Shown: one piece after another, positions 1-64,000 of the stretch | How the letters are laid out: the number at the start of each line of letters is the position of its first letter | Numbering within the stretch: position 1 is the stretch's first letter | NCBI RefSeq assembly: GCF_009827395.1 | Contig: NZ_WTYX01000001.1 | Location: 1,803,722 to 1,867,721, forward strand | Source of the DNA: Pontixanthobacter aquaemixtae | GTDB taxonomy: Bacteria; Pseudomonadota; Alphaproteobacteria; Sphingomonadales; Sphingomonadaceae | Direction: 5' to 3' | DNA: 64,000 nucleotides | Translations under genes and position numbers: made by a program | The notes under the pieces: generated by a model | Seen by the model: the letters and a program-made list of their open reading frames with translations, nothing else | Databases searched by the model: none | What the model was told of the DNA's origin: nothing

Positions 1-168
1 CTGCAACGCTTTGGTCTGCCATTCTTACCCCGATTTCGTATCAAGCGAGACATTGCCAGCGAAAATCGATGAATTCCAGAGCGCCAAAGTATTGTGGCGG
101 CAAACGCCTGCGCTCTTTATCAGCCGATGGAACGGATGACCCCTTCCGGGCGGCCCTCGGCTTAGGTG

Positions 169-1203
169 TCAAAGGCTTCGCGCACTTCCGCGGTCGAGCA
201 GCCGAACCGGAACCCTGCGCTTTATGTTCGCCTCATCCTGTTTCTCAAGGACAGTTTGAACCAGCATAGCGCCTGCTACATCGAAATCAGGTTCGATCGT
301 GCTGAGCGGCGGGCGGGTGTGATTACCAGCCATGATCCCGTCAAATCCGATAAGGGAGCATTGGGATGGAACGTCAACATTGCGATTGCGCAGTTCGTTC
401 AACGCCCCCAAGGCAATCGAATCACACACGGCAAATATGCCGTCGAACGGTTGTTTGCGATCGAGCAAGTCCGAAACCGCTTTGCGCCCTTGCGCATCGC
501 GGTCCAGCGCCCCGTCAATTTCGACGAAATGTGGCTCCAGCCCCGCTTCGTCCATTGCCGCGAGAAATCCTTCGTAGCGTTCATGGAATTGCAACTGCGG
601 AGAGCCGGTGGCGCCGATATGAACGATATCGCGGCAACCGGCATCAATCAGCCTGCGCGTGGCCAATATTCCGCCTTCGTAATTGTCTGAACGGATCCAA
701 TCGAGATCCTCATAAGGTGACCCCCAGAACGCGGTGGCGTGATCATCGCTTAGCGCGCGAAAATGTTCCCACGCCGCATGATTGGATGTCGTACCGATGA
801 CGATCAATCCGTCGGCCTGGCCGCGATCCTCATATCGACCAAAGAATTCCTCTTCCTTCGACTGGAACGACACAATCGTTTCGATATCCTGTTTGGAAGC
901 CGCCGCGCACACACTGCCCAACAGGGAAAAATAGAACGGGTTGATATCGCTGGCCATTTCGCCAGGGCGACAAATGACCACAACCGCGAGCGTTCCGGTC
1001 GATCCCTTGCGCAACCGGGCGGCCCGCGTGTCGACCATGTAATCGAGCTCCTTGGCGGCCGCCAACACACGGTCGCGGGTTGCAACCGTAATGGCTGTTG
1101 AGCCCGCAAGCGCTCTGGAAACAGTCGATTGGCTAACGCCTGCACGCTCTGCCACATCGAAGGAAGTCGCGCGTCTGCGCTCTACGGGGTCCGCCATTGT
1201 CAC
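169..1203 (-). CDS. LacI-family transcriptional regulator (PUL regulator 1)
   Basis: 344-residue LacI/GalR repressor. The N-terminal helix-turn-helix spans about residues 13-60 with recognition segment VSQSTVSR at 23-30. A periplasmic-binding-protein-like sugar-sensing domain follows to the C-terminus, including the typical SLIGFDG segment. The start is ATG at 1203; a second ATG two codons on would serve equally well. It is the last gene of the minus-strand glucan locus, 66 bases behind the sodium/solute symporter, and a partial palindrome in that gap could be its own operator. The effector is inferred to be glucose or a beta-glucan oligosaccharide because of the GH3/GH16 neighbours. The recognition residues (QS) differ from those of the other LacI protein in the locus (LQ), so the two probably bind different sites. 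Confidence 0.9.
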   Translation of the reverse strand: MTMADPVERRRATSFDVAERAGVSQSTVSRALAGSTAITVATRDRVLAAAKELDYMVDTRAARLRKGSTGTLAVVVICRPGEMASDINPFYFSLLGSVCAAASKQDIETIVSFQSKEEEFFGRYEDRGQADGLIVIGTTSNHAAWEHFRALSDDHATAFWGSPYEDLDWIRSDNYEGGILATRRLIDAGCRDIVHIGATGSPQLQFHERYEGFLAAMDEAGLEPHFVEIDGALDRDAQGRKAVSDLLDRKQPFDGIFAVCDSIALGALNELRNRNVDVPSQCSLIGFDGIMAGNHTRPPLSTIEPDFDVAGAMLVQTVLEKQDEANIKRRVPVRLLDRGSARSL

Positions 1204-1228
1204 CTAGTCGTAAATCAATCTCCGGTCG

Positions 1229-1246
1229 GCAACGCTAACGCATTGC
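1229..1246. promoter_or_regulatory. Candidate LacI-type operator in front of LacI regulator 1
   Basis: GCAACGCTAACGCATTGC is an imperfect 18-bp inverted repeat: the outer GCAA/TTGC and inner GC pairs are symmetric. It lies 26 bases upstream of the regulator start in a 66-base gap. Position and symmetry suggest autoregulation. No second copy was found near the other genes, so the call is tentative. Confidence 0.35.
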
Positions 1247-1269
1247 CGCGCCAAAGTACAACCGGGTGC

Positions 1270-2853
1270 CTACCAAAGCCAAAGATAGAGACCGACCAAC
1301 ATCGCGATGACAATCACCGACAAAGTGTTGAACAGCATGGTGGTGGCAAAGCCGATATCTTTGAGCTCGACAGTCTGATCTTCCGAAGGCGGCGCGGTCA
1401 ATCGCGAGACAACGGCTGCTGCCACAAGCGAAACGAGGAAGACGATCCAGATGCGGATAATAAACGGAACATCGGGAGCCACGAATTTGAGTGTGATATT
1501 GATCGCCAGCGACCCCAGCAGCGCAACCAGCGCGCCTGCCGTGTTGGCCCGTTTGTCAAAGAAGCCCAGCAGGAATACGACGACGATGCCCGGCGCGATG
1601 AAACCGGTATATTCCTGAACCGTCTGGAACCCGCTTTCGAACCCACCGATAAAGGGTCGCGCCAGCAGCAATGCGATCAACATTGCAGCGAAGGCCGCTA
1701 CTCGGCCAACCGTGACATAATGCCGCTCGGGCTGCTCGGGCTTCCATGCGCGATAGAGATCCATCGTAAAGATTGTCGAGATCGAATTCATCATTGACGC
1801 GAGCGAGCTGACGACTGCTGCGATCAATGCCGCGAAAACCAATCCGCGCAGGCCCGCGGGCGCGAAGCTCATCAATTCGCCGTAAGTGCGATCCGATTTT
1901 TCAGCCAGCGCTGCGCCATCCAGCATTCCCTGCTGAGCCAGTACGACGGCCGCGATCCCGGGGATCACGACGATAAAGGGCACAAGGATCTTGAGGAACG
2001 CGGCAAAGGCCAATCCCTTTTGCGCCTCTCCCAGATTTTCAGCGCCCAACGCTCTTTGAATGATATACTGATTGAAACCCCAATAGCTGAAATGCAGCAC
2101 CCACAATCCGCCCAGCAAGGTCCAAATTCCCGGGAGATCGCCATAGGCCGGATTGCTTTCGTCCAAGATCATTTCGAAGTGACCCGGCATCTCTTGCATC
2201 AGATAGCCAAGCCCCCCGAACGCTCCATCAGCTGGAAGTGCGTTCAGTGCGATGTAGGTTATCGCCAAACCACCGATAATCAGGATCACAACCTGGATAA
2301 TGTCGGTCAGCGCCACGGCTTTCAATCCGCCATATAGCGAATAGAGCGCCGCAAATCCGGCGAGCGCCATCATCGCAGTCATAACGCTCCAACCGGTTAA
2401 TGATGTTACTGCCAGACCGCCTAGCCATAGCACCGTGGTCAGGTTCACTGCCGTGTACAACGCAACCCAGAACACGCTCATCAAGGTCTTTACGCCCTCG
2501 CCGTAACGCTGTTCAAGGAATTGCGGCATCGTATAGATGCGGCGCTTGAGAAAGATCGGCAGGAAGTATTTTGCCACGATAATGAGGACGATCGCTGCCT
2601 GCCATTCATAGGCCGCAATCGCGATACCCACGACAAACCCTTGGCCCGATTGGCCGATAATTTGTTCGGCAGAGATATTGGACGCGATAAGCGAGGCACC
2701 GATTGCCCACCACGGCAATGCGCGACCGGCAAGAAAGTAGTCCTCGGTATTCTTGTCATGCCCTTTGGGCTCGCGGCTCACCGCCAAGGCAATACCCAGC
2801 AAAGCCAGAGCGTAGCCAATAATGATGACGATATCGATCGTTTCGAGTGTCAC
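1270..2853 (-). CDS. Sodium/solute symporter (SSS family), probable glucose importer
   Basis: 527-residue integral membrane protein of the SSS (SGLT) family. Many hydrophobic helices run throughout, starting with TM1 at about residues 7-25, with the SSS-type segment SNISAEQIIGQSGQGF in the first helices and a conserved region around GWGVNQ-like FSYWGFNQYIIQRALGA. Proteins of this family couple inward sodium flow to uptake of sugars, amino acids or similar solutes across the inner membrane. Here the neighbours (GH3 glucosidase upstream, LacI downstream) suggest glucose or short glucans. The start is GTG at 2853, preceded by a strong GGGAGG ribosome site about 10 bases away. It is one of two inner-membrane sugar transporters in this locus, the other being the MFS protein at 5419. 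Confidence 0.87.
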   Translation of the reverse strand: MTLETIDIVIIIGYALALLGIALAVSREPKGHDKNTEDYFLAGRALPWWAIGASLIASNISAEQIIGQSGQGFVVGIAIAAYEWQAAIVLIIVAKYFLPIFLKRRIYTMPQFLEQRYGEGVKTLMSVFWVALYTAVNLTTVLWLGGLAVTSLTGWSVMTAMMALAGFAALYSLYGGLKAVALTDIIQVVILIIGGLAITYIALNALPADGAFGGLGYLMQEMPGHFEMILDESNPAYGDLPGIWTLLGGLWVLHFSYWGFNQYIIQRALGAENLGEAQKGLAFAAFLKILVPFIVVIPGIAAVVLAQQGMLDGAALAEKSDRTYGELMSFAPAGLRGLVFAALIAAVVSSLASMMNSISTIFTMDLYRAWKPEQPERHYVTVGRVAAFAAMLIALLLARPFIGGFESGFQTVQEYTGFIAPGIVVVFLLGFFDKRANTAGALVALLGSLAINITLKFVAPDVPFIIRIWIVFLVSLVAAAVVSRLTAPPSEDQTVELKDIGFATTMLFNTLSVIVIAMLVGLYLWLW

Positions 2854-2923
2854 GATTTTTCCTCCCTGCCGAACAGTGTTTCTTATTTTCTGCCCGGTCC
2901 ACGTTTATCTGTTTACGCCCGCT

Positions 2924-5320
2924 TTAAAACGAGCATTGCGCACCCTCGGGCATGCTCTGCCTCTTTATCCGCGCGATCTTCATCTGCATTGGCGCGTCGC
3001 TGCTGATGGAGAACGACTCTCCAAGACCAGGCGCGCAGTTTTCGGTTATCACCATTTCGCGCCACCCCTTGCCCGCGCTGAGCCGCAGTTGCGGGGTGAT
3101 ATCGATTGCCGTTTCGCCCAGTGTCAACGTCACCGTTCCGGCGGGTTGATCTTCAAGATTGTACAGCACCAGATAATCGCCAGTGCCCGCACCGGCTTGC
3201 GACAATGTCAATTTGGCATTCGGGCCAAAGGTAATCTCACGCGCATCTTCTTGCCGCTGATAGTCAAAACCGCGCGCCGCAATACCGCCGGCTTCACCTC
3301 GCAGATTCGCCAGCTGCGTTTCGCCGGCAGTTGCGCTTATGCCCGGTGTGAGGCGGCCAAGATCATACCACATCGCCGATTTGCTCTCCGACAGATAGCC
3401 GCAGTTCTCGTCCAGCTTTGCAAGCGGTGATTTGTCCGTCAGCGAACGCCCATATCCCACAGCAAACAGCGCACCTTCGCCATTAACAGGAGCGCCGCCG
3501 CAATCGGCGGGCCAACTAAATGACAGGCGCCCGCTCGCATTGTTTTTGCCGTAAAGAACATCCGCAATACCCGCGCCTTCGCTGCCCGGAAGCCAAGAGG
3601 CAACAAACGCATCTGCCGCGTTTATTTCCCTGTTCATCCATAGCGGCCGGCCCGAAAGGAACAGCGCGACGGTAGGAACACCCTCTGCATCGAACTTCTT
3701 GAGCAGACCCAGACCTTCCTCATCGGGAAAGACCATCGTCTTTTGGTCACCGACAAATTCAGCGTAGGGTTGTTCGCCGAATACGACGATCGCGATGTCC
3801 GGCTTGGCGGAAAAGGAGCCATCTTCGGATAGAGTTGCAGAACCGCCCGCTTCTTCGGCTGCCTGTGACAGACCCGCCCAAATCGATGTCGCCCCGGGAA
3901 AATAGTCGTTGGTCAGCTCATTGCCGCCTTGCCATGTCAGGGTCCAGCCGCCTGCTGCTTGGGCGATACTATCGGCCGCTTTGCCCGCAACGAGTATCGA
4001 AGCACCATCCTTGATCGGAAGCACCCCGTCATTCTTCAGAATGACCTGCGATTTGGCCACCGCTTCGCGAGCAATCGCGCGATGCTCAGCCGAACCAAGC
4101 AGGTCATAGTCGCCTGCATTGGGTCGGGCAGATGGCTTGGCTGCATTGGGGTCAAGCATTCCAGCGTTCTGCTTCACGCGCAAGACACGCGCCACAGCCT
4201 CGTCGATCCGCGCCATCGGGATCGAGCCATTCTTTACTTGTGCGACCAGACTGGCGTGCAGCGCCTTCCAATCGTCGGGGACCATATAGATGTCGAGGCC
4301 TGCCAAGAGCGCTTGCGGACAGTTGGAAGTGGTGCAACCCTTGATCTGCCCGTGGGCGTTCCAGTCACCCACAACCAATCCCTCAAAGCCAAGCTCCTCG
4401 CGAAGCACGCCGGTCAACAAGTCCTTGCGACCGTGCATTTTTGTGCCGTTGATCGAATTGAAGCTGGCCATGATCGTTTCGACACCGGCTGATATCGTTG
4501 CCGGATAGGGGGCAACGTGGATCGCTTTCAGCTCTTCCAGATCGCCATTCACATCACCTTGATCGACACCCTGATCGGTGCCCCCGTCACCGAAGAAGTG
4601 CTTGGCCGTCGCAATGACGCGGCCTTTGCCCAAATAGTCTTGTGCGTCGCGCTGACCTTGAAGCCCTTCGACCAGCGCAGCGCCCAGCTCTGCAACCAGT
4701 CCGGGCTGTTCGGAATAGCTTTCATAGGTCCGCCCCCAGCGATCATCGCGCGCGACCGCCACTGTTGGCGAAAAATTCCAATCGATTCCCGTAACTTCAA
4801 TTTCGGTTGCCGTCGCAGCGCCGATGCGGCGCACCAGATCAGGATCGCGCGTTGCACCAAGCGCGATGTTGTGCGGGAAGATCGTCGCGCGTTTTACATT
4901 GGTGTGGCCATGCACAGCGTCGGTTCCCCACATGGTCGGGATCGCCGGCTCACCCTTGGGCAGCGGCGCTGTTGAAGCATCCCACATTTCATCGGCCAGC
5001 TTCAGCCATTCGGAAGCGGGGGCAAATTCGTCACCGTAGGGGCCGCCATTGCCGCCGTTGAGATAACTTCCGAAGCGATAACGGCGCATGTCTTCCGCAG
5101 TGAACGAATTGATTTGCGGCTGGATAAGCTGCGCCACCTTACGCTCAAAGCTCATTGCGGCAAGAAGGTTGGCTATCTGCTCTTCCCCGTGCGCGGGGGT
5201 AACTGTCGGCCCTGTTCCGACCGCCGTCATCGGCGTAGGCGCACTTTGCACTGAGCCTTCTGTATAGCTACAGCCCGCAAGGATAGTTGCCCCAACCAAT
5301 ATCCCAAGAACAGACCGCAT
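2924..5320 (-). CDS. Glycoside hydrolase family 3 beta-glucosidase, lipoprotein
   Basis: About 798 residues. The signal sequence ends in a lipobox (ILAGC, Cys at about 17), so the enzyme should be membrane-anchored in the periplasm or on the cell surface. The GH3 (alpha/beta)8 domain shows KHFFGDGGTDQG around residue 240 and the nucleophile region GFEGLVVGDW, with the aspartate at about 319; most relatives have SDW here. The alpha/beta sandwich domain follows, then an extra C-terminal beta domain. Such exo-acting enzymes release glucose from beta-1,3/1,4 gluco-oligosaccharides and would finish what the GH16 enzyme begins. ATG 5320 gives a clean lipoprotein signal; an in-frame TTG at 5326 is an alternative. 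A lac-like operator sits about 20 bases upstream. Confidence 0.93.
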   Translation of the reverse strand: MRSVLGILVGATILAGCSYTEGSVQSAPTPMTAVGTGPTVTPAHGEEQIANLLAAMSFERKVAQLIQPQINSFTAEDMRRYRFGSYLNGGNGGPYGDEFAPASEWLKLADEMWDASTAPLPKGEPAIPTMWGTDAVHGHTNVKRATIFPHNIALGATRDPDLVRRIGAATATEIEVTGIDWNFSPTVAVARDDRWGRTYESYSEQPGLVAELGAALVEGLQGQRDAQDYLGKGRVIATAKHFFGDGGTDQGVDQGDVNGDLEELKAIHVAPYPATISAGVETIMASFNSINGTKMHGRKDLLTGVLREELGFEGLVVGDWNAHGQIKGCTTSNCPQALLAGLDIYMVPDDWKALHASLVAQVKNGSIPMARIDEAVARVLRVKQNAGMLDPNAAKPSARPNAGDYDLLGSAEHRAIAREAVAKSQVILKNDGVLPIKDGASILVAGKAADSIAQAAGGWTLTWQGGNELTNDYFPGATSIWAGLSQAAEEAGGSATLSEDGSFSAKPDIAIVVFGEQPYAEFVGDQKTMVFPDEEGLGLLKKFDAEGVPTVALFLSGRPLWMNREINAADAFVASWLPGSEGAGIADVLYGKNNASGRLSFSWPADCGGAPVNGEGALFAVGYGRSLTDKSPLAKLDENCGYLSESKSAMWYDLGRLTPGISATAGETQLANLRGEAGGIAARGFDYQRQEDAREITFGPNAKLTLSQAGAGTGDYLVLYNLEDQPAGTVTLTLGETAIDITPQLRLSAGKGWREMVITENCAPGLGESFSISSDAPMQMKIARIKRQSMPEGAQCSF

Positions 5321-5340
5321 GATCAACCGTACCCCATCCC

Positions 5341-5357
5341 ATTGTGAACGTTCTCAA
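5341..5357. promoter_or_regulatory. Lac-like operator upstream of the GH3 gene
   Basis: ATTGTGAACGTTCTCAA has a perfect GAACGTTC core and near-symmetric flanks (TTG.GAACGTTC.CAA). It lies in the 92-base gap between the MFS and GH3 genes, just upstream of the GH3 start. The same motif occurs twice at 12217-12256 in the TBDR/halogenase divergent region. It is probably bound by the LacI protein at 6633-7688. Confidence 0.7.
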
Positions 5358-5418
5358 CGGAATTGCAGAGTGTGTGCTCAATTGCAAGTATTGATGCGAT
5401 GATTACCTGGTTCTGCTG

Positions 5419-6618
5419 CTAGACCAGCTTACCCAACCGCCACAAAAGGCCCGCCGCCAGTGCCGCGAGTACTGCCAATGTAGCCAGCAGGGCCGGGAAA
5501 CCAAAAAGCGGTACCAACGATAGAACCAGCCATGGCATGACCAGCGATGGCGCGGTGTTTGTCAGGTTGAAAATCCCAAGATCGCGTCCACGGTTTCGTG
5601 GTTTCGGCAAAACGCGAAGCGTTTGGCTGGTGTGAAGCGAGAGGAACACGGTTCCGGCGATTCCGAACACCGCATAGCTCGCGATTGCGGTCAGGGATGT
5701 AGAGGAAAATGCCATCAGAAGCAGCCCAATGCTGGCGAAAGCGGCACTGACCGATAGCGGGGTTATCGGCCGGTCGTGTCGGTCCGCCCAACGCCCGACC
5801 ACCATCGCAATGGGGATCGCCACAACTACAACGATTGAGAGGATTTGCGCGGTATCATCGTCTCCCAAGGTCTTGTCGATAGAGCGAAACCAGAAAAGCA
5901 CATTGGCAAACAATGCCGCTTCACAGATTTGAACAAGCAGTCTGGCAAACCACATGCGGATCACCACTTTGCGCGATCGCAACGCTGGTCCGGGAACATC
6001 AGACTCCGGCCCCGCTGCGGCTTCTAGTTCCGCAAATCGCCTTGGCTTGCCCAGCAACAACACGGGCAACACACATAGAGCGACGATCGTTGCCACGATC
6101 CACAAGCGTTCCTGGAAGTTTGCAAGCCCGGGTATGGTGACAATTGCAGCTGACAACGCCCCGACTGCGGGAGCGAAGGCTAGCAGACCGCCGAGCATGC
6201 CCTTTTGCTGATCCGGAACCGAATCGCCCGCCCATGCCGCCAGCGGGCCCAGCATCATATTCAGCGCCATTTGCCACAGAATGATAAACCCGATGAGCAT
6301 CGCCAGAGTGGTCACGTAGGGAAAGCAGACCAACATCGCGCTGGAGGCAATCAAACCTCCCCATACCCAGATCCGCCTGTTCTGTATGCGATCGCTAAGC
6401 CATCCAAACAGGATGTTTGCCAGGCTGGCCACAATCGCACCGAAGAAGGTAGTGTAGGCGACCCATTCAACATCGACCGCCCCTGCCAATTCGCTGACTC
6501 GCGATGGCATGACGATTGTCAGAAAGGGGACATAAGCCACCGCTCCGCCTGCCACGGCAAGCGCGTAGAGCAAGAGGAACCGTGCGGATTGGCGGGTTGC
6601 GGGCTGTTCTTCTCTCAA
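5419..6618 (-). CDS. MFS transporter, probable glucan-oligosaccharide or glucose transporter
   Basis: 399-residue major facilitator superfamily protein with about twelve hydrophobic helices. The loop between helices 2 and 3 carries the family motif as GWLSDRIQNRRIW, and the second half has a related GRWADRHDRPI segment, consistent with two six-helix halves. It starts 14 bases after the LacI gene at 6633-7688, so the two are probably co-transcribed, with GH3 following downstream. The substrate is inferred from context only: glucose or short beta-glucans released by GH16 and GH3. MFS sugar transporters of this type are common partners of TBDR/LacI loci in Sphingomonadales and Caulobacterales. 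Confidence 0.86.
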   Translation of the reverse strand: MREEQPATRQSARFLLLYALAVAGGAVAYVPFLTIVMPSRVSELAGAVDVEWVAYTTFFGAIVASLANILFGWLSDRIQNRRIWVWGGLIASSAMLVCFPYVTTLAMLIGFIILWQMALNMMLGPLAAWAGDSVPDQQKGMLGGLLAFAPAVGALSAAIVTIPGLANFQERLWIVATIVALCVLPVLLLGKPRRFAELEAAAGPESDVPGPALRSRKVVIRMWFARLLVQICEAALFANVLFWFRSIDKTLGDDDTAQILSIVVVVAIPIAMVVGRWADRHDRPITPLSVSAAFASIGLLLMAFSSTSLTAIASYAVFGIAGTVFLSLHTSQTLRVLPKPRNRGRDLGIFNLTNTAPSLVMPWLVLSLVPLFGFPALLATLAVLAALAAGLLWRLGKLV

Positions 6619-6632
6619 TTTGGCTGCTGGGG

Positions 6633-7688
6633 CTATGCGCTTGGCGGGGGCGCTGTCGATGCCCGGTCGACAAATCCCGCCGGGACATTGATCAGCCCCT
6701 CTGGCACAGCATTGCCGTTCTTGGCCGAGATTATCAGCTCGACCGCTTGCGATGTCGTTTCAGCGACAGGCTGATCGACAGCGGAGAGCGGCGGGTCGGC
6801 CAAAGCCGCAATGGGGGTATTATCGAAGCTGATGATCGAGAGATCATCCGGCACTGTAAGGCCGAGCCCCTTTGCAACCTGCAGGCACGCCATTGCCATA
6901 TGATCATTGCTCGCAACAATTGCGGTAGGCCGATCCTGTAATCCAAGCAGCTTTTCCGTTGCCGCGAGACCCGATTCAAAACTGAAATCACCGGCCGCCA
7001 GCAATCCATCTGTCGGCAAGCCGGCATCCTGCATTGCTCTTTCCCAGCCCGACTGCCGCCAACCACTCAGGACATACTCGCCCGGCCCACTAATAAACCC
7101 GATTCTCTTGTGCCCCAGTTCGATCAAATGGCGCGTCGAATCCTCGCCCGCCTTTTCATCACCCATTGTCAGCGCAATTCCCGCATTGGATCCCGCCGAA
7201 CCAATCCGCGCAAAGGGGATATTGTGCTTTTCCAGCAAGTTGACGATCAACATATTGTCCGAGTGCGGCGGCGTTAGAATCACACCATCGGGCTGCAAGG
7301 CAGTGATCGCCGCGGTCAGTTCCCGCTCGACATGATCGTTATGGGTATCGACGAGTTCAAACATCATCCGATAGCCAAATTCGGCGCATTTTAGCATACC
7401 GCCCAGCAACATCTGATCGACCCAGTCGCTTCCCTGCCGGGCGCGCCATTCGGCAATCGTCCGTTCGCGGTCATTCAGTGCAAGGATGAGATAGGATCGC
7501 GAGCCGCTCATCCGCTGTGCGGCAAGCGAGGGAACATAGCCTAGCTTGTCGATAGACGCCTGAACCCGCTCCTGCATTTGAGGGCGGACATTGGGTTCCT
7601 TGTTGATCACACGGCTGACAGTTTGCAGGGACACCCCCGCATCAGCCGCCACATGTTTAATCGTTACTGCCTGACGAATACGCGCCAT
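6633..7688 (-). CDS. LacI-family transcriptional regulator (PUL regulator 2)
   Basis: 351 residues from ATG 7688. A longer in-frame reading up to 7838 would overlap the GH16 gene and adds no domain, so it was rejected. The HTH is textbook LacI: recognition segment VSLQTVSRVIN at residues 19-29 and hinge segment YVPSLAAQRMSG at 51-62, followed by the sugar-binding domain. E. coli LacI has VSYQTVSRVVN at the same place, and the operators found in this locus differ from the symmetric lac operator by only one or two bases per site. This protein is therefore the better candidate for controlling the TBDR, halogenase-like gene and GH3. It begins four bases after the GH16 stop, and MFS follows. Confidence 0.92.
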   Translation of the reverse strand: MARIRQAVTIKHVAADAGVSLQTVSRVINKEPNVRPQMQERVQASIDKLGYVPSLAAQRMSGSRSYLILALNDRERTIAEWRARQGSDWVDQMLLGGMLKCAEFGYRMMFELVDTHNDHVERELTAAITALQPDGVILTPPHSDNMLIVNLLEKHNIPFARIGSAGSNAGIALTMGDEKAGEDSTRHLIELGHKRIGFISGPGEYVLSGWRQSGWERAMQDAGLPTDGLLAAGDFSFESGLAATEKLLGLQDRPTAIVASNDHMAMACLQVAKGLGLTVPDDLSIISFDNTPIAALADPPLSAVDQPVAETTSQAVELIISAKNGNAVPEGLINVPAGFVDRASTAPPPSA

Positions 7689-7692
7689 TGCG

Positions 7693-8724
7693 TCATTTGG
7701 CTCCCTCAACCGGACAGGCCTTACCCGTAGCAGTGTCAGCCTCGCATTGCCAAACCCGAACCCAATCAATTTCCATTTCTTTGGGGAAGCCTGCCGGGGA
7801 GACTCCGCCCAACCCGCGTTCTTCGGGCAATTTACCACCCACTGCGAAATTAAGGATCAAGTGGAAGGGCTTGTCAAACGGAGCATTCACACCTGACGAT
7901 CCGCTGCTGGACCATTCTTCGGCACTGCGCTCCGCATAGATTTTTCCGTCAACGAGCCAGGTAAACTTCCCTTCGCTCCAGACAACTGCATAGGTATGAA
8001 AATCATCGAGCGAGCCCGGTTGCGCAATTTCGGTGCTCGCAAATTTGTTATCCGGCCAAAGCCCGCCAAAATGCAAAGTGCCCAGAATTGTGTTCTCTTT
8101 GCCGCCGGCGCATTCGGCGCAGGGCACGCCGAGATTTACCGCTTCGAGAATGTCGATCTCGCCCGACGCAGCCCAGGTGCCATAGGCATTTTCTTCCGGA
8201 AGCATCCAGATCGCGGGCCAGGTGCCCTGCCCTTGGGGAAGTTTCGCGCGCACTTCGATCCAACCATATTTCCACGCAGCCTTGCCTTTGGTCACCATAC
8301 GCGCGGAAGAATAGGGCTTGGTCGCTTCGGCATTTTGCCGCTGTTCACTGCTGCGCATATGCGGGGGAAATGCTGGACCGGTGGATTCTTCACGGCGCGC
8401 GGTGATTACCAGCTTTCCATCGTGGATCGATGCGTTGGCTGGACTATCGGTATAACATTGGCGTTCGTCATTGCCGCCACCCCAACAATCAATATCATAA
8501 CCCCATTTGTCCGGATCGATCCCTGCCCCTTCAAATTCATCAGACCAGACCAAAGCCCAGCCATCAGCCGGCTTCGGCTTGTATTCAACCGAACCGACCG
8601 AGCCCTTATTGATGATACCGTTTTCCTTGATGATGGCATTGTCATCGCCGCTTACTCCACCAGTACAGGCAGCCAAGGCGAACGTTCCCCCAATTAGAGC
8701 GGCACGGCGGACAATTTGCATCAT
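7693..8724 (-). CDS. GH16 endo-beta-1,3-glucanase (laminarinase-like), lipoprotein
   Basis: 343 residues from the double ATG at 8724/8721, which follows an AGGGA ribosome site and gives a lipoprotein signal with lipobox LAAC (Cys 20). The GH16 beta-jelly-roll catalytic domain follows, with signature EIDILE at residues 189-194: nucleophile Glu189, assisting Asp191 and acid/base Glu194. Trp-rich substrate-cleft segments around 165-185 (TWPAIWML) fit a laminarinase. It should cut internal beta-1,3 links of laminarin-type glucans at the cell surface or in the periplasm. The gene lies directly downstream of the TBDR, separated by a terminator-like hairpin, and upstream of a LacI gene. Confidence 0.94.
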   Translation of the reverse strand: MMQIVRRAALIGGTFALAACTGGVSGDDNAIIKENGIINKGSVGSVEYKPKPADGWALVWSDEFEGAGIDPDKWGYDIDCWGGGNDERQCYTDSPANASIHDGKLVITARREESTGPAFPPHMRSSEQRQNAEATKPYSSARMVTKGKAAWKYGWIEVRAKLPQGQGTWPAIWMLPEENAYGTWAASGEIDILEAVNLGVPCAECAGGKENTILGTLHFGGLWPDNKFASTEIAQPGSLDDFHTYAVVWSEGKFTWLVDGKIYAERSAEEWSSSGSSGVNAPFDKPFHLILNFAVGGKLPEERGLGGVSPAGFPKEMEIDWVRVWQCEADTATGKACPVEGAK

Positions 8725-8762
8725 TGTGGATTCCCTAGTGATCTTGGGTCTGTCTGACAAAA

Positions 8763-8805
8763 CGCAAAAGAAAAGCGGGTCCTTGCCATTCGACAAGAAC
8801 CCGCT
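8763..8805 (-). terminator. Rho-independent terminator/attenuator between TBDR and GH16
   Basis: On the minus strand, stem AGCGGGTTCTTG pairs with CAAGGACCCGCT (12 bp with one G-U/A-C-type mismatch) around an 8-base loop. The T-rich run TTTTCTTTTG follows. It lies 28 bases past the TBDR stop and only about 50 bases before the GH16 start, so it probably reduces transcription of the enzyme genes relative to the receptor. Confidence 0.75.
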
Positions 8806-8832
8806 GTTTCCTAACGCAAAGTCTTGGCTGCT

Positions 8833-11800
8833 TTAGAAGTCGAAGCGAGCCAGGAATGTGAAGCGGCGGTCATTGCGGAACGCCGATCGGGTCACACGAT
8901 TGCCTTGGAAGTCGAAAACTTGCGTCGTCTCGGTAACCGTGTCGAGCAAGTTCACGCCCTGCACGCCCAATTTCACCTGGTCGGTCAAGCTGAAGAAGAT
9001 CGACGCGTCCAACTGCCCCGAAGCCTCCTGCCAGATGGGAGAGAACGGGAAGATATCATCCCGCGCGGTGATCAGGAAATCCGACCGCCAGTTATAGGCA
9101 GCACGAGCCGATACAGGCCCTTTCTCGTAGAAGACCGTCGCGTTGACGGTATGCTCGGAAATTCCCGCCAATGGCTGCGAGCCAGCGAACAGGCTGCCAT
9201 TTCCGGCGAGATCGGAGTTGAAGAAGGATCCGCCATCAACATAGGTATATGTGAATTGCGAACCAAGTCCGCTCAATAGCCCCGGCAAGAAGTCGTAAGT
9301 TTGCTGGTAGGCAACTTCAAAGCCTTTCAGCGTTCCGCCATTGGCGTTGACCGGGCCGTTGACTTCAACATCGATCGCAGCGCCGGTGCTGTCTACGAAA
9401 TTGACAACGTCCACACCGCTATTCACGATCCCTTCAATATCTTTGAGGAACAACGAAGCCGTTAGCGAGCCCACATCATCAAAGTACCATTCAGCGGAAA
9501 GGTCATAATTCCAGGATTCAACCGGCCTGATATTGCGGTTACCGGTTCCGAGCTGGAACAGCGGCCCGGTTTCAAGCGTACCTTCTTGCCTCAGGTCGTT
9601 TGTATTGTCACCGATTTGTCCGCCCGAAGTGAAAAGCTGCAGATCGGGACGGGATATCCCTTTGGATACCGCCGCTCGGAACAACAAACCGCCACCAACA
9701 TCTAGTTTTGCGTTGAAGCTGGGAAGCCAGTGGTCGAATTCGATTTCCCGGTCATCGATCAGGAAGTCACCCGTATGACCGGCAGCAAAGTCAGCCTTGC
9801 GTGCTGCGGACAGACTACAATAGCCGGGCAATGTCTGTCCGGGTGGCGTCAGGCCGCAAGCATTGTCAATCTCTGCGACCTGCACTGTTCCATCTCCGTT
9901 GCCGCCCCTGCCGGGATCGTCAAAGAAGAACGGGCTCGGGAAACCGATCAGGCCGCCTGTGCGCACTTTCGTGCGAACGTAACGGACACCGAAATTGCCT
10001 TCCAGAGTCATGCCATTGTCGAAATCACTGCCGAAATCGATGCGGCCGTAAGCTGCCTTGGTGACCTCGCCGACGTCCGAAATTTCGGACGGGCAGAACG
10101 GATCACATGCGACAACGGTCCCGTCGATCTGAGTGAACGAACGGCCCTGTACGCCAAAGAACGGGTTTGGCGTTTGAGAGAACACATTGATCTCTCTCGC
10201 CTGACGGGCTGACTCGCCCGACAGATATTCGCCCAGGAAGTCATCTGCGCCAAAGAACCATGCCGCGCCGCCTTCGATCGGTGTCGGGGCATTGCCGCGT
10301 TGGAACCTGTCGCCAAACGGGTTGCGGTAATTTGAATAGCCGGGGAACTCATCGACAAAGGCACCACCAGCAATCGCGAATTCTTGACCAGGCAGGCCGG
10401 TGAAGAAGCGACCGGGCTGGAACCCGCCAGTGGCGGCGCAACCCGGACCTGCATTCCATGGGGCACAGCCCGCGCGGCCGGCCCATGGCGCTGACAAGTT
10501 GCCCCAAGTGCTAAAGTTGGTGTTTCGGGTCGTGCGCTCGCGGTCCGACCAGCGAGCGCCGAAACGTGCGCTTTTGAAAAACCCGTCATCGCTGATGTCA
10601 TACTCGGCATCGAAGCGCAGGCTCTCAAGCTCGCCATCATTTTCTTCAATGCTGTCGAGCAGGAACCAGTAATAGGTGTAGAATCCGCTGGAGAAATAAT
10701 CCGCTGGGGCGCCTTGCGGCGCAAGGAACTGGATCTGCGGCGTATCGCCAGTCGCATCAATCGCCACGTCAGCCCATGTGTTCATGGTCCCGATTACTGA
10801 GTCGCGAGTTAGATCGGATTTGATCGTCTGATATTCGAGATTAACCCGCAGTCGGTCAGTGACCTGATAGTCAATGTCGAACGAGAAATCTTCGGTCGTG
10901 GCATCGGTCCCGCGCTGGAACCGGAGCGATTCCATCGGAATACCGCCCCAACCAAACGGGTTGGCATAAGCATCGCCGACACGCTGGGTTAGAATGCCGC
11001 TTTGGAAAACACCATTGCTGTCAAACTGCCAACTTTCACCGGGCCGCGGCGTCGGGAAAAGAGCGTCATCGTTCACAAGAGCAAGAATTGCATTCTCGTC
11101 TGTGAAGAATTGCGTTTCTGCGCGCAGCCACTCGAACGTAAACAGAAAATCGCGGTTCGGGCTCTCATATTGAAGAACCGCCGACATCGCTTCACGATCG
11201 CGCGTCAACTCGGTCGTGCGGACACCTGCACCTTTAGGCGCAACCACCGTACCCGCAGGCGGGAAATTCGAAGCATCGAATGCCGGCGCCCCGCCGAAAC
11301 CGCCGGAACCAACCGATTGTACACGGATGCAAGGTGCATCGAGCATGCTGGCACGATAACAAGGGTCGGTCAGCTGCGATGCATCGGTACGGCTGACAAG
11401 TTCAGAATTCGCATAACCCAACTGAAAACCGATGGAGCCTCCGTCGCCTTCATAGGTAGTCGAACCAAGGATCGAGAAACCAGGCGACCACTCCTCAGCC
11501 AGATCACCAACATTGCCTTCGATTGTGCCGGCGATGCGCGTGCCCGGATTATCCAGCGGCTTGCGCGTGACAAGATTCACCGTGCCAGCGATTCCACCCT
11601 CGACCATGTCGGATGTGACGTTCTTGAAGACCTCAACCCGGCCCAGAAGCTCGGGAGACACATCGTTGAAACTCAGCACCCGGCCGCCGGTCGCCGAAAA
11701 GATATCTCGGCCGTTCAATTCAGACCGTACGAATGGCAAGCCGCGAACGATCACCCCGGTCCCCTCGACCGAGAAGCGGTCGGGATCGGTGGTCTTTTCA

Positions 11801-12153
11801 AAGCGACCGATATTCACGCCCGGGACACGCTGCAATGCCTCCGCAACCGAGCGGTCTGGAAGCGCGCCGATGTCCTCAGCAGAGATAACGTCAACGAACG
11901 TATCTGCATTCTGCTTGATGTCCTGCGCCGTATCCAGAGCAGCCTTAAAGCCGCTGACGACGATCACGTCCTCGTCTTCGGTCGTATCGACTTCAGTTTC
12001 AGAAGAGTCCGGAGCGCCGGCATCCTGCGCCCATGCCGGAGTCACCATTGCCATGCAGAGCGCGAGGCTCGATGCGGTACCCAAAGCCTTCATGCGGCCC
12101 GAGACACCCCACACGGTCAGACGCCGATCATCAAAACGGTTTTCTTCAGACAA
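8833..12153 (-). CDS. TonB-dependent receptor, probable beta-glucan uptake
   Basis: 1106-residue outer-membrane receptor. The N-terminus has a signal sequence ending in PAWAQD, then the acidic stretch and TonB-box-like DVIVVSGFKAALDTAQ. The plug domain follows (VDVISAEDIGALPDRSVAEALQRVPGV, then VRGLPFVRSELNGR). A long 22-strand beta-barrel region ends in the aromatic FLARFDF typical of outer-membrane proteins. It should import glucan oligosaccharides using TonB energy. The start is TTG at 12153, four bases after the strong GGGAGG-type ribosome site. Two lac-like operators lie 64-103 bases upstream. The length is typical of the long carbohydrate TBDRs of Sphingomonadales, Xanthomonadales and Caulobacterales. 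Confidence 0.93.
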   Translation of the reverse strand: MSEENRFDDRRLTVWGVSGRMKALGTASSLALCMAMVTPAWAQDAGAPDSSETEVDTTEDEDVIVVSGFKAALDTAQDIKQNADTFVDVISAEDIGALPDRSVAEALQRVPGVNIGRFEKTTDPDRFSVEGTGVIVRGLPFVRSELNGRDIFSATGGRVLSFNDVSPELLGRVEVFKNVTSDMVEGGIAGTVNLVTRKPLDNPGTRIAGTIEGNVGDLAEEWSPGFSILGSTTYEGDGGSIGFQLGYANSELVSRTDASQLTDPCYRASMLDAPCIRVQSVGSGGFGGAPAFDASNFPPAGTVVAPKGAGVRTTELTRDREAMSAVLQYESPNRDFLFTFEWLRAETQFFTDENAILALVNDDALFPTPRPGESWQFDSNGVFQSGILTQRVGDAYANPFGWGGIPMESLRFQRGTDATTEDFSFDIDYQVTDRLRVNLEYQTIKSDLTRDSVIGTMNTWADVAIDATGDTPQIQFLAPQGAPADYFSSGFYTYYWFLLDSIEENDGELESLRFDAEYDISDDGFFKSARFGARWSDRERTTRNTNFSTWGNLSAPWAGRAGCAPWNAGPGCAATGGFQPGRFFTGLPGQEFAIAGGAFVDEFPGYSNYRNPFGDRFQRGNAPTPIEGGAAWFFGADDFLGEYLSGESARQAREINVFSQTPNPFFGVQGRSFTQIDGTVVACDPFCPSEISDVGEVTKAAYGRIDFGSDFDNGMTLEGNFGVRYVRTKVRTGGLIGFPSPFFFDDPGRGGNGDGTVQVAEIDNACGLTPPGQTLPGYCSLSAARKADFAAGHTGDFLIDDREIEFDHWLPSFNAKLDVGGGLLFRAAVSKGISRPDLQLFTSGGQIGDNTNDLRQEGTLETGPLFQLGTGNRNIRPVESWNYDLSAEWYFDDVGSLTASLFLKDIEGIVNSGVDVVNFVDSTGAAIDVEVNGPVNANGGTLKGFEVAYQQTYDFLPGLLSGLGSQFTYTYVDGGSFFNSDLAGNGSLFAGSQPLAGISEHTVNATVFYEKGPVSARAAYNWRSDFLITARDDIFPFSPIWQEASGQLDASIFFSLTDQVKLGVQGVNLLDTVTETTQVFDFQGNRVTRSAFRNDRRFTFLARFDF

Positions 12154-12216
12154 ATTAGCCTCCCAAATGGTCGAGTCTGCTTAAAATATGCTCGACTTCA
12201 CCCCTCACTAGTTCAA

Positions 12217-12234
12217 ATTGTGAGCGTTCACAAT
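12217..12234. promoter_or_regulatory. Lac-like operator O1, TBDR/halogenase divergent region
   Basis: ATTGTGAGCGTTCACAAT differs at one base from the symmetric E. coli lac operator (GCGCTC there, GCGTTC here). It lies between the divergent TBDR and halogenase-like genes, next to a second copy. A LacI protein from this locus, most likely the one at 6633-7688, is the inferred ligand. Confidence 0.8.
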
Positions 12235-12240
12235 AGCAAA

Positions 12241-12256
12241 AATGAACGTTCACAAT
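12241..12256. promoter_or_regulatory. Lac-like operator O2, TBDR/halogenase divergent region
   Basis: AATGAACGTTCACAAT contains the perfect palindrome TGAACGTTCA. Its centre is 22 bp from that of O1, about two helical turns, so two repressors would bind the same face of the DNA. Its right half is identical to that of O1. Confidence 0.75.
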
Positions 12257-12522
12257 TTTCGTCTTTGGTGCTAGCCTAAGGGCATTATCGGCAGTCAGAA
12301 AGGATGGCTACCACAAGCGGAACTGGACGTTAGATATTGTGGGGAAAGACTTTTCTCGCATATTCATTCGTCAATCGCGAAGGGACGAAAGTAAGAGAGC
12401 AGTTCACATTCGTAGCGTTTCGAATAATCAACATTCGGGGTTTGCCCGAGAACGTTGCAAGAAAGACACAATGACCGGGATTGGCGGAAAAACCGCCTCT
12501 CGAGAAACAGGGTGACAATCCA
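12257..12522. other. Leader between the lac-like operators and the halogenase-like gene
   Basis: 266 bases without a supportable gene. It would form a long 5' leader if the halogenase-like promoter overlaps the operators. A small hairpin (GGCGG, five A, CCGCC) lies at about 12483-12497, close to the start codon. Nothing else was recognised. Confidence 0.5.
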
Positions 12523-14037
12523 ATGGCTATCAGCAAGATCGTGATTGTAGGTGGTGGGACAGCGGGCTGGATGACCGCCGCCGCACTGTCAAAGCTCAAA
12601 TCGGGCCATAATGTCGAGATCACCCTGATCGAATCCGAACAGATCGGGACGGTCGGCGTTGGCGAAGCGACAATTCCGCCTTTCGTCGATTTCAACCAAT
12701 TGCTCGAGATCGACGAGCGTGAGATGCTGGCGGCCGTGCAAGGCACTTTCAAGCTTGGCATCCAATTCGCCAATTGGGGGAAGATCGGGGAAAGCTACCT
12801 CCATCCGTTCGGCAATTATGGCTACGAGATCGATGGCTTGTCGTTTCACAGTATCTGGCACAGCTGCCAGCAGAGAGGTGACAAACGGCCTATCCAGGTT
12901 TTCAATATAGAGACCATGGCCGCTCATTTCGGCAAGTTCGCCCGCACCGCCGATTATCAGCGCGAAGATCTTCCGCCGATGAACTATGCCTATCACATTG
13001 ACGCCACGCGCTATGCCGGATTCTTGCGCGCCTATGCCGAAGCGCGCGGCGTGGTCAGGCGCGAAGGCCGGGTGGCAGACGTCACGCTCAACAATGAAAG
13101 CGGTTTCGTCGAAACGGTGACGATGAATGATGGAGAGACTGTCGCCGGTGACCTGTTCGTCGACTGCTCCGGCTTCCGGGGCCTGCTGATCGAGCAGGCT
13201 CTTGAAACCGGCTATGATGACTGGACACGTTTCCTGCCGTGCGATCGTGCCGTGGCACTGCCATGCAACCGAGACGATGGCAGCCCGCCGCATCCCTACA
13301 CCAAGGCCACAGCCCATTCCGCCGGTTGGCAGTGGCGGGTTCCGCTGCAGCATCGCAATGGCAACGGCCATGTCTATTGCAGCCAGTTTATGGAAGACGA
13401 CGAGGCGCATGATATTCTTGTTGCAAACCTTGCCGGCAAGCCGACTGCTGAGCCGAATTTCCTCCGCTTTGTTACCGGTCGCCGCAAGAAATTCTGGAAC
13501 AAGAATGTCGTCGCTTTGGGCCTTGCCGCCGGCTTTATGGAACCTCTCGAATCGACATCGATCCACCTGATCAACACCGGGATCAACAAACTGATCGCGC
13601 TTTTGTCGCTAGACGGTGTAACGCAGGCGCAAGAAGATGCCTTCAACCGGTTCACGACCAAAGAGTACGAGCGGATACGCGACTTTCTGGTCCTCCACTA
13701 TAATGCGACCTCGCGCGATGACAGCGAGTTCTGGAATTATTGCCGGACGATGGAAGTGCCCGATAGTCTGACCGAAAAGGTCGAATTGTTCCGGCTCAAC
13801 GGCCAGATATTCCGCGAAGAAGACGAGCTTTTCACGGAGACTAGCTGGGCTGCGGTTATGATGGGCCAGGGAATACAGATGGAGGGCCACAGTGTGATGG
13901 CCGATGCGTTGCCGTTCGAAAAAACCATACAAGAACTCGACGAAATCGAGAAATCGGTTCGCTTCCTCGTCGGCAAGATCCCAACTCATGAAGCCTATTT
14001 GAAAAATTACTGCCCCGCCGATCCCCTGGCAAATTGA
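12523..14037 (+). CDS. Tryptophan-halogenase-like flavin-dependent protein
   Basis: 504 residues from ATG 12523; a TTG reading from 12481 adds nothing recognisable. The FAD-binding motif GGGTAGW is at about 10-16. Motif GVGEATIPPF follows at 45-54, then the conserved catalytic-lysine segment FKLGIQF (Lys 77, matching PrnA Lys79). The halogenase tryptophan motif appears as WQWRVP, and PLESTSIHL carries Glu 343 (matching PrnA Glu346). Key residues of the family are thus intact. Tryptophan halogenases chlorinate or brominate indoles with reduced flavin. Members lying next to TBDRs in Caulobacter, Xanthomonas and sphingomonads have no established substrate. It is divergent from the glucan TBDR and shares the lac-like operators, so it is probably induced with the glucan genes. 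Confidence 0.88.
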   Translation: MAISKIVIVGGGTAGWMTAAALSKLKSGHNVEITLIESEQIGTVGVGEATIPPFVDFNQLLEIDEREMLAAVQGTFKLGIQFANWGKIGESYLHPFGNYGYEIDGLSFHSIWHSCQQRGDKRPIQVFNIETMAAHFGKFARTADYQREDLPPMNYAYHIDATRYAGFLRAYAEARGVVRREGRVADVTLNNESGFVETVTMNDGETVAGDLFVDCSGFRGLLIEQALETGYDDWTRFLPCDRAVALPCNRDDGSPPHPYTKATAHSAGWQWRVPLQHRNGNGHVYCSQFMEDDEAHDILVANLAGKPTAEPNFLRFVTGRRKKFWNKNVVALGLAAGFMEPLESTSIHLINTGINKLIALLSLDGVTQAQEDAFNRFTTKEYERIRDFLVLHYNATSRDDSEFWNYCRTMEVPDSLTEKVELFRLNGQIFREEDELFTETSWAAVMMGQGIQMEGHSVMADALPFEKTIQELDEIEKSVRFLVGKIPTHEAYLKNYCPADPLAN

Positions 14038-14082
14038 CATTTGCGCGGAGAGACAAATTTCACCGCTGGCAAATATGGCCGT

Positions 14083-14790
14083 TTATTCCGGGTCGGGGAT
14101 ATCGATCCAATTCGTCTGCGTAATGATCGAAAAACCAGCTGCCGGATGGCTCATTCTGACGAGCGTGACCTGCTGCTTATCAAGCCGCGTTTGCCTTTCG
14201 ATCACAAACACCGGGCTATGCTGGGCAATTTGCAGATGGCGCGATTGTTTTGCATCGGCGGCTTCGGCTTTCAAAGTGGTGCATACCGATGAATAGGGCA
14301 CTTTCTGCAGCAACCATTCATTGGGGCTGATCTCGCTAAAGTCCTGCACCTCTGCCTCGGGTACAACGGCCAGATTTATCAACCTGTCTTCAAGCTGGTA
14401 CGGGCGCCCGTCCGACAAATGCAGGCAGCAAATGTGAAGCAACGGTGCGCCTGCAAAATAGCCGGACCTGTCGAGCGGCCTGCCCCCCTTGCGCGCAGAC
14501 AATAACGAATAACCATACTCCGCGCCGCTATCGGTCACTTCGCGCCGGACAACGGGAATTGTCAGCGTAGAGGAATGCGCGTTGCGAGCGGCGACTTTGG
14601 TACCCGCTTTTCGTTTCCGTTCGAGCAACCCTTGGTCGACCAGCTGCTCCATTGCGCGGCGGACAGTGCCGCGAGCAACTCCGAATTCTTCAGCCAATTG
14701 TTCTTCATGTGGAAGGCTGCTGCCCGCCGGCCAGACCTGTTGCGATATACGCTGCAACATCTCGGTTCTGATCTTTTCGTATGCGTGCAT
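14083..14790 (-). CDS. hutC: HutC, GntR-family repressor of histidine utilisation
   Basis: 235 residues from ATG 14790; the longer reading to 14955 would overlap hutI and was rejected. The N-terminal winged helix spans residues about 1-70 (MHAYEKIRTEMLQRI, then HEEQLAEEFGVARGTVRRAMEQL). A UTRA ligand-binding domain follows, with segments such as RPYQLEDRLINLAVVPE and RQTRLDKQQVTLVRMSHPA. HutC proteins repress hut operons and are released by urocanate. The gene is divergent from hutI, with a palindromic site between them. Its 3' end converges on the halogenase-like gene. Confidence 0.92.
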   Translation of the reverse strand: MHAYEKIRTEMLQRISQQVWPAGSSLPHEEQLAEEFGVARGTVRRAMEQLVDQGLLERKRKAGTKVAARNAHSSTLTIPVVRREVTDSGAEYGYSLLSARKGGRPLDRSGYFAGAPLLHICCLHLSDGRPYQLEDRLINLAVVPEAEVQDFSEISPNEWLLQKVPYSSVCTTLKAEAADAKQSRHLQIAQHSPVFVIERQTRLDKQQVTLVRMSHPAAGFSIITQTNWIDIPDPE

Positions 14791-14832
14791 CCTTTGCCTC
14801 ACATTGGGCTGCCTTGGTGATTGACAACCTCT

Positions 14833-14850
14833 ATTATGTATAGACATATT
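14833..14850. promoter_or_regulatory. Probable HutC operator overlapping the hut promoter
   Basis: The core TATGTATAGACATA (14835-14848) is a near-perfect inverted repeat extended by AT-rich flanks. It lies in the 98-base hutC/hutI divergent gap. A TTGACA at 14821-14826 is suitably placed as a -35 for hutI, with the palindrome covering the spacer and -10 area, so binding would block transcription. Confidence 0.75.
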
Positions 14851-14888
14851 ATGCATTCGCTCAACACCGCAAGAGGTCGAGATTCGCA

Positions 14889-16078
14889 ATGGCCGAAAGC
14901 TATGTTCTGACAAATGCCCGACTGGCCCCGGTTGAGCACGAGGCTGGTTATTCAATGCCGGGAGCGATCGTGGTGGACAGCGGCATGATCGCCTTTGCCG
15001 GGCCAGACGACGAAACTCCCCAGCAGTATCAGGGCGCGCCCCGCCGATCGCTTGGCGGTCGCGTGGTCACGCCCGGCCTGATCGATTGCCACACGCATCT
15101 CGTCTATCACGGGTCGCGTGCGCGCGAGTTTGAAATGCGCCTGACCGGGGCAACTTACGAAGAAATCATGCGCGCCGGCGGCGGGATATTTTCCACGGTC
15201 GAGGCTACACGCGCCGCGTCGAACGAAGCTCTGCTATCGGGCGCATTGTCGCGTGTTGATCGGATGATCGGCGAAGGTGTGACCACGATCGAGATCAAAT
15301 CGGGATATGGGCTGGATGTCGAAACCGAATTGCGGATGCTGCGAACCGCGCGCGCGATTGAGACTCACCGCCCGGTTCGAATCCGCACGACGTTTTTGGG
15401 GGCCCATGCGTTTCCCAAACAGATGAGCGCGGATGAGTATCTGACCCAAATCTGCCTGCCCGCGCTGGATGCTGCGGCGGATGAGGGGCTGGTCGATGCT
15501 GTCGACGGCTTTTGCGAAAACATCGCCTTTTCCGCCGCGCAGATCGAGCGGGTCTTCGAACACGCGGCAAAGCGCGGTCTGCCGGTCAAGCTCCATGCCG
15601 AGCAATTATCCGATCAGGGCGGGGCGAAATTGGCAGCGCGTTTTCAAGGGCTCTCCGCCGATCATCTGGAGTTTCTTAGCGATGAAGGTGTGTCCGCAAT
15701 GGCTGAGGCGGGAACCGTCGCGGTTCTTTTGCCCGGTGCCTTTTATATGCTGAAAGAAACGCGCAAACCGCCAGTTGAAAGACTGCGTGCTGCAGGCGTA
15801 CCAATGGCGCTCGCCACCGATTGCAATCCCGGCTCTTCGCCCATGACGTCGATACTTCTAGCCATGAATATGGGGGCAACCTTGTTTGGCCTGTCACCGC
15901 AGGAATGTCTGGAAGGTGTAACCTCAAACGCAGCCAAAGCGTTGGGATTGCCCGATGCCGGCCAGATCAAAGCCGGGATGCGGGCCGACCTCGCGATCTG
16001 GGATGTCGATGATCCGGCCGAGCTGACTTACCGCATCGGCGACGCCCCGCTCCACGAACGCATTTTCGGAGGCGTAGC

Positions 16079-16085
<7 letters not shown>
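14889..16085 (+). CDS. hutI: Imidazolonepropionase
   Basis: 398-residue amidohydrolase that opens imidazolone-5-propionate to N-formimino-L-glutamate, step 3 of histidine degradation, in the cytoplasm. The metal-binding [10 protein letters not shown] segment is at about 72-81 and the family segment [11 protein letters not shown] follows at about 136. [15 protein letters not shown] and [12 protein letters not shown] complete the active site. The start at ATG 14889 follows an AAGAGG ribosome site. It is the first gene of the hut operon and overlaps hutH by seven bases. Confidence 0.96.
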
Positions 16086-17615
<1,530 letters not shown>

Positions 17616-17623
<8 letters not shown>

Positions 17624-19292
17624 TCGCACGCATAACAGCCGTGCCGTGTTCCCCCCGACCGGCAGCGAGCTCAATACCAAAAGCTGGCTGACCGAAGCGC
17701 CGCTGCGCATGCTGATGAACAATCTGCACCCGGACGTTGCGGAAAATCCGGACGAGCTGGTTGTCTATGGCGGAATTGGCCGGGCGGCGCGCAACTGGGC
17801 TGCATTTGACGCGATTGTAGAGAGTTTGAAAACACTGGAAGAGGATCAAACGCTTCTTGTCCAGTCGGGCAAGCCTGTGGGCGTTTTCAGGACGCATAGC
17901 GACGCACCGCGCGTGCTGATCGCCAATTCGAACCTGGTGCCGCATTGGGCGAATTGGGATCACTTCAACGAGCTCGATAAAAAGGGCTTGGCAATGTACG
18001 GCCAGATGACGGCTGGATCGTGGATCTATATCGGCACGCAGGGGATCGTTCAGGGCACCTACGAGACTTTTGTCGAGGCAGGCCGCCAACATTATGGCGG
18101 CAATCTGCGCGGCAAATGGATTTTGACCGCAGGGCTTGGCGGAATGGGCGGTGCGCAGCCGCTGGCGGCAGTCATGGCGGGCGCGTGCTGCCTCGCGATC
18201 GAATGCGACGAAACCCGCGCGGATTTCCGGCTCCGCACCCGATATGTCGATGAGAAAACACGCGATCTGGATGAAGCATTGGCGATGATCGATCGCTGGA
18301 CAAAGGCGGGTGAAGCCAAGTCAGTCGCCTTGATCGGCAATGCCGCGGAAATCGTGCCCGAATTGCTCAAACGCGGCGTCAGGCCCGACATTCTCACCGA
18401 TCAGACCAGCGCGCATGATCCGGTGCACGGCTATCTTCCGATTGGCTGGAGCGTGGCCGAATGGCGCGCAAAACAGGAAAGCGATCCCAAGGCGGTCGAA
18501 AAGGCTGCGAGAGCTGCGATGAAAACGCATGTCCGCGCGATGGTGGACTATCACAATGCCGGCGTTCCGACCGTCGATTACGGCAACAATATCCGGCAAG
18601 TCGCGCTGGATGAGGGGCTTGAAGATGCGTTTGCCTTCCCGGGATTTGTGCCCGCCTATATCCGCCCGCTTTTTTGCCGCGGAATTGGCCCGTTTCGCTG
18701 GTGCGCGTTGTCGGGCGACCCGGAAGATATCTACAAAACCGACGCCAAGGTGAAAGAGATTATCGCCGATGACCCGCACCTGCATAATTGGCTGGATATG
18801 GCCCGCGAGCGGATCAGTTTTCAGGGTCTGCCGGCGCGGATTTGCTGGGTCGGTCTGGGCCAGCGTCACAAACTCGGTCTCGCGTTTAACGAAATGGTTC
18901 GTAACGGCGAATTGAGCGCGCCGGTGGTTATCGGCCGCGATCATCTGGACAGCGGATCGGTCGCATCACCAAACCGCGAAACAGAGGCAATGAAGGACGG
19001 TAGCGACGCAGTTTCCGACTGGCCTCTGCTCAACGCGCTGCTCAACACCGCAAGCGGCGCGACATGGGTCAGCCTGCACCATGGCGGCGGCGTCGGCATG
19101 GGATTTTCGCAGCACAGCGGGATGGTCATTTGCTGCGACGGCACAGAGGATGCCGACCGGCGCATTGCCAATGTTTTGTGGAATGATCCAGCAACCGGTG
19201 TGATGCGCCATGCCGATGCGGGATATGAAGACGCCCTTGCCTGCGCGCGCGATCACGGGCTCGATTTGCCCGGAATTGCGGGGATGCGATAG
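17616..19292 (+). CDS. hutU: Urocanate hydratase
   Basis: 558 residues from ATG 17616, the usual length for urocanase; an upstream in-frame start at 17532 lies within hutH and was rejected. It converts urocanate to imidazolone-5-propionate using tightly bound [22 protein letters not shown] is the dinucleotide-binding region, QTSAHDP is family-specific, and the conserved CRGIGPFRW is present, as is [17 protein letters not shown] near the end. It sits between hutH (overlapping) and hutG (9-base gap). Confidence 0.97.
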
Positions 19293-19301
19293 AGCCGCGA
19301 A

Positions 19302-20237
19302 ATGGCTGTTGAGTTCATTCCTGCTGCGCCTTGGAATGGCCGCTCCGACCCCGAAGACGGGGCCGATGCCGTTCGCTTGCACCACCTGATCGCTGACGAT
19401 GCAAGCCGCGCGGTGTTGGGCTTTGCGAGCGAAGCCGGTGTCATCCGCAACAAGGGACGAAAAGGCGCAGCTGCCGGCCCGGCATCACTACGAAATGCGC
19501 TGGCGAATATGGCCGCGCCAAGCGGTGCAGAGCCCTTCAGCGACCTTGGCAATATCGTCATCACCGACGATGATCTGGAAGAGGGCCAGGCTGCACTGAG
19601 CGCCCGCATATCCGACGCTTTGGAGAGACATGACCGGCTGGTTGTTTTGGGCGGCGGGCACGAGACTGCATTTGGCAGCTATTGCGGAATTGCCGCGCAG
19701 TTTGTCAGCAAAAGAATCGGGATCATCAATCTCGATGCGCATCTCGACCTGCGCCTTGTCGGTGACAACGGGCCATCATCCGGAACGCCCTTCGCGCAAA
19801 TTCGCGCGCTGCGCCCTGAGCATTTCGATTATCTATGTTTGGGCGTCGCGGAAGAATCGAACACCCAAGCTTTGATGAATCGCGCGCAAGAATGGGGCGT
19901 GGCAATGGTCAGCGATCACGCGCTGATTGCAGACAAACACGCTGCCGACGGCGCAATTCGTGAGATCATCTCGCGGTCCGAGATCGTCTATCTAACCATC
20001 GATATTGATGTTCTGCCGCACTATCAGGCGCCCGGCGTCAGCGCGCCCGCAGCCCGAGGGGTCGATCTCTCAACAATCGAACATCTGGTTGATCATGTCT
20101 TGGTAACTTGCCGGGAGTTGGACTGCCCTTGCCCTCTGGCGGATATCGTCGAACTATCGCCCCCGCATGATCCACAAAATGTCACCGCCAAGAGCGCCGC
20201 ATTATTGGCGCGGCGGTTACTGTTCGCGGATCTCTAA
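19302..20237 (+). CDS. hutG: Formimidoylglutamase, arginase superfamily
   Basis: 311 residues of the ureohydrolase (arginase/agmatinase) superfamily. Manganese-binding motifs are GGGHETAFGSY, INLDAHLDLR and TIDIDVLP. In this context it hydrolyses N-formimino-L-glutamate to glutamate and formamide, completing a four-step pathway. The alternative five-step route would need hutF, which is absent here. It is the last gene of the operon. The following 158 bases up to virB3 hold no gene. Confidence 0.93.
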   Translation: MAVEFIPAAPWNGRSDPEDGADAVRLHHLIADDASRAVLGFASEAGVIRNKGRKGAAAGPASLRNALANMAAPSGAEPFSDLGNIVITDDDLEEGQAALSARISDALERHDRLVVLGGGHETAFGSYCGIAAQFVSKRIGIINLDAHLDLRLVGDNGPSSGTPFAQIRALRPEHFDYLCLGVAEESNTQALMNRAQEWGVAMVSDHALIADKHAADGAIREIISRSEIVYLTIDIDVLPHYQAPGVSAPAARGVDLSTIEHLVDHVLVTCRELDCPCPLADIVELSPPHDPQNVTAKSAALLARRLLFADL

Positions 20238-20395
20238 AGACGCTGCGCAACTATTTCAGCAGCGCCAATTCGACATAGTCTGACGCCCTATTGAATGTAT
20301 AGCTCACCCGCCGGGCCGGAATTCGTCTTGGTTAATCCCTTGCCAGCACACGCGATTCTATTGCAGGGTGGTCGTGATGAGGGGTTTTCGAATCG

Positions 20396-20683
20396 ATGAG
20401 TGATGGGCTGCGACGCGATACGCTGTTCGTAGCACTAACACGGCCGCAAATGTTTGCGGGCGTGACATTCACGTTTTTTGTAATCAATCTGATTGTCTCG
20501 GCCGAACTGTTCCTCATATTCAGAAGCCTTTGGGTGCTTCTTGCTGCGTTGGTTCTGCACGGTGTCGGAATGCTGTTCTGCTTGCACGAACCGCGCTTCT
20601 TTGACCTGTGGATCACCCGCGTACGCAATTGCCCCAGAGTCAAAAACTTCCGGATGTGGCGATGCAATTCCTATCGTCCCTGA
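20396..20683 (+). CDS. virB3: Type IV secretion protein VirB3
   Basis: 95 residues. A short cytoplasmic start contains RDTLFVALTRPQMFAGV, typical of VirB3. Two closely spaced hydrophobic helices follow (about 23-41 and 44-62), then a polar tail with HEPRFFDLW, also typical of the family. VirB3 is an inner-membrane subunit that works with the VirB4 ATPase. It is the first gene of the eight-gene operon and overlaps virB4 by 22 bases. Confidence 0.88.
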   Translation: MSDGLRRDTLFVALTRPQMFAGVTFTFFVINLIVSAELFLIFRSLWVLLAALVLHGVGMLFCLHEPRFFDLWITRVRNCPRVKNFRMWRCNSYRP

Positions 20684-23052
20684 TCAAACCACCGGTTACG
20701 CGCGACCCGAATGTGATTGCGCGCGAAACGCCAGCCGGCGTCCATTTGCCCTATGCCCGCCATATAGATGACATAACCATCGAAACGCGCGATGGTTTGT
20801 TGATGCAAACGATCCGGCTGGGCGGATTGCTTTTTGAAACTGCCGACAGTGACGAGCTAAATTATCGTGCCGAATTGCGCGATGCGATGCTGCGCACTTT
20901 GGGTACGTCACGCTTTGCCCTGTATCACCACGTTGTCCGGCGCCGGGCCGATGTGGCGTTGGACGGCGAATATATTAACGATTTTTCCCAGCGCCTCGAT
21001 CAACGTTGGAAGAAACGGCTTGGCGCCAAACATCTTTACGTGAACGAGCTGTTCGTGACGATCGTCAGGCGCCCCTTGCAAGGACAGATCGGCCTGGCTG
21101 ATCGGCTGCGCGGCTGGTTTGCCCGGTCGACGCAAAACAATGCCGCACTGATGGCCGCAGAAAAGCACGCGCTGGACAATGCGCGCGAGGCACTGGTCGC
21201 ATCGCTTGGCGTATACGATCCGCATGTGCTGTCGCGTTATGAAAGCGATACGGGTGAGCGATCCGAACCGTTGGAATTTCTTTCCTATCTGTTCAACGCC
21301 GAAATGCGTCCCATGGCGCTGCCGCATGGGGAACTGGGGCATCACATTCCGGCGCGCCGGATCAGCTTTGGGCAAGATACGGTCGAACTCGCCCCTAACG
21401 GGCCGAATGACCGCAAGTTCATCGCACTTGTTTCTATCAAGGACTATCCGGGCCAGACAATGCCGGGGATGTTCGATGAGCTGTACCGGTTGCCTTTCGA
21501 ACTCAATGTCAGCCAGAGCTTCGCATTCGTCGAACGTCAGCAAGCGCTTGGGCGAATGAATCTGGCATTGCGGCGGATGCGCTCCGCCGAAGACGAGGCC
21601 TTGTCCCTTCGCGAAGAACTGACCGAGGCGAAGGACGAAGTCGCCGCCGGCAGAGCGGGTTTTGGAGAGCATCACACCACCATCGCCATCCATGCGGGCG
21701 ATCTGAAAACGCTCAATCTGCAAGTTGCCGAAATCATTGCGTTGCTGGCAGACCTTGGCATCAATGCAGTCCGCGAAGATATTGCGCTGGAACCGACATT
21801 CTGGGCGCAGTTCCCCGCCAATTTCCGCTATCTCCCGCGCCGCGGATTGGTTTCCACGACCAATTTTGCCGGCCTTGCCAGCCTGCACAATTTCCCCGTC
21901 GGGCAAGTGCATGGCAACCATTGGGGCGAAGCGGTTACGCTGTTCGAAACCACCGCTGCGGGCCCGTATTTCTTCAATTTCCATCAAAAGGACCTGGGCA
22001 ATTTTACCGTGATCGGTCCGTCCGGTTCGGGCAAAACCGTGGTGCTCAATTTCCTGCTGGCGCAGGCACAGAAGTTCAAACCGCGCACGATCTTCTTTGA
22101 CAAGGATCGCGGGGCAGAGCTGTTTATCCGCGCGATTGGCGGACAGTATGACCGGCTCGATCCCTCGATGGCGTCCGGGCTGAACCCGCTCCAGCTCAGC
22201 AATACACCGATCAATGCGGCGTTCTTGCAGGATTGGCTGACGCTTCTGGTTGGCGAAGTGAGCAGCGAAGAACGCGAACAGCTAAGGGACGCTCTGGCAG
22301 CCAATTTTGAGCAGCCTAAAGAGATGCGCCGCCTGCGGCATTTTGCCGAATTGTGCCGGGGTCATGATCGTCCGCAACCCGGCGATCTTTATTCCCGCTT
22401 GCAGCCCTGGTTCGGTAACGGCGAGCATGCATGGCTATTCGACAACGAGAAAGACACGACCGATCTGACATCGCAGACCGTTGGTTTCGATATGACCGCG
22501 ATCCTCGATCATCCGGTCGCGCGGACGCCTGCAATGTTGTATTTCTTCCACCGCGTGGAACAGCGACTGGATGGCAACCCAACCATCCTGGTCGTCGATG
22601 AAGGGTGGAAAGCGCTCGATGATCCGGTCTTCGTGCGCAAGATCAAGGATTGGGAAAAGACCATCCGCAAACGCAACGGGATCGTCGGTTTCGCAACGCA
22701 GAGTGCGCAGGACGCGTTGGAGAGCCAGATCGCCAGCGCCATCATCGAACAGGCGGCCACACAAATCTTCATGATTAATCCAAAGGCCCGGGCCGAGGAT
22801 TACATTCAGGGCTTTGGCCTTAGCCCGCACGAATTCGAACTTGTCCGTTCACTACCCGACAATTCGCACTGCTTCCTGATCAAGCACGGCAAGGAAAGCG
22901 TAGTTGCACGGCTGAACCTGTCCAACGAACAAGAGTTGCTGACAATTCTGTCGGGCCGCGAAAGCACGGTCCGCATCTTTGACGAGCTCGTTGGCAAGAC
23001 CGGGGCCGACCCGCAAAACTGGATGCATCTGCTGTTGGAGCGCGCTGCTTGA
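20662..23052 (+). CDS. virB4: Type IV secretion ATPase VirB4
   Basis: About 796 residues from ATG 20662; an in-frame GTG at 20608 would extend it into virB3. The N-terminal CagE/TrbE/VirB4 domain occupies roughly the first half. The ATPase core has Walker A GPSGSGKTV at about 452-460 and Walker B ILVVDEGW at about 642. It also has FATQSAQDAL and the C-terminal INPKARAEDYIQGFGLS segment. It powers pilus assembly and secretion at the inner membrane. The stop codon overlaps the start of virB6. Confidence 0.95.
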   Translation: MQFLSSLIKPPVTRDPNVIARETPAGVHLPYARHIDDITIETRDGLLMQTIRLGGLLFETADSDELNYRAELRDAMLRTLGTSRFALYHHVVRRRADVALDGEYINDFSQRLDQRWKKRLGAKHLYVNELFVTIVRRPLQGQIGLADRLRGWFARSTQNNAALMAAEKHALDNAREALVASLGVYDPHVLSRYESDTGERSEPLEFLSYLFNAEMRPMALPHGELGHHIPARRISFGQDTVELAPNGPNDRKFIALVSIKDYPGQTMPGMFDELYRLPFELNVSQSFAFVERQQALGRMNLALRRMRSAEDEALSLREELTEAKDEVAAGRAGFGEHHTTIAIHAGDLKTLNLQVAEIIALLADLGINAVREDIALEPTFWAQFPANFRYLPRRGLVSTTNFAGLASLHNFPVGQVHGNHWGEAVTLFETTAAGPYFFNFHQKDLGNFTVIGPSGSGKTVVLNFLLAQAQKFKPRTIFFDKDRGAELFIRAIGGQYDRLDPSMASGLNPLQLSNTPINAAFLQDWLTLLVGEVSSEEREQLRDALAANFEQPKEMRRLRHFAELCRGHDRPQPGDLYSRLQPWFGNGEHAWLFDNEKDTTDLTSQTVGFDMTAILDHPVARTPAMLYFFHRVEQRLDGNPTILVVDEGWKALDDPVFVRKIKDWEKTIRKRNGIVGFATQSAQDALESQIASAIIEQAATQIFMINPKARAEDYIQGFGLSPHEFELVRSLPDNSHCFLIKHGKESVVARLNLSNEQELLTILSGRESTVRIFDELVGKTGADPQNWMHLLLERAA

Positions 23053-24263
23053 TGGCCTGCCCCGCGATCCTGACCGGCGACCGTTTTCTGTTGCGCGTAA
23101 TCGAGCATATCGATTGTCAGGCCCAATTTCTGGGCAGTTACGGCTATCAGGCGTTGAGCCAGCCGGGATCGCTCGCATCCAACATCATGACCGGGCTGCT
23201 GACTCTGTTCGTGGCCCTGTTTGCGCTGCGGCTATTGTTCGGCCCCACACCCGGTGCGCGCGATGTTATCTACGATCTGCTCAAAGTCGGGATCGTTCTT
23301 ACTCTGGCATTCTCATGGCCTGCTTTTCGCACGGTTGTGCATGACGTGGTGGTGGATGGCCCGGCTGAAGTGGTTACAGCAGTCGTTTCTCCATCGCTCA
23401 ATCAGGAAAATGGGCGGCTGGCGGTCCGCTTGCAGCAGGCAGACGCCGCCATTGTTCAATTGACCGAGATGGGAACCGGGCGAAATACCGGAGCTGCTCT
23501 CGAAGGCAGCACTACGGGAGCGTCCTTTGCCGGAACTTCGCTTCAAGACGACACGGCGTTTGGCTATGGAAGGATGTTCTACCTTTCGGGAATAATGGGT
23601 TCCCTTGTCATAATCCGGATCATTGCTGCCTTGCTGCTTGCGCTGGCACCGCTGGCCGCGGGCATGTTGCTGTTTGAAGCCACGCGCGGGCTCTTTGCGG
23701 GATGGATTAAAGGGCTGACTCTCTCGATGCTGGGATCGATTGCTATTTCGGTCGTGTTGCTGATAGAGCTATCGATATTGGAGCCGTGGCTGGCGGACGC
23801 AACGCGAGTCCGCGAACTGGGTTATGCCATACCGTCAGCGCCCATCGAATTATTTGCAATTTCAGCTGCTTTTGCGGTTGCCCAGCTCGCCATGATCTGG
23901 CTGCTCGCCAAAGTCGCTTTCGCGCGCGGCTGGATTTCGCTCCCCGCTCGGCCGCGCGGCTGGCAGACCAATCCTTTCGATTCGTATAGAATGCCCAGCC
24001 CGAATGTGGACGTCCAGATCCGCCCTTCGCGTGCGCAACTTATTGCTGACAATGTCGAGACAATCATGCGCCGCGAAGAATACAGAGACGCCTCGCGCAC
24101 CTCCATCCGATCAATCACTGGCGATGGTCCCAACAGGCAAGACAGCGCAAAACCGGCGGCGCAAAACGCTGCCGAACAACAGGCCCCTCGTCTCGGCAGC
24201 TCCTTCAGGCGCACAGTAAAGCGCAACAGATTTGATATAATGCGAAAGGATCGACCATCGTGA
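23052..24263 (+). CDS. virB6: Type IV secretion protein VirB6 (TrbL/VirB6 family)
   Basis: About 403 residues. An N-terminal stretch with two cysteines (ACPAIL and HIDCQAQF) precedes several hydrophobic helices between about 40 and 300 and a polar C-terminal tail of about 85 residues. The central segment RIIAALLLALAPLAAGMLLFEATRGLFAGWIKGL is typical of the VirB6/TrbL channel subunit of the inner membrane. The ATG at 23052 overlaps the virB4 stop; a TTG one codon earlier is possible. Its stop overlaps the GTG start of virB8. Confidence 0.88.
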   Translation: MACPAILTGDRFLLRVIEHIDCQAQFLGSYGYQALSQPGSLASNIMTGLLTLFVALFALRLLFGPTPGARDVIYDLLKVGIVLTLAFSWPAFRTVVHDVVVDGPAEVVTAVVSPSLNQENGRLAVRLQQADAAIVQLTEMGTGRNTGAALEGSTTGASFAGTSLQDDTAFGYGRMFYLSGIMGSLVIIRIIAALLLALAPLAAGMLLFEATRGLFAGWIKGLTLSMLGSIAISVVLLIELSILEPWLADATRVRELGYAIPSAPIELFAISAAFAVAQLAMIWLLAKVAFARGWISLPARPRGWQTNPFDSYRMPSPNVDVQIRPSRAQLIADNVETIMRREEYRDASRTSIRSITGDGPNRQDSAKPAAQNAAEQQAPRLGSSFRRTVKRNRFDIMRKDRPS

Positions 24264-24997
24264 GCGAACTGGATGATTTTGATCCAGCGTCAGAGATGTC
24301 CGATAGCTGGACGCAAAGCGTAACCGGTGATCTGGAGCGCTCGACGCGCAGAGCATGGTGGGTCGCAGCGGCGTTCGGCATTATCGCGATACTCGAAGCC
24401 ATCGCATTGGTAATCCTGACCCCGCTCAAGACGGTAGAGCCCTATACAATTCTGGTGGACCGGCAGACGGGCAATGTAGAGACCCTGTCTTCGCTGGACC
24501 CGCAAACCGTCGCCCCCGACGCTGCGCTGACCAAGGCGTTTCTGGTGCAATATGTCAGCACAAGAGAACACTTCGATTACGACTCGGTTCAGGATGATTA
24601 CCGCAAGGTCACACTGTGGACGGGCGGAAACGAGCGTCAGCGATATATCGATCTGATGGAAGACGGAAATCCGCAAAACCCGCTTTCCTTTGTGCCGCGT
24701 GGGGGAACGATCAAAGCGGATGTCCGCAGCATTTCGTCGCTCGCCGCCAATCGTTCTCTGGTCCGCTTTACCACGACGCAAACCGATCAAACGGGCCGCG
24801 CTCTGGCTCCTGAATATTGGGCCGCAGTCATTGACTACCAGTTCTCGACCGCGGAAATGAGCGAGGCAGACCGGTTCATCAATCCGCTCGGCTTTCAGGT
24901 TTTGCGTTACCGCCGCAGCGCGGAAACATTGCCCGAAGTCGAAGCCGCACGCGAAGATGCAATGCCGGTTACTTCGGAAGAGAACACCGCTCCATGA
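24260..24997 (+). CDS. virB8: Type IV secretion protein VirB8
   Basis: 245 residues. A short cytoplasmic part is followed by one transmembrane helix (about 34-54) and a periplasmic NTF2-like VirB8 domain. The latter has the signatures VQYVSTREHFDYDSV and NPLGFQV. VirB8 is a scaffold linking the inner-membrane and core complexes. It starts at GTG in a GTGA overlap with virB6 and ends in an ATGA overlap with virB9. An acidic C-terminal extension follows the domain. Confidence 0.92.
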   Translation: MSELDDFDPASEMSDSWTQSVTGDLERSTRRAWWVAAAFGIIAILEAIALVILTPLKTVEPYTILVDRQTGNVETLSSLDPQTVAPDAALTKAFLVQYVSTREHFDYDSVQDDYRKVTLWTGGNERQRYIDLMEDGNPQNPLSFVPRGGTIKADVRSISSLAANRSLVRFTTTQTDQTGRALAPEYWAAVIDYQFSTAEMSEADRFINPLGFQVLRYRRSAETLPEVEAAREDAMPVTSEENTAP

Positions 24998-25719
24998 TCA
25001 GCTGGCGCGCCTTTGCGGTCATCGTGGGACTGTTTACCGGTGTGGGCTTGGCGGGCGCAACGACCGCACAGATTTTGCCCCAGCCAAGCGCGGAGAACCC
25101 GCGTATCCAATCCATCGAATGGGCTCCAGGGCAGGAAGTGATCCTGACCTCTTTGCCCAATACGGCTCTCACCGTTCTGCTTGAACCGGGCGAACAAATC
25201 CGCCGTGTTTCGCTGGACCGGCAGGACCAGTTGGATGTGCGTGTTTCGGCAGAGGGTGACAGTTTGTTGATCATGCCGCGCGTCGCAGATGTTGCTGCAA
25301 ACTTGGCTGTCCAATCGGACCGCCGTGACTATAACTTCACCGTGCAATCGGCGCGCAGTCTCACTGCCGCCTATCTGGTCAAATTCATCTATGGCGGCGC
25401 GGTTCCAGAGCCCGCGCTTCCGGTGCTTGCAGAGCCAACCGGTGAAGTCTGGCATTATCGCCTAAAGGGGGACCGCGAGGTGCGCCCCCAAACCATCGAA
25501 GATGATGGTGTCAGAACGCGCATTACATACGGGGCAGAGCAAGCGCTTCCGGCTGTCTTTGCCATCGGCCCCACCGGCGATGAGCAAGTAATCAACGGCT
25601 ATATGCGCGGGAATGTCTTTGTAATCGACCGTGTGCACCGCGAACTGGTCTTCCGGATCGACAAGAAGAAGGCCACCGCCAAACGCAACAGGGAGGCAAG
25701 CGATGACGGCGCACGCTGA
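24994..25719 (+). CDS. virB9: Type IV secretion protein VirB9 (TrbG/VirB9)
   Basis: 241 residues with a signal peptide (about 1-25, ending in ATTAQ). The N-terminal domain contains PGEQIRRVSLDRQDQLDV. The C-terminal beta-sandwich includes VWHYRLKGDREVRPQTIEDDG and VNGYM-like INGYMRGNVFVIDRVHRELVFRI. VirB9 joins VirB7 and VirB10 in the outer-membrane core complex. No VirB7-like lipoprotein gene was found beside it. Overlaps both neighbours. Confidence 0.93.
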   Translation: MISWRAFAVIVGLFTGVGLAGATTAQILPQPSAENPRIQSIEWAPGQEVILTSLPNTALTVLLEPGEQIRRVSLDRQDQLDVRVSAEGDSLLIMPRVADVAANLAVQSDRRDYNFTVQSARSLTAAYLVKFIYGGAVPEPALPVLAEPTGEVWHYRLKGDREVRPQTIEDDGVRTRITYGAEQALPAVFAIGPTGDEQVINGYMRGNVFVIDRVHRELVFRIDKKKATAKRNREASDDGAR

Positions 25720-26752
25720 AGAAGCCGATGACATCTATCCCGTCGTTGCTCCCAAAAAAATCAGCAGTATCGGGCCATGGTTATTCGGGCTTGCCCTGAT
25801 CGCCGGTGGCGCTTGGCTGTTTTCGATGATGAATGCCGGCAGATTGGAAATGCAAGGCAAAGCCGATGCAATCAATCCTGTCGCAACCGGACAACGCATT
25901 GCAGCCGCCCCGCCTTTGGTGATCTCTGGGCCCTCACCGGATCTGCGGGATACGCGTGACCTGCTCCCGCAATCGCGCACTTTGACACCTGCCCCGGTTT
26001 CCTTGGCAAGGGCCGCCCCACCACCGGCGGCTGTCCGTCAAGCACCGACTCTGCCCGACAATCGGCTGCCAGCCCCGCCACCGGTCTACCCGGAGCCGCC
26101 GCTGCCTGCTCAACCGGCAATCATATTTGACAACAATGCCAATACCGGCACTTCGACTGCGGCGGCTGAAGTTGCTGCCGCTGGAAGCCGGGTAACAGCA
26201 AAGCGATTTGTCAGGCCTTCCTACACCGTTCCTCAGGGAACGGTGATCCCGGCGGTGCTCGAAACCGCGCTCGACTCGACCCGCCCGGGTGCCGCACGGG
26301 CACTGGTCCAGCGCAATGTGTACGGATTTGACGGAACGCGCATACTCGTCCCGCGCGGTAGCCGGCTTTACGGTGAATATGATTCCGGGCTCGAAGCAGG
26401 GCAAAACCGTGCGCTCGTCCAATGGACCCGGCTGATCCGGCCGGATGGGGTGACAATCGCTTTGGATTCGCCCTCTTCCGATCCGCTTGGCCGCGCGGGG
26501 ATTAGGGGCAGCGTCGACAGCAAATTCCTCCAGCGTTTTGGCGGCGCGATCCTGCAGTCGGTGCTTGATATCGGTGTGGGCCTCGCAACGCAGGAAGTTG
26601 GTAACGGTGTTGTGGTCGCGCTTCCGGGGAGCACCCAGAATGTGCAAATCCGCGACGGCAACCGTGTTCAAAGGACGCTCAAGATCAAGCACGGCACCAG
26701 CGTTTCGGTGTTTGTTGCACGCGATCTCGATTTCTCGACCGTCGATTCCTGA
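25703..26752 (+). CDS. virB10: Type IV secretion protein VirB10 (TrbI/VirB10)
   Basis: About 349 residues from ATG 25703, chosen because a GGGAGG ribosome site precedes it; the longer reading from 25631 lies inside virB9. One transmembrane helix (about 23-43) is followed by a proline-rich periplasmic spacer (about 90-145). The TrbI domain follows, with YTVPQGTVIPAVLETALDS, GTRILVPRGSRLYGEYD and the antenna-region sequence ending in KHGTSVSVFVARDLDFS. It spans both membranes and senses ATP use by the energising subunits. Confidence 0.94.
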   Translation: MTAHAEEADDIYPVVAPKKISSIGPWLFGLALIAGGAWLFSMMNAGRLEMQGKADAINPVATGQRIAAAPPLVISGPSPDLRDTRDLLPQSRTLTPAPVSLARAAPPPAAVRQAPTLPDNRLPAPPPVYPEPPLPAQPAIIFDNNANTGTSTAAAEVAAAGSRVTAKRFVRPSYTVPQGTVIPAVLETALDSTRPGAARALVQRNVYGFDGTRILVPRGSRLYGEYDSGLEAGQNRALVQWTRLIRPDGVTIALDSPSSDPLGRAGIRGSVDSKFLQRFGGAILQSVLDIGVGLATQEVGNGVVVALPGSTQNVQIRDGNRVQRTLKIKHGTSVSVFVARDLDFSTVDS

Positions 26753-26754
26753 CC

Positions 26755-27723
26755 ATGCAAACCGGCTATTATCTCGATAGCTTTCTCGCGCCGCTTGCGC
26801 CGATCTTGGCGCGCGATGACGTTACCGACATTTTCGTCAATCGGCCGGGCGAGGTTTGGGTGGAATCGCTCGGCGGGGGGATCACGACTGAACGGATCGA
26901 GGCGCTTGATGAAGAAATGCTCGGCCGGTTATCGAGACAGATTGCGGCTGCCAATTCGCAAGGCATCAATCGCAGACAGCCGCTGCTCGCGGCCTCATTG
27001 CCCGATGGATCGCGCGTGCAAGTGGTTGCTCCGCCGGCCACGCGCGCCGGTCATGTGATCGCCATTCGCCGGCATGTCGCCTCCACCATGTCGCTTTCTG
27101 ACTGGCAGGATGGCGATGCTTTCTCGCGAATGCAGGGCGGCGATGCAGCAATTGACCAGAGCCGGAAATACCGCAGGCTCGACGGCAGTCAGGCGGTTGA
27201 GTTTCTTCGCAAAGCGGTTGCGGACAGGCGCAACATCCTCATTTCCGGCGGAACCTCGACCGGCAAAACAACATTCCTCAACGGACTGCTCGCCGAAATC
27301 CCCCAGGATGAACGATTGATCCTGATTGAGGACACCGAAGAACTCAGGCTGACTCACCAAAACGCGGTCGGGCTGTTGGCCGCACGCGGAGAGATGGGAG
27401 AAGCTGATGTCAGCGCGGAGGATTTGCTCATCGCCGCGCTGCGGATGCGCCCCGACCGGATAATTTTGGGGGAGCTGCGCGGAAGCGAGGCATTTACCTT
27501 CCTGCGCGCCGTGAACACCGGCCATCCAGGTTCGATAACAACGATCCACGCCGACACCCCGCAACGCGCGATCGAGCAGCTGGCGCTGCTGGTCCTGCAG
27601 ACCGGGTCACGGCTTTCACGCGACGATGTAAGGCATTACGTCCGCGAGAGCATTGATGTGTTTGTCCAGCTGGAACGCCGCGCGGGCAAGCGCCGCGTGT
27701 CAGAGATTCTGGTGGCAGAGTAA
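26755..27723 (+). CDS. virB11: Type IV secretion ATPase VirB11
   Basis: 322-residue hexameric traffic ATPase. The N-terminal domain includes VTDIFVNRPGEVWVE. Walker A GGTSTGKTTF is at about 165-174, the Asp box is LILIEDTEELRL, Walker B is RPDRIILGELRGSEAF, and the His box is NTGHPGSITTIHAD. It acts at the cytoplasmic face with VirB4. Begins two bases after the virB10 stop. Confidence 0.95.
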   Translation: MQTGYYLDSFLAPLAPILARDDVTDIFVNRPGEVWVESLGGGITTERIEALDEEMLGRLSRQIAAANSQGINRRQPLLAASLPDGSRVQVVAPPATRAGHVIAIRRHVASTMSLSDWQDGDAFSRMQGGDAAIDQSRKYRRLDGSQAVEFLRKAVADRRNILISGGTSTGKTTFLNGLLAEIPQDERLILIEDTEELRLTHQNAVGLLAARGEMGEADVSAEDLLIAALRMRPDRIILGELRGSEAFTFLRAVNTGHPGSITTIHADTPQRAIEQLALLVLQTGSRLSRDDVRHYVRESIDVFVQLERRAGKRRVSEILVAE

Positions 27724-27726
27724 GCA

Positions 27727-27978
27727 ATGCTGGCAGCACAATCGGCTTCACTGTTCGAACCGGCAGGCGGAAATGCGCTTCAGAACGCGATAGATTGGAT
27801 AACCGGGACATTGCTTGGCAGCATAGCCATCGGCCTGTGCGTGCTTGGGGTAGCATATGTCGGGCTGCTTCTGCTGACCGGGCGCTTGGCCGTACGCGAA
27901 GGATTGCGCGTGGTGCTGGGGTGCTTCCTGTTGCTGGGCGCACCCGTGATCGCTGCGGCAATGATGGGCCTGACATAG
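27727..27978 (+). CDS. virB2: VirB2/TrbC-like pilin subunit, last gene of the operon
   Basis: 83 residues starting three bases after virB11. Two hydrophobic helices (about 31-52 and 63-80) are joined by a short basic loop (GRLAVREGLR), the usual VirB2/TrbC pilin topology. VirB2 precursors normally have a long cleaved signal peptide; here only about 25 mostly non-hydrophobic residues precede the first helix, so maturation may differ. Most virB operons have virB2 before virB3, whereas here it ends the operon. The assignment rests on topology and context. Confidence 0.72.
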   Translation: MLAAQSASLFEPAGGNALQNAIDWITGTLLGSIAIGLCVLGVAYVGLLLLTGRLAVREGLRVVLGCFLLLGAPVIAAAMMGLT

Positions 27979-28071
27979 CTGGGCCAGAATGACCGGTCGT
28001 CCGCCTCTGGGTCGAGCCTGCCAGACCGGCGACAAACAGCTTGCGACTTGCAAACCAGTTGCAACGTAAGG

Positions 28072-29244
28072 CTAGGTTCCGTGCCGCGAGCGCTTCAGCT
28101 TGCGCTTGCTCCAAACATAGAGTCCGCTCACGCTCAAGAACGCGAGAAAAATGCCGCTCAGAAATGTCAGCCACTGCCAGATCGGGCCACCGATCGAGGC
28201 AGCATGAATTCCGTCCATGACATGAGCGACCTTGGTCGCGCGGCCAGCGGATTGGGCACGGTAGCCAATCTCGATTTCGCCGGTGCCGGGGACGGCAGGG
28301 ACGTGCATTTCAGCCGGTCCTTTGGCTCCGATCATCATAAACGTCCATTCGCCATCGGCCGTCGCCGGCGCCTGAATGGAAGCGGGGCGGCCGGGATAGG
28401 CCGATTGTGCCTGATCCAGGGTACGCTCCCATTCTGCCCCGGAGAAAGACACAGGAGGTGCAGCCGCGCCCTTCTGTTCCCCAGCCGGTCGCGGTCCATG
28501 GCTGTGTCCTTCGGCCGCTTCGGCACCGGGCTCGACTATCATCGTAAAGAAGGCGGGAAAGGATATCCATGCGCCCGTAAATGCTTCCACGATCAGGACG
28601 AGCGACAATAGCACGCCTGACTGGCGGTGAATGTTGAGCATTTTTCCTTCCCACCGCCTCCATCGCATTGCAGCGATGATTTTCTTGCGCCCCGGCCACC
28701 ACACCACCAACCCGGTTACCGCCGAAATGATCAGAAACAGGCCCATGAAACCAACCACCGGGCGCCCTACCCCGCTCAGCAGCAAGTGGCCGTGAATGGC
28801 ATGCATATACCACATGAAGTCGCCGGTGCTGCGCTTCGAATCGAGAAATTCAGCGTTGTCAGGGTCAATATAGGCCGCCATCCGGGTTGGCGGCCCCAAA
28901 CCCATAAATGGTCCCGCGACCGGATTGGTTCCCAGCATCAAGGGATAGCCGGGCTCACCAATAAGCGCCGCGGTGATCGGGCCGTGCGCCTCCATTGCTT
29001 CGCTCGCGGCATCAATATGGGCCGCCGTGATGTTCGCCGGATCTGCGCTGGCGGCAACCGACCTTTGCGGGTTAACAAGCAGCTCGGTTTCAGCAGGCCA
29101 GACCAACGCTGATCCCGTCAGGCCCAGCAATGCCATCGGGATCAAGAGCGCTATTCCCAGCCACCGATGGACGAACAACCATACCTGCTGCACCTTGGCC
29201 TTGGGAGAAAGGTAGGGGTTCGCACCAGCCTTAACGGTCGCCAT
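28072..29244 (-). CDS. PepSY-associated inner-membrane protein (iron-uptake partner)
   Basis: About 390 residues from ATG 29244; a TTG at 29253 is in frame but less well placed after AGGAA. The N-terminal FVHRWLGIALLIPMALLGLTGSALVW is the PepSY_TM signature. Two further central helices follow (about 150-175 and 200-220) and a C-terminal one ends the protein. A His-rich stretch (EGHSHGPR) lies in the second large loop. Proteins of this type are encoded beside siderophore TBDRs and are thought to help reduce or release iron at the inner membrane. It follows the TBDR at 29257 and should share its Fur control. Confidence 0.85.
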   Translation of the reverse strand: MATVKAGANPYLSPKAKVQQVWLFVHRWLGIALLIPMALLGLTGSALVWPAETELLVNPQRSVAASADPANITAAHIDAASEAMEAHGPITAALIGEPGYPLMLGTNPVAGPFMGLGPPTRMAAYIDPDNAEFLDSKRSTGDFMWYMHAIHGHLLLSGVGRPVVGFMGLFLIISAVTGLVVWWPGRKKIIAAMRWRRWEGKMLNIHRQSGVLLSLVLIVEAFTGAWISFPAFFTMIVEPGAEAAEGHSHGPRPAGEQKGAAAPPVSFSGAEWERTLDQAQSAYPGRPASIQAPATADGEWTFMMIGAKGPAEMHVPAVPGTGEIEIGYRAQSAGRATKVAHVMDGIHAASIGGPIWQWLTFLSGIFLAFLSVSGLYVWSKRKLKRSRHGT

Positions 29245-29256
29245 TTTTTGCAATTC

Positions 29257-31281
29257 CTAGAAGCGGAATGCCGCGGTGAGCTTGAAATTGCGCCCCGGCT
29301 CGACATCGTTCAGTACCAATGGCCCGAATACAGGGTGGAAAGTGTTCCCGCTACGCGAGGCGTGACTGGTGTAAGTCTCGTCGAACAGATTGTCGACGCC
29401 AGCGGTGAGTGACATGCCTTCGATCGCAAGGGCGTTTTCCCAGCGGCCCGAAAGATTTACCACAGTATAGGCAGGCTTGTTGTCGCCGGCGGCCGTGGTC
29501 TGATCAAAAGTGTGCTGGATGTTGGTGCCGATCTGGATCGCGCTGTTATCGCTGTTCCACACCAGTTCACCCGATAGTTTGTCACCGATTTCGCGCAAGC
29601 TCTCGGTAAGATCAGCATTGGTGAGCCGCGAGGCATCCAGTTCCGACGAAGAGAACCCGGCGAAGGCATCGAAATTCGAGGTCCGCAGATTGGCGCCAAG
29701 TTCAAATCCGTCGATCTTGGCTGTACCAAGATTGGCATCCCAAACCGCACCGGCCACCGTGCCGCTTGGCACCTCGCCAATATAGTCGTCGATCGTCGTC
29801 TCGAAGAAGCGCGCAGTCAGCCCAAACGCCCCGCCATCGAAGGGCTGACGCAGCTCTGCACCCGCTTCGAAATTGTCGCCGGTCTCTGGTTGCAAATCCG
29901 GATTGATGATCTTGACGACTGCGTTCCCTCCAAATGGTTCAGCCAGTTCGGGGCCCCGGAACAATGTTGTGTAGCTGGCAAAAATGCGCAGGCCGTCCAC
30001 CGGTTCCACGCCCCCTGCAAGGCCCCATGTCAGCTTGTCCCATTTATCGCCCTGGCCAGAGGTGAGATAATCGACGCTGTGGGTATTATACCGAATGCCC
30101 GGGCGGATGTTGACGACACCGTCAGCTAGCCAGATATCGTCCTCGACAAAGAAGGCGAGGCTTTCCGACTCCTGCCCCTGCGACGGCGCACCACCGGTTA
30201 CGTCAGAGACATAGTCGAAAGTTTGATCGAAATATTCGAACCCATAGTTGAAACTATGATCGAGCCCGCCAGTGGATAGCCGCGACTGCGCAAGTAGGTT
30301 GGCGCCCCAATTGTCGGCGGTCACCTGACGATCGGTAAGAATTCCGCGGGGGATGCCCGGATTGCTCTCGTCGCGATACAGCTTTAGATCGTTGGTATAG
30401 ACTGTCAGCGAGACGTCCAGCGCATCACCGAAGTCGCCATCATATCCGAAATTCAGCGTTTCGCGTGTATATTCGGTCGGTAGCAAAATGTCGCCGGTGA
30501 TCGCGGCGTTGGTCAATACGCCCATATCGGGGCGCTGGGTGTAGTCGCCCTTGTCCCAATAGCGGTCATAACTTGCGCGGATCGAATGCTCATCGGAGAA
30601 GTTGTAGCGCGCCTTTACCAATGCGTTTTGGGTCACCCCATCGCTGCCAATAGTTGCGCGACCCGAACCATCTTCAAAATTGCCACGATCGACACGGTTG
30701 TAATAGGCGAGCAGATCAAGGCCTCCGGCTTGCCCGTAAAGCGTCGCCGATCCTGACCACAATTCGTTGCTCGCCCAGCCACCCGCGATACGCCCGCCAA
30801 TATTGCGGCCTTCGCGGAGTACGTCGGCCGCATCCAGCGTGTCGAAACGGATCGCTCCCCCAAGACCGCCATGGGTCACGCTATTGGTTCCGAGCTGGAT
30901 CTCTGCCGATCGCAAGATGTCGGGGTTGATCAGCAGATTGCCAATGTGGTGGTAGATATAGTTCGTCTGAAGCGCGCCATCGATGTAGACATTGAGATCG
31001 CGGTCATCGAGGCCGCGGAAGTTTATGCGGGTGTTGACTGAGTGGGTGCCACCAACGTCCACACCCGGAATGGGGCGCAAAAGATCGCTAAGGTGATCAG
31101 CCTGGCGGATTGAGATATCTTCCTCTCCGAGAGCCAGGCCATCGGCTACTACCTGCGTTCCCCAAACCACGATCGCGTCGTCTCCACTGGGTTCGCTTTC
31201 TTGCGCATGCGCAGCGGAGACCGCGAACATTGAGGCACAGAGGATCGAAACGGAGGCAAGACACTGGGTACGGATGGACAA
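29257..31281 (-). CDS. TonB-dependent receptor, iron/siderophore or heme type
   Basis: 674 residues from a TTG start at 31281, which has AAGGAG seven bases upstream and gives a clean signal peptide (about 1-26, ending in SAAHAQ). The ATG reading from 31365 would run through both Fur-like boxes. The plug domain contains LSDLLRPIPGVDVGGTHSVNTRINFRG-type sequence (about 65-95), and the barrel ends in GRNFKLTAAFRF. The length is typical of metal-chelate receptors rather than of the roughly 1000-residue glycan receptors elsewhere in the window. The Fur-like boxes and the PepSY neighbour support iron uptake; the exact ligand is unknown. Confidence 0.9.
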   Translation of the reverse strand: MSIRTQCLASVSILCASMFAVSAAHAQESEPSGDDAIVVWGTQVVADGLALGEEDISIRQADHLSDLLRPIPGVDVGGTHSVNTRINFRGLDDRDLNVYIDGALQTNYIYHHIGNLLINPDILRSAEIQLGTNSVTHGGLGGAIRFDTLDAADVLREGRNIGGRIAGGWASNELWSGSATLYGQAGGLDLLAYYNRVDRGNFEDGSGRATIGSDGVTQNALVKARYNFSDEHSIRASYDRYWDKGDYTQRPDMGVLTNAAITGDILLPTEYTRETLNFGYDGDFGDALDVSLTVYTNDLKLYRDESNPGIPRGILTDRQVTADNWGANLLAQSRLSTGGLDHSFNYGFEYFDQTFDYVSDVTGGAPSQGQESESLAFFVEDDIWLADGVVNIRPGIRYNTHSVDYLTSGQGDKWDKLTWGLAGGVEPVDGLRIFASYTTLFRGPELAEPFGGNAVVKIINPDLQPETGDNFEAGAELRQPFDGGAFGLTARFFETTIDDYIGEVPSGTVAGAVWDANLGTAKIDGFELGANLRTSNFDAFAGFSSSELDASRLTNADLTESLREIGDKLSGELVWNSDNSAIQIGTNIQHTFDQTTAAGDNKPAYTVVNLSGRWENALAIEGMSLTAGVDNLFDETYTSHASRSGNTFHPVFGPLVLNDVEPGRNFKLTAAFRF

Positions 31282-31297
31282 GATACGGCTCCTTAAT

Positions 31298-31312
31298 TGC
31301 GAATCATTCGCA
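31298..31312. promoter_or_regulatory. Fur-like box 1 upstream of the iron TBDR
   Basis: TGCGAATCATTCGCA is a perfect 15-bp palindrome. It sits immediately upstream of the TBDR ribosome-binding site (31289-31294) and matches the TGCnAnT-type sites reported for alphaproteobacterial Fur. Confidence 0.75.
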
Positions 31313-31328
31313 GACAACAGCCCATTAA

Positions 31329-31349
31329 TGCGACTAATTATCATTCGCA
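31329..31349. promoter_or_regulatory. Fur-like box 2 upstream of the iron TBDR
   Basis: TGCGA and TCGCA ends frame an AT-rich centre. On the minus strand the centre reads AATGATAATTA, close to the canonical Fur hexamer array (AATGATAATCA). It lies 17 bases beyond box 1, in the likely -35/-10 region of the TBDR promoter. Confidence 0.65.
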
Positions 31350-31641
31350 AGAAGGTTGTTGGCAATTTTTTGAAATGATTGTTGGTGCTCTATGGACGGC
31401 TGACAGGCTCTAGCTATTGGAGCTCAATCTTGCTGTTTCTCTCGCGCGTATTTAGTCAAAATGCCAGAAGCTATGACGCTGTAAAATCGCCCTCTTTTCG
31501 AACAGCTCCGCACACGTGAAAATAAAGTCGCAACAAGTCCCGTGACAGCAACAGCCAAATTTATCTGATCTCTATTTTCCTATTCTTGCGCTTCTTTGAT
31601 TGAAGCACTGCGTCATGCGGTGCTGCATCAGGAGGGATTGC
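31350..31641. other. Intergenic region between iron TBDR and autotransporter
   Basis: AT-richer spacer between divergent genes. It presumably holds the autotransporter promoter. No gene, repeat or clear operator was recognised in it beyond the strong AGGAGG ribosome site at its right end. Confidence 0.5.
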
Positions 31642-34600
31642 ATGAGCACCGGTTTCACGAAATATTACCAACGCGCGCTTCGCCACGGGACTTCGATTAC
31701 CGTGATCGGTCTGGCTATTTTTTCTGCCTCTCCAGCCAGGGCAGAGTGCGACGACAACACGCCCAATAGCGGGGTGACAGTCACTTGTGATGCGAATGGC
31801 GACAATCCTGACCCTGATGGTGTGCGCAATGGCACTGCGGCTGACGTAGCGGTCAATATCCTCACCGATGCGGATATTCGCACCGATGGCCTGTTGCAGG
31901 ACGGAATTCGGCTGGGCGATGGCGCGCGGATCAATATGGGCGCCGGCTCTAGTATTCTGACGACCGCCGATGGCAGTTACGGCATCCGTGTTGGCAACAA
32001 TGCAATTGTCGATCTCGACAATGCATCCGTAACTGCGGAAGGCGGTTTCGGACGAAGCGGAAGTGCTGCGATCCCCTCTGCCTTAACGGTTGGCGAGAAC
32101 GCCGATATCCGGTTGCGCAATGGATCGGTGGTGACGGCTTTCAACAACGCAATAGAGCTGGGCGACAATTCGTCGGTTCTTGTGGGCGAGAATTCGCAGA
32201 TCATCACCACTGGCGGAGCAGATCTTACTGGCGAGCGCGGCGTCGCAATCGATGGTGGCAGGTTCCCGGCCGATGGGGTCACCGTCGATATGCGACTGGG
32301 CTCGCTAATCAGCGTGCAAGGCAATGGCGGCGGCGCGATGTTCCTTGGTGACGATGCGATGATCACGATCGATGGCGGAGCTATCGATATTGTGCAGGAT
32401 TTCACCGGCCTCGGCTCAAGGAACGGAATTCTGGGCGGGATACAGGTTCGCGACGACGCGACGATCAGCCTGACAGACGCTACAATCACGACATTTGACC
32501 AGATCGCGATCAGCGCGATCGACAATCTCACGCTTGATATCGGCGACGGCACCGTGATTTCTGCGGAAAATCCGGTGGGTGGACAAGGTTTCATCGAATT
32601 TCTCGACAATGCGAACATAACAATGCAGTCCGGTTCTCTGGTGCGCGTTGTTGGAACGTCCGCCTTTGCCAATGCCCGGAGCGTAAATGATGATCGGGGC
32701 GGCCGCCTATCGCGCGGGCTCTCCTTCATTTTGGAAGAAGGCGCACGCATCGAACAATCTGGCGTTGGCTTCGCAATCGATGCGGCTTCGAATGCGGACA
32801 TCACCATCGACGGCGAAATCGAGGCTAGATCAGGCGTTTCGGTACGCCAGTTGGAGGCGGGGACCGTTAATATCGATGTCAGTGGTTCTATTGTCGCACA
32901 AGACAATGCGATCCTTATAAGCGACAATTATTTTGACGGTGCCGTCACTGGTGATCGCTTCGGCTTTATCAACGTCGCTGAGGGCGCGCGCGTCATATCG
33001 AGTGATTTCCACGCGATCCAGCATAGCCAAGGCAATGATAGCGAAGACTTCCGCGATCCGGCGATCAACCCGTGGATGGAACTGACAGTGACAATCGCTG
33101 GCGAGGTGCGGAGCGAAAGAGAAAACGGCTTCGCTTTTAGGGGGTCAAGTGGCAACGATATTATTGTCCTGCTCCCGACCGCGCAGATTTCCGGCACTTT
33201 GGCCGGAAGCTTCTTTGTCGGGGAACGGTCGGAAGATACCGATCAGATTTTCTTCAACGGCGTAGCTGGCACCAATGGACTTCTTGACCTAGGTGTCTCG
33301 CCAATTGCCCTTTTCGAGGAACTGATCAAAGAGGGTGAAGGTACATGGACTATCCGCGGAACATCGCTAGCTGCAGATAGTTTCACAGAAGATCGCGATG
33401 ATGGCCCGATCATCAATGTCATCGCGCTGGAGAACAATCCAGTCTTCGATATTCGCGAAGGCACAATGATCTTCGACGATATCGATCTCGACACGGTTGC
33501 CGTCACCATCCGCCCCGGTGCCTTTCTGGAAGGCTTCGGCACGTTCGGCTCCCTCGACGTTCAGGGGCAAGCCACAATCTCTCCAACCGGTGCCAATGGT
33601 GGACCAGGCCTGTTTGAAATCGGCGATCTGACGCTGACCGATCAGGCGGTGTTCGTTGTCGACGCCAATGATCAGGGAGAAGCCGATCGGATCAATGTCA
33701 CCGGCACGGTCACGCTCGGCGGAGCGACGTTGAACGTACGCGATATGGCAGGCGGCAATTTCGATGGAACCGACCCGTTCAACTATATCATTATCGGCAA
33801 TGATGCGGCGGATGCGATCAATGGCACATTCGGTGCGATAACCAATGAACTGGCGTTTCTGACGCCAACTGTCAGCTATAGTGGAGGCGACGGCAACGAT
33901 GTGGTGCTGACATTGACTCCCAACAATGTCACGCCGCCCCCGCCTCCTCCGCCGCCGCCCCCGACACCACCACCGCCTCCCCCACCAACCGGTGGCACAG
34001 GACCAGACCCGATTCCTGGCGGATTGTTCCAGACCGCAGCGCTGACATTTAACCAATTGAACTCAGCAAATCGGTTGGACCGTCTCGATCAGACAGCGGG
34101 AACCGATGCCGCGGACATTTACACGCAGATCCTGTTTATGGATGCGGTATCGGCACGCGACGCTTTTGATCAGGCGTCGGGCGAAGTCTACGCAACGCTG
34201 CAAGCCGATGGTGCCGAACGCGCGATGATGGCGACCGGCAGATTGACCGCGCGAGCGCATGAACAAAGCGGAACGGGCTGGGGAATTTGGGGCGGAGTGG
34301 GCGGCCGCGCGGGCACTGTTGACGAAGACGGCAATGCCGCGGACGTCAATAATGACTCGCTCCGTTTCGATCTGGGAATGGACTATAGAGGCCCGGACAA
34401 TAAGTGGGCCTTTGGCGCAGCTGTAGGCTATTTCCGGGGCGGGCTGGAGATCGACCACCGCAATTCCAACCTTATGTATAATGGTTGGAGCATTGGCGGA
34501 TATGGCCGATACGGCAGCGGCAATACCGGGCCAACGGTGACCGGCGCTGTCAGCTATGGTGACGGCGAGGCCGATGTCGTCCGTGAGGTAGCTTTCGGCA

Positions 34601-35103
34601 CAATTGCACGCGTTGCGCGGGCGACTGTCGATATCGAAACTATCGGGCTGGCAGGCGAGATCCGCTATGGCTTTCCAGTCGGTTCCAATTGGGCGGCCGG
34701 GCCGGTGGCATCGATAAGCTATGTCGATGCTGACCTCGGTCGATATTCTGAAACAGGCGCCGAAAGCCTGAACCTGTCCGGCAGCGGCGATGCTGATAGC
34801 ATCACCCGCTATGGCGCAGGCGTTTTTGCCAACTGGCAAGCTGCAGGTGGCAATTTCGACGTGAGCGCACAGTATGTCGACCGCCGTTCGAGATTCAGCC
34901 AGGTTTCGATGGCCCTGGAGGGCGCCCCGGCCGAACTGTTCCCGGTGCGCAGTCCGCGTACCAATGGATCAGCGGCGTTGATTTCCGCGGGGGGTCGATA
35001 TGACCTTGGGAACGGCTGGGCGATCGGCGGAGACTTGCGCGGCCTCTTCGGGGGCGACGAACGCGCTGTTACTGGGTCAATCGTGCTCGGCTGGCGTTTT
35101 TAG
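31642..35103 (+). CDS. Classical (type Va) autotransporter, adhesin-like
   Basis: 1153 residues from ATG 31642, which directly follows CAGGAGGGATTGC; an upstream in-frame ATG at 31600 was rejected. A signal peptide (about 1-34, ending ASPARA) leads into a passenger of about 700 residues rich in Gly, Asn, Asp and Ile with a beta-helix-like cadence. Several short repeats carry DNA-like ... DNASVLVGENS patterns. A passenger-associated transport repeat is seen near residues 640-700 (GDLTLTDQAVFVVDAND). A proline linker (about 763-785) and a C-terminal autotransporter barrel of about 270 residues ending in VLGWRF follow. No protease or lipase motif was seen, so adhesion is the simplest inference. 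Confidence 0.9.
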   Translation: MSTGFTKYYQRALRHGTSITVIGLAIFSASPARAECDDNTPNSGVTVTCDANGDNPDPDGVRNGTAADVAVNILTDADIRTDGLLQDGIRLGDGARINMGAGSSILTTADGSYGIRVGNNAIVDLDNASVTAEGGFGRSGSAAIPSALTVGENADIRLRNGSVVTAFNNAIELGDNSSVLVGENSQIITTGGADLTGERGVAIDGGRFPADGVTVDMRLGSLISVQGNGGGAMFLGDDAMITIDGGAIDIVQDFTGLGSRNGILGGIQVRDDATISLTDATITTFDQIAISAIDNLTLDIGDGTVISAENPVGGQGFIEFLDNANITMQSGSLVRVVGTSAFANARSVNDDRGGRLSRGLSFILEEGARIEQSGVGFAIDAASNADITIDGEIEARSGVSVRQLEAGTVNIDVSGSIVAQDNAILISDNYFDGAVTGDRFGFINVAEGARVISSDFHAIQHSQGNDSEDFRDPAINPWMELTVTIAGEVRSERENGFAFRGSSGNDIIVLLPTAQISGTLAGSFFVGERSEDTDQIFFNGVAGTNGLLDLGVSPIALFEELIKEGEGTWTIRGTSLAADSFTEDRDDGPIINVIALENNPVFDIREGTMIFDDIDLDTVAVTIRPGAFLEGFGTFGSLDVQGQATISPTGANGGPGLFEIGDLTLTDQAVFVVDANDQGEADRINVTGTVTLGGATLNVRDMAGGNFDGTDPFNYIIIGNDAADAINGTFGAITNELAFLTPTVSYSGGDGNDVVLTLTPNNVTPPPPPPPPPPTPPPPPPPTGGTGPDPIPGGLFQTAALTFNQLNSANRLDRLDQTAGTDAADIYTQILFMDAVSARDAFDQASGEVYATLQADGAERAMMATGRLTARAHEQSGTGWGIWGGVGGRAGTVDEDGNAADVNNDSLRFDLGMDYRGPDNKWAFGAAVGYFRGGLEIDHRNSNLMYNGWSIGGYGRYGSGNTGPTVTGAVSYGDGEADVVREVAFGTIARVARATVDIETIGLAGEIRYGFPVGSNWAAGPVASISYVDADLGRYSETGAESLNLSGSGDADSITRYGAGVFANWQAAGGNFDVSAQYVDRRSRFSQVSMALEGAPAELFPVRSPRTNGSAALISAGGRYDLGNGWAIGGDLRGLFGGDERAVTGSIVLGWRF

Positions 35104-35339
35104 CCTCACGCAGATTTTGCTGTACAAATACTGCCTTCAGCGCAGGTCATAGCACATATCCGCTAGGCAATGGACTGGCGGGGCTGAATAAACCCGGGCG
35201 CGATCACTCGGTCAGCTCCCAAGATTGCAATGTGAGCGCCGCTCTCTATGCTAGTTCGCCCATCGCGGGCTGCGTGCCGGCATATTAATAAGATTCACAA
35301 CAATCGCCGGGCTACCAGCAGAGAAGCGTATTCCTCCCA

Positions 35340-35924
35340 ATGACTAACGACAGCGACGCATCCATCGCGCCACCTTTAGTCGAACTGCCCATCAACACAC
35401 ATGATCAGGGTTTTTACGACGGATTGAGCCGGGCGGTAACCGTCCCTTCCAAAATCATAGTTTCGTTGCTTATCATTTGGGCGGTTGTTTTGCCGATTGA
35501 GGCTGGTGAAACGCTGAATTTTGCCAAGACTACAATCATCAGCCAATTTTCCGGTTGGTACATATACCTCGTTGCATTTTTGAGCGTGGTTGCATTTGCC
35601 CTTGCGGTGATTCCGATGTCGGGAAAGCTGAGACTTGGCGCTCATGAGGAGAGCCCTGAGTTTTCACGGTTTTCGTGGTTCGCTATGCTGTTCGGCGCAG
35701 GCATCGGGATCGGAATGCTCACCTACTCAACGGGTGAACCGCTGTCCCATTTCGCAAACAATCCCGACATAATCCGGGGCGCAATAGAGCCGGTTTCGCA
35801 AGAGGCTGTTCGCTCCGCCAGTTCCGAGCAAGTGCGCCAGCCGATCAACCGCAGCGGCCAGAACGCATGGCTACCCTTCGAACCATGGCTCGATCCCCTA
35901 AAGCACGCTCTAGGGCGCCGATAG
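35340..35924 (+). pseudogene. Truncated BCCT-family transporter remnant
   Basis: 194 residues matching only the N-terminus of BCCT betaine/choline/carnitine transporters, which are normally about 500 residues or more. Two helices (about 38-56 and 72-92) and the family segment FSWFAMLFGAGIGIGMLTYSTGEPLSHF are well preserved. The match ends near EAVRSA (about base 35817), where the third helix and TM segments should continue. The remaining 35 residues look unlike a transporter. No downstream continuation was seen before 36041. A deletion, with the right junction near 35817, explains this best. No clear ribosome site precedes the start. Confidence 0.75.
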
Positions 35925-36040
35925 CTATTGCAGCATTATCGAAATCTGGGCAGCGCTCGAGCGCCAGAACTTCAAACTCACTCCCCTGATTTGACCGACC
36001 AATCTTCAAGGTGCATTCACGGCCTAGGGGGACTCAGAAT

Positions 36041-38233
36041 ATGGCCATCTCGCTTGCGAACATAAAACTCGGTGCAGGAGTGGTTGCGGTGGCAATCGCG
36101 GTTGCGGGCCTCCAAGCCTATGCGCAGTCTTCCGGGGCGGAGACCCGCTATGAACTGAACGTTTCCGGCGAAAACATCACGCAAGCGTGGAGCGAGGACT
36201 ATTATTTCGAGAAAACGCCAACAGACGCAAAGAGCTGGCGCATGCGGCGCGCGAGTGCCTCTGACTGGGTCGATCTCCGCCAGCTAAGCCGTAGCGCTAC
36301 GGCGGTTTATCTGGAGCATCCTGACAAGCGCATCTTCATCCTCTACGCCCCGCTAGGCTCCGCCGTTAAGGAGCTGCGTGTGATCGAGCCGCAAAGCGGA
36401 CAGCGCACTCTCGGGACGCTTTCGGCATATTCCCGTCGACCTGTCGCACTTGCTGGCTCTGGCGGCGCGCAGAATTTGCGCCGGATTTGTTTCGACGGCG
36501 GCACATTCGTACAGACCGGCCCGACGACATGGGTCGAAAGGAATTCCGGCGGGCAGACGACTTTCACCTTTGAAGAAACCGCACGCACGGGCGAGATGAT
36601 CAGTCTGAATGACCGGTCGCGCAATGTTCAGATCTATTTCAGACCGGCCAGCGCAGAGATTCTGCTCGGTCAGAATGGCGGGCCGGCGCAACACCAATGG
36701 AAGATCACCTGCACCGGGCTTGGCCCCCAGCCAGTGGCCCGGCAGACGCCAGCGCCACGGCCGCAGATCGCGGCTCGCCCGACAACGCCGCAACTGCCCG
36801 CCAGCCGGCCCACCGCGCCCCCAAGGACGGTAAACGTGCCTCCTACAGCGCCCGCAACCGCGCCAACCCCCACCTCGCCGCCTTCGCCCGCCGGAGAGGA
36901 ACCCAACCCAATCGGCCCGATGGACTACGCAGGCTTCGCTTGCCCGGGCAACCCCGGGTACCGGATCCAGGAAACCACCGATGGCACTTGGCAGCAACTG
37001 GGTGCGAACGGCCGGGCGATTGCTACGCTGCTATTGCAAGGTCGCAACGAACAAATGCTGCATCTGTTCGACGGATCTTCATCCAAGTTTCACTTTGTGC
37101 AAATTGGCTCTCGAACCGTGAGTATTCGGGATCTTGCCACGGGACGAAACACCGTGATCTGCAGCAACCTTGCCGGTACGACTGTTGCCGCCTCGCCTCC
37201 GCAGCCACTGCCCACCCATAGTCGACCCGAGCCCCGCATAGAATTGGCAGGCGGGACAGCACTTGGGAACGTCAAAGCATTCGCAGATCAGATCTCAGGA
37301 AGAGAATGTAACATCCATGAGGTGGTGATACCGCCATTTGATACCGCCTCGCAAAGAGCCGTCGCCAAACATGTTCAGGGGGTTGCCCAAACCTACAGAG
37401 GACTGCTCGCTTTCAATCACGATGTCGTCGGTTCTGACAATTCTCCGGGAATTTTCGTTTCTCACTCGGGTTCCGGGAGCAACCGCACCTGGCATTCGCG
37501 TAAGATCACAAATGCTTTGAAAGCGAACATTCCCGGCTGGCGGCATCCCAGTGCGATGCAGGCAATCCGCGATTACGTGGTCGTGCCAAACGGTGATTAT
37601 GCCGCCTTCTACCATCTCACACCCAATGCGCCCCCGCGAAGTCTGGACCGGCTGTGGTTTTCCCAATCGGGCGCATATAATGGTCTCGACGCAGCGGGCA
37701 TCGGTTGGAATCCAAAGGACGGACGCTTCTATGTCGGCGTCGTTCAGGTGGAAGAACATGCTGATGGCGATATATGGCTTTGGCGGACCGAACCGGTCGT
37801 TTCGGCAAAGCTAGAGGAAGCACGCGGCTTTGAATTCTACGGTAAAATCAAAAACACCAAGATTTCCTCCATGGGCACAAACCTGCTGTTCGACCGAACC
37901 GGCAAGCTGTTCGTTTTGTCGACCTTCGCCGGCACTACCTTGTACGATTACATAAATTTGGCCGAAGTTGAATTGCCATCGCAGGATGCACAGGCTCCAT
38001 CCGGTGGATTTTCGATTCCTGCCAAAACCATAATCAGTTCGAAGAGCGTTGGCGTTACCCAGCGGGGCGAAGTGACCACCATCAGGCCGTCATTCCGCTG
38101 GGCAGGAAGCGTCGTAATCCACGAGGAGAACGACGGAGCGACGATTGTTTGGGCCGGCCGCGACGTCTCGCAGAATTTTGGCAGGTTCAACTACTCGTGG
38201 GAATTTTGCCACCAGTCGATCAAGCTGAACTAG
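36041..38233 (+). CDS. Secreted protein of unknown function with two small repeated beta modules
   Basis: 730 residues from ATG 36041, which follows a GGGGGACT ribosome site. The signal peptide ends about YAQSS (28). Residues about 25-230 include a module with WVERNSGGQTTFTFEE and ISLNDRSRNVQIYF. A Pro/Ala/Thr-rich linker (about 235-290) follows. A second, similar module (TWQQLGANGRAIATLLLQGR, then LHLFDGSSSKFHFVQI) spans about 300-380. The last 340 residues contain repeated blade-like segments (GDYAAFYHLTP, DGRFYVGVVQVEE, GKLFVLSTFAGTTLYDYI) suggesting a beta-propeller. No enzyme motif was recognised. It lies alone between the BCCT remnant and the alginate operon. Confidence 0.75.
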   Translation: MAISLANIKLGAGVVAVAIAVAGLQAYAQSSGAETRYELNVSGENITQAWSEDYYFEKTPTDAKSWRMRRASASDWVDLRQLSRSATAVYLEHPDKRIFILYAPLGSAVKELRVIEPQSGQRTLGTLSAYSRRPVALAGSGGAQNLRRICFDGGTFVQTGPTTWVERNSGGQTTFTFEETARTGEMISLNDRSRNVQIYFRPASAEILLGQNGGPAQHQWKITCTGLGPQPVARQTPAPRPQIAARPTTPQLPASRPTAPPRTVNVPPTAPATAPTPTSPPSPAGEEPNPIGPMDYAGFACPGNPGYRIQETTDGTWQQLGANGRAIATLLLQGRNEQMLHLFDGSSSKFHFVQIGSRTVSIRDLATGRNTVICSNLAGTTVAASPPQPLPTHSRPEPRIELAGGTALGNVKAFADQISGRECNIHEVVIPPFDTASQRAVAKHVQGVAQTYRGLLAFNHDVVGSDNSPGIFVSHSGSGSNRTWHSRKITNALKANIPGWRHPSAMQAIRDYVVVPNGDYAAFYHLTPNAPPRSLDRLWFSQSGAYNGLDAAGIGWNPKDGRFYVGVVQVEEHADGDIWLWRTEPVVSAKLEEARGFEFYGKIKNTKISSMGTNLLFDRTGKLFVLSTFAGTTLYDYINLAEVELPSQDAQAPSGGFSIPAKTIISSKSVGVTQRGEVTTIRPSFRWAGSVVIHEENDGATIVWAGRDVSQNFGRFNYSWEFCHQSIKLN

Positions 38234-38288
38234 GCGGGGCGCTGTCCGATCAACACCAGCTCGTGTCCGGCACCGCCCAATGGCCGCC

Positions 38289-39320
38289 CTACCTCTGCAC
38301 GCGGCCGGAACCGTCGCCAGACATCAGCTTCTCCACCTCGGGCACAGTGACACGATTGAAGTCGCCCATGATCGTGTGTTTGAGCGCGCTCGCAGCAACC
38401 GCGAATTCGAGGCTCTGCTGGCGATCTTCATAGGCGTTGAGGCCATAGATCAATGCAGAGGCAAAGCTGTCACCGCCGCCAACGCGGTCGACAATATCGG
38501 TTAGCTCGTATTTCTTCGACAGCATAAACCCGTCTTCGCGCGTGCGAAGGCAGGCTGACCAATTGTTGCGATCCGCGCTCAGGCTTTCGCGCAAAGTAAT
38601 CGCGATGGTGTGCATATCGGGATAGATATCGAGCACTTTCTGGCCCAGCGCTTCATACTTGGCGGTATCGAGCTCGCCACTTTCCACGTCCACATCGACG
38701 GTGATGTCGAGCGACTTCTGGCAGTCTTCCTCATTGGCTATGCCGACATCGACATATTTGACCAGCTCGCGCATCACTTCGGGCGCTGTCTTGCCGTATT
38801 TCCACAGCTTGCCGCGGAAATTGAAATCGCAAGACACTGTCACGCCAGCTTCCTTCGCTGCTTTGACGCAGGCCATGGAAAGATCCGCAGCCGACTGGCT
38901 AAGCGCCGGAGTGATACCAGTTATGTGCAACCACTTCGCGCCCCTGAAAATGGTAGGCCAATCGAACTCGTCCGCGCTGGCATTGCAGATCGAGGAGTTT
39001 GCCCGGTCATAGACAACTTTTGACGGGCGCTGGTTCGATCCGGTTTCCAGAAAATAGATACCGACTCTGTCACCCGAACGGCTGATATGCGCGGTATCGA
39101 CCCCGAATTTGCGAAGCTCCATAATCGCATTTTCGCCAATGTCATTGTCGGGCAGCGCGCTGACAAAGCCCGCGTCGAGCCCGTAATTGCTCAGCGCAAC
39201 CGCGACATTGGCCTCGCCGCCGCCAAAGGTCGCTTCAAACTGCGGGGACTGGAAAAAGCGTTCATGGCCCGGCGTTTTCAAACGCAGCATGATCTCGCCG
39301 AAAGAAAGAAACTCAGACAT
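38289..39320 (-). CDS. kdgK: 2-keto-3-deoxygluconate kinase (PfkB family)
   Basis: 343-residue PfkB/ribokinase-family sugar kinase. The N-terminal FGEIMLRL and [16 protein letters not shown] segments bind sugar. The C-terminal signature [16 protein letters not shown] carries the catalytic aspartate. It phosphorylates 2-keto-3-deoxy-D-gluconate (KDG) to KDPG, the Entner-Doudoroff intermediate. It is the last gene of the minus-strand alginate operon, behind the DEH reductase, with which it forms consecutive steps. It is longer than the E. coli enzyme (about 310), with an insert around 195-225, as is common in alginate-locus homologues. KDPG aldolase is not in the window. Confidence 0.92.
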
Positions 39321-39424
39321 TATATCGCTCCAATTGGCTCGTCGAAATCAGACAAGAGCGGAAAAAAGACACCGGTGTCAACCTTGCGCTTCTGCCCGAA
39401 GACGTATTCAGGCCGAAAGCCGGA

Positions 39425-40180
39425 TCAAGAAAACGCAAGCCCGCCATTGATATCAATATTGGCGCCGGTGACGAACGAAGCTTCGTCCGATGCCAGATAG
39501 GCCACAAGATCAGCAGCCTCCTCTGCTCGCCCTTGTCGTTTGAGCGGAGTGGAATTTGCCACATTCTCGCGCGCCGCATCGGGCGTAAACTTGTCATGAA
39601 ACGCCGTTGCGATCATTCCCGGGCAAAGAGCGTTTACACGGATGCCCTTGGGGCCAAGTTCCTTGGCCATGGCACGGGTAAATGTGCTCACTGCACCTTT
39701 TGAGGTTGCGTATGCAGAGGCCCCGCCCCCGCCACCATCGCGGCCTGCAAGCGAAGCGAGGTTCACGATAGCGCTGCCTTCACCCATATGCGGAGCGACG
39801 GCCTGCGTTGCGAGGAAAGTAGAAGTAACGTTGAGCTGCATGACATAGTTGAAGAACTCTTCATCCATCTCGCTCAAAGTCTTGCGCGCGACCAATCCAC
39901 CGGCATTGTTGACAAGGATATGGATCGCATCGCCAAAGGCATCCCGAGCTGCAGCGACAAGTGCCGCGACTTCGCCCGCTTTGGTGACATCGGCTTTGAC
40001 CTTTACAGCCTTGCCACCGCCGGCAGCGGCAATCGCTTCAAGTGTCGCATCGGCGTCCCCTTCATTGCTGAAGTAGTTGACCACCACATTTGCGCCCTCG
40101 CTCGCGAGTTTGACCGAGATCGCCCGGCCAATATCCCGGCTGCCACCGGTTACAATCGCTGTTTTGCCTGCAAATTTCAT
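39425..40180 (-). CDS. SDR-family oxidoreductase, probable DEH reductase
   Basis: 251-residue short-chain dehydrogenase/reductase. The nucleotide-binding motif is TGGSRDIGRAIS at about 11-22, the NNAGG motif at about 89-93 and the catalytic YATSKGA at about 156-162. In alginate loci this type of enzyme reduces 4-deoxy-L-erythro-5-hexoseulose uronate (DEH), formed from lyase products, to KDG. It lies between the hexuronate-type MFS transporter (46-base gap) and kdgK (104-base gap). Substrate is inferred from the surrounding alginate genes; general sugar-alcohol SDRs have a similar sequence. Confidence 0.85.
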   Translation of the reverse strand: MKFAGKTAIVTGGSRDIGRAISVKLASEGANVVVNYFSNEGDADATLEAIAAAGGGKAVKVKADVTKAGEVAALVAAARDAFGDAIHILVNNAGGLVARKTLSEMDEEFFNYVMQLNVTSTFLATQAVAPHMGEGSAIVNLASLAGRDGGGGGASAYATSKGAVSTFTRAMAKELGPKGIRVNALCPGMIATAFHDKFTPDAARENVANSTPLKRQGRAEEAADLVAYLASDEASFVTGANIDINGGLAFS

Positions 40181-40226
40181 TGTGTAGTCCCTGTTGATTT
40201 AAGAGGTTGCTTTGGAATCCCGCCCA

Positions 40227-41528
40227 TCATGCGGATTTTGGTTTGAGTGGTTTGATTTCGCCGCACAGCACCCAGACACTGGCAATGGCTGTCAGCGCCA
40301 GAACTGCGCCCAGGACGAAAACGGAATAGTAATTGGCGCCGGCAGTCATGATCGGAACCACGAATGTTAGCCCTGCGGCGCTTAATTTCGCCGCCATGCC
40401 GGCTATCCCGGACAATGTTCCGACAGTATCCTTGCCGTAGAGGTCACTTGGCAAAGTCTGGACATTGCCGATCGCAACCTGAAATCCGAAAAGGATCGCG
40501 AACATCAGCCACAGCGCAACCCAAGGCGACGATGCCGCCGACAGGGCCAGCAGCGCTGGCAACATGATAAGACAGCCGAGTGTGATAACGAATTTGCGAG
40601 TCCTGTTTACACTCCAACCCGCATTGATCCGGTTGCCGGCCAGCAAGCCTCCTGCCCAGGCGCCAAGCATCGCGCCGACAAATGGCAACCACGCTGACGC
40701 GGCCACATCCTTGATCGCAAAATTATGGACTTCGAAGAAGTAAGTCGGGATCCAGATGATAAACAACCACCAGATGGGATCGATCACAGCCGTGGCGATA
40801 ATCACGCCCCAGCTTTCCTTGCGTGCCAAAAGCTCGCCCGTGGTCGGGTTATAACCTTCGTCGCCAGCGCCATCTGTACTCTCGACCTTCTGGCCGGTTA
40901 GAATGTACTCGCGTTCATCGTCGCTCAGCCAATCATGGCTTTTTGGCGGTCCTTTGACGATGAACCACCACGGCACCAGCCAGACCAGGCCAACCAAGCC
41001 GACGAGTATGAAGATCAGTTTCCAATCCAGAAGCACGGCCATAAAACCGATTAGCGGGATCGAGATGATTCCGCCGATAGCCGCGCCGGAGTTGAAGATG
41101 CCTTGCGCCAGCGCGCGCTCTTTGGTTGGAAACCACTCTGCATTCGCTTTCGTCGCGCCTGGCCAGTTGCCCGCTTCGGCCACACCAAGCACCGCGCGGA
41201 AGAAACTGAAGCTAAGCACACCTTGCGCAAAGGCATGCGCCGCGGTTGCGAGCGACCATACCCCGATTGACAGCACGAAGCCCAAGCGCGTCCCGATCCA
41301 ATCGAAGATCTTCCCGAAGATCGCTTGGCCAGCGGCGTAAGCGAAAATGAATACAGTGCTGATGATACCCAGAATGTATTTGTGGCCGTCAGCATCCATG
41401 TCCGGAAACAAGTCCGGCGCAATATGCTCTGGCCAGAGGACGTTGATTGTCTGGCGATCGATATAATTGATGATCGTCGCAATCGCGACAAGTCCAACCA
41501 CCCACCAGCGTAGTCCCTGCATTTTCAT
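40227..41528 (-). CDS. MFS transporter, anion:cation symporter (hexuronate-type) family
   Basis: 433 residues with twelve helices. The N-terminal INYIDRQTINVLWPEHIAPDL and the FGKIFDWIGTRLGF loop are typical of the ACS family (ExuT/DgoT/GarP relatives), as is AEAGNWPGATKANAEWFPTKERALAQGIFNSGAAIGG. In this operon it should carry DEH or unsaturated mono-uronate across the inner membrane. It begins two bases after KdgF and shares its transcript. Confidence 0.9.
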   Translation of the reverse strand: MKMQGLRWWVVGLVAIATIINYIDRQTINVLWPEHIAPDLFPDMDADGHKYILGIISTVFIFAYAAGQAIFGKIFDWIGTRLGFVLSIGVWSLATAAHAFAQGVLSFSFFRAVLGVAEAGNWPGATKANAEWFPTKERALAQGIFNSGAAIGGIISIPLIGFMAVLLDWKLIFILVGLVGLVWLVPWWFIVKGPPKSHDWLSDDEREYILTGQKVESTDGAGDEGYNPTTGELLARKESWGVIIATAVIDPIWWLFIIWIPTYFFEVHNFAIKDVAASAWLPFVGAMLGAWAGGLLAGNRINAGWSVNRTRKFVITLGCLIMLPALLALSAASSPWVALWLMFAILFGFQVAIGNVQTLPSDLYGKDTVGTLSGIAGMAAKLSAAGLTFVVPIMTAGANYYSVFVLGAVLALTAIASVWVLCGEIKPLKPKSA

Positions 41529-41530
41529 GA

Positions 41531-41893
41531 TCAGTTCCCCTCACTCAGAAAGTCTTCGCGAGCAGGGCTGAACGTATCGATCAGCACTCCGGGCTCGAGA
41601 CAAACAGCACCGTGATCGAGATGCGGAGCGATATAGAAACTGTCGCCTGCACCGAGCACTTGCTTTTCTCCATCGACGAAGACTTCGAATTTCCCGCTTT
41701 CAACCAAAGTTGATTGGCTGTGATGATGCGAATGGACTTCGCCCACAGCACCTTCTTCAAACCAAACACGAACGATCATCAGATCGGGACCGTAACCCAG
41801 TATCTGCCGCGAGATGCCGCCGCCAAGGTCCTCCTTGGGAACCGACTGCGCTGACAGAAATGCAGCGCTTTGATCTTGCACCTTGGTTGCCAT
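41531..41893 (-). CDS. kdgF: Cupin protein KdgF
   Basis: 120 residues from ATG 41893; the longer in-frame start lies in the lyase gene. Single cupin fold with metal-binding HSHHHSQSTLVESGKFEV, then GAGDSFYIAPHLDHGAVCLEPG with the last metal histidine. KdgF enzymes convert the 4,5-unsaturated mono-uronate released by exolytic lyases into the linear ketouronate DEH. The gene is wedged between PL17 and the MFS transporter, which fits this role exactly. Confidence 0.9.
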   Translation of the reverse strand: MATKVQDQSAAFLSAQSVPKEDLGGGISRQILGYGPDLMIVRVWFEEGAVGEVHSHHHSQSTLVESGKFEVFVDGEKQVLGAGDSFYIAPHLDHGAVCLEPGVLIDTFSPAREDFLSEGN

Positions 41894-41895
41894 CC

Positions 41896-44058
41896 TTAGT
41901 TTCCTTCTCCGCCCATTTCGATCCGCCCCGCAAAGCCGGCCCACGAGACTTCACGCCCGTCGATTTCGACTTTGTGCACCGCATCCGGGTCGTCATTGTA
42001 AGAGATTGCCAATGCGGTTCTTGCGCCGCCTTTTGTCTCGACGATCACGACGTCGTATTTCGGGTGCTCAACGTGCCGCAGCGACGCAACCAGACTTCTG
42101 CTGCCGATGGTCTGCTCTGTAGCGCCGTCATACAGACCGTGCGTTTCGATCATGCTGACAAACGTCATGCTATCTGTGTCACTGGCACGCTGGATAACGA
42201 TGGGCTCGCGGCGCAGATTAAAATCCGGATCATTCGCGCCGCTCTCCGCCAGGATCACCTGCATCTTGTCACGCGGCACAAAGCGGTAGGTGTAAAACCT
42301 TCCGTCCAGTATCCATGTCATGAAAGCGTCGTCGGCTTTTGGCGATCCAATTCCATCAACCCAGATGTGCTGATAGCCATCACTTTCGCCCAATACAGGA
42401 CGCGGACCGACGTTGCGATCGGGTTCAAATCCGGTTTCCATGATATGGCCGGAATAATGCAGCGGCAGATCGAACTGCAGTTGGCCTTTGCCGGTTGCAC
42501 GCATGACGTCGACCGTCACAGGCGCATTCAGGCCCGCAACATCCATCAGCGCCAATGTCCGCGTCATGGTGACGTTGACTTCGGGATAGGCTGAATCGAT
42601 GGTTGCAGTGCTGACCTGCAACTCCGGTTGCGCCGAAAAATAAAGCTGCTCAGGTGCAAATGTGTCCGCAACTTTTACATCGCCGCCAAAATGAGTGGTT
42701 TCGTTCACCACCAATGCGTTGTGTGCGATGCTTTGCTTGGCCCAGCTTTCGTTCTCGGGGAGATAACGCCCCCCTTCTTTCGCCTCGATATTGAGGAAAC
42801 GCGCCGCGCCATAGTCGCGGACGATCTCGTTGCCATTGTCGTACAGCTGCCAGCTGAGCTTGTCGAAATGGCCATGCCCCATTCCCTGAGAGCTGTTTTT
42901 TGCAACGAGCGCGGTATGGCGCGGGCCCGTGCCGTGGCGAAAAACCGCAACTGCGCCCTCATCGCCGTCTGGTCCGTCACTCAGCAAAATCGATTTGAAA
43001 TTGAACGGCGATGGCTTTCCCGCCTCCAGATCGCGCGAAACTTTCAATCCGTTTTCGCTCAAAACAGTGCGGCCTTGAAATTTGGCAATGGACAGCAGCC
43101 CGGGATCACCAGTTTCTGCATATGCGATCGCCACACCCTCATACAGCTCGGCCGTGTTGAGGCTTTTGTCGCGGATGGCATCGTTAAACGGGAAGAAATA
43201 ACCGCCATAGGTGAGCTGGATTGTCGTGGTCAGCGCCTTTTTCAGAATACCGTCGCGGTGCTCGAAAATGCGGCGTTCGGGTTCATTCTTGGCGATCGCA
43301 TCGGCAAAAACCATGAAAGGAAGCAAAGCAAAGCGCTGATAATATGGCCCTTCGGTGTAGTAACCGTCAGGCGAAAACAACAGCTCGGTCTGGCGCAAGA
43401 ATCCCGTCTCTCCGCTCTTGTCCGAACCAAGCAGCGCCCGATCCACCATGTCCCGATCGCCGAGAAGATACCCTGTCATGCCAACGCCGGCAGTTGCCCA
43501 GGTCGCGTGGTTATGGATCAGATTGAATGTCCGCTCCGAATCAACCGACAGGAACCGTGCCGCGGGACGAAAGACGTTATTGTCGATTATTTCGCGCTCT
43601 TCATCGGTCAGAGTATCGCGAATATTTGCGTAGCCCTGCACCGAATGGACCAGCCACATTGCGTCATTCAGAACCTGCCAGAACAGCCGCCCAACATTCT
43701 GGTTTGCCTTTGCCGGGTGATCACCCAGCGTTGGATACAGCTCTGCATATTCGAGCAACATATCGCGCACGAAGTCACGATACTTCAGGTCACCTGTGAT
43801 ACGGTACAAATCGCCCGCCAGATACATGGCGCGGAAATTCCGTTTGTGCTGTTCATGCGTGTATCCGCCGCCGGGATCCTTCGGAACCGGGACAGTGATA
43901 CCTTGCTCCATCATGCCCGCAACAAACGCGTCGGCACGCTCCACTTCGGCTGCGAACAAAGGCGGAAGATCGCTGGTATCTTCCGCAGCCTGCACCGGAA
44001 AAACCAGTCCACACGCGGCAAGCATCAATGCCGAGAACACTAAGAGCAGATGCCTCAT
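41896..44058 (-). CDS. Alginate (oligoalginate) lyase, PL17 family
   Basis: 720 residues. A signal sequence with lipobox-like LMLAAC (about 11-16) indicates a periplasmic lipoprotein. The N-terminal alginate-lyase (alpha/alpha)6 domain carries NHATWATAGVGMTGYLLGDRD and YTEGPYYQRFALLP, containing conserved His and Tyr residues. The C-terminal heparinase II/III-like beta domain has GHGHFDKLSWQLYDNGNEIVRDYG. PL17 enzymes are usually exolytic and release unsaturated monomers from oligoalginate. The start overlaps the PL6 stop, and kdgF follows immediately. Confidence 0.93.
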   Translation of the reverse strand: MRHLLLVFSALMLAACGLVFPVQAAEDTSDLPPLFAAEVERADAFVAGMMEQGITVPVPKDPGGGYTHEQHKRNFRAMYLAGDLYRITGDLKYRDFVRDMLLEYAELYPTLGDHPAKANQNVGRLFWQVLNDAMWLVHSVQGYANIRDTLTDEEREIIDNNVFRPAARFLSVDSERTFNLIHNHATWATAGVGMTGYLLGDRDMVDRALLGSDKSGETGFLRQTELLFSPDGYYTEGPYYQRFALLPFMVFADAIAKNEPERRIFEHRDGILKKALTTTIQLTYGGYFFPFNDAIRDKSLNTAELYEGVAIAYAETGDPGLLSIAKFQGRTVLSENGLKVSRDLEAGKPSPFNFKSILLSDGPDGDEGAVAVFRHGTGPRHTALVAKNSSQGMGHGHFDKLSWQLYDNGNEIVRDYGAARFLNIEAKEGGRYLPENESWAKQSIAHNALVVNETTHFGGDVKVADTFAPEQLYFSAQPELQVSTATIDSAYPEVNVTMTRTLALMDVAGLNAPVTVDVMRATGKGQLQFDLPLHYSGHIMETGFEPDRNVGPRPVLGESDGYQHIWVDGIGSPKADDAFMTWILDGRFYTYRFVPRDKMQVILAESGANDPDFNLRREPIVIQRASDTDSMTFVSMIETHGLYDGATEQTIGSRSLVASLRHVEHPKYDVVIVETKGGARTALAISYNDDPDAVHKVEIDGREVSWAGFAGRIEMGGEGN

Positions 44059-46322
44059 TTTGCCGGCTCCCCATCAAAGGAATTCCCGGAGGCGGCAACC
44101 CGCGGTTCACCATCAAAAACCAATTCTTCAAATACCGGCGCTGGCGTTGCTGCGAAGCTGTTGTCGGCAACGGTGGTCTTGGGTGTACCAACAGTATGGA
44201 CAATTTTGAGTGGGGCCGAACTTGAGAGCGCATTGCGTGCAATCATGGCGGTTTGGACACCATGCAGGTTGATCGCTGCGCCAGAACCGTTTGTTGCGGC
44301 CCTGCCCACATCAGACAGAGCATTTTGGCTGATGTTCACATAGGGGCCGAAAGTGCTTTCATCACGGCCGCCGCGATAGATGTCTGCGATCGGGCCTCCG
44401 ACATTGGCGAAGCTGCTATCGACGATATCGAGATACTCTACATTATACTGCCCGTAATCCTCCGTCTCGGCAGCTGCAGACACCACGGCTCCCGAAATAT
44501 CGGCGAAAGCGCTGTTCCTGATCGAAACGCGATCTGCCATCGAGCTTTTACCCAGCGTCAGGACGTTGAAGGACTTGTTCACGGTCAGGTTGCGAACCGC
44601 AACGCCGTCAAACTCGATCTGCATATTTGACTGGATCGGGAAAGTGGTGGTGCGAATTACCGAATTCCCAACCGAGTCCGGCGCGAGCTCGCCATCAACC
44701 ACCAGGTCGAATAGCTGCAAGTCCGCACCCTCGCGCAGTTCGATCAGGGAAGGCCGCGCAAATTTGATGACCGGTGCAGGTTTACCGGGCGCGGCCATCC
44801 CTTTGATCGTTAGCGGCTTGTCCAGCAGGATTGTGCGTTCCACAATGTATTCGCCGCCCGAGAGCATAAGCACATCGCCCGGCTGCGCCGAAGCGATTGC
44901 CAGAACGAGCGTGTCGTCACCCGGACCAACCTGTGTGACCGTGCCGCTGGTTCCAAATGGCCCGTCATCCGACGGCTTAGGGTACCAGGAAACGCCAACC
45001 TGATCGAGCGTTACCGGGGCAAGATCGCGCGGGGCACCGACCCCGGCTAGCGATGCTTCCGCCGGATAGAGCAATCCGTTGTCGGCACGCACCAGTTCAA
45101 CCGGCGCAATTTCGATCGCAGGCAAAGCGCTGTCCAGTTCGCCTGCAATCACCCGATTGCCACTAAAGCTGATCCCCGAAATGTCGGCATCCACCTCGAT
45201 GAATGGCTCGTCCGACGTCCCGCTAAGCAGGTTGTCAGCAAATGTGGTGTTGGTCGGAATCGCGGATCGTTCGGCATCTGCCCCAAGGCCAAGCGTGATA
45301 CGCGCGCTGTCGACAACCGTGTTTCGCTCGATAGTGGCATTCTCGACTTCAACATAGCGGTTAACCGGCGAATTGGGCACGCCATTCATGACCGCAATCG
45401 CGCTTGAGAAAGCCTTGCCTCGCAGCCCCTCCATGTAATTGCCGCGGATGGTCTGATCGCGGTTTATGATCCGGACGCCGCCGGTATAATCTTTGCCGCC
45501 ACCAAGGAAGACATTGCGTTCGACCAGATTCCCATCACCATGGCGCAGGGTCAGCGTGCCCCGCGAGCGCAGGAAGAGATTCCCGCGAAAAATGTTTCCG
45601 CCGGATTTCGATGAAATGATCTCGACCTCTCCATCGGTCCGGTCAAACACGTTGTTTTCAACCAGCGTGTTGGAATCGAACATCGAATAGTGGCTGGTTC
45701 CGAGGCGCAAGGTCTCCCCGCCATTGGAACCCAGAACCGGGCGCGGACCGAAATAATTGTGATCGATCCGGTGTCCGTTTTCGCGGCTTTCTTCGCTATC
45801 GAGCCTTACCGCAAATGTAACACCCTTGTTGGTCTTCCCGACCAGATGATTGTGATCGAACCTATTGTTTTTTCCGTAAACTCCGACCCAATAGTCGGAT
45901 TCATACCGATCAGGCTTGCTGAAATGATCGATTACCGTCTGGGTGACCCGGCTATGCCGCGCCAAATCCTGTTTGTTGCGGCGGAAGGAAATCACTTCGC
46001 CGCGCGGGCTGAAACCATCCTTAAAGACCAGTCCCGACACGACGATATACTCACCGCCGATCCGCAGGCTGGACTGGCCGGTGAGCAGAACACTGCCGGG
46101 GGTTTCGGATCGGACTGTGATCGGATCGCCAGCAGCACCCTTTCCGGTAATGACCATTTCGAAATCGCGCCATTCGCCATTAGCCAGAACGATTTCATCA
46201 CCCGCCTTCACATGCTTGGCAGCCGCGGAAAATTCGCTTTGATTGTGGACCAGAAATTGTTCGGCAGCGGCAGGCGCCCCCAATGCGAGAAGGAGCGCCA
46301 AACAGGCAATCAATCTGACCAT
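44055..46322 (-). CDS. Alginate lyase, PL6 family
   Basis: 755 residues with a signal peptide (about 1-20, ending in PAAAEQ). The N-terminal parallel beta-helix carries the PL6 catalytic region GKTNKGVTFAVRLDS followed by RIDHNYFGPRP. A second beta-helix-like domain fills the C-terminal half. PL6 lyases cleave mannuronate-containing alginate by beta-elimination. It is the first gene of the operon PL6-PL17-kdgF-MFS-SDR-kdgK. GGAGAGGGAA precedes the start, and a strong promoter with an embedded palindrome lies 36-64 bases upstream. Confidence 0.93.
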   Translation of the reverse strand: MVRLIACLALLLALGAPAAAEQFLVHNQSEFSAAAKHVKAGDEIVLANGEWRDFEMVITGKGAAGDPITVRSETPGSVLLTGQSSLRIGGEYIVVSGLVFKDGFSPRGEVISFRRNKQDLARHSRVTQTVIDHFSKPDRYESDYWVGVYGKNNRFDHNHLVGKTNKGVTFAVRLDSEESRENGHRIDHNYFGPRPVLGSNGGETLRLGTSHYSMFDSNTLVENNVFDRTDGEVEIISSKSGGNIFRGNLFLRSRGTLTLRHGDGNLVERNVFLGGGKDYTGGVRIINRDQTIRGNYMEGLRGKAFSSAIAVMNGVPNSPVNRYVEVENATIERNTVVDSARITLGLGADAERSAIPTNTTFADNLLSGTSDEPFIEVDADISGISFSGNRVIAGELDSALPAIEIAPVELVRADNGLLYPAEASLAGVGAPRDLAPVTLDQVGVSWYPKPSDDGPFGTSGTVTQVGPGDDTLVLAIASAQPGDVLMLSGGEYIVERTILLDKPLTIKGMAAPGKPAPVIKFARPSLIELREGADLQLFDLVVDGELAPDSVGNSVIRTTTFPIQSNMQIEFDGVAVRNLTVNKSFNVLTLGKSSMADRVSIRNSAFADISGAVVSAAAETEDYGQYNVEYLDIVDSSFANVGGPIADIYRGGRDESTFGPYVNISQNALSDVGRAATNGSGAAINLHGVQTAMIARNALSSSAPLKIVHTVGTPKTTVADNSFAATPAPVFEELVFDGEPRVAASGNSFDGEPAK

Positions 46323-46357
46323 TTCCCTCTCCTTTGCGTCTTATCGCGCCGCGAAGG

Positions 46358-46386
46358 GGATAACGGACGATATTATCGTCTGTCAA
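46358..46386 (-). promoter_or_regulatory. Promoter of the alginate operon with palindrome in the spacer
   Basis: On the minus strand TTGACA (46381-46386) and TTATCC (46358-46363) are separated by exactly 17 bases. Most of the spacer is the perfect 15-bp palindrome GACGATATTATCGTC (46366-46380). A repressor bound there would occlude RNA polymerase. The motif was not seen elsewhere in the window. Confidence 0.7.
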
Positions 46387-46431
46387 TCACTTTGGACTTA
46401 TATTTTTTATATGTTTGTAATGCCAGTTTGG

Positions 46432-47172
46432 TCAGGCAATTTTTGAGGCAGCTGCAAAGCGCTCACGGCTGGCGGAGGAACGTTGCTGCAGCTCCTCAAG
46501 CGCCTGCCTTTCGGTTGCGTCCAGCATTGCTTCGATCAACCGATGGAAATGTTCTCGCATGGCAGCTCTTGCGCCTGCAGGGTCACGCTCTTTCAGGGCG
46601 TCGTAGACTGCCTTGTGTTCCTCTGTTCGCGAATCCGCATCGTGCACACAGACAGCTTCATAGGTCGCCTTAACTTCGGGAAGCTCTTCACGCATCCGCC
46701 AGAGAGTTTTGATCGTATGCACCATCGCTAGGTTGTTGGAGGCTTCTGCAATGGTCAGATGGAATTCCTGATCTGCTTCATTCGCCGCACCTTCGTCCCC
46801 CGTCCGCATCTGGTTGATCAACTGCCCCAAGCGAAGGATGCCTTCGTCGGTGATATTATGCGCCGCCAGTGCCGCAGCTTCGGATTCCACCAGCAATCGC
46901 GCTTCGGTCACTTCGAATGCACTTGCACCCGGCAAAGCCTCGGCGAGCTCGGGCTTGTTCTCACTTACGTAAACACCAGAACCGGTCTTGATTTCCAGCC
47001 GGCCAACGGCTTGCAAGGCAATCTCGGCTTCGCGGATCGTCACACGGCTGACGCCCAGTTTCTCCGCAAGCTCTCTTTCCCCGGGCAGCCTTGTACCAGG
47101 AGGGTAAGCCCCATCGTCGATAAGCGTTGCAATTTGCTCTGCTACAGATTGGAAAAGTCGCTTGGTGCTCAT
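46432..47172 (-). CDS. FadR-type GntR regulator (FCD domain) of the alginate locus
   Basis: 246 residues. A winged helix spans about 1-70 (ERELAEKLGVSRVTIREAEIALQAVGRLE). An all-helical FCD ligand-binding domain follows, with metal/ligand segments DQEFHLTIAEASNN and AMREHFHRLIEAML. FadR-subfamily repressors commonly sense uronates or related acids; KDG or DEH is the inferred effector here. It is transcribed between the TBDR at 47298 and PL6. Its upstream region carries TGGTCTATACCA, resembling the sites at both alginate TBDR promoters. Confidence 0.9.
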   Translation of the reverse strand: MSTKRLFQSVAEQIATLIDDGAYPPGTRLPGERELAEKLGVSRVTIREAEIALQAVGRLEIKTGSGVYVSENKPELAEALPGASAFEVTEARLLVESEAAALAAHNITDEGILRLGQLINQMRTGDEGAANEADQEFHLTIAEASNNLAMVHTIKTLWRMREELPEVKATYEAVCVHDADSRTEEHKAVYDALKERDPAGARAAMREHFHRLIEAMLDATERQALEELQQRSSASRERFAAASKIA

Positions 47173-47205
47173 TCTGCACTCTACCCCGTAAGAAAAGTTA
47201 CTATG

Positions 47206-47217
47206 TGGTCTATACCA
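47206..47217. promoter_or_regulatory. Candidate operator upstream of the GntR regulator
   Basis: TGGTCTATACCA has symmetric outer TGGT/ACCA and is followed by ATA. It resembles the GTCATACCAAT element found at both TBDR promoters. It lies 34-45 bases upstream of the regulator start and suggests autoregulation. Confidence 0.55.
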
Positions 47218-47297
47218 ATATCCTAGTTGAAGAGGCCCGATTTAGCCAGCCGTGAGGCTGACCGGCGGCAATCGGTGGATTTGCCGCCGGCCAAAAC

Positions 47298-50200
47298 TTA
47301 AAATTTGAAGCGAACGCCGGCAAAGTAACGCGGCCCGTAGACCAGCACCTGGCCGAGATCGTCCGGCGCACCGCGGAAGTCTGTCCGCGGCTCGTTGAAC
47401 AGGTTCAAGCCCTCGACCGTTACCTTGATATTGTCTGTAACCGCTAAAGACGCGCGCGCTTCAAACACATTCACATCATCAGTGTAGCGAATACGACCGG
47501 GCGTTCCGACAAATTGCTGGAAGTAGTTGCTACGGTATTTGTAAACCCCCTGAAGATCGAGGGGGCCAAGCTGGTAGTACACCTGCGCAGACAAAACATG
47601 CTTGGAGAAGCCGAACAAGTTTGCGGGCGGAATAATGCCGGGCGTCGTTGTAATTGAACCGTCATCATTAACCGTTCGGATCGCCCCCAGAGTGTCGTCT
47701 TCAAACTCGAAGTTAGAGTCGGCGTAGTTGTAGCTCAGCTTGAATCCCAGACCATCAAGCGGAGCGGGCAGATAGCTTAGACGGTGCGCAGCGGTAACCT
47801 CCAGACCGTAGATCGTGCTGGTCTCTTCACTCACATTCGCTGTTGTGACTAGAACATTGAGATCCTGGCCATCGACCTGGAAAGTCTCGAACTGGCCGAC
47901 CGTCTCAAACCCACCGTCAAAGCTTTTGTAGTATGCATTGAAAGCGAGAATAGTGTCATCGTTAGGATACCACTCTAGACCAAAATCGACATTCCAAGAC
48001 AGCAACGGATCTGTAAACGGATTGCCCGTTGCATTTGCTGTTCCCACGATTTCACTGATGCTGGTTGCACCATCACTGTCGTCCGTAGACCCAGTAAACG
48101 TCCGCCCCGAACTCAGATCCGATGGATCGGGTCGCGAGAGTGCACGATAGACCGCGAAACGGCCCAGTAGATCAGGCTGGAAGTCAGCAACCAAGTTCAA
48201 GCTTGGCAGGAACTCCGTATACGAGTTCTTTGACGTGACAGGCAAAAGGGTGCCGTTATCCTCAACGATCGAAACCGTTCCATCTGGCGCCGTTACCGAA
48301 GACAGAGAGCCGCGGAAGCCATCGGAGATAACCTTAGTTCCTACCACTCTTAGCCCGACGTTGCCCCGTAGAGGCATGCTGCCGAGATCAGTAGCAAAAT
48401 TGGCCTGTCCGTAGAGCGCCCAAGAGCGCTCCTCAACTTGCGAATTCTGGATTGAGTCAAAGTCGCCTGTCGGAAAAATGACATTGCCGTCTTCATCAAA
48501 ATTGATCAAATCCGATGGATCTTCACGATCAAGCACACGAACGATGCATCGAGCATCGAAAGTAGCATAGGTGTTGGTAGTTCCAATCACATTGCCGTTC
48601 TCGTCAATGTTGGTGACGAGCGGGTTCCCGTTGGAAATTGCGTCCAGGAACCCGGTCTGCGGGAACGCAGTGCGACACTCCTGGTTTGCAACGGCAAGCG
48701 CGCCAGTGCCATCAGTATCGTTGAAATTCACCTCGAACCGGCTTGATCCGTTCACAGCCCCCGGGACATCCCGGTAGGTGAGCTGCTGGTAGCGTGCACC
48801 AGCCAGCAACGTGTTGAAGAAGCCATCGCCGAGGTCGTATTCGACATCACCGCGAAGAGCCCAGACTTCATTGAAACGGTCTTGCTCCAAATCGGCACGA
48901 ACACGTGGATCGTTCGCGAAGAGCGAATGGTCAGTTACGTCAAAATTCTGGACAATGAAATTGAGCCCGCCCGAACCGTTCTGAAATATCTGAGTCAGGG
49001 TCTCAACCCGGTCATCGTTAGATGTGTTTCCGTCATCTTCGACAACATTGGGGAAAAAGTCATCGCCGTTGGCATCAGTGTTGCCAAAAATTGATTCCCC
49101 ATCTTCTGTACGGAAACGGACCTGTACGGCCTCCTCGATACGCTGAGTGCGTGAATAGGATGCGTCGAGCGAGATTTTCACACGGTCCGAAACTTGCGCG
49201 TCAAGCGACAAACCACCGCCGTAATACTCTTCATCGCGCTCCAGATATTCGCTGACCGCTTCAATCCGGGTTTCGTTGGTAAACAGACGAAGCGCACCGG
49301 AGTCGGTAGCCACCAAGGTTTGCGGCAAGCCAAGGAGCGCCGCAATGTTGTTCTGATCGCCCTCTGGCGTAATCCGGCGACCTTCAGAAAAGTTTAGATC
49401 GCTGCGCTGCTCGGCAAACTTGCGCTTTGAATATTGAAAATCCGCATTGATATCGACATCGGGCGACGGTTTATACTGGACCGCACCAAAGAAGGCGTCG
49501 CGATTGTCGCTAGTGATGTTGTTTCTAAAGGCATAGCCGTTGCGCGCAATCACAAACGGCTCTTGTCCGGCAAAAATAGAGCCTAGCGCATTAATACCGC
49601 TGGTGTCAGTGTCACAGTTGTCCTCATCCGCAACACCGTCATTCTCAGCCACAAGAGCCGGATTGAGCGAGCAAGCCCTGATAGTATTCGAAACCTGAAC
49701 CTCTTGTTCTGGATTGTTCGAATCACGGCGCTCATAGCCAAGCGAAATACCCAGCTCGCCATCGCCGAGATTGAACTGATCAACATAGCTGAGCGAACCG
49801 CGATAACCGAATTTGTTGAAGCGCTGATCCGCCGCGATATCGAGATTGTCGGGATTGATTTCAGCTTTGATCTGGCCTTGCAGACGGCGCTTGCCATAGT
49901 CGAGCGGGCGAAGCGTTTCGAGCACAATTTGCCCGGCAACACCGCCCTCAATGTAGCTCGCCGCCTGCGTCTTATAGATACCGATCTTGTTGAACAGTTC
50001 CGACGGAAACTGGCTGAAATTGACCGAGCGATCACCGCTGCCGTTGGAAGCAATACGGCCGTTAATTACTGTCGATCCAAGGAATGGCCCGAGGCCGCGA
50101 ATCGAGATTTCAGTCGCGCCGCCTTGCTCGCGGTGCGAACCTGCGCCTGTCAGAGTTTCAAGCGCTTCGCCGATCGACAATGCGGGGATGTCGCCAATTT

Positions 50201-50450
50201 CTTCGGCCGACAGCGCGTCGAAAACCTCGGTCGATTCGCGCTTCTCGGCAATCGAGCCCTGAATTGTCTGGCGAATACCGCTTACAACGATAACATCATC
50301 ACCGCCTGCTGCTGGCTCTTCCGATTCTGCATCTTGCGCAGCCGCCATTGACGGCACAGCCAAAGCAGAAATTGCGGCCCCCACCAACAGCGCCCGGCCA
50401 AAAGCCGCACGGCGATTCATTGAGTCAAACTGACGAAAATTCTTGGACAT
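47298..50450 (-). CDS. TonB-dependent receptor, probable alginate oligomer uptake (1)
   Basis: 1050 residues. A signal peptide of about 40 residues ends near MAAAQDAES. The TonB-box region is DVIVVSGIRQTIQGSIAEKRESTEV. The plug follows (SAEEIGDIPALSIGEALETLTG, then ISIRGLGPFLGSTVINGR). The large barrel ends in GPRYFAGVRFKF. A GGGAGGGA ribosome site precedes the ATG. It is the first of two large receptors in the alginate locus. Their promoters share a paired motif, so co-regulation is likely. Alginate specificity is inferred from the locus. Confidence 0.9.
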   Translation of the reverse strand: MSKNFRQFDSMNRRAAFGRALLVGAAISALAVPSMAAAQDAESEEPAAGGDDVIVVSGIRQTIQGSIAEKRESTEVFDALSAEEIGDIPALSIGEALETLTGAGSHREQGGATEISIRGLGPFLGSTVINGRIASNGSGDRSVNFSQFPSELFNKIGIYKTQAASYIEGGVAGQIVLETLRPLDYGKRRLQGQIKAEINPDNLDIAADQRFNKFGYRGSLSYVDQFNLGDGELGISLGYERRDSNNPEQEVQVSNTIRACSLNPALVAENDGVADEDNCDTDTSGINALGSIFAGQEPFVIARNGYAFRNNITSDNRDAFFGAVQYKPSPDVDINADFQYSKRKFAEQRSDLNFSEGRRITPEGDQNNIAALLGLPQTLVATDSGALRLFTNETRIEAVSEYLERDEEYYGGGLSLDAQVSDRVKISLDASYSRTQRIEEAVQVRFRTEDGESIFGNTDANGDDFFPNVVEDDGNTSNDDRVETLTQIFQNGSGGLNFIVQNFDVTDHSLFANDPRVRADLEQDRFNEVWALRGDVEYDLGDGFFNTLLAGARYQQLTYRDVPGAVNGSSRFEVNFNDTDGTGALAVANQECRTAFPQTGFLDAISNGNPLVTNIDENGNVIGTTNTYATFDARCIVRVLDREDPSDLINFDEDGNVIFPTGDFDSIQNSQVEERSWALYGQANFATDLGSMPLRGNVGLRVVGTKVISDGFRGSLSSVTAPDGTVSIVEDNGTLLPVTSKNSYTEFLPSLNLVADFQPDLLGRFAVYRALSRPDPSDLSSGRTFTGSTDDSDGATSISEIVGTANATGNPFTDPLLSWNVDFGLEWYPNDDTILAFNAYYKSFDGGFETVGQFETFQVDGQDLNVLVTTANVSEETSTIYGLEVTAAHRLSYLPAPLDGLGFKLSYNYADSNFEFEDDTLGAIRTVNDDGSITTTPGIIPPANLFGFSKHVLSAQVYYQLGPLDLQGVYKYRSNYFQQFVGTPGRIRYTDDVNVFEARASLAVTDNIKVTVEGLNLFNEPRTDFRGAPDDLGQVLVYGPRYFAGVRFKF

Positions 50451-50517
50451 AAATCCCTCCCAACGGGTTTGTGTTTGAGTCCGGCATATAGAACAGGCCG
50501 ATTAAGTCAACCGTTTG

Positions 50518-50552
50518 GCTATACCTATTTTGAGTTATTGGTCATACCAATA
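50518..50552. promoter_or_regulatory. Paired operator motif at the TBDR (47298) promoter
   Basis: GCTATACC at 50518-50525 and GTCATACC at 50541-50548 start 23 bp apart. The second lies inside the 17-bp palindrome TATTGGTCATACCAATA (50536-50552). That fits the TnGTnnnACnA pattern known for FadR-type GntR regulators. The same pair with the same spacing is found at 53761-53791. Confidence 0.7.
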
Positions 50553-50596
50553 GAGCGGTCGGCTATCCGTTGCCATTCCCGAGCCTTCAATCGCGC

Positions 50597-50642
50597 AAAA
50601 AATAGGCCCGTCTGCTTTATGGGAGAATAAGCAGACGGGCCT
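50597..50642 (-). terminator. Rho-independent terminator of the TBDR at 50694
   Basis: On the minus strand a perfect 14-bp stem (AGGCCCGTCTGCTT paired with AAGCAGACGGGCCT) around an 11-base loop is followed by a run of six T. It begins 52 bases past the TBDR stop and separates the two receptor transcripts. Confidence 0.93.
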
Positions 50643-50693
50643 GACTTGAAACGACCGGCAGGTTTTCACCTGAAGGTCAACCAAGCAAAAAAG

Positions 50694-53681
50694 TTAGAAG
50701 CTCAACGAGGCTCCAAACGTTAGGCGCCGGTCGGGCAGCCCTTGGAAGCAAAGCAGCGCTCCTGAGTTGATGCACGATTGTGTGATCTTGGATTTGGTCA
50801 GATTCACACCTTCAACACCGATGTTCAGGAAATCGGTCACGTCATAATTGATGCTGGCATTGAGCTGGCCGCGTGCCTCGGTGACTACCGGGAAGCCGAT
50901 AGTGCTGCCAAGGCTGGCGCCGCCGGCTGTATCAAGCGTCCGGAATTCATCGCGCCACGTGTAACGCGCCCGAGCCGACAGACCGTATTTTTCATAGAAC
51001 AGCGTTACGTTGTACGCATGCGGTGAGAAATCCAGCAGGCCTTGAACGGCGGTAAATGGTCCTGTCAGGCCGCTGCTCGATTCAAGGATCTCTGTACCGC
51101 GGCTATCAGCATCCGATGTGTTGGTAAGCGTACCGCCACTGAATTCCTGATAAGTGTAGTTAGCAATCACACCAAAGCCTGATGCGAAGCCCAGCGTGTC
51201 TTCGAAGCCAGAGAGGTCATACTGGAATGCAACTTCGATACCCGACTGTTTGGTGGTTCCAGGATCGTTTACGATGGTCTGGATGGGCACGCACAGGCCG
51301 TTGCCGGGAACATTCGACAACACGTTGCGGTCCGGAAGCGGGTTGAAGATACCGCCGCCTTCGCACGGAGGCGTGATGTCCCGGAAGCCGTTTGCATCCA
51401 ATGCAGCGGCCTCTTCTTGCGTTACGAACAGGTTGGTGCGTTCTTTGTGGAAGACGCCAACGCTGAACACCGCTGCTGGCGCAAAGTACCAGCTGAGCGA
51501 GGCGTCATATGAGCGCACTGTCTCTGGTGCCAGGTTTGGATTGCCGATGTTGACGGCGTTGTTTGGCCCGGTGGGGAAGTTTACCGAAAGAGACAGATCG
51601 TCAAAATCCGGTCGGTTGATATCTTCACCAAAGCTAGCGCGGAACACCAGATCATCGGTCAGGTCCGCGATCACGTTCACGCGAGGCAGGAACTGCGTAT
51701 AGCTACCGCCGGCAGTCACCGGCGTCACCACACCCGCTGCAACATTATTGCCCAGCGAGTTGATCGAAGTATCCAACCAACGCGCGCCGACATTGCCGCG
51801 AACCCGGCCAAATTCGAAGTTCAGCTGGCCGTAAAGCGCGTGCGTCTTCTCCGTGATTTCGAAGAACGCAGCCGGATCAGAAACCGGGTCGCCGATTGAA
51901 CCATTGGTGGTCGCAAGCGCAGCCTGCAGAATATCGAGCGTTCCATCCGGATCGTCGAATGCCAAGTCCGGATTTACGATAAGAAAGTTGCGGAATGCGA
52001 GCGCCCGGCCGTCAGCCGCATCAAAATTGCTGGGCCCGGGAACCAGCAATTGCGAGAACAAGGTCCCACTTGGGCTGTTTGCGATCGCGCCGGTACCGAA
52101 TGTCGACCGGATCTGGTCAAAACGCGTGGACGCCCGGGTGTAGCGATAACCGGCATCGACCGAAGTGATGAAACCAAGGCTGTCGAACGTGTCGTAGGAC
52201 AGGTCCACGCGGAACGCATCTTCGCGGTTTTCGGTTTCATTGCGGCTTGCGGTAATCGCATCCAGCACCGTGTTCGCTGGATCGAGCAGATCAGCGACGG
52301 TTGGCGCGAATGGCGATGCGAAATCGACACCAAAGGTCAGCGCGCCATTGCGAAGATCGTAGATAAACGGAACCGCATTGTCGTTGCTAGTACCATCGAG
52401 TGGTGTGAGCGGGTTCGGATTGATGAAGTTCAGCGTTGTGCTGAGGTTAGGATTGACCGTGTCCGATTCTGTGACCGACCCTTCCACACGGACCGTCAAA
52501 TTGCCGGTTTTCCATTCTGTTCCCAAGCGATAGACCTGAGTGGTTGTCACACGCGCGCCCGTATCGCTCGAGAAACGAAGGTTCGGATCGTCGTCATCGC
52601 GCGCCAGATTCGGCTGGATCGTGCCGGTAAGAGCCGCTTCAATGCTGCCCAGGTTCACACCGCCCAGCGAACCAAAGTTGACCGTTTCGAACGAGTCAGG
52701 AACGTTGTTGAAGCGCAGCGCGCTAACGCCGGAAGCCTGGATCCGTGTACTATCCTGACGACGTTCCTGATCGTTGTAGATCATGTCGAAAAAGAAGTTC
52801 AGATCATCGGTTGGTGCGAATTCCAGGGTCCCCGAGAAGTTGATCGTTTCATATTCGAAGTTCTCAAGTTCCTGATTGAGGAACTGAATGCCGAGATAGT
52901 CATAGTTCGGTCCGGGAGCGCCAGCCGCAGTGACACCGCCATCGGTCGCTTCGATCAGCGTGTCACGGTCTACGCGAGGGCGGAATGAAGTCGCCTCTTG
53001 TTCGGCGTAGCTTGCTGCGAGCACAAGACCGATCCGGCCCGCGCCAACATCCCAATTGTCACCAAAGCTGGCTGAATACCTTGGGCTGATGCTGTCGGAA
53101 AGCTCGCTATATTCACCCTGCGCGCGTAACGAGAGCACGCGATCGCGCAGATCGAGCGGGCGAATCGTGCGCAGGTTCACTGTACCACCAACGGACCCCT
53201 CGGTTGTTGCGGCAGTTGGCGCCTTGGTGACTTCAACCGACGCAATAATGGCGGCGTTGATGTCTTCAAAACTGATACCACCACGGCCCGTACCCGAACC
53301 CACTGTACCAACACCGTTGATCTCAACGCGGTTTTCGTTCGTACCACGAATTTGAACGCCGGAACCCACACCCGCACGGCGGGTGATTTGAACGCCGGTT
53401 ACGTTTTCAAGAACTTCCGCGAGGTTTTGGTCAGGCAGCTTACCAATATCTTCAGCCTGAATGACCTCAACAAGACTATCGGCGTCGCGCTTCTCATTGA
53501 GCGCGCTTTCCAGTGAGCTACGGATACCGGTGATGACAATAACATCATCGTCCGACGATTCGACCGCTTCGCCCTGATCCTGCGCGAAAGCAGTTCCCGG
53601 GACCGCAAGCGCCACCACAGAAGCGCCCGCCATAAGTTTCAAGAGACGGCGCGAATTAGCGCCAAAAGCAGTTTGAGACAT
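50694..53681 (-). CDS. TonB-dependent receptor, probable alginate oligomer uptake (2)
   Basis: 995 residues from ATG 53681, which has GGAGGGG upstream. The longer open frame to 53936 runs across the promoter and the divergent gene and was rejected. The signal peptide ends in GTAFAQ (about 34). The TonB-box region is DVIVITGIRSSLESALNEKRDADSLVE. The plug has AEDIGKLPDQNLAEVLENVTGVQI and QIRGTNENRVEINGVG. The barrel ends in LTFGASLSF. It is divergent from the Nramp-like/uxuA/PL7 operon and ends in a strong terminator. Confidence 0.91.
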   Translation of the reverse strand: MSQTAFGANSRRLLKLMAGASVVALAVPGTAFAQDQGEAVESSDDDVIVITGIRSSLESALNEKRDADSLVEVIQAEDIGKLPDQNLAEVLENVTGVQITRRAGVGSGVQIRGTNENRVEINGVGTVGSGTGRGGISFEDINAAIIASVEVTKAPTAATTEGSVGGTVNLRTIRPLDLRDRVLSLRAQGEYSELSDSISPRYSASFGDNWDVGAGRIGLVLAASYAEQEATSFRPRVDRDTLIEATDGGVTAAGAPGPNYDYLGIQFLNQELENFEYETINFSGTLEFAPTDDLNFFFDMIYNDQERRQDSTRIQASGVSALRFNNVPDSFETVNFGSLGGVNLGSIEAALTGTIQPNLARDDDDPNLRFSSDTGARVTTTQVYRLGTEWKTGNLTVRVEGSVTESDTVNPNLSTTLNFINPNPLTPLDGTSNDNAVPFIYDLRNGALTFGVDFASPFAPTVADLLDPANTVLDAITASRNETENREDAFRVDLSYDTFDSLGFITSVDAGYRYTRASTRFDQIRSTFGTGAIANSPSGTLFSQLLVPGPSNFDAADGRALAFRNFLIVNPDLAFDDPDGTLDILQAALATTNGSIGDPVSDPAAFFEITEKTHALYGQLNFEFGRVRGNVGARWLDTSINSLGNNVAAGVVTPVTAGGSYTQFLPRVNVIADLTDDLVFRASFGEDINRPDFDDLSLSVNFPTGPNNAVNIGNPNLAPETVRSYDASLSWYFAPAAVFSVGVFHKERTNLFVTQEEAAALDANGFRDITPPCEGGGIFNPLPDRNVLSNVPGNGLCVPIQTIVNDPGTTKQSGIEVAFQYDLSGFEDTLGFASGFGVIANYTYQEFSGGTLTNTSDADSRGTEILESSSGLTGPFTAVQGLLDFSPHAYNVTLFYEKYGLSARARYTWRDEFRTLDTAGGASLGSTIGFPVVTEARGQLNASINYDVTDFLNIGVEGVNLTKSKITQSCINSGALLCFQGLPDRRLTFGASLSF

Positions 53682-53760
53682 TTTTACCCCTCCAACGAGA
53701 CTATTTTTGACATTAGTTTTTGGGCTGGATAACGTGCAGCCCAGATATGTCAACCATTGA

Positions 53761-53801
53761 GCTATACCTTTGTGAATATTTCTGTCATACCAATTTGGTA
53801 T
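53761..53801. promoter_or_regulatory. Paired operator motif in the TBDR / Nramp-like divergent region
   Basis: GCTATACC (53761-53768) and GTCATACC (53784-53791) again start 23 bp apart. The second copy runs into the perfect 15-bp palindrome ATACCAATTTGGTAT (53787-53801). The region serves the TBDR to the left and the Nramp-like/uxuA/PL7 operon to the right, so one regulator could control both. Confidence 0.7.
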
Positions 53802-53838
53802 TACGCTGTTGGGAAGGCATAAGCGAGGAAGCGAAAGT

Positions 53839-55071
53839 ATGAAGAACAGGCTGGCGCTTTTCCTCCCGGGTATTTTCCTGCTGGGGTTCAATATCGGAAC
53901 GGGCAGCGTCACGACCATGGCCACAGCTGGCGCCAACTACGGCATGGCCTTGCTTTGGACGGTGCTGATTTCCTGTGCCGCTACTTACCGGATGATTGCG
54001 ACATACGGACGCTACACACTCGTGACCGGAGAAACCGCGCTGCAGGCCTTCCGGAGCCACATTCACCCAGCGATCGGTGCCTTTTTCATCGTTGCGCTGG
54101 GAATTGGCGTGTGCGCCAGCGTGATGGGTGTGATGGGGATCGTGGCAGAAATTGCCTATGAATGGTCCAAGACATTTATAGCGGGTGGAATTGATCCGCT
54201 CTATTGCGCCGCATTCTTTGCGGCCATCGCCTATTTCATTTTCTGGAGCGGAACGACGCAGCTCTTCGAAAGAGCACTAGCTGTAATTGTGGCCGTTATG
54301 GCTGGCGCCTTCGTCCTCAACTTTTTCATTCTAATGCCACCCGTTAGCAGCATTGCCGCGGGGCTAGTTCCGTCTGTTCCGGCCGTTTCCAAGAGCGAGA
54401 CCGGTCCATTGCTGCTAATCGCATCGATGGTTGGCACAACGATTTTTTCCGGCCTGTTCATTATGCGCACCACGCTGGTCAAGGAAGCCGGCTGGACGAT
54501 TGATCACGAAAAGCAGCAGCGCCGCGATGCGGCTTTTGCAGCGATCATGATGTTCATTATCAGCGCTTCGATTATGGCAGCCGCAGCTGGCAGCCTATTC
54601 GCCGAAGGTATAGGCCTGGAGCGCGCTTCTCAAATGATCGGTTTGCTTGAACCCCTGGCCGGAGTTCTGGCGGTTTCGATTTTCGCAATTGGCATCATTG
54701 CGGCGGGGGTATCTTCGCAGATTCCAAATCTATTGATGATTCCGTGGCTGCTTTGCGATTATCGCGGCACCCAACGCGATATGACAATTTGGCAGTATCG
54801 GTCGCTTGCCTTTCTGCTTTCACTTCTGGCACTGATCGTGCCGCTATTTGATGCCAGACCAGTTTTTGTGATGATCTTGAGTCAGGCATTCAATGTAGTG
54901 CTGCTGCCGGTAACCGTGGGCTGTATATTGTATCTCGGCAATCGCGCAGACCTGATGGGCAAACACAAGAATAGCCTGACGGACAATATTGGCCTCATCC
55001 TATTGTTCCTGTTTGCCCTCTTCACCGGATATATGGCGTGGCAAGGGCTGGTCGCGATGCTTGCAGGCTGA
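53839..55071 (+). CDS. Nramp-related membrane transporter without the canonical metal-binding motif
   Basis: 410 residues from ATG 53839, with about eleven hydrophobic helices and overall Nramp-like sequence (TAGANYGMALLWTVLISC after helix 1). Canonical Nramp proteins have DPGN in helix 1 and a Met-Pro-His metal site in helix 6. Here helix 1 reads GFNIGTGSVTTMATAG and helix 6 reads GTTIFSGLFIMRTT, so neither metal-binding set is present. A divalent-metal role is therefore doubtful. It is the first gene of the operon with uxuA and PL7, 14 bases before uxuA, which suggests an organic acid such as a uronate or KDG as substrate. That is inference only. Confidence 0.75.
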   Translation: MKNRLALFLPGIFLLGFNIGTGSVTTMATAGANYGMALLWTVLISCAATYRMIATYGRYTLVTGETALQAFRSHIHPAIGAFFIVALGIGVCASVMGVMGIVAEIAYEWSKTFIAGGIDPLYCAAFFAAIAYFIFWSGTTQLFERALAVIVAVMAGAFVLNFFILMPPVSSIAAGLVPSVPAVSKSETGPLLLIASMVGTTIFSGLFIMRTTLVKEAGWTIDHEKQQRRDAAFAAIMMFIISASIMAAAAGSLFAEGIGLERASQMIGLLEPLAGVLAVSIFAIGIIAAGVSSQIPNLLMIPWLLCDYRGTQRDMTIWQYRSLAFLLSLLALIVPLFDARPVFVMILSQAFNVVLLPVTVGCILYLGNRADLMGKHKNSLTDNIGLILLFLFALFTGYMAWQGLVAMLAG

Positions 55072-55085
55072 AGGAAGGACAAACG

Positions 55086-56273
55086 ATGCGCGAATCCTGG
55101 AGATGGTTTGGCCCAAACGACCCCGTCACATTGGCCGATATCCGGCAGACGGGCGCAACTGGTATTGTGAGCGCGCTCCATGACATTGCAATCGGTGAGG
55201 TTTGGCCGAGAGAAGCGATCGCTGAACGCAAAGCGCTGATCGAACAGGAAAATGCCGAGAAGTCACCCCTTCATTGGACCGTGGTTGAGAGCATTCCGGT
55301 TCACGACGACATCAAACTCGCCGCACCAGGCCACGAGCGATACGTCAACAATTGGATCGAAACTCTGCGCAATCTTGCCGCTGAGGGAGTCAGAACGGTT
55401 TGCTACAATTTCATGCCGGTGATCGATTGGACGCGGACCGACCTGAAATATCAAATGCCAACGGGTGCGTTTGCCCTGCGGTTCGATCAAGACAGGTTTG
55501 CGGCGTTCGATCTGTTTGTTCTGAAACGCAAAAACGCGGCCGCGGACTATTCTGAATCGAAAGTCGCACGCGCGCGCGGTATCTTCGAGGCGATGGATCC
55601 TGAAGAGGAAGCCAACCTCACTCGAACAATAATTGCCGGGCTCCCCGGGAAAATGACCGACGCATATTCACTTGCTGATTTCCGGAAAGCCTTGGCCCGA
55701 TATGAAGGTGTGACCCACACCGTGTTGCGACAAAACCTGGTCGCGTTTCTGACCAAAGTTTTGCCCCACGCTGAAAAGTTGGATGTTAAATTGGCAATCC
55801 ATCCGGACGACCCGCCTTGGGATATGTTCGGCTTGCCCCGAATTGTTTGTACGCCCAGCGATCTCGACAAGTTGTTTACTGCCCTTCCCAGCCCCGCCAA
55901 TGGCATTACGCTTTGTGTTGGAACCTATGGCAGCCGCCCTGACAATGATTTGCCGCAAATGGCCCGCAGCTATGCGGAACGAATTCATTTTGCGCATTTG
56001 CGCGGCGTGACGCGCGATCCGGAGGAACAGCGCTCGTTTTATGAGGCGAGTCATCTGGAAAGCGATGTCGACATGGTCAGCGTGATCCGGAACTTGCTAG
56101 TGAACGAGGATGCCACCGGACGTGAAATTCACATCCGTCCCGACCACGGTCATCTAATGATGAGTGATATCGGGAAGAATACCAACCCCGGCTATTCAGC
56201 CATAGGCCGGATGAAGGGGCTGGCTGAAATCCGCGGCGTAATCAAAGCGATGTCGGTAACGGGAATTCAATAG
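55086..56273 (+). CDS. uxuA: Mannonate dehydratase
   Basis: 395 residues from ATG 55086, following GAAGGAAGGAC. Family motifs present include WRWFGPNDPVTL, VESIPVHDDIKL, LAIHPDDPPWDMFGLPRIV, RIHFAHLRGVTR-type sequence and IRPDHGHLM, supplying the catalytic and metal-binding His residues. It converts D-mannonate to KDG, feeding the same kinase as the alginate operon. No uronate isomerase or fructuronate reductase gene lies in the window. It sits between the Nramp-like gene and PL7. Confidence 0.93.
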   Translation: MRESWRWFGPNDPVTLADIRQTGATGIVSALHDIAIGEVWPREAIAERKALIEQENAEKSPLHWTVVESIPVHDDIKLAAPGHERYVNNWIETLRNLAAEGVRTVCYNFMPVIDWTRTDLKYQMPTGAFALRFDQDRFAAFDLFVLKRKNAAADYSESKVARARGIFEAMDPEEEANLTRTIIAGLPGKMTDAYSLADFRKALARYEGVTHTVLRQNLVAFLTKVLPHAEKLDVKLAIHPDDPPWDMFGLPRIVCTPSDLDKLFTALPSPANGITLCVGTYGSRPDNDLPQMARSYAERIHFAHLRGVTRDPEEQRSFYEASHLESDVDMVSVIRNLLVNEDATGREIHIRPDHGHLMMSDIGKNTNPGYSAIGRMKGLAEIRGVIKAMSVTGIQ

Positions 56274-56347
56274 TGCGAAGCGCGGTTCATTTCGCGTTGA
56301 CCCCTGCAAGTTTAGGCAATCAAGAGCGATTTCAAAGGACAGGACTT

Positions 56348-57403
56348 ATGACTAAACGCAAGCACCGGAACCAGGCCCTAATTCTTGGTTTGGCGTTTAG
56401 CATCGCGACGCCAGCGATTGCGCATGGCCATGAAGAGGCTGCTCCATTGCCGGGAAGTGTCTTTGATCTGAGCCATTGGAAAATCACTCTTCCCTCCGAC
56501 GACAATGGTGATGGCAAACCAGACGAGATCGGGGTCCGCGATCTGCAATCCTATACCCATCCAGACTTCTTCTTCGTCAACGACGACGGGCACCTGGTAT
56601 TCGCAGCGCCCAACAAAGCGCCAACGACGGCGAATTCAACCAACACTCGCAGCGAATTGCGCCAGATGCTTCGCGGAACAAACACCCGGATCGGGACACA
56701 TGATCCCGGCAACAATTTTGCCGTTGAAGCGCGCAAAGGTTCGGACAAGTTTGGTGCTGTGGGCGGAAAGCTGGAAGCTACGCTCAAAGTCGATCAAGTC
56801 TCGCTCAACGCCGGTGACCCGACCAAGCGCCCGGCATTTTCAGTAGTTGTCGGCCAGATCCACGCGGTAAAATACGACAACACAAGAAGCGGTTTCGGCT
56901 TTGGCAACGAACCGATCAAGATCTATTACAAGAAATTTCCCGGCCACAAAGCCGGCTCGGTTTTTTGGACTTACGAACGCAATCTCGCAAAGGACGATCC
57001 CAACCGAACCGATCTTGCAGTTCCGGTGTTCGGCTATGGCTGGGATAACACAGAGGACCCTGGCGAAAGCGGAATCGCGCTGGGCGAAGAGTTCAGCTAC
57101 ACGATCAATGTCCATCGCAATACGATGTATGTGACATTCCACAATGATCGCTTGGGCACGGTCAACCACACAAGAAGCCTGGTGCGTGGTGCCGATGAGC
57201 TTGACAACCCTTACTCCTATGGCGGGGATTCGCTCTACTTCAAATCCGGGGTCTATAACCAGTGCAGCACCCGAACCGGAGATTCGATGTGGTACGCCGG
57301 CTGCCCGGGTACCGGCGATTGGGAAACAGACAAGGCTGACGGAAACTACGCCCAAGCGACGTTCTCCCGGATTGTCTTGAGCGGATCGACACCACCGGAG
57401 TAA
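56348..57403 (+). CDS. Secreted alginate lyase, PL7 family
   Basis: 351 residues from ATG 56348 (AAAGGAC upstream). The signal peptide ends in TPAIAHG (about 26). The beta-jelly-roll PL7 domain shows all three signature blocks: TRSELRQML (about 100-108), VGQIHAVKYD (Q-I-H at about 170-172) and YFKSGVYNQC (about 297-306). These give the catalytic Arg, Gln, His and Tyr. QIH, rather than QVH, is usually linked to polyG or mixed specificity. It is an endolytic enzyme that would start alginate breakdown outside the cell. It is the last gene of the Nramp-like/uxuA operon. Confidence 0.94.
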   Translation: MTKRKHRNQALILGLAFSIATPAIAHGHEEAAPLPGSVFDLSHWKITLPSDDNGDGKPDEIGVRDLQSYTHPDFFFVNDDGHLVFAAPNKAPTTANSTNTRSELRQMLRGTNTRIGTHDPGNNFAVEARKGSDKFGAVGGKLEATLKVDQVSLNAGDPTKRPAFSVVVGQIHAVKYDNTRSGFGFGNEPIKIYYKKFPGHKAGSVFWTYERNLAKDDPNRTDLAVPVFGYGWDNTEDPGESGIALGEEFSYTINVHRNTMYVTFHNDRLGTVNHTRSLVRGADELDNPYSYGGDSLYFKSGVYNQCSTRTGDSMWYAGCPGTGDWETDKADGNYAQATFSRIVLSGSTPPE

Positions 57404-57422
57404 CTGGCTTTGGAAAAGTGGT

Positions 57423-57444
57423 CCCGTCAGTTGCCCGTCAGTTG
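57423..57444. repeat. Tandem 11-bp direct repeat
   Basis: CCCGTCAGTTG occurs twice head to tail, just downstream of the PL7 gene and about 210 bases from the 3' end of tRNA-Ser. No gene was found in the 248 bases between PL7 and the tRNA. Confidence 0.6.
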
Positions 57445-57651
57445 AACGCGAACTCACCTCCAATTGGCGATGCAATAGCTAAGTCGGGCCGCAATCCGTC
57501 GGCAAGGAACTTACCGCCCAGTCAGGCGTCAAAGCAGCGGACCTGTAGGTTTGAACGCTAAGCCGAAGCGCCATGCTCCGAAACTTCACAGCCGCCTGCT
57601 GTGCGGACTTGTGCCGAAGCCCTGCAACAAAAGACTAATGCTGGGGGTGGG

Positions 57652-57741
57652 TGGCGGAGAGACAGGGATTCGAACCCTGGGTACGGTTGCCCGCACAGTA
57701 GTTTTCGAGACTACCCCGTTCGACCACTCCGGCATCTCTCC
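57652..57741 (-). tRNA. tRNA-Ser (anticodon CGA)
   Basis: 90-nt serine tRNA including an encoded CCA. The acceptor stem GGAGAGA pairs with TCTCTCC. The anticodon stem GTAGT/ACTAC encloses CTCGAAA, giving anticodon CGA, which reads UCG. A long variable arm and T-arm CAGGG-TTCGAAT-CCCTG confirm a class II serine tRNA. Its 3' end faces the alginate locus. Confidence 0.97.
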
Positions 57742-57911
57742 GCATTGCATCAGGTGAAAAAGCCACCGATGGCTTGGTCTGGGAAGGCGCGGTTAGCGGA
57801 TGGGTTTTCACTTGCCAACCCCCGATATGCGCACGCGCGCCATTGCTGCGCGGTGGACGCATCGGCGGCAGCGCTTGTTTTGCGGGTGCGAAGGGCTATA
57901 TTCTTGATATT

Positions 57912-58292
57912 ATGGAACGCACGCAGTTCTTTTCCGAGACCGCCGGTCGCACAATCGATGTCCCGCGCCATGCAGAGGCGCGGTTCGGCATTGGCGATGT
58001 TGTGCGCCACCGGATGTTCGATTTTCGCGGTGTGATTTTCGATGTCGATCCGGTCTTCGCCAATAGCGAGGAATGGTACCAGTCAATCCCCGAACATATT
58101 CGCCCGGATCGCGAACAACCCTATTACCATTTGCTGGCAGAGAACGATGAATCGTCTTACGTCGCCTATGTCAGCCAGCAAAACTTGCTGTCCGATGCCG
58201 AAGGCGGCCCTGTGGGCCATCCCAATATCGATGAATTGTTCGAACAGTTCACCGATGGCCGCTACAAAATGCGGCGCGCGCTGACGCATTAA
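57912..58292 (+). CDS. hspQ: HspQ-like heat-shock / hemimethylated-DNA-binding protein
   Basis: 126 residues from ATG 57912; a longer frame from 57774 runs back towards the tRNA and was rejected. The YccV/HspQ fold is recognisable by HAEARFGIGDVVRHRMFDFRGVIFDVDPVFAN, then DREQPYYHLLAENDESSYVAYVSQQNLL. In enterobacteria HspQ is linked to Lon-dependent proteolysis and DnaA stability; the role here is not known. The stop abuts that of the convergent ABC permease with one base between them. Confidence 0.88.
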   Translation: MERTQFFSETAGRTIDVPRHAEARFGIGDVVRHRMFDFRGVIFDVDPVFANSEEWYQSIPEHIRPDREQPYYHLLAENDESSYVAYVSQQNLLSDAEGGPVGHPNIDELFEQFTDGRYKMRRALTH

Positions 58293-58293
58293 G

Positions 58294-59148
58294 TCAGTCT
58301 TTGAGTTTCCATCCTGATTTGAGCACGCGGTAAGTTATTATCGCGAGCACCAGGTTGAATACGCCCAAACCGATGGCGCTTTGCACCACCGCCGCGTTGG
58401 TATCGCCAATATCGCTCTGCCCGAGGAAGCCGAAGCGGAAGCCGGAAATCACATAGAAGAACGGATTGAGGCGGCTGATCGTCTGGAATGCAGGCGCCAG
58501 ATTGTCGATCACATAGAACGTACCCGACAGCAGCGATAGCGGCGCAACGATGAAGTTGCTGATGGCAGCGTTGTGATCAAATTTCTCTGCCCAGATTGAG
58601 GTCAGAAGGCCAAGCAATGCCAGCATGATCGAGCCCATCAGACCGAACCAGATTATCGCCCAAAGATGTGCGATGGACAAGGATACGCCGGGCCAAGCGA
58701 CCATAGCCAAGCCAACAGCACCGCCGACCAATATGCCGCGCGTCACCGCCGCTGCAACGATCCCGCCCATCAGTTCGCCTTCTGACAATGGCGGCATCAG
58801 CAAGTCGATAATCGTCCCCTGGATCTTGCCCGCCAGCAGCGAAAAGCTGGAATTGGCGAAGGCATTTTGCATCATCGCCATCACAATCAGGCCGGGGGCA
58901 ACGAATGTGGCAAAGGGCACGCCCAGCACTTCGCGCCCGGAACGCCCCAAGGCGACGGAGAAAATGACCAGAAAAAGCAGCGTGGTGACGGCAGGCGCCC
59001 AAATCGTCTGCGTCTGGACCTTTAAAAACCGGCGAACCTCCTTTATATAGAGGCTCCACAGTCCAATGCGGTTGATACCGGTGATGATCGGCTCTCCACG
59101 CAAAGGAAATGCATCGCTGCCGGCATGTTTCTGGTCTTGATTGGCCAT
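58294..59148 (-). CDS. ABC-2 type transporter permease
   Basis: 284 residues from ATG 59148; the frame up to 59358 would run into gcrA. Six hydrophobic helices, with the ABC-2 signature around GSIMLALLGLLTSIWAEKFDH and SLLSGTFYVIDNLAPAFQTISRLNPFFYVI. It resembles YadH-type permeases that pair with a separate ATPase for export of lipids, polysaccharides or drugs. No ATPase gene is adjacent, so the partner must be elsewhere or lie on another transcript. Divergent from gcrA. Confidence 0.85.
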   Translation of the reverse strand: MANQDQKHAGSDAFPLRGEPIITGINRIGLWSLYIKEVRRFLKVQTQTIWAPAVTTLLFLVIFSVALGRSGREVLGVPFATFVAPGLIVMAMMQNAFANSSFSLLAGKIQGTIIDLLMPPLSEGELMGGIVAAAVTRGILVGGAVGLAMVAWPGVSLSIAHLWAIIWFGLMGSIMLALLGLLTSIWAEKFDHNAAISNFIVAPLSLLSGTFYVIDNLAPAFQTISRLNPFFYVISGFRFGFLGQSDIGDTNAAVVQSAIGLGVFNLVLAIITYRVLKSGWKLKD

Positions 59149-59235
59149 AGGCTCGCGCCTAGTGCGATTGATTGAAACTGGCAAGCACCGGCCGCGCGAG
59201 CGCCGGTTGGACAGATAGTAATTGGAAATACACGA

Positions 59236-59931
59236 ATGAGTTGGACTGATGAACGGATCGCCACACTTAAGAAGCTGTGGGAAGGCGGATCGACCGCCAG
59301 CCAGATTGCCGAAGAACTCGGCGGGGTAAGCCGCAATGCGGTAATCGGCAAGGCGCACCGTCTTGGTCTGAAGTCACGCCCGTCTCCGGTAAAGGCGAAC
59401 GCCAAGAAGAAAGCTGCGGTCAAAAAGAAAGCCGCACCGAAGCCGGCGCCAATCCGCAAGCCAAAGGCAATTATGACGCCGAAAACGGCGGCGAATTCTC
59501 CGCCGCGTCCGCCGAGCAATGCGGTAGAGCAAGCCGCGCGTGCCGCAGGGGCAAACATACCCTCGCAGCCGATTCCGAACAAAAGCGCCGAAATCCCCAA
59601 GATCGTTTCGATCGGCCCCGGAGGGTTCCAACGCCAAGGGCCGGGCGACCAGCAGCCACCCATCCCGCCGGCCCCTCCGCGCCGGTTGGTGCCTGCAAAG
59701 CCCAGCCCCGAAATTGCCGACAAGACCAGCCTGCTCGATCTTTCGGACAAAGTTTGCCGCTGGCCCATGGGCCATCCGGGCGAGCCCGATTTCCATTTCT
59801 GCGGGGCCGACGTAAACCCCGGTTTCCCATATTGCGTAGAGCATTGCGGACGCGCGTTTCAGGCACAGCTGCCGCGCGGTGCACGCAGACCGCCCCCACC
59901 CTTGCCCTTTGGCGGGCCGCGGGTTCGCTAA
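59236..59931 (+). CDS. gcrA: GcrA cell-cycle regulator
   Basis: 231 residues. The N-terminal helix-turn-helix MSWTDERIATLKKLWEGG followed by SASQIAEELGG-type sequence and SRNAVIGKAHRLGL is diagnostic of GcrA. A long Lys/Pro/Ala-rich linker (about 50-160) follows. The C-terminal sigma-factor-interacting part carries VCRWPMGHPGEPDFHFCGA and PYCVEHCGRAF. In Caulobacter GcrA binds sigma-70 RNA polymerase at CcrM-methylated promoters and drives cell-cycle genes. It is found in Alphaproteobacteria and supports that placement. A likely terminator follows. Confidence 0.95.
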   Translation: MSWTDERIATLKKLWEGGSTASQIAEELGGVSRNAVIGKAHRLGLKSRPSPVKANAKKKAAVKKKAAPKPAPIRKPKAIMTPKTAANSPPRPPSNAVEQAARAAGANIPSQPIPNKSAEIPKIVSIGPGGFQRQGPGDQQPPIPPAPPRRLVPAKPSPEIADKTSLLDLSDKVCRWPMGHPGEPDFHFCGADVNPGFPYCVEHCGRAFQAQLPRGARRPPPPLPFGGPRVR

Positions 59932-59956
59932 GCGGGGCCAATCCTTGAAGATAACG

Positions 59957-59987
59957 AAACGGCTCGTCAGCGATGGCGGGCCGTTTT
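59957..59987 (+). terminator. Probable Rho-independent terminator of gcrA
   Basis: AAACGGC (59957-59963) pairs with GCCGTTT (59980-59986) around a 16-base loop, and a short T run follows. It lies 26 bases past the gcrA stop and before modA. Confidence 0.6.
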
Positions 59988-60045
59988 GCTTTCGGGCTAT
60001 GATAGGCCTTGTGCGAGACAGGCCAATGCCGCAATCGTAGCGTCT

Positions 60046-60825
60046 ATGCCTCTGCTGCGATCCCTGCCCTTTCTGCTAGTGACAATTCTGCTGGCCGCAT
60101 GCGGCACAGCGGCGGACACAAAGCCCGGGCCGATTGTTCTGGCTGCGGCAAGCTTGCAAGGCGCGCTCGACGAGGCCGCGGATTCGTGGGCGGCACAGGG
60201 TCATGCACGGCCGGTTATTGCCTATGCCGGTACGCCGGTTCTGGCCCGCCAGATCGAAGCGGGGGCGCCAGCCGACATCCTCTTTGCCGCTGACGAGCAG
60301 TGGATGGATGTGCTGGAGCAGAAACAACTGATCCGGCCCGATACGCGCCGCTCGCTATACGGCAACCGCCTGGTGCTGATCAGTATATCCGATGGCAGCC
60401 GCATTCAGGTTACCGACCAGGCGGAAACTATCCTGCGCGCCATTGGCACGAGCAAACTGGCGATAGCCGATCCGGCCTCTGTTCCAGCCGGGCGATATGC
60501 AAAGCAGGTGCTGGACAATCTCGATCTGTGGGCGACTGTGGAACAGCAGGTCGTGCCAACCGACAATGTCCGCAGCGCAGCGCGGCTTGTTGAAATTGGC
60601 GAGGCAACGCTGGGCATCGTCTATGAAAGCGATCTGGTCGGTACCGGAAAGATCACCCAGATCGGCCGCTTTGCAGACGCGGTGCAACCGCCGATACGCT
60701 ATCCCTTGGCCGTGGTTGCCTCTGCCCAGCATCCCGATGCGCAATCATTCGCGGATTTCCTTGCCAGCGCAGAAGCCGAGGCAATTTTCCTCCGCCACAA
60801 ATTTACCCGCTTGCCCGAACTATGA
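60046..60825 (+). CDS. modA: Molybdate-binding protein ModA
   Basis: 259 residues from ATG 60046, giving a lipoprotein signal with lipobox LAAC (about 16-19). The mature protein has the ModA pattern: VLAAASLQGALDEAAD, AGTPVLARQIEAGAPADILFAADEQWMD and VYESDL-type sequence (GEATLGIVYESDLVGTG). It captures molybdate (or tungstate) in the periplasm for ModBC. It overlaps modB by four bases (ATGA). Confidence 0.92.
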   Translation: MPLLRSLPFLLVTILLAACGTAADTKPGPIVLAAASLQGALDEAADSWAAQGHARPVIAYAGTPVLARQIEAGAPADILFAADEQWMDVLEQKQLIRPDTRRSLYGNRLVLISISDGSRIQVTDQAETILRAIGTSKLAIADPASVPAGRYAKQVLDNLDLWATVEQQVVPTDNVRSAARLVEIGEATLGIVYESDLVGTGKITQIGRFADAVQPPIRYPLAVVASAQHPDAQSFADFLASAEAEAIFLRHKFTRLPEL

Positions 60826-61514
60826 TGACCGCATCGGAATGGGCAATTGTCGCCCTGTCACTCAAAGTCAGTTTCGCCGCGATCATCTGCACTCTGCCTG
60901 TCGCTTACAGCCTCGCTTGGCTGCTCGCTCGCAGGCGGTTTCCGGGCATCATTTTTGTGGATGCGCTGGTACACTTGCCCTTGGTCCTGCCACCGGTTGT
61001 AACGGGCTGGCTGCTGCTGCTTACTTTCGGAAGAAACGGAGCCATCGGCGGATGGCTGGAGCAGACATTCGGCATCACATTGGTGTTCCAATGGACCGGC
61101 GCCGCGCTCGCCGCCGCGGTGATGGCATTGCCTCTGATGGTTCGTGCAATGCGGCTGTCGATCGAAGCGGTCGACCGGAAACTGGTCGATGCCGCGCGAA
61201 CGCTAGGGGCCAACAAATGGAGGGCCTTCCTGTCGATCACACTCCCGCTCAGCTTGCCGGGCATTCTGGCGGGCGCGGTTCTTGGATTTGCCCGCTCGAT
61301 CGGAGAATTCGGCGCGACAATTACTTTCGCGTCCAACATTCCGGGCCAGACGCGCACTCTCCCGCTGGCGATCTATTCCGAACTGCAAATTCCCGGCACT
61401 GACATCGCCGTGACGCGGCTGGCCGTGATCGCGGTTATACTCTCGCTCGGTGCGCTGATGATGAGCGAATGGCTGGTCCAGCGATCAACCGGTGGACGTG
61501 CGCATGTCCTTTGA
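60822..61514 (+). CDS. modB: Molybdate ABC transporter permease ModB
   Basis: 230 residues with about five helices. The permease coupling loop reads EAVDRKLVDAARTLGANKWRAFLSITLPLSLPGILAG, which is the EAA motif that contacts the ATPase. The tail includes ARSIGEFGATITFASNIPGQTRTLPLAIY, specific to molybdate permeases. It overlaps modA upstream and modC downstream by 11 bases. Confidence 0.95.
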   Translation: MMTASEWAIVALSLKVSFAAIICTLPVAYSLAWLLARRRFPGIIFVDALVHLPLVLPPVVTGWLLLLTFGRNGAIGGWLEQTFGITLVFQWTGAALAAAVMALPLMVRAMRLSIEAVDRKLVDAARTLGANKWRAFLSITLPLSLPGILAGAVLGFARSIGEFGATITFASNIPGQTRTLPLAIYSELQIPGTDIAVTRLAVIAVILSLGALMMSEWLVQRSTGGRAHVL

Positions 61515-62130
61515 TATCGCGATCAACAAACGTCAGGGCGACTGCCAGATCGATGTGACGATCCGGTCAGACAGCAAGCTTGTTGCCATCACCGGCCCTT
61601 CCGGTGCGGGAAAAACCACCGCGCTTAACTGTATCGCCGGTTTGATCCGGCCCGATAGCGGGCACATCACCATCGGCGGGCGCTGCCTGTTTGATAGTGA
61701 AGAAAAGATCGATTTGCCGCCGGAATCACGCGGCTGCGGCTATGTGTTTCAGGACAGCCGCTTGTTCCCGCACAAGACCGTGCTTGCGAACCTGAATTAT
61801 GGCGCTGGGCGCGCTGGAACGCAGACTGCGCCACTTTCGCTTGAGGAAGCCGTGTCATTGCTGGGTCTGGCGCATCTTCTCGAGCGAAAGCCCGACACGC
61901 TTTCGGGAGGAGAAATACGGCGTGTGGCCATTGGCCGCGCGCTCTTGTCCGGCCCGCGCTTCCTGCTGTTGGACGAGCCGGCTTCATCGCTGGATCCAGA
62001 GCGCGCAGAGCAAATTATCAGCGCTATCGAAGCGCTGCGCGATCGCCATGCGATTCCGATAATCTATGTCAGCCATGACGCGGCCGAGGTTGCGCGCCTC
62101 ACCGATTTCGTCGTTTCGACCGGCGGATGA
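61504..62130 (+). CDS. modC: Molybdate ABC transporter ATPase ModC, short form
   Basis: 208 residues from ATG 61504. Walker A GPSGAGKTTAL (about 34-44), signature LSGGEIRRVAIGRALL, Walker B FLLLDEPASSLD and H-loop VSHDAAEV are all intact. E. coli ModC is about 350 residues because of a C-terminal Mop/TOBE domain that binds molybdate. That domain is missing here, as the protein ends just after the H-loop. The operon order modA-modB-modC supports the assignment. Confidence 0.9.
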   Translation: MSFDIAINKRQGDCQIDVTIRSDSKLVAITGPSGAGKTTALNCIAGLIRPDSGHITIGGRCLFDSEEKIDLPPESRGCGYVFQDSRLFPHKTVLANLNYGAGRAGTQTAPLSLEEAVSLLGLAHLLERKPDTLSGGEIRRVAIGRALLSGPRFLLLDEPASSLDPERAEQIISAIEALRDRHAIPIIYVSHDAAEVARLTDFVVSTGG

Positions 62131-62186
62131 AACAGTTTACACGCACACTATAGCCTTGGCTCTCACCGGCGTTTAGGTGACGCTGC

Positions 62187-63119
62187 ATGACCAAATCTTT
62201 CGTAAAACGCAGCGGCGCAGCAGCCGCACTTGTCACATTGTTTTCGGCGACGCCTGCCTTGGCCGAACTACCCGAACCAGTTCGCGCCATGATCGATGCC
62301 GCGATCGAAACCGGTGATCCGGGCAAGGTCGCGACGGTTATTGAACTCGCCAAAGCCACCAACCCCGACGATGCAGAGGAGCTCGATGGAATGGCCGCCT
62401 CTTTCGATGCCGAACAGCAAGCAGCCGCCGCGGCAGAGGAAGCTGCCAAAGAAGCCAAGATCCGCAGCGCCGGCTTGTTCGACAATTGGTCGGGCGAAGG
62501 GCAGATCGGCGCTTTCCGGTCGACCGGAAACAGCAGCAACACCGGCGTCACCGCCGGTCTGAAGCTGGAGCGTAAGGGCATCGATTGGCGGCACAAATTT
62601 ACCGCGCTCGCCGATTTCCAGCGCACCAATGGGGTGACCACCCGCGAGCAATTCCTGCTTGCCTATGAACCGAATTTCCAGCTCAATGATCGTCTGTTTG
62701 TCTACGGGCTCGGCCAGTATGAGCGCGACCGTTTTCAGGGCTTCTCCTCGCGGATATCGACATCGGGAGGCATCGGATATCGCGTGATCGATACCGACAA
62801 CACCCAACTGTCAGTCAAGGCCGGCCCGGCCTATCGCAGAACCAGTTTCATCAACGGTGGTAAAACCAGCAACATCGCAGCACTTGCCGCGCTTGATTTC
62901 GATTGGCGTGTGGCCGAACGGATCAAGCTGACCCAGGATGCCAGCGCATTCATCCAGTCGGGCAACAGCACTTATCTGTCGACCACCGGCCTAGAGGCAG
63001 GTTTGGGTGGAGGTCTCTCTGCGCGGATATCTTATGCGGTTGAGCATGACACCAATCCGCCTGCCGGTGCGGTGCAAACCGATACGTTGTCGCGCTTTAC
63101 GTTGATCTACGGCTTTTAA
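62187..63119 (+). CDS. DUF481 family outer-membrane protein
   Basis: 310 residues. A signal peptide ends in TPALAEL (about 28). An Ala/Glu-rich helical segment (about 55-95) is followed by a DUF481 beta-barrel domain (about 100-310) ending in FTLIYGF with a C-terminal Phe, as expected for an outer-membrane barrel. DUF481 relatives include E. coli YdiY, which has been described as acid-inducible; the function here is unknown. The stop codon overlaps that of the convergent DUF3142 gene. Confidence 0.87.
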   Translation: MTKSFVKRSGAAAALVTLFSATPALAELPEPVRAMIDAAIETGDPGKVATVIELAKATNPDDAEELDGMAASFDAEQQAAAAAEEAAKEAKIRSAGLFDNWSGEGQIGAFRSTGNSSNTGVTAGLKLERKGIDWRHKFTALADFQRTNGVTTREQFLLAYEPNFQLNDRLFVYGLGQYERDRFQGFSSRISTSGGIGYRVIDTDNTQLSVKAGPAYRRTSFINGGKTSNIAALAALDFDWRVAERIKLTQDASAFIQSGNSTYLSTTGLEAGLGGGLSARISYAVEHDTNPPAGAVQTDTLSRFTLIYGF

Positions 63120-63847
63120 CCGGCCTCTGCCGCGCCGCCACGCAGCAGAAAGACAACATAGCCCTTGAAATCCGGATCGCGCGCGAGCGATGATGGCGGT
63201 GTCCAATCGCCCCCTTCGACCAGTGCCACGCGATACGGCATACGCAGCCGCTGCGTATGGGCGAGGTAATCGGCATAATCGGGAATAGTGGTGGTGACCT
63301 GGTAGGTCTGGATAACAATCTCATCCAGCGCCGCACGCATTGCCGCCAGATCCGCCTCTGACGCATTGGCGGGCCAGTCCATCAGGCCCGTCGCGGAGAG
63401 TTTGAGATCGCGGGGCAGCCGTGCGCGGATGTTGCTGAGAAATCCGGCATAGCCGCTCAGCCCCCCAGTGCTTGAATCGAAATCCACCTGAACGCCGGTC
63501 AATGTCCCCTGCGCATTCCAGCGCTGCGCCTGATCGAGCAGCTGCTCATAAGCGCCATCACCCCAATCGAGCCGTTCCGCGCGGACCACCAGCCATATCT
63601 CTTCCGCCTCTCCGGTTGGTACGCTGCGCCTAAGGGGGATGATCTGCGATGGATCGTTGCGCCGCAATTCGCCCCACAACAGATACACTGCCTTTGCCCG
63701 GTCCATTGCGGGCGGCGGTTTAACACCGGTCCAAAGATAGAATGCCGAATAGTCGCTGGCTGCCACGCGTTGCGGCGGGCCGTCTGACGGCTGCGAGCAT
63801 GATGCAATCAGCAAAGCCGCCAGCAGCAGCGCCGCCCTACCAATAAT
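63116..63847 (-). CDS. DUF3142 family lipoprotein-like protein
   Basis: About 243 residues. The body contains ASDYSAFYLWTGVKP, EEIWLVVRAERLDWGD, GVQVDFDSSTGGLSGYAGFL and a C-terminal GYVVFLLRGG, matching DUF3142. A hydrophobic stretch LLLAALLIASC near the start is a lipobox. The start is uncertain. No ATG, GTG or TTG fits after the upstream gene's stop; an ATT at 63847, seven bases after AGGAG, is a candidate. An ATG at 63925 would add about 26 residues overlapping the upstream gene. Molecular function is unknown. Confidence 0.75.
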   Translation of the reverse strand: MIGRAALLLAALLIASCSQPSDGPPQRVAASDYSAFYLWTGVKPPPAMDRAKAVYLLWGELRRNDPSQIIPLRRSVPTGEAEEIWLVVRAERLDWGDGAYEQLLDQAQRWNAQGTLTGVQVDFDSSTGGLSGYAGFLSNIRARLPRDLKLSATGLMDWPANASEADLAAMRAALDEIVIQTYQVTTTIPDYADYLAHTQRLRMPYRVALVEGGDWTPPSSLARDPDFKGYVVFLLRGGAAEAG

Positions 63848-64000
63848 ATTCGAGCTCCTGCGCCCATTTGGTGCTGCTGTAATCGCGTTTGAGCCGTTGG
63901 AACCAGGCCTTGCGCTGATCGACATTGACCGACTTGCCGCCACACGAATTGTTCTGGCTGGGCGCGTAACAGCGGATCGCGCGGTACAAGGCATAGGCAC
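63837..64000 (-). CDS. C-terminal part of a hypothetical protein, cut by the window edge
   Basis: A frame open from the window end to TAG at 63837 encodes 53 residues with a plausible composition, including RAIRCYAPSQNNSCGGKSV and KRDYSSTKWAQELEYYW at the C-terminus. It reads in a different frame from the DUF3142 gene and overlaps its proposed start. No family was recognised from the fragment. Confidence 0.6.
   Translation of the reverse strand, partial: AYALYRAIRCYAPSQNNSCGGKSVNVDQRKAWFQRLKRDYSSTKWAQELEYYW

Follow-up and report, generated by a model that had tools for sequence, protein, structure and literature searches.

The closest described systems for the protein analyzed here are the canonical Nramp/SLC11 transporters (MntH, DraNramp, BfraNramp), the Nramp-related Mg2+ transporter EleNRMT (NRMT; 7qia), and the Nramp-family proteins PxpT, YcsG and PxpG, which according to the accessible parts of their reports are encoded in catabolic operons for 5-oxoproline. 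In the available text of a 2026 preprint on BfraNramp, Nramp-related proteins without the DPGN and MPH motifs are paraphyletic to canonical Nramps, and the metal motif came later (PMC12873925). The same text describes clade B Nramps that lack most of the proton path yet keep DPGN and MPH. It distinguishes an NRMT-like group from a 'G-motif 3' group, to which B. subtilis MntG (YcsG) belongs, and terms the other Nramp-related groups entirely uncharacterised. According to excerpts of two functional reports, PxpT is required by C. glutamicum for growth on 5-oxoproline, with metal transport by PxpT left possible by the authors (PMC13274462), and YcsG is an Mn2+ importer that raises cell Mn2+ (PMC10448178).

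The known inner-membrane alginate carriers, i.e., MFS transporters, the ToaABC symporter and the ABC system AlgM1M2SS, hold the same place in the pathway as we propose here for an Nramp-type protein, but belong to other families; no Nramp-type alginate carrier is described in the accessible part of that source (PMC8286568). An Nramp gene labelled as metal-ion transporter lies in the alginolytic cluster of Alteromonas sp. 76-1 (PMC6431674, accessible text), as in two of our loci, L056 and L057. The available sections of a hexuronate review route alginate via DEH alone (PMC6353982). For an alginate-grown verrucomicrobium, UxuA, UxuB and UxaC/KduI were listed among the cytoplasmic uronate enzymes, and the accessible text mentions neither Nramp nor mannuronate (PMC13274419). 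In PMC7660916, where uxuA also occurs, Nramp is named solely in a reference on mouse Nramp1. The term 'mannuronate isomerase' was absent from the literature matches listed. Our search, which mostly covered literature outside subscription journals, found in the listed titles and abstract openings no published proposal of a sugar-acid role for an Nramp clade, and the Alteromonas report was the one listed paper with an Nramp gene in an alginate cluster.

We analyzed a 64,000-nucleotide stretch of DNA from Pontixanthobacter aquaemixtae (the window), in which one frame, open throughout, encodes a 410-residue Nramp-family protein, a putative permease (hereafter the permease; Table 1). Its match to the Pfam Nramp model PF01566 (E 4e-55) spans profile positions 1-356 of 357 and reaches 187.8 bits against a gathering score of 29.8, which places it in the family. 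The NCBIfam model Nramp_1 was passed narrowly (52.5 bits, cut-off 50), and on the MntH model the permease scored far under the cut-off (76.6 versus 430 bits). It is the sole PF01566 protein found in the 2.98-Mb window genome; among named organisms, close relatives of this gene occur in Erythrobacter crassostrea and further Erythrobacter-like bacteria.

We modeled the permease with AlphaFold2 from a 63-row alignment (A2; the window protein and 62 relatives), which gave a mean pLDDT of 84.5 and a pTM of 0.83. In a Foldseek comparison with the PDB, the first 17 matches to the model were all Nramp or NRMT proteins with TM-scores by query length of 0.74-0.83. Entries of DraNramp and BfraNramp were among the first 15, in the same score range, and EleNRMT had a TM-score of 0.83. 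NKCC1, AdiC, ApcT and BasC, which are other carriers of the superfamily, came next (0.56-0.69). The permease is accordingly modeled with an Nramp-type LeuT fold, and it is like canonical Nramps in predicted fold, Pfam family and length.

Unlike canonical Nramps, the permease has DPGN, MPH and the TM3 Glu replaced, an invariant Arg in place of a His, and a sugar-acid gene context. We aligned the A2 family profile to solved Nramps and compared the sites in DraNramp numbering. D56 and N59 of TM1 correspond to G20 and S23, and M230, H232 and H237 of TM6 to F203, G205 and R210. Moreover, E134, D131 and E124 align with G97, S94 and L87. The columns of G97 and S94 are those of the two proton-path residues of TM3, a Glu and an Asp, respectively. 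Thus, where canonical Nramps have DPGN we found GTGS in 63 of 63 rows, their MPH is FSG in the window protein, and their TM3 Glu and Asp are Gly and Ser. An NRMT-type Asp in TM1 is missing as well, as that of EleNRMT, the second-best solved sequence for our profile, aligns with Gly20; NRMT also differs in gene context.

G20, T21, G22, S23, G97 and R210 are unvarying in all 63 rows. We hence conclude that the site change is a fixed trait of the family and no sequencing error. Given the Gly and Ser replacements, the cavity should be larger, uncharged and lined by one invariant Arg. R210 is equally invariant in the NagA-type relatives within A2, the Arg is therefore not a mark of uronate. The initial annotation had described an Nramp fold in which DPGN and Met-Pro-His are replaced, and had read this as a metal site that was lost. 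The alignment bears out the replacement, with GTGS on DPGN and FSG on MPH. The direction is not favoured by the published phylogeny: with paraphyly as given in the available text of PMC12873925, a metal site may never have existed in the lineage of the permease.

The neighbouring genes form an alginate cluster (Table 1). As had been annotated, the permease gene lies beside genes for a mannonate dehydratase and an alginate lyase: uxuA begins 14 nt past the permease stop codon and is the single PF03786 gene that we found in the window genome; the PL7 gene follows. From strand and spacing, we infer co-transcription of these genes. The cluster has the usual MFS transporter near a presumed DEH reductase, the Nramp-type protein would hence be an extra carrier beside the mannonate enzyme. 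No DEH-specific model was among the NCBIfam matches listed for the SDR protein, and none of the named genes of 38289-57403 is a 5-oxoprolinase gene.

Table 1. Features of the permease gene and its surroundings in the window (positions within the window).
Feature	Position	Strand	Evidence
PfkB kinase, KDG-kinase-like	38289..39320	-	PF00294; NF041332 232 bits, below cut-off 440
SDR oxidoreductase, putatively DEH-reductase-like by position	39425..40180	-	PF13561
MFS transporter, putative DEH importer	40227..41528	-	PF07690; TIGR00893 211 bits, below cut-off 395
PL17-type oligoalginate lyase	41896..44058	-	PF07940, PF05426, Alg17C_C PF22686
PL6-type lyase (Chondroitinase B family)	44055..46322	-	PF14592 E 3.1e-110
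GntR/FCD regulator	46432..47172	-	best NCBIfam ExuR, LldR, Uxu operon regulator, all far below cut-off
TonB-dependent receptor	47298..50450	-	TIGR01782 456 bits, cut-off 310
TonB-dependent receptor, divergent to permease	50694..53681	-	TIGR01782 520 bits, cut-off 310; start codon chosen
Nramp-fold permease, GTGS / Arg210 type, 410 aa	53839..55071	+	PF01566, AlphaFold2, Foldseek
TM1 G20-T21-G22-S23 where Nramps have D-P-G-N	53896..53907	+	profile alignment to 10ky, 7qia, 8e6h, 8e6i; 63/63 rows
TM6 F203-S204-G205 where Nramps have M-P-H, through R210 for next His	54445..54468	+	profile alignment
UxuA, D-mannonate dehydratase	55086..56273	+	PF03786 E 2.8e-119; TIGR00695 483 bits, cut-off 199.6
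PL7 alginate lyase	56348..57403	+	PF08787 (Alginate_lyase2) E 7.6e-59; start codon chosen, longest ORF from 56273

We surveyed the gene neighbourhoods of relatives across phyla. A contig scan yielded at least 543 confirmed relatives, of which we used the best 80 (53-86% identity), a set in which weaker relatives are under-sampled. They came from Alpha- and Gammaproteobacteria, Bacteroidota, Planctomycetes, Lentisphaerales, Neomarinimicrobiota, Calditrichota and others, many of them MAGs. Stretches of at most 10 kb to either side of the gene were labelled by tblastn (E 1e-12, 35% query cover) with references from the window and relatives, and such labels can miss distant PLs, UxuBs and MFS proteins. 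UxuA was found near 44 of these best 80 of at least 543 relatives and was the immediate neighbour in 34. Class-I phosphomannose-isomerase-like (PMI-like) proteins were near 29 of the best 80 by tblastn and 28 by ORF count. UxuB-like proteins occurred in 12 of the 80, ManD in five, the mannose-isomerase-like AGE in four and UxaC in two. At least one of UxuA, PMI, AGE, UxuB and ManD was present in 61 of the best 80, i.e., linkage to mannonate- or mannuronate-type enzymes is recurrent.

Lyases were found near fewer of the best 80, i.e., PL17 in 19, PL6 in 18 and PL7 in 12 loci. One or more of the three stood near 28 by tblastn (27 by the stricter ORF count), and 19 loci held UxuA and a lyase together. 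With lyases near just 28 of the best 80, we rejected alginate as the common theme. Of the proposal of an Nramp family with an organic substrate in an alginate operon, the family part is supported, as the site change is clade-wide and the context favours uronates or sugar acids, while the alginate setting is not general. The survey thus favours a uronate or sugar-acid role (61/80), and the gene does not lie outside uronate loci in most genomes, though 16 of the best 80 of at least 543 held none of UxuA, PMI, AGE, UxuB, ManD or the three lyases. Five of these 16 were on pieces shorter than 7.1 kb. Among the 16, the surroundings of L067, L094 and L130 were plainly unrelated.

An isomerase, UxuB and UxuA occurred together in 11 of the best 80 loci and also in two of five loci (L055, L145) from the order of genome G792, probably Alteromonadales. 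All 12 UxuB loci among the best 80 also held UxuA and an isomerase, which was PMI or AGE in 11 and UxaC in L074, so that different isomerases occupy the same slot. A mannose-type isomerase acting ahead of a fructuronate reductase and then a mannonate dehydratase points to the conversion of D-mannuronate to KDG, and the route expected of such sets would run from D-mannuronate through fructuronate and mannonate. UxaC was found beyond L074 only in L104; with two of the best 80 loci, the entering sugar is probably not glucuronate. Isomerases without UxuA occurred in 15 of the best 80 (13 PMI, two AGE). Four of these PMI-like loci, L070, L093, L096 and L098, contained a GH38 alpha-mannosidase, and for these four the likely substrate would be mannose.

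We compared representatives of the neighbour enzymes with their NCBIfam models. ManD passed its model (673 bits, cut-off 550). The other representatives scored below cut-off: UxuB-like with 353 bits on fructuronate reductase (603), PMI-like with 81 bits on TIGR00218 manA (116), and AGE with 203 bits on the D-mannose isomerase model (600). Across 28 aligned members, the PMI-like family retains Q113-x-H115, E133 and H197, which we take to be the zinc-ligand pattern of phosphomannose isomerases, and its nearest solved relative is mannose-6-phosphate isomerase 1qwr.

The arrangement of the permease gene and uxuA varied. Among the 34 adjacent cases, UxuA was upstream on the same strand in 14, downstream on the same strand in 14 and divergent in six. 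On the tree, the presence of UxuA changed at least 13 times among the 67 loci of more than 12 kb, a count in which gains and losses are not distinguished and contig ends can hide UxuA. We hence rejected a single inherited Nramp-UxuA block. Instead, the link was made or broken many times, as expected of a functional link.

Within the sampled genomes of the window's order, Sphingomonadales as judged by named relatives, 43 of 296 (the window's own among the 296) contained a permease homologue at E 1e-10. Seven of the 296, again with its own, carried an orthologue of at least 65% identity, and UxuA adjoined it in all seven. UxuA occurred in 24 of the 296 genomes, i.e., in 7/7 with such an orthologue versus 17/289 others (Fisher p 9e-9, in a test that ignores relatedness). 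In two of the seven, L033 and L034, the Nramp-UxuA pair stood amid unrelated genes with no lyase in 20 kb. L063 and L064 are apparently the same genomes as these two, i.e., the order survey and the 80-locus survey overlap. The congeners G182 and G285 contained no permease homologue at E 1e-10, which rules out the permease as essential Mn importer of its genus.

In the window genome itself, a search for the PMI-like isomerase, run without positive control, was empty, and the one AGE protein is sited among non-sugar genes. UxaC and a UxuB-like gene lie in a separate locus with a TRAP carrier and a UxaA-like gene, UxuA of this genome may therefore serve glucuronate. The UxaC/UxuB-like locus elsewhere and, as far as a search without control can tell, the lack of a PMI-like match speak against mannuronate for the window protein.

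In our 99-row tree (INDEPENDENCE), the GTGS branch had a support of 100 and the 80 window-type rows one of 91. The tree excludes L121, whose gene is cut, and neither alignments nor trees include L014 and L019. The split between the GTGS branch and the GPGT branch had a support of 100; YcsG and PxpT are outside this tree. More distant GTGS relatives (36-40% identity) were accompanied by NagA and NagB in four of four loci (L040-L043). In L042, NagA passed its model (282 bits, cut-off 226) and NagB failed (121 versus 237). L038 and L039 were beside a TIM-barrel isomerase-like protein, in L038 also with UxuA. Nramps of a second type, likewise GTGS relatives of 36-40% identity, stood with gluconokinase, PL6 and PL7 in three of three loci from the order of G792 (L056, L057, L146). 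A gluconokinase-type kinase, PL6 and PL7 were also beside second-type Nramps in the Paraglaciecola loci L120, L122 and L123, which have both Nramp types. The kinase of L057 passed TIGR01313, and none of these six stretches contained an MFS transporter like that of the window.

Of 5,426 complete E. coli genomes, 546 carry a 51%-identical member on the chromosome, one being the annotated copy L149. Its operon, between dnaB and qorA, encodes LacI, a CoA transferase, an enoyl-CoA hydratase, the Nramp and a fumarate-reductase-like flavoprotein, and holds no sugar enzyme. The E. coli member retains GTGS and the TM6 Arg and is basal to the window group (support 93/85); because of its long branch, this place in the tree is unsure. 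Both this CoA-type acid operon and the 16 of the best 80 loci without tested enzymes speak against a sugar-acid role throughout.

We had chosen eight loci of GPGT-type Nramps (L044-L051) as negative context controls, and they proved non-neutral. None of the eight matched the UxuA, PMI, AGE, UxuB, ManD or PL references. PxpA, which passed its subfamily model, stood beside the Nramp in three (L046, L048, L051). In L044, L045 and L047, the neighbour was a fused protein of the hydantoinase/oxoprolinase family, about 1,210 aa long, with Pfam matches examined for L044 and L045. Its best NCBIfam names (L044, L047) were caprolactamase subunits, far below cut-off; judged by the fused length, we presume it to be a 5-oxoprolinase. 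With six of eight beside PxpA or the fused protein, the GPGT type is a second organic-substrate candidate and not a metal control. Should the fused protein indeed be a 5-oxoprolinase, a single transporter type would neighbour two unrelated kinds of this enzyme, in line with the report on PxpT as far as its accessible text goes. The Mn2+ report on YcsG, in its available part, stands against an organic reading of the 5-oxoproline-linked Nramps. In the oxoprolinase-linked Nramps seen here TM1 has GPGT and TM6 VPY...H or G, versus GTGS in the permease. The initial annotation had regarded an organic substrate as new for this fold. This is too strong, since, in the accessible parts of the sources, PxpT is needed for 5-oxoproline growth (PMC13274462), an Nramp gene is already drawn in the Alteromonas alginolytic cluster (PMC6431674) and a group of Nramp-related proteins lacking DPGN has been described (PMC12873925).

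Taken together, these Nramp-related permeases probably form a clade tied to sugar-acid catabolism, with D-mannuronate as the best single guess. We consider the permease to be probably an inner-membrane secondary carrier with Nramp (LeuT-type) fold for an organic acid, D-mannuronate or a close hexuronate being most likely. That its substrate is organic rather than a metal is a prediction we make with high confidence. D-mannuronate specifically is a tentative assignment, slightly more apt to fail than to hold. Transport activity, substrate, direction and mannuronate-isomerase activity are all predictions. TonB receptors and lyases would degrade alginate outside the inner membrane, DEH, the unsaturated monomer, would enter through the MFS transporter, and the saturated uronate through the Nramp-type permease. 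A cytoplasmic aldose-ketose isomerase would convert D-mannuronate to D-fructuronate, UxuB would reduce this to D-mannonate, UxuA would dehydrate D-mannonate to KDG, and KDG kinase and aldolase would complete the route. Several results argue for the organic acid, i.e., the replaced canonical ligands and TM3 proton-path residues, the recurrent UxuA, PMI, AGE, UxuB and ManD neighbours with their isomerase-UxuB-UxuA sets, the varied and repeatedly changed Nramp-UxuA arrangement, UxuA in 7/7 versus 17/289 genomes of the order, the Nramp-UxuA pair without lyases in L033 and L034, the distant GTGS relatives in sugar or sugar-acid loci, and the precedent of an organic substrate in the available text on PxpT.

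The reading may be widened to the whole branch, which we regard as possible but less secure than not. The GTGS/Arg210 branch would then consist of organic-anion and sugar carriers, the window protein would feed an unrecognised mannuronate pathway, and metal transport would be one late specialisation of a fold whose ancestral substrates were organic. Substrates across the branch would include hexuronates, mannose, amino sugars, DEH and, in E. coli, a CoA-activated acid. The pathway would comprise a PMI-like or AGE-type D-mannuronate isomerase, UxuB and UxuA.

Among the alternatives to D-mannuronate uptake, the best placed is an organic-substrate permease for something else, varying by branch: D-mannose, D-mannonate, D-glucuronate, DEH or another alginate monomer. 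We consider this rather unlikely. GH38 together with PMI-like proteins in L070, L093, L096 and L098 fits mannose, and the second-type Nramps with gluconokinase and PL6, whose six loci show no window-like MFS transporter in the stretches covered, would fit DEH; in the window cluster, however, an MFS transporter already lies near the SDR gene. Glucuronate is consistent with the UxaC and UxuB-like genes of the window genome, yet UxaC in just two of the best 80 loci makes it no usual substrate. A mannonate permease would need no isomerase and UxuB, which were nevertheless found in 11 of the best 80.

It is improbable, in our view, that the permease is a divalent-metal importer through which a cell growing on uronates provides UxuA with Mn2+ or Fe2+, or the PMI-like isomerase with Zn2+. 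UxuA-type dehydratases require Mn2+ or Fe2+, the genome has no second PF01566 protein that we found, and automatic annotation names such proteins divalent metal transporters. The Mn2+ import reported in the available text on YcsG would fit as well (PMC10448178), as would NRMT, which carries Mg2+ through a different site (PMC9606685, accessible part). However, no canonical ligand is left in the permease, and Gly20 occupies the column of the EleNRMT Asp. Moreover, AGE loci without UxuA exist (L077 and L078, both short pieces), the E. coli member is beside CoA-type acid enzymes, and, given the two congeners without homologue at E 1e-10, the genus does not depend on the permease for Mn. A sensor or degenerate pseudo-transporter, as the divergent site might suggest, is highly improbable for a full-length, open frame with a pTM of 0.83 that is strongly conserved over several phyla, mostly amid enzyme genes.

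D-mannuronate or hexuronate uptake, our preferred reading, bears on annotation. As proteins of this branch are automatically annotated as divalent metal transporters, many marine genomes, and about a tenth of complete E. coli genomes (546/5,426), may carry a wrongly assigned metal role. An Nramp-related group of the kind that the accessible text of PMC12873925 calls entirely uncharacterised gains a testable substrate. If the reading is true, the Nramp fold carries sugar acids, and the missing inner-membrane carrier and the missing isomerase for saturated alginate residues would be named. Furthermore, metal transport as an old versus a new trade of the Nramp fold would become testable.

A class-wide search matched one of 240 genomes, namely the window's own, and a phylum-wide search at E 1e-40 three of 398, the window's included, hence the distribution of the permease is patchy. 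On plasmids, we found 24 records, 22 of them haloarchaeal at 27-30% identity.

The neighbourhoods of relatives of the window's Nramp-fold protein include PMI-like (phosphomannose-isomerase-like) and AGE-type (mannose-isomerase-like) proteins. One or the other occurs together with fructuronate reductase (UxuB) and mannonate dehydratase (UxuA) at 11 of the loci around the best 80 of 543 confirmed relatives, and we consider both protein types candidates for an undescribed D-mannuronate isomerase.

Features near Nramp relatives, in the host genome and in E. coli
Feature	Location	Strand	Remark
PMI-like protein near Nramp	L079: 7299-8384		also 28 other loci; 29/80 (best 80 of 543)
AGE-type protein near Nramp	L078: 2505-3689		also 3 others; 4/80 (best 80 of 543)
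Separate uronate locus, window's own genome	L139: 3257-10535		C1 near 1,256,000
Shortened BCCT-family carrier	window 35340-35924	+	covers first 124 of 485 profile positions
LacI - CoA transferase - enoyl-CoA hydratase - Nramp - FAD flavoprotein operon	L149: 4287-11274		E. coli SK1144

A second Nramp type with the GTGS motif adjoins a gluconokinase-type kinase and PL6/PL7 alginate lyases (L056, L057, L146, L120, L122, L123), and L120, L122 and L123 contain both this and the window type. No MFS transporter resembling that of the window was seen in the available stretch around these six loci. At four of four further loci (L040-L043), the GTGS Nramp is followed by NagA and NagB; it is possibly a GlcNAc-related carrier.

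In E. coli, the operon with the Nramp is chromosomal, flanked by dnaB and qorA, and its member was found in 546 of 5,426 genomes. This Nramp has GTGS and the TM6 Arg, yet its annotation reads divalent metal transporter. The 834-kb 'plasmid' record CP054241.1 (L148) contains dnaB, alr, tyrB and dusA and looks like a misassembled chromosome. The frame of the Nramp copy in this record is broken and no gene is annotated for it, with intact copies elsewhere.

Six of the eight GPGT-type Nramp loci, a separate branch (L044-L051), have one of two neighbours: PxpA in L046, L048 and L051 (by eye with PxpB/PxpC-like ORFs), and in L044, L045 and L047 a fused protein of the hydantoinase/oxoprolinase family. 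These neighbours hint at an organic substrate for the GPGT-type branch as well.

The host's separate uronate locus encodes a TRAP-like carrier (by eye), a galactarate/altronate-dehydratase-family protein, UxaC (592 bits vs 387) and a UxuB-like ORF of 450 aa. The latter may be short or frameshifted, since its C-terminal domain match ends at position 124 of 190. In the window itself, the BCCT-family ORF is an apparent gene remnant.
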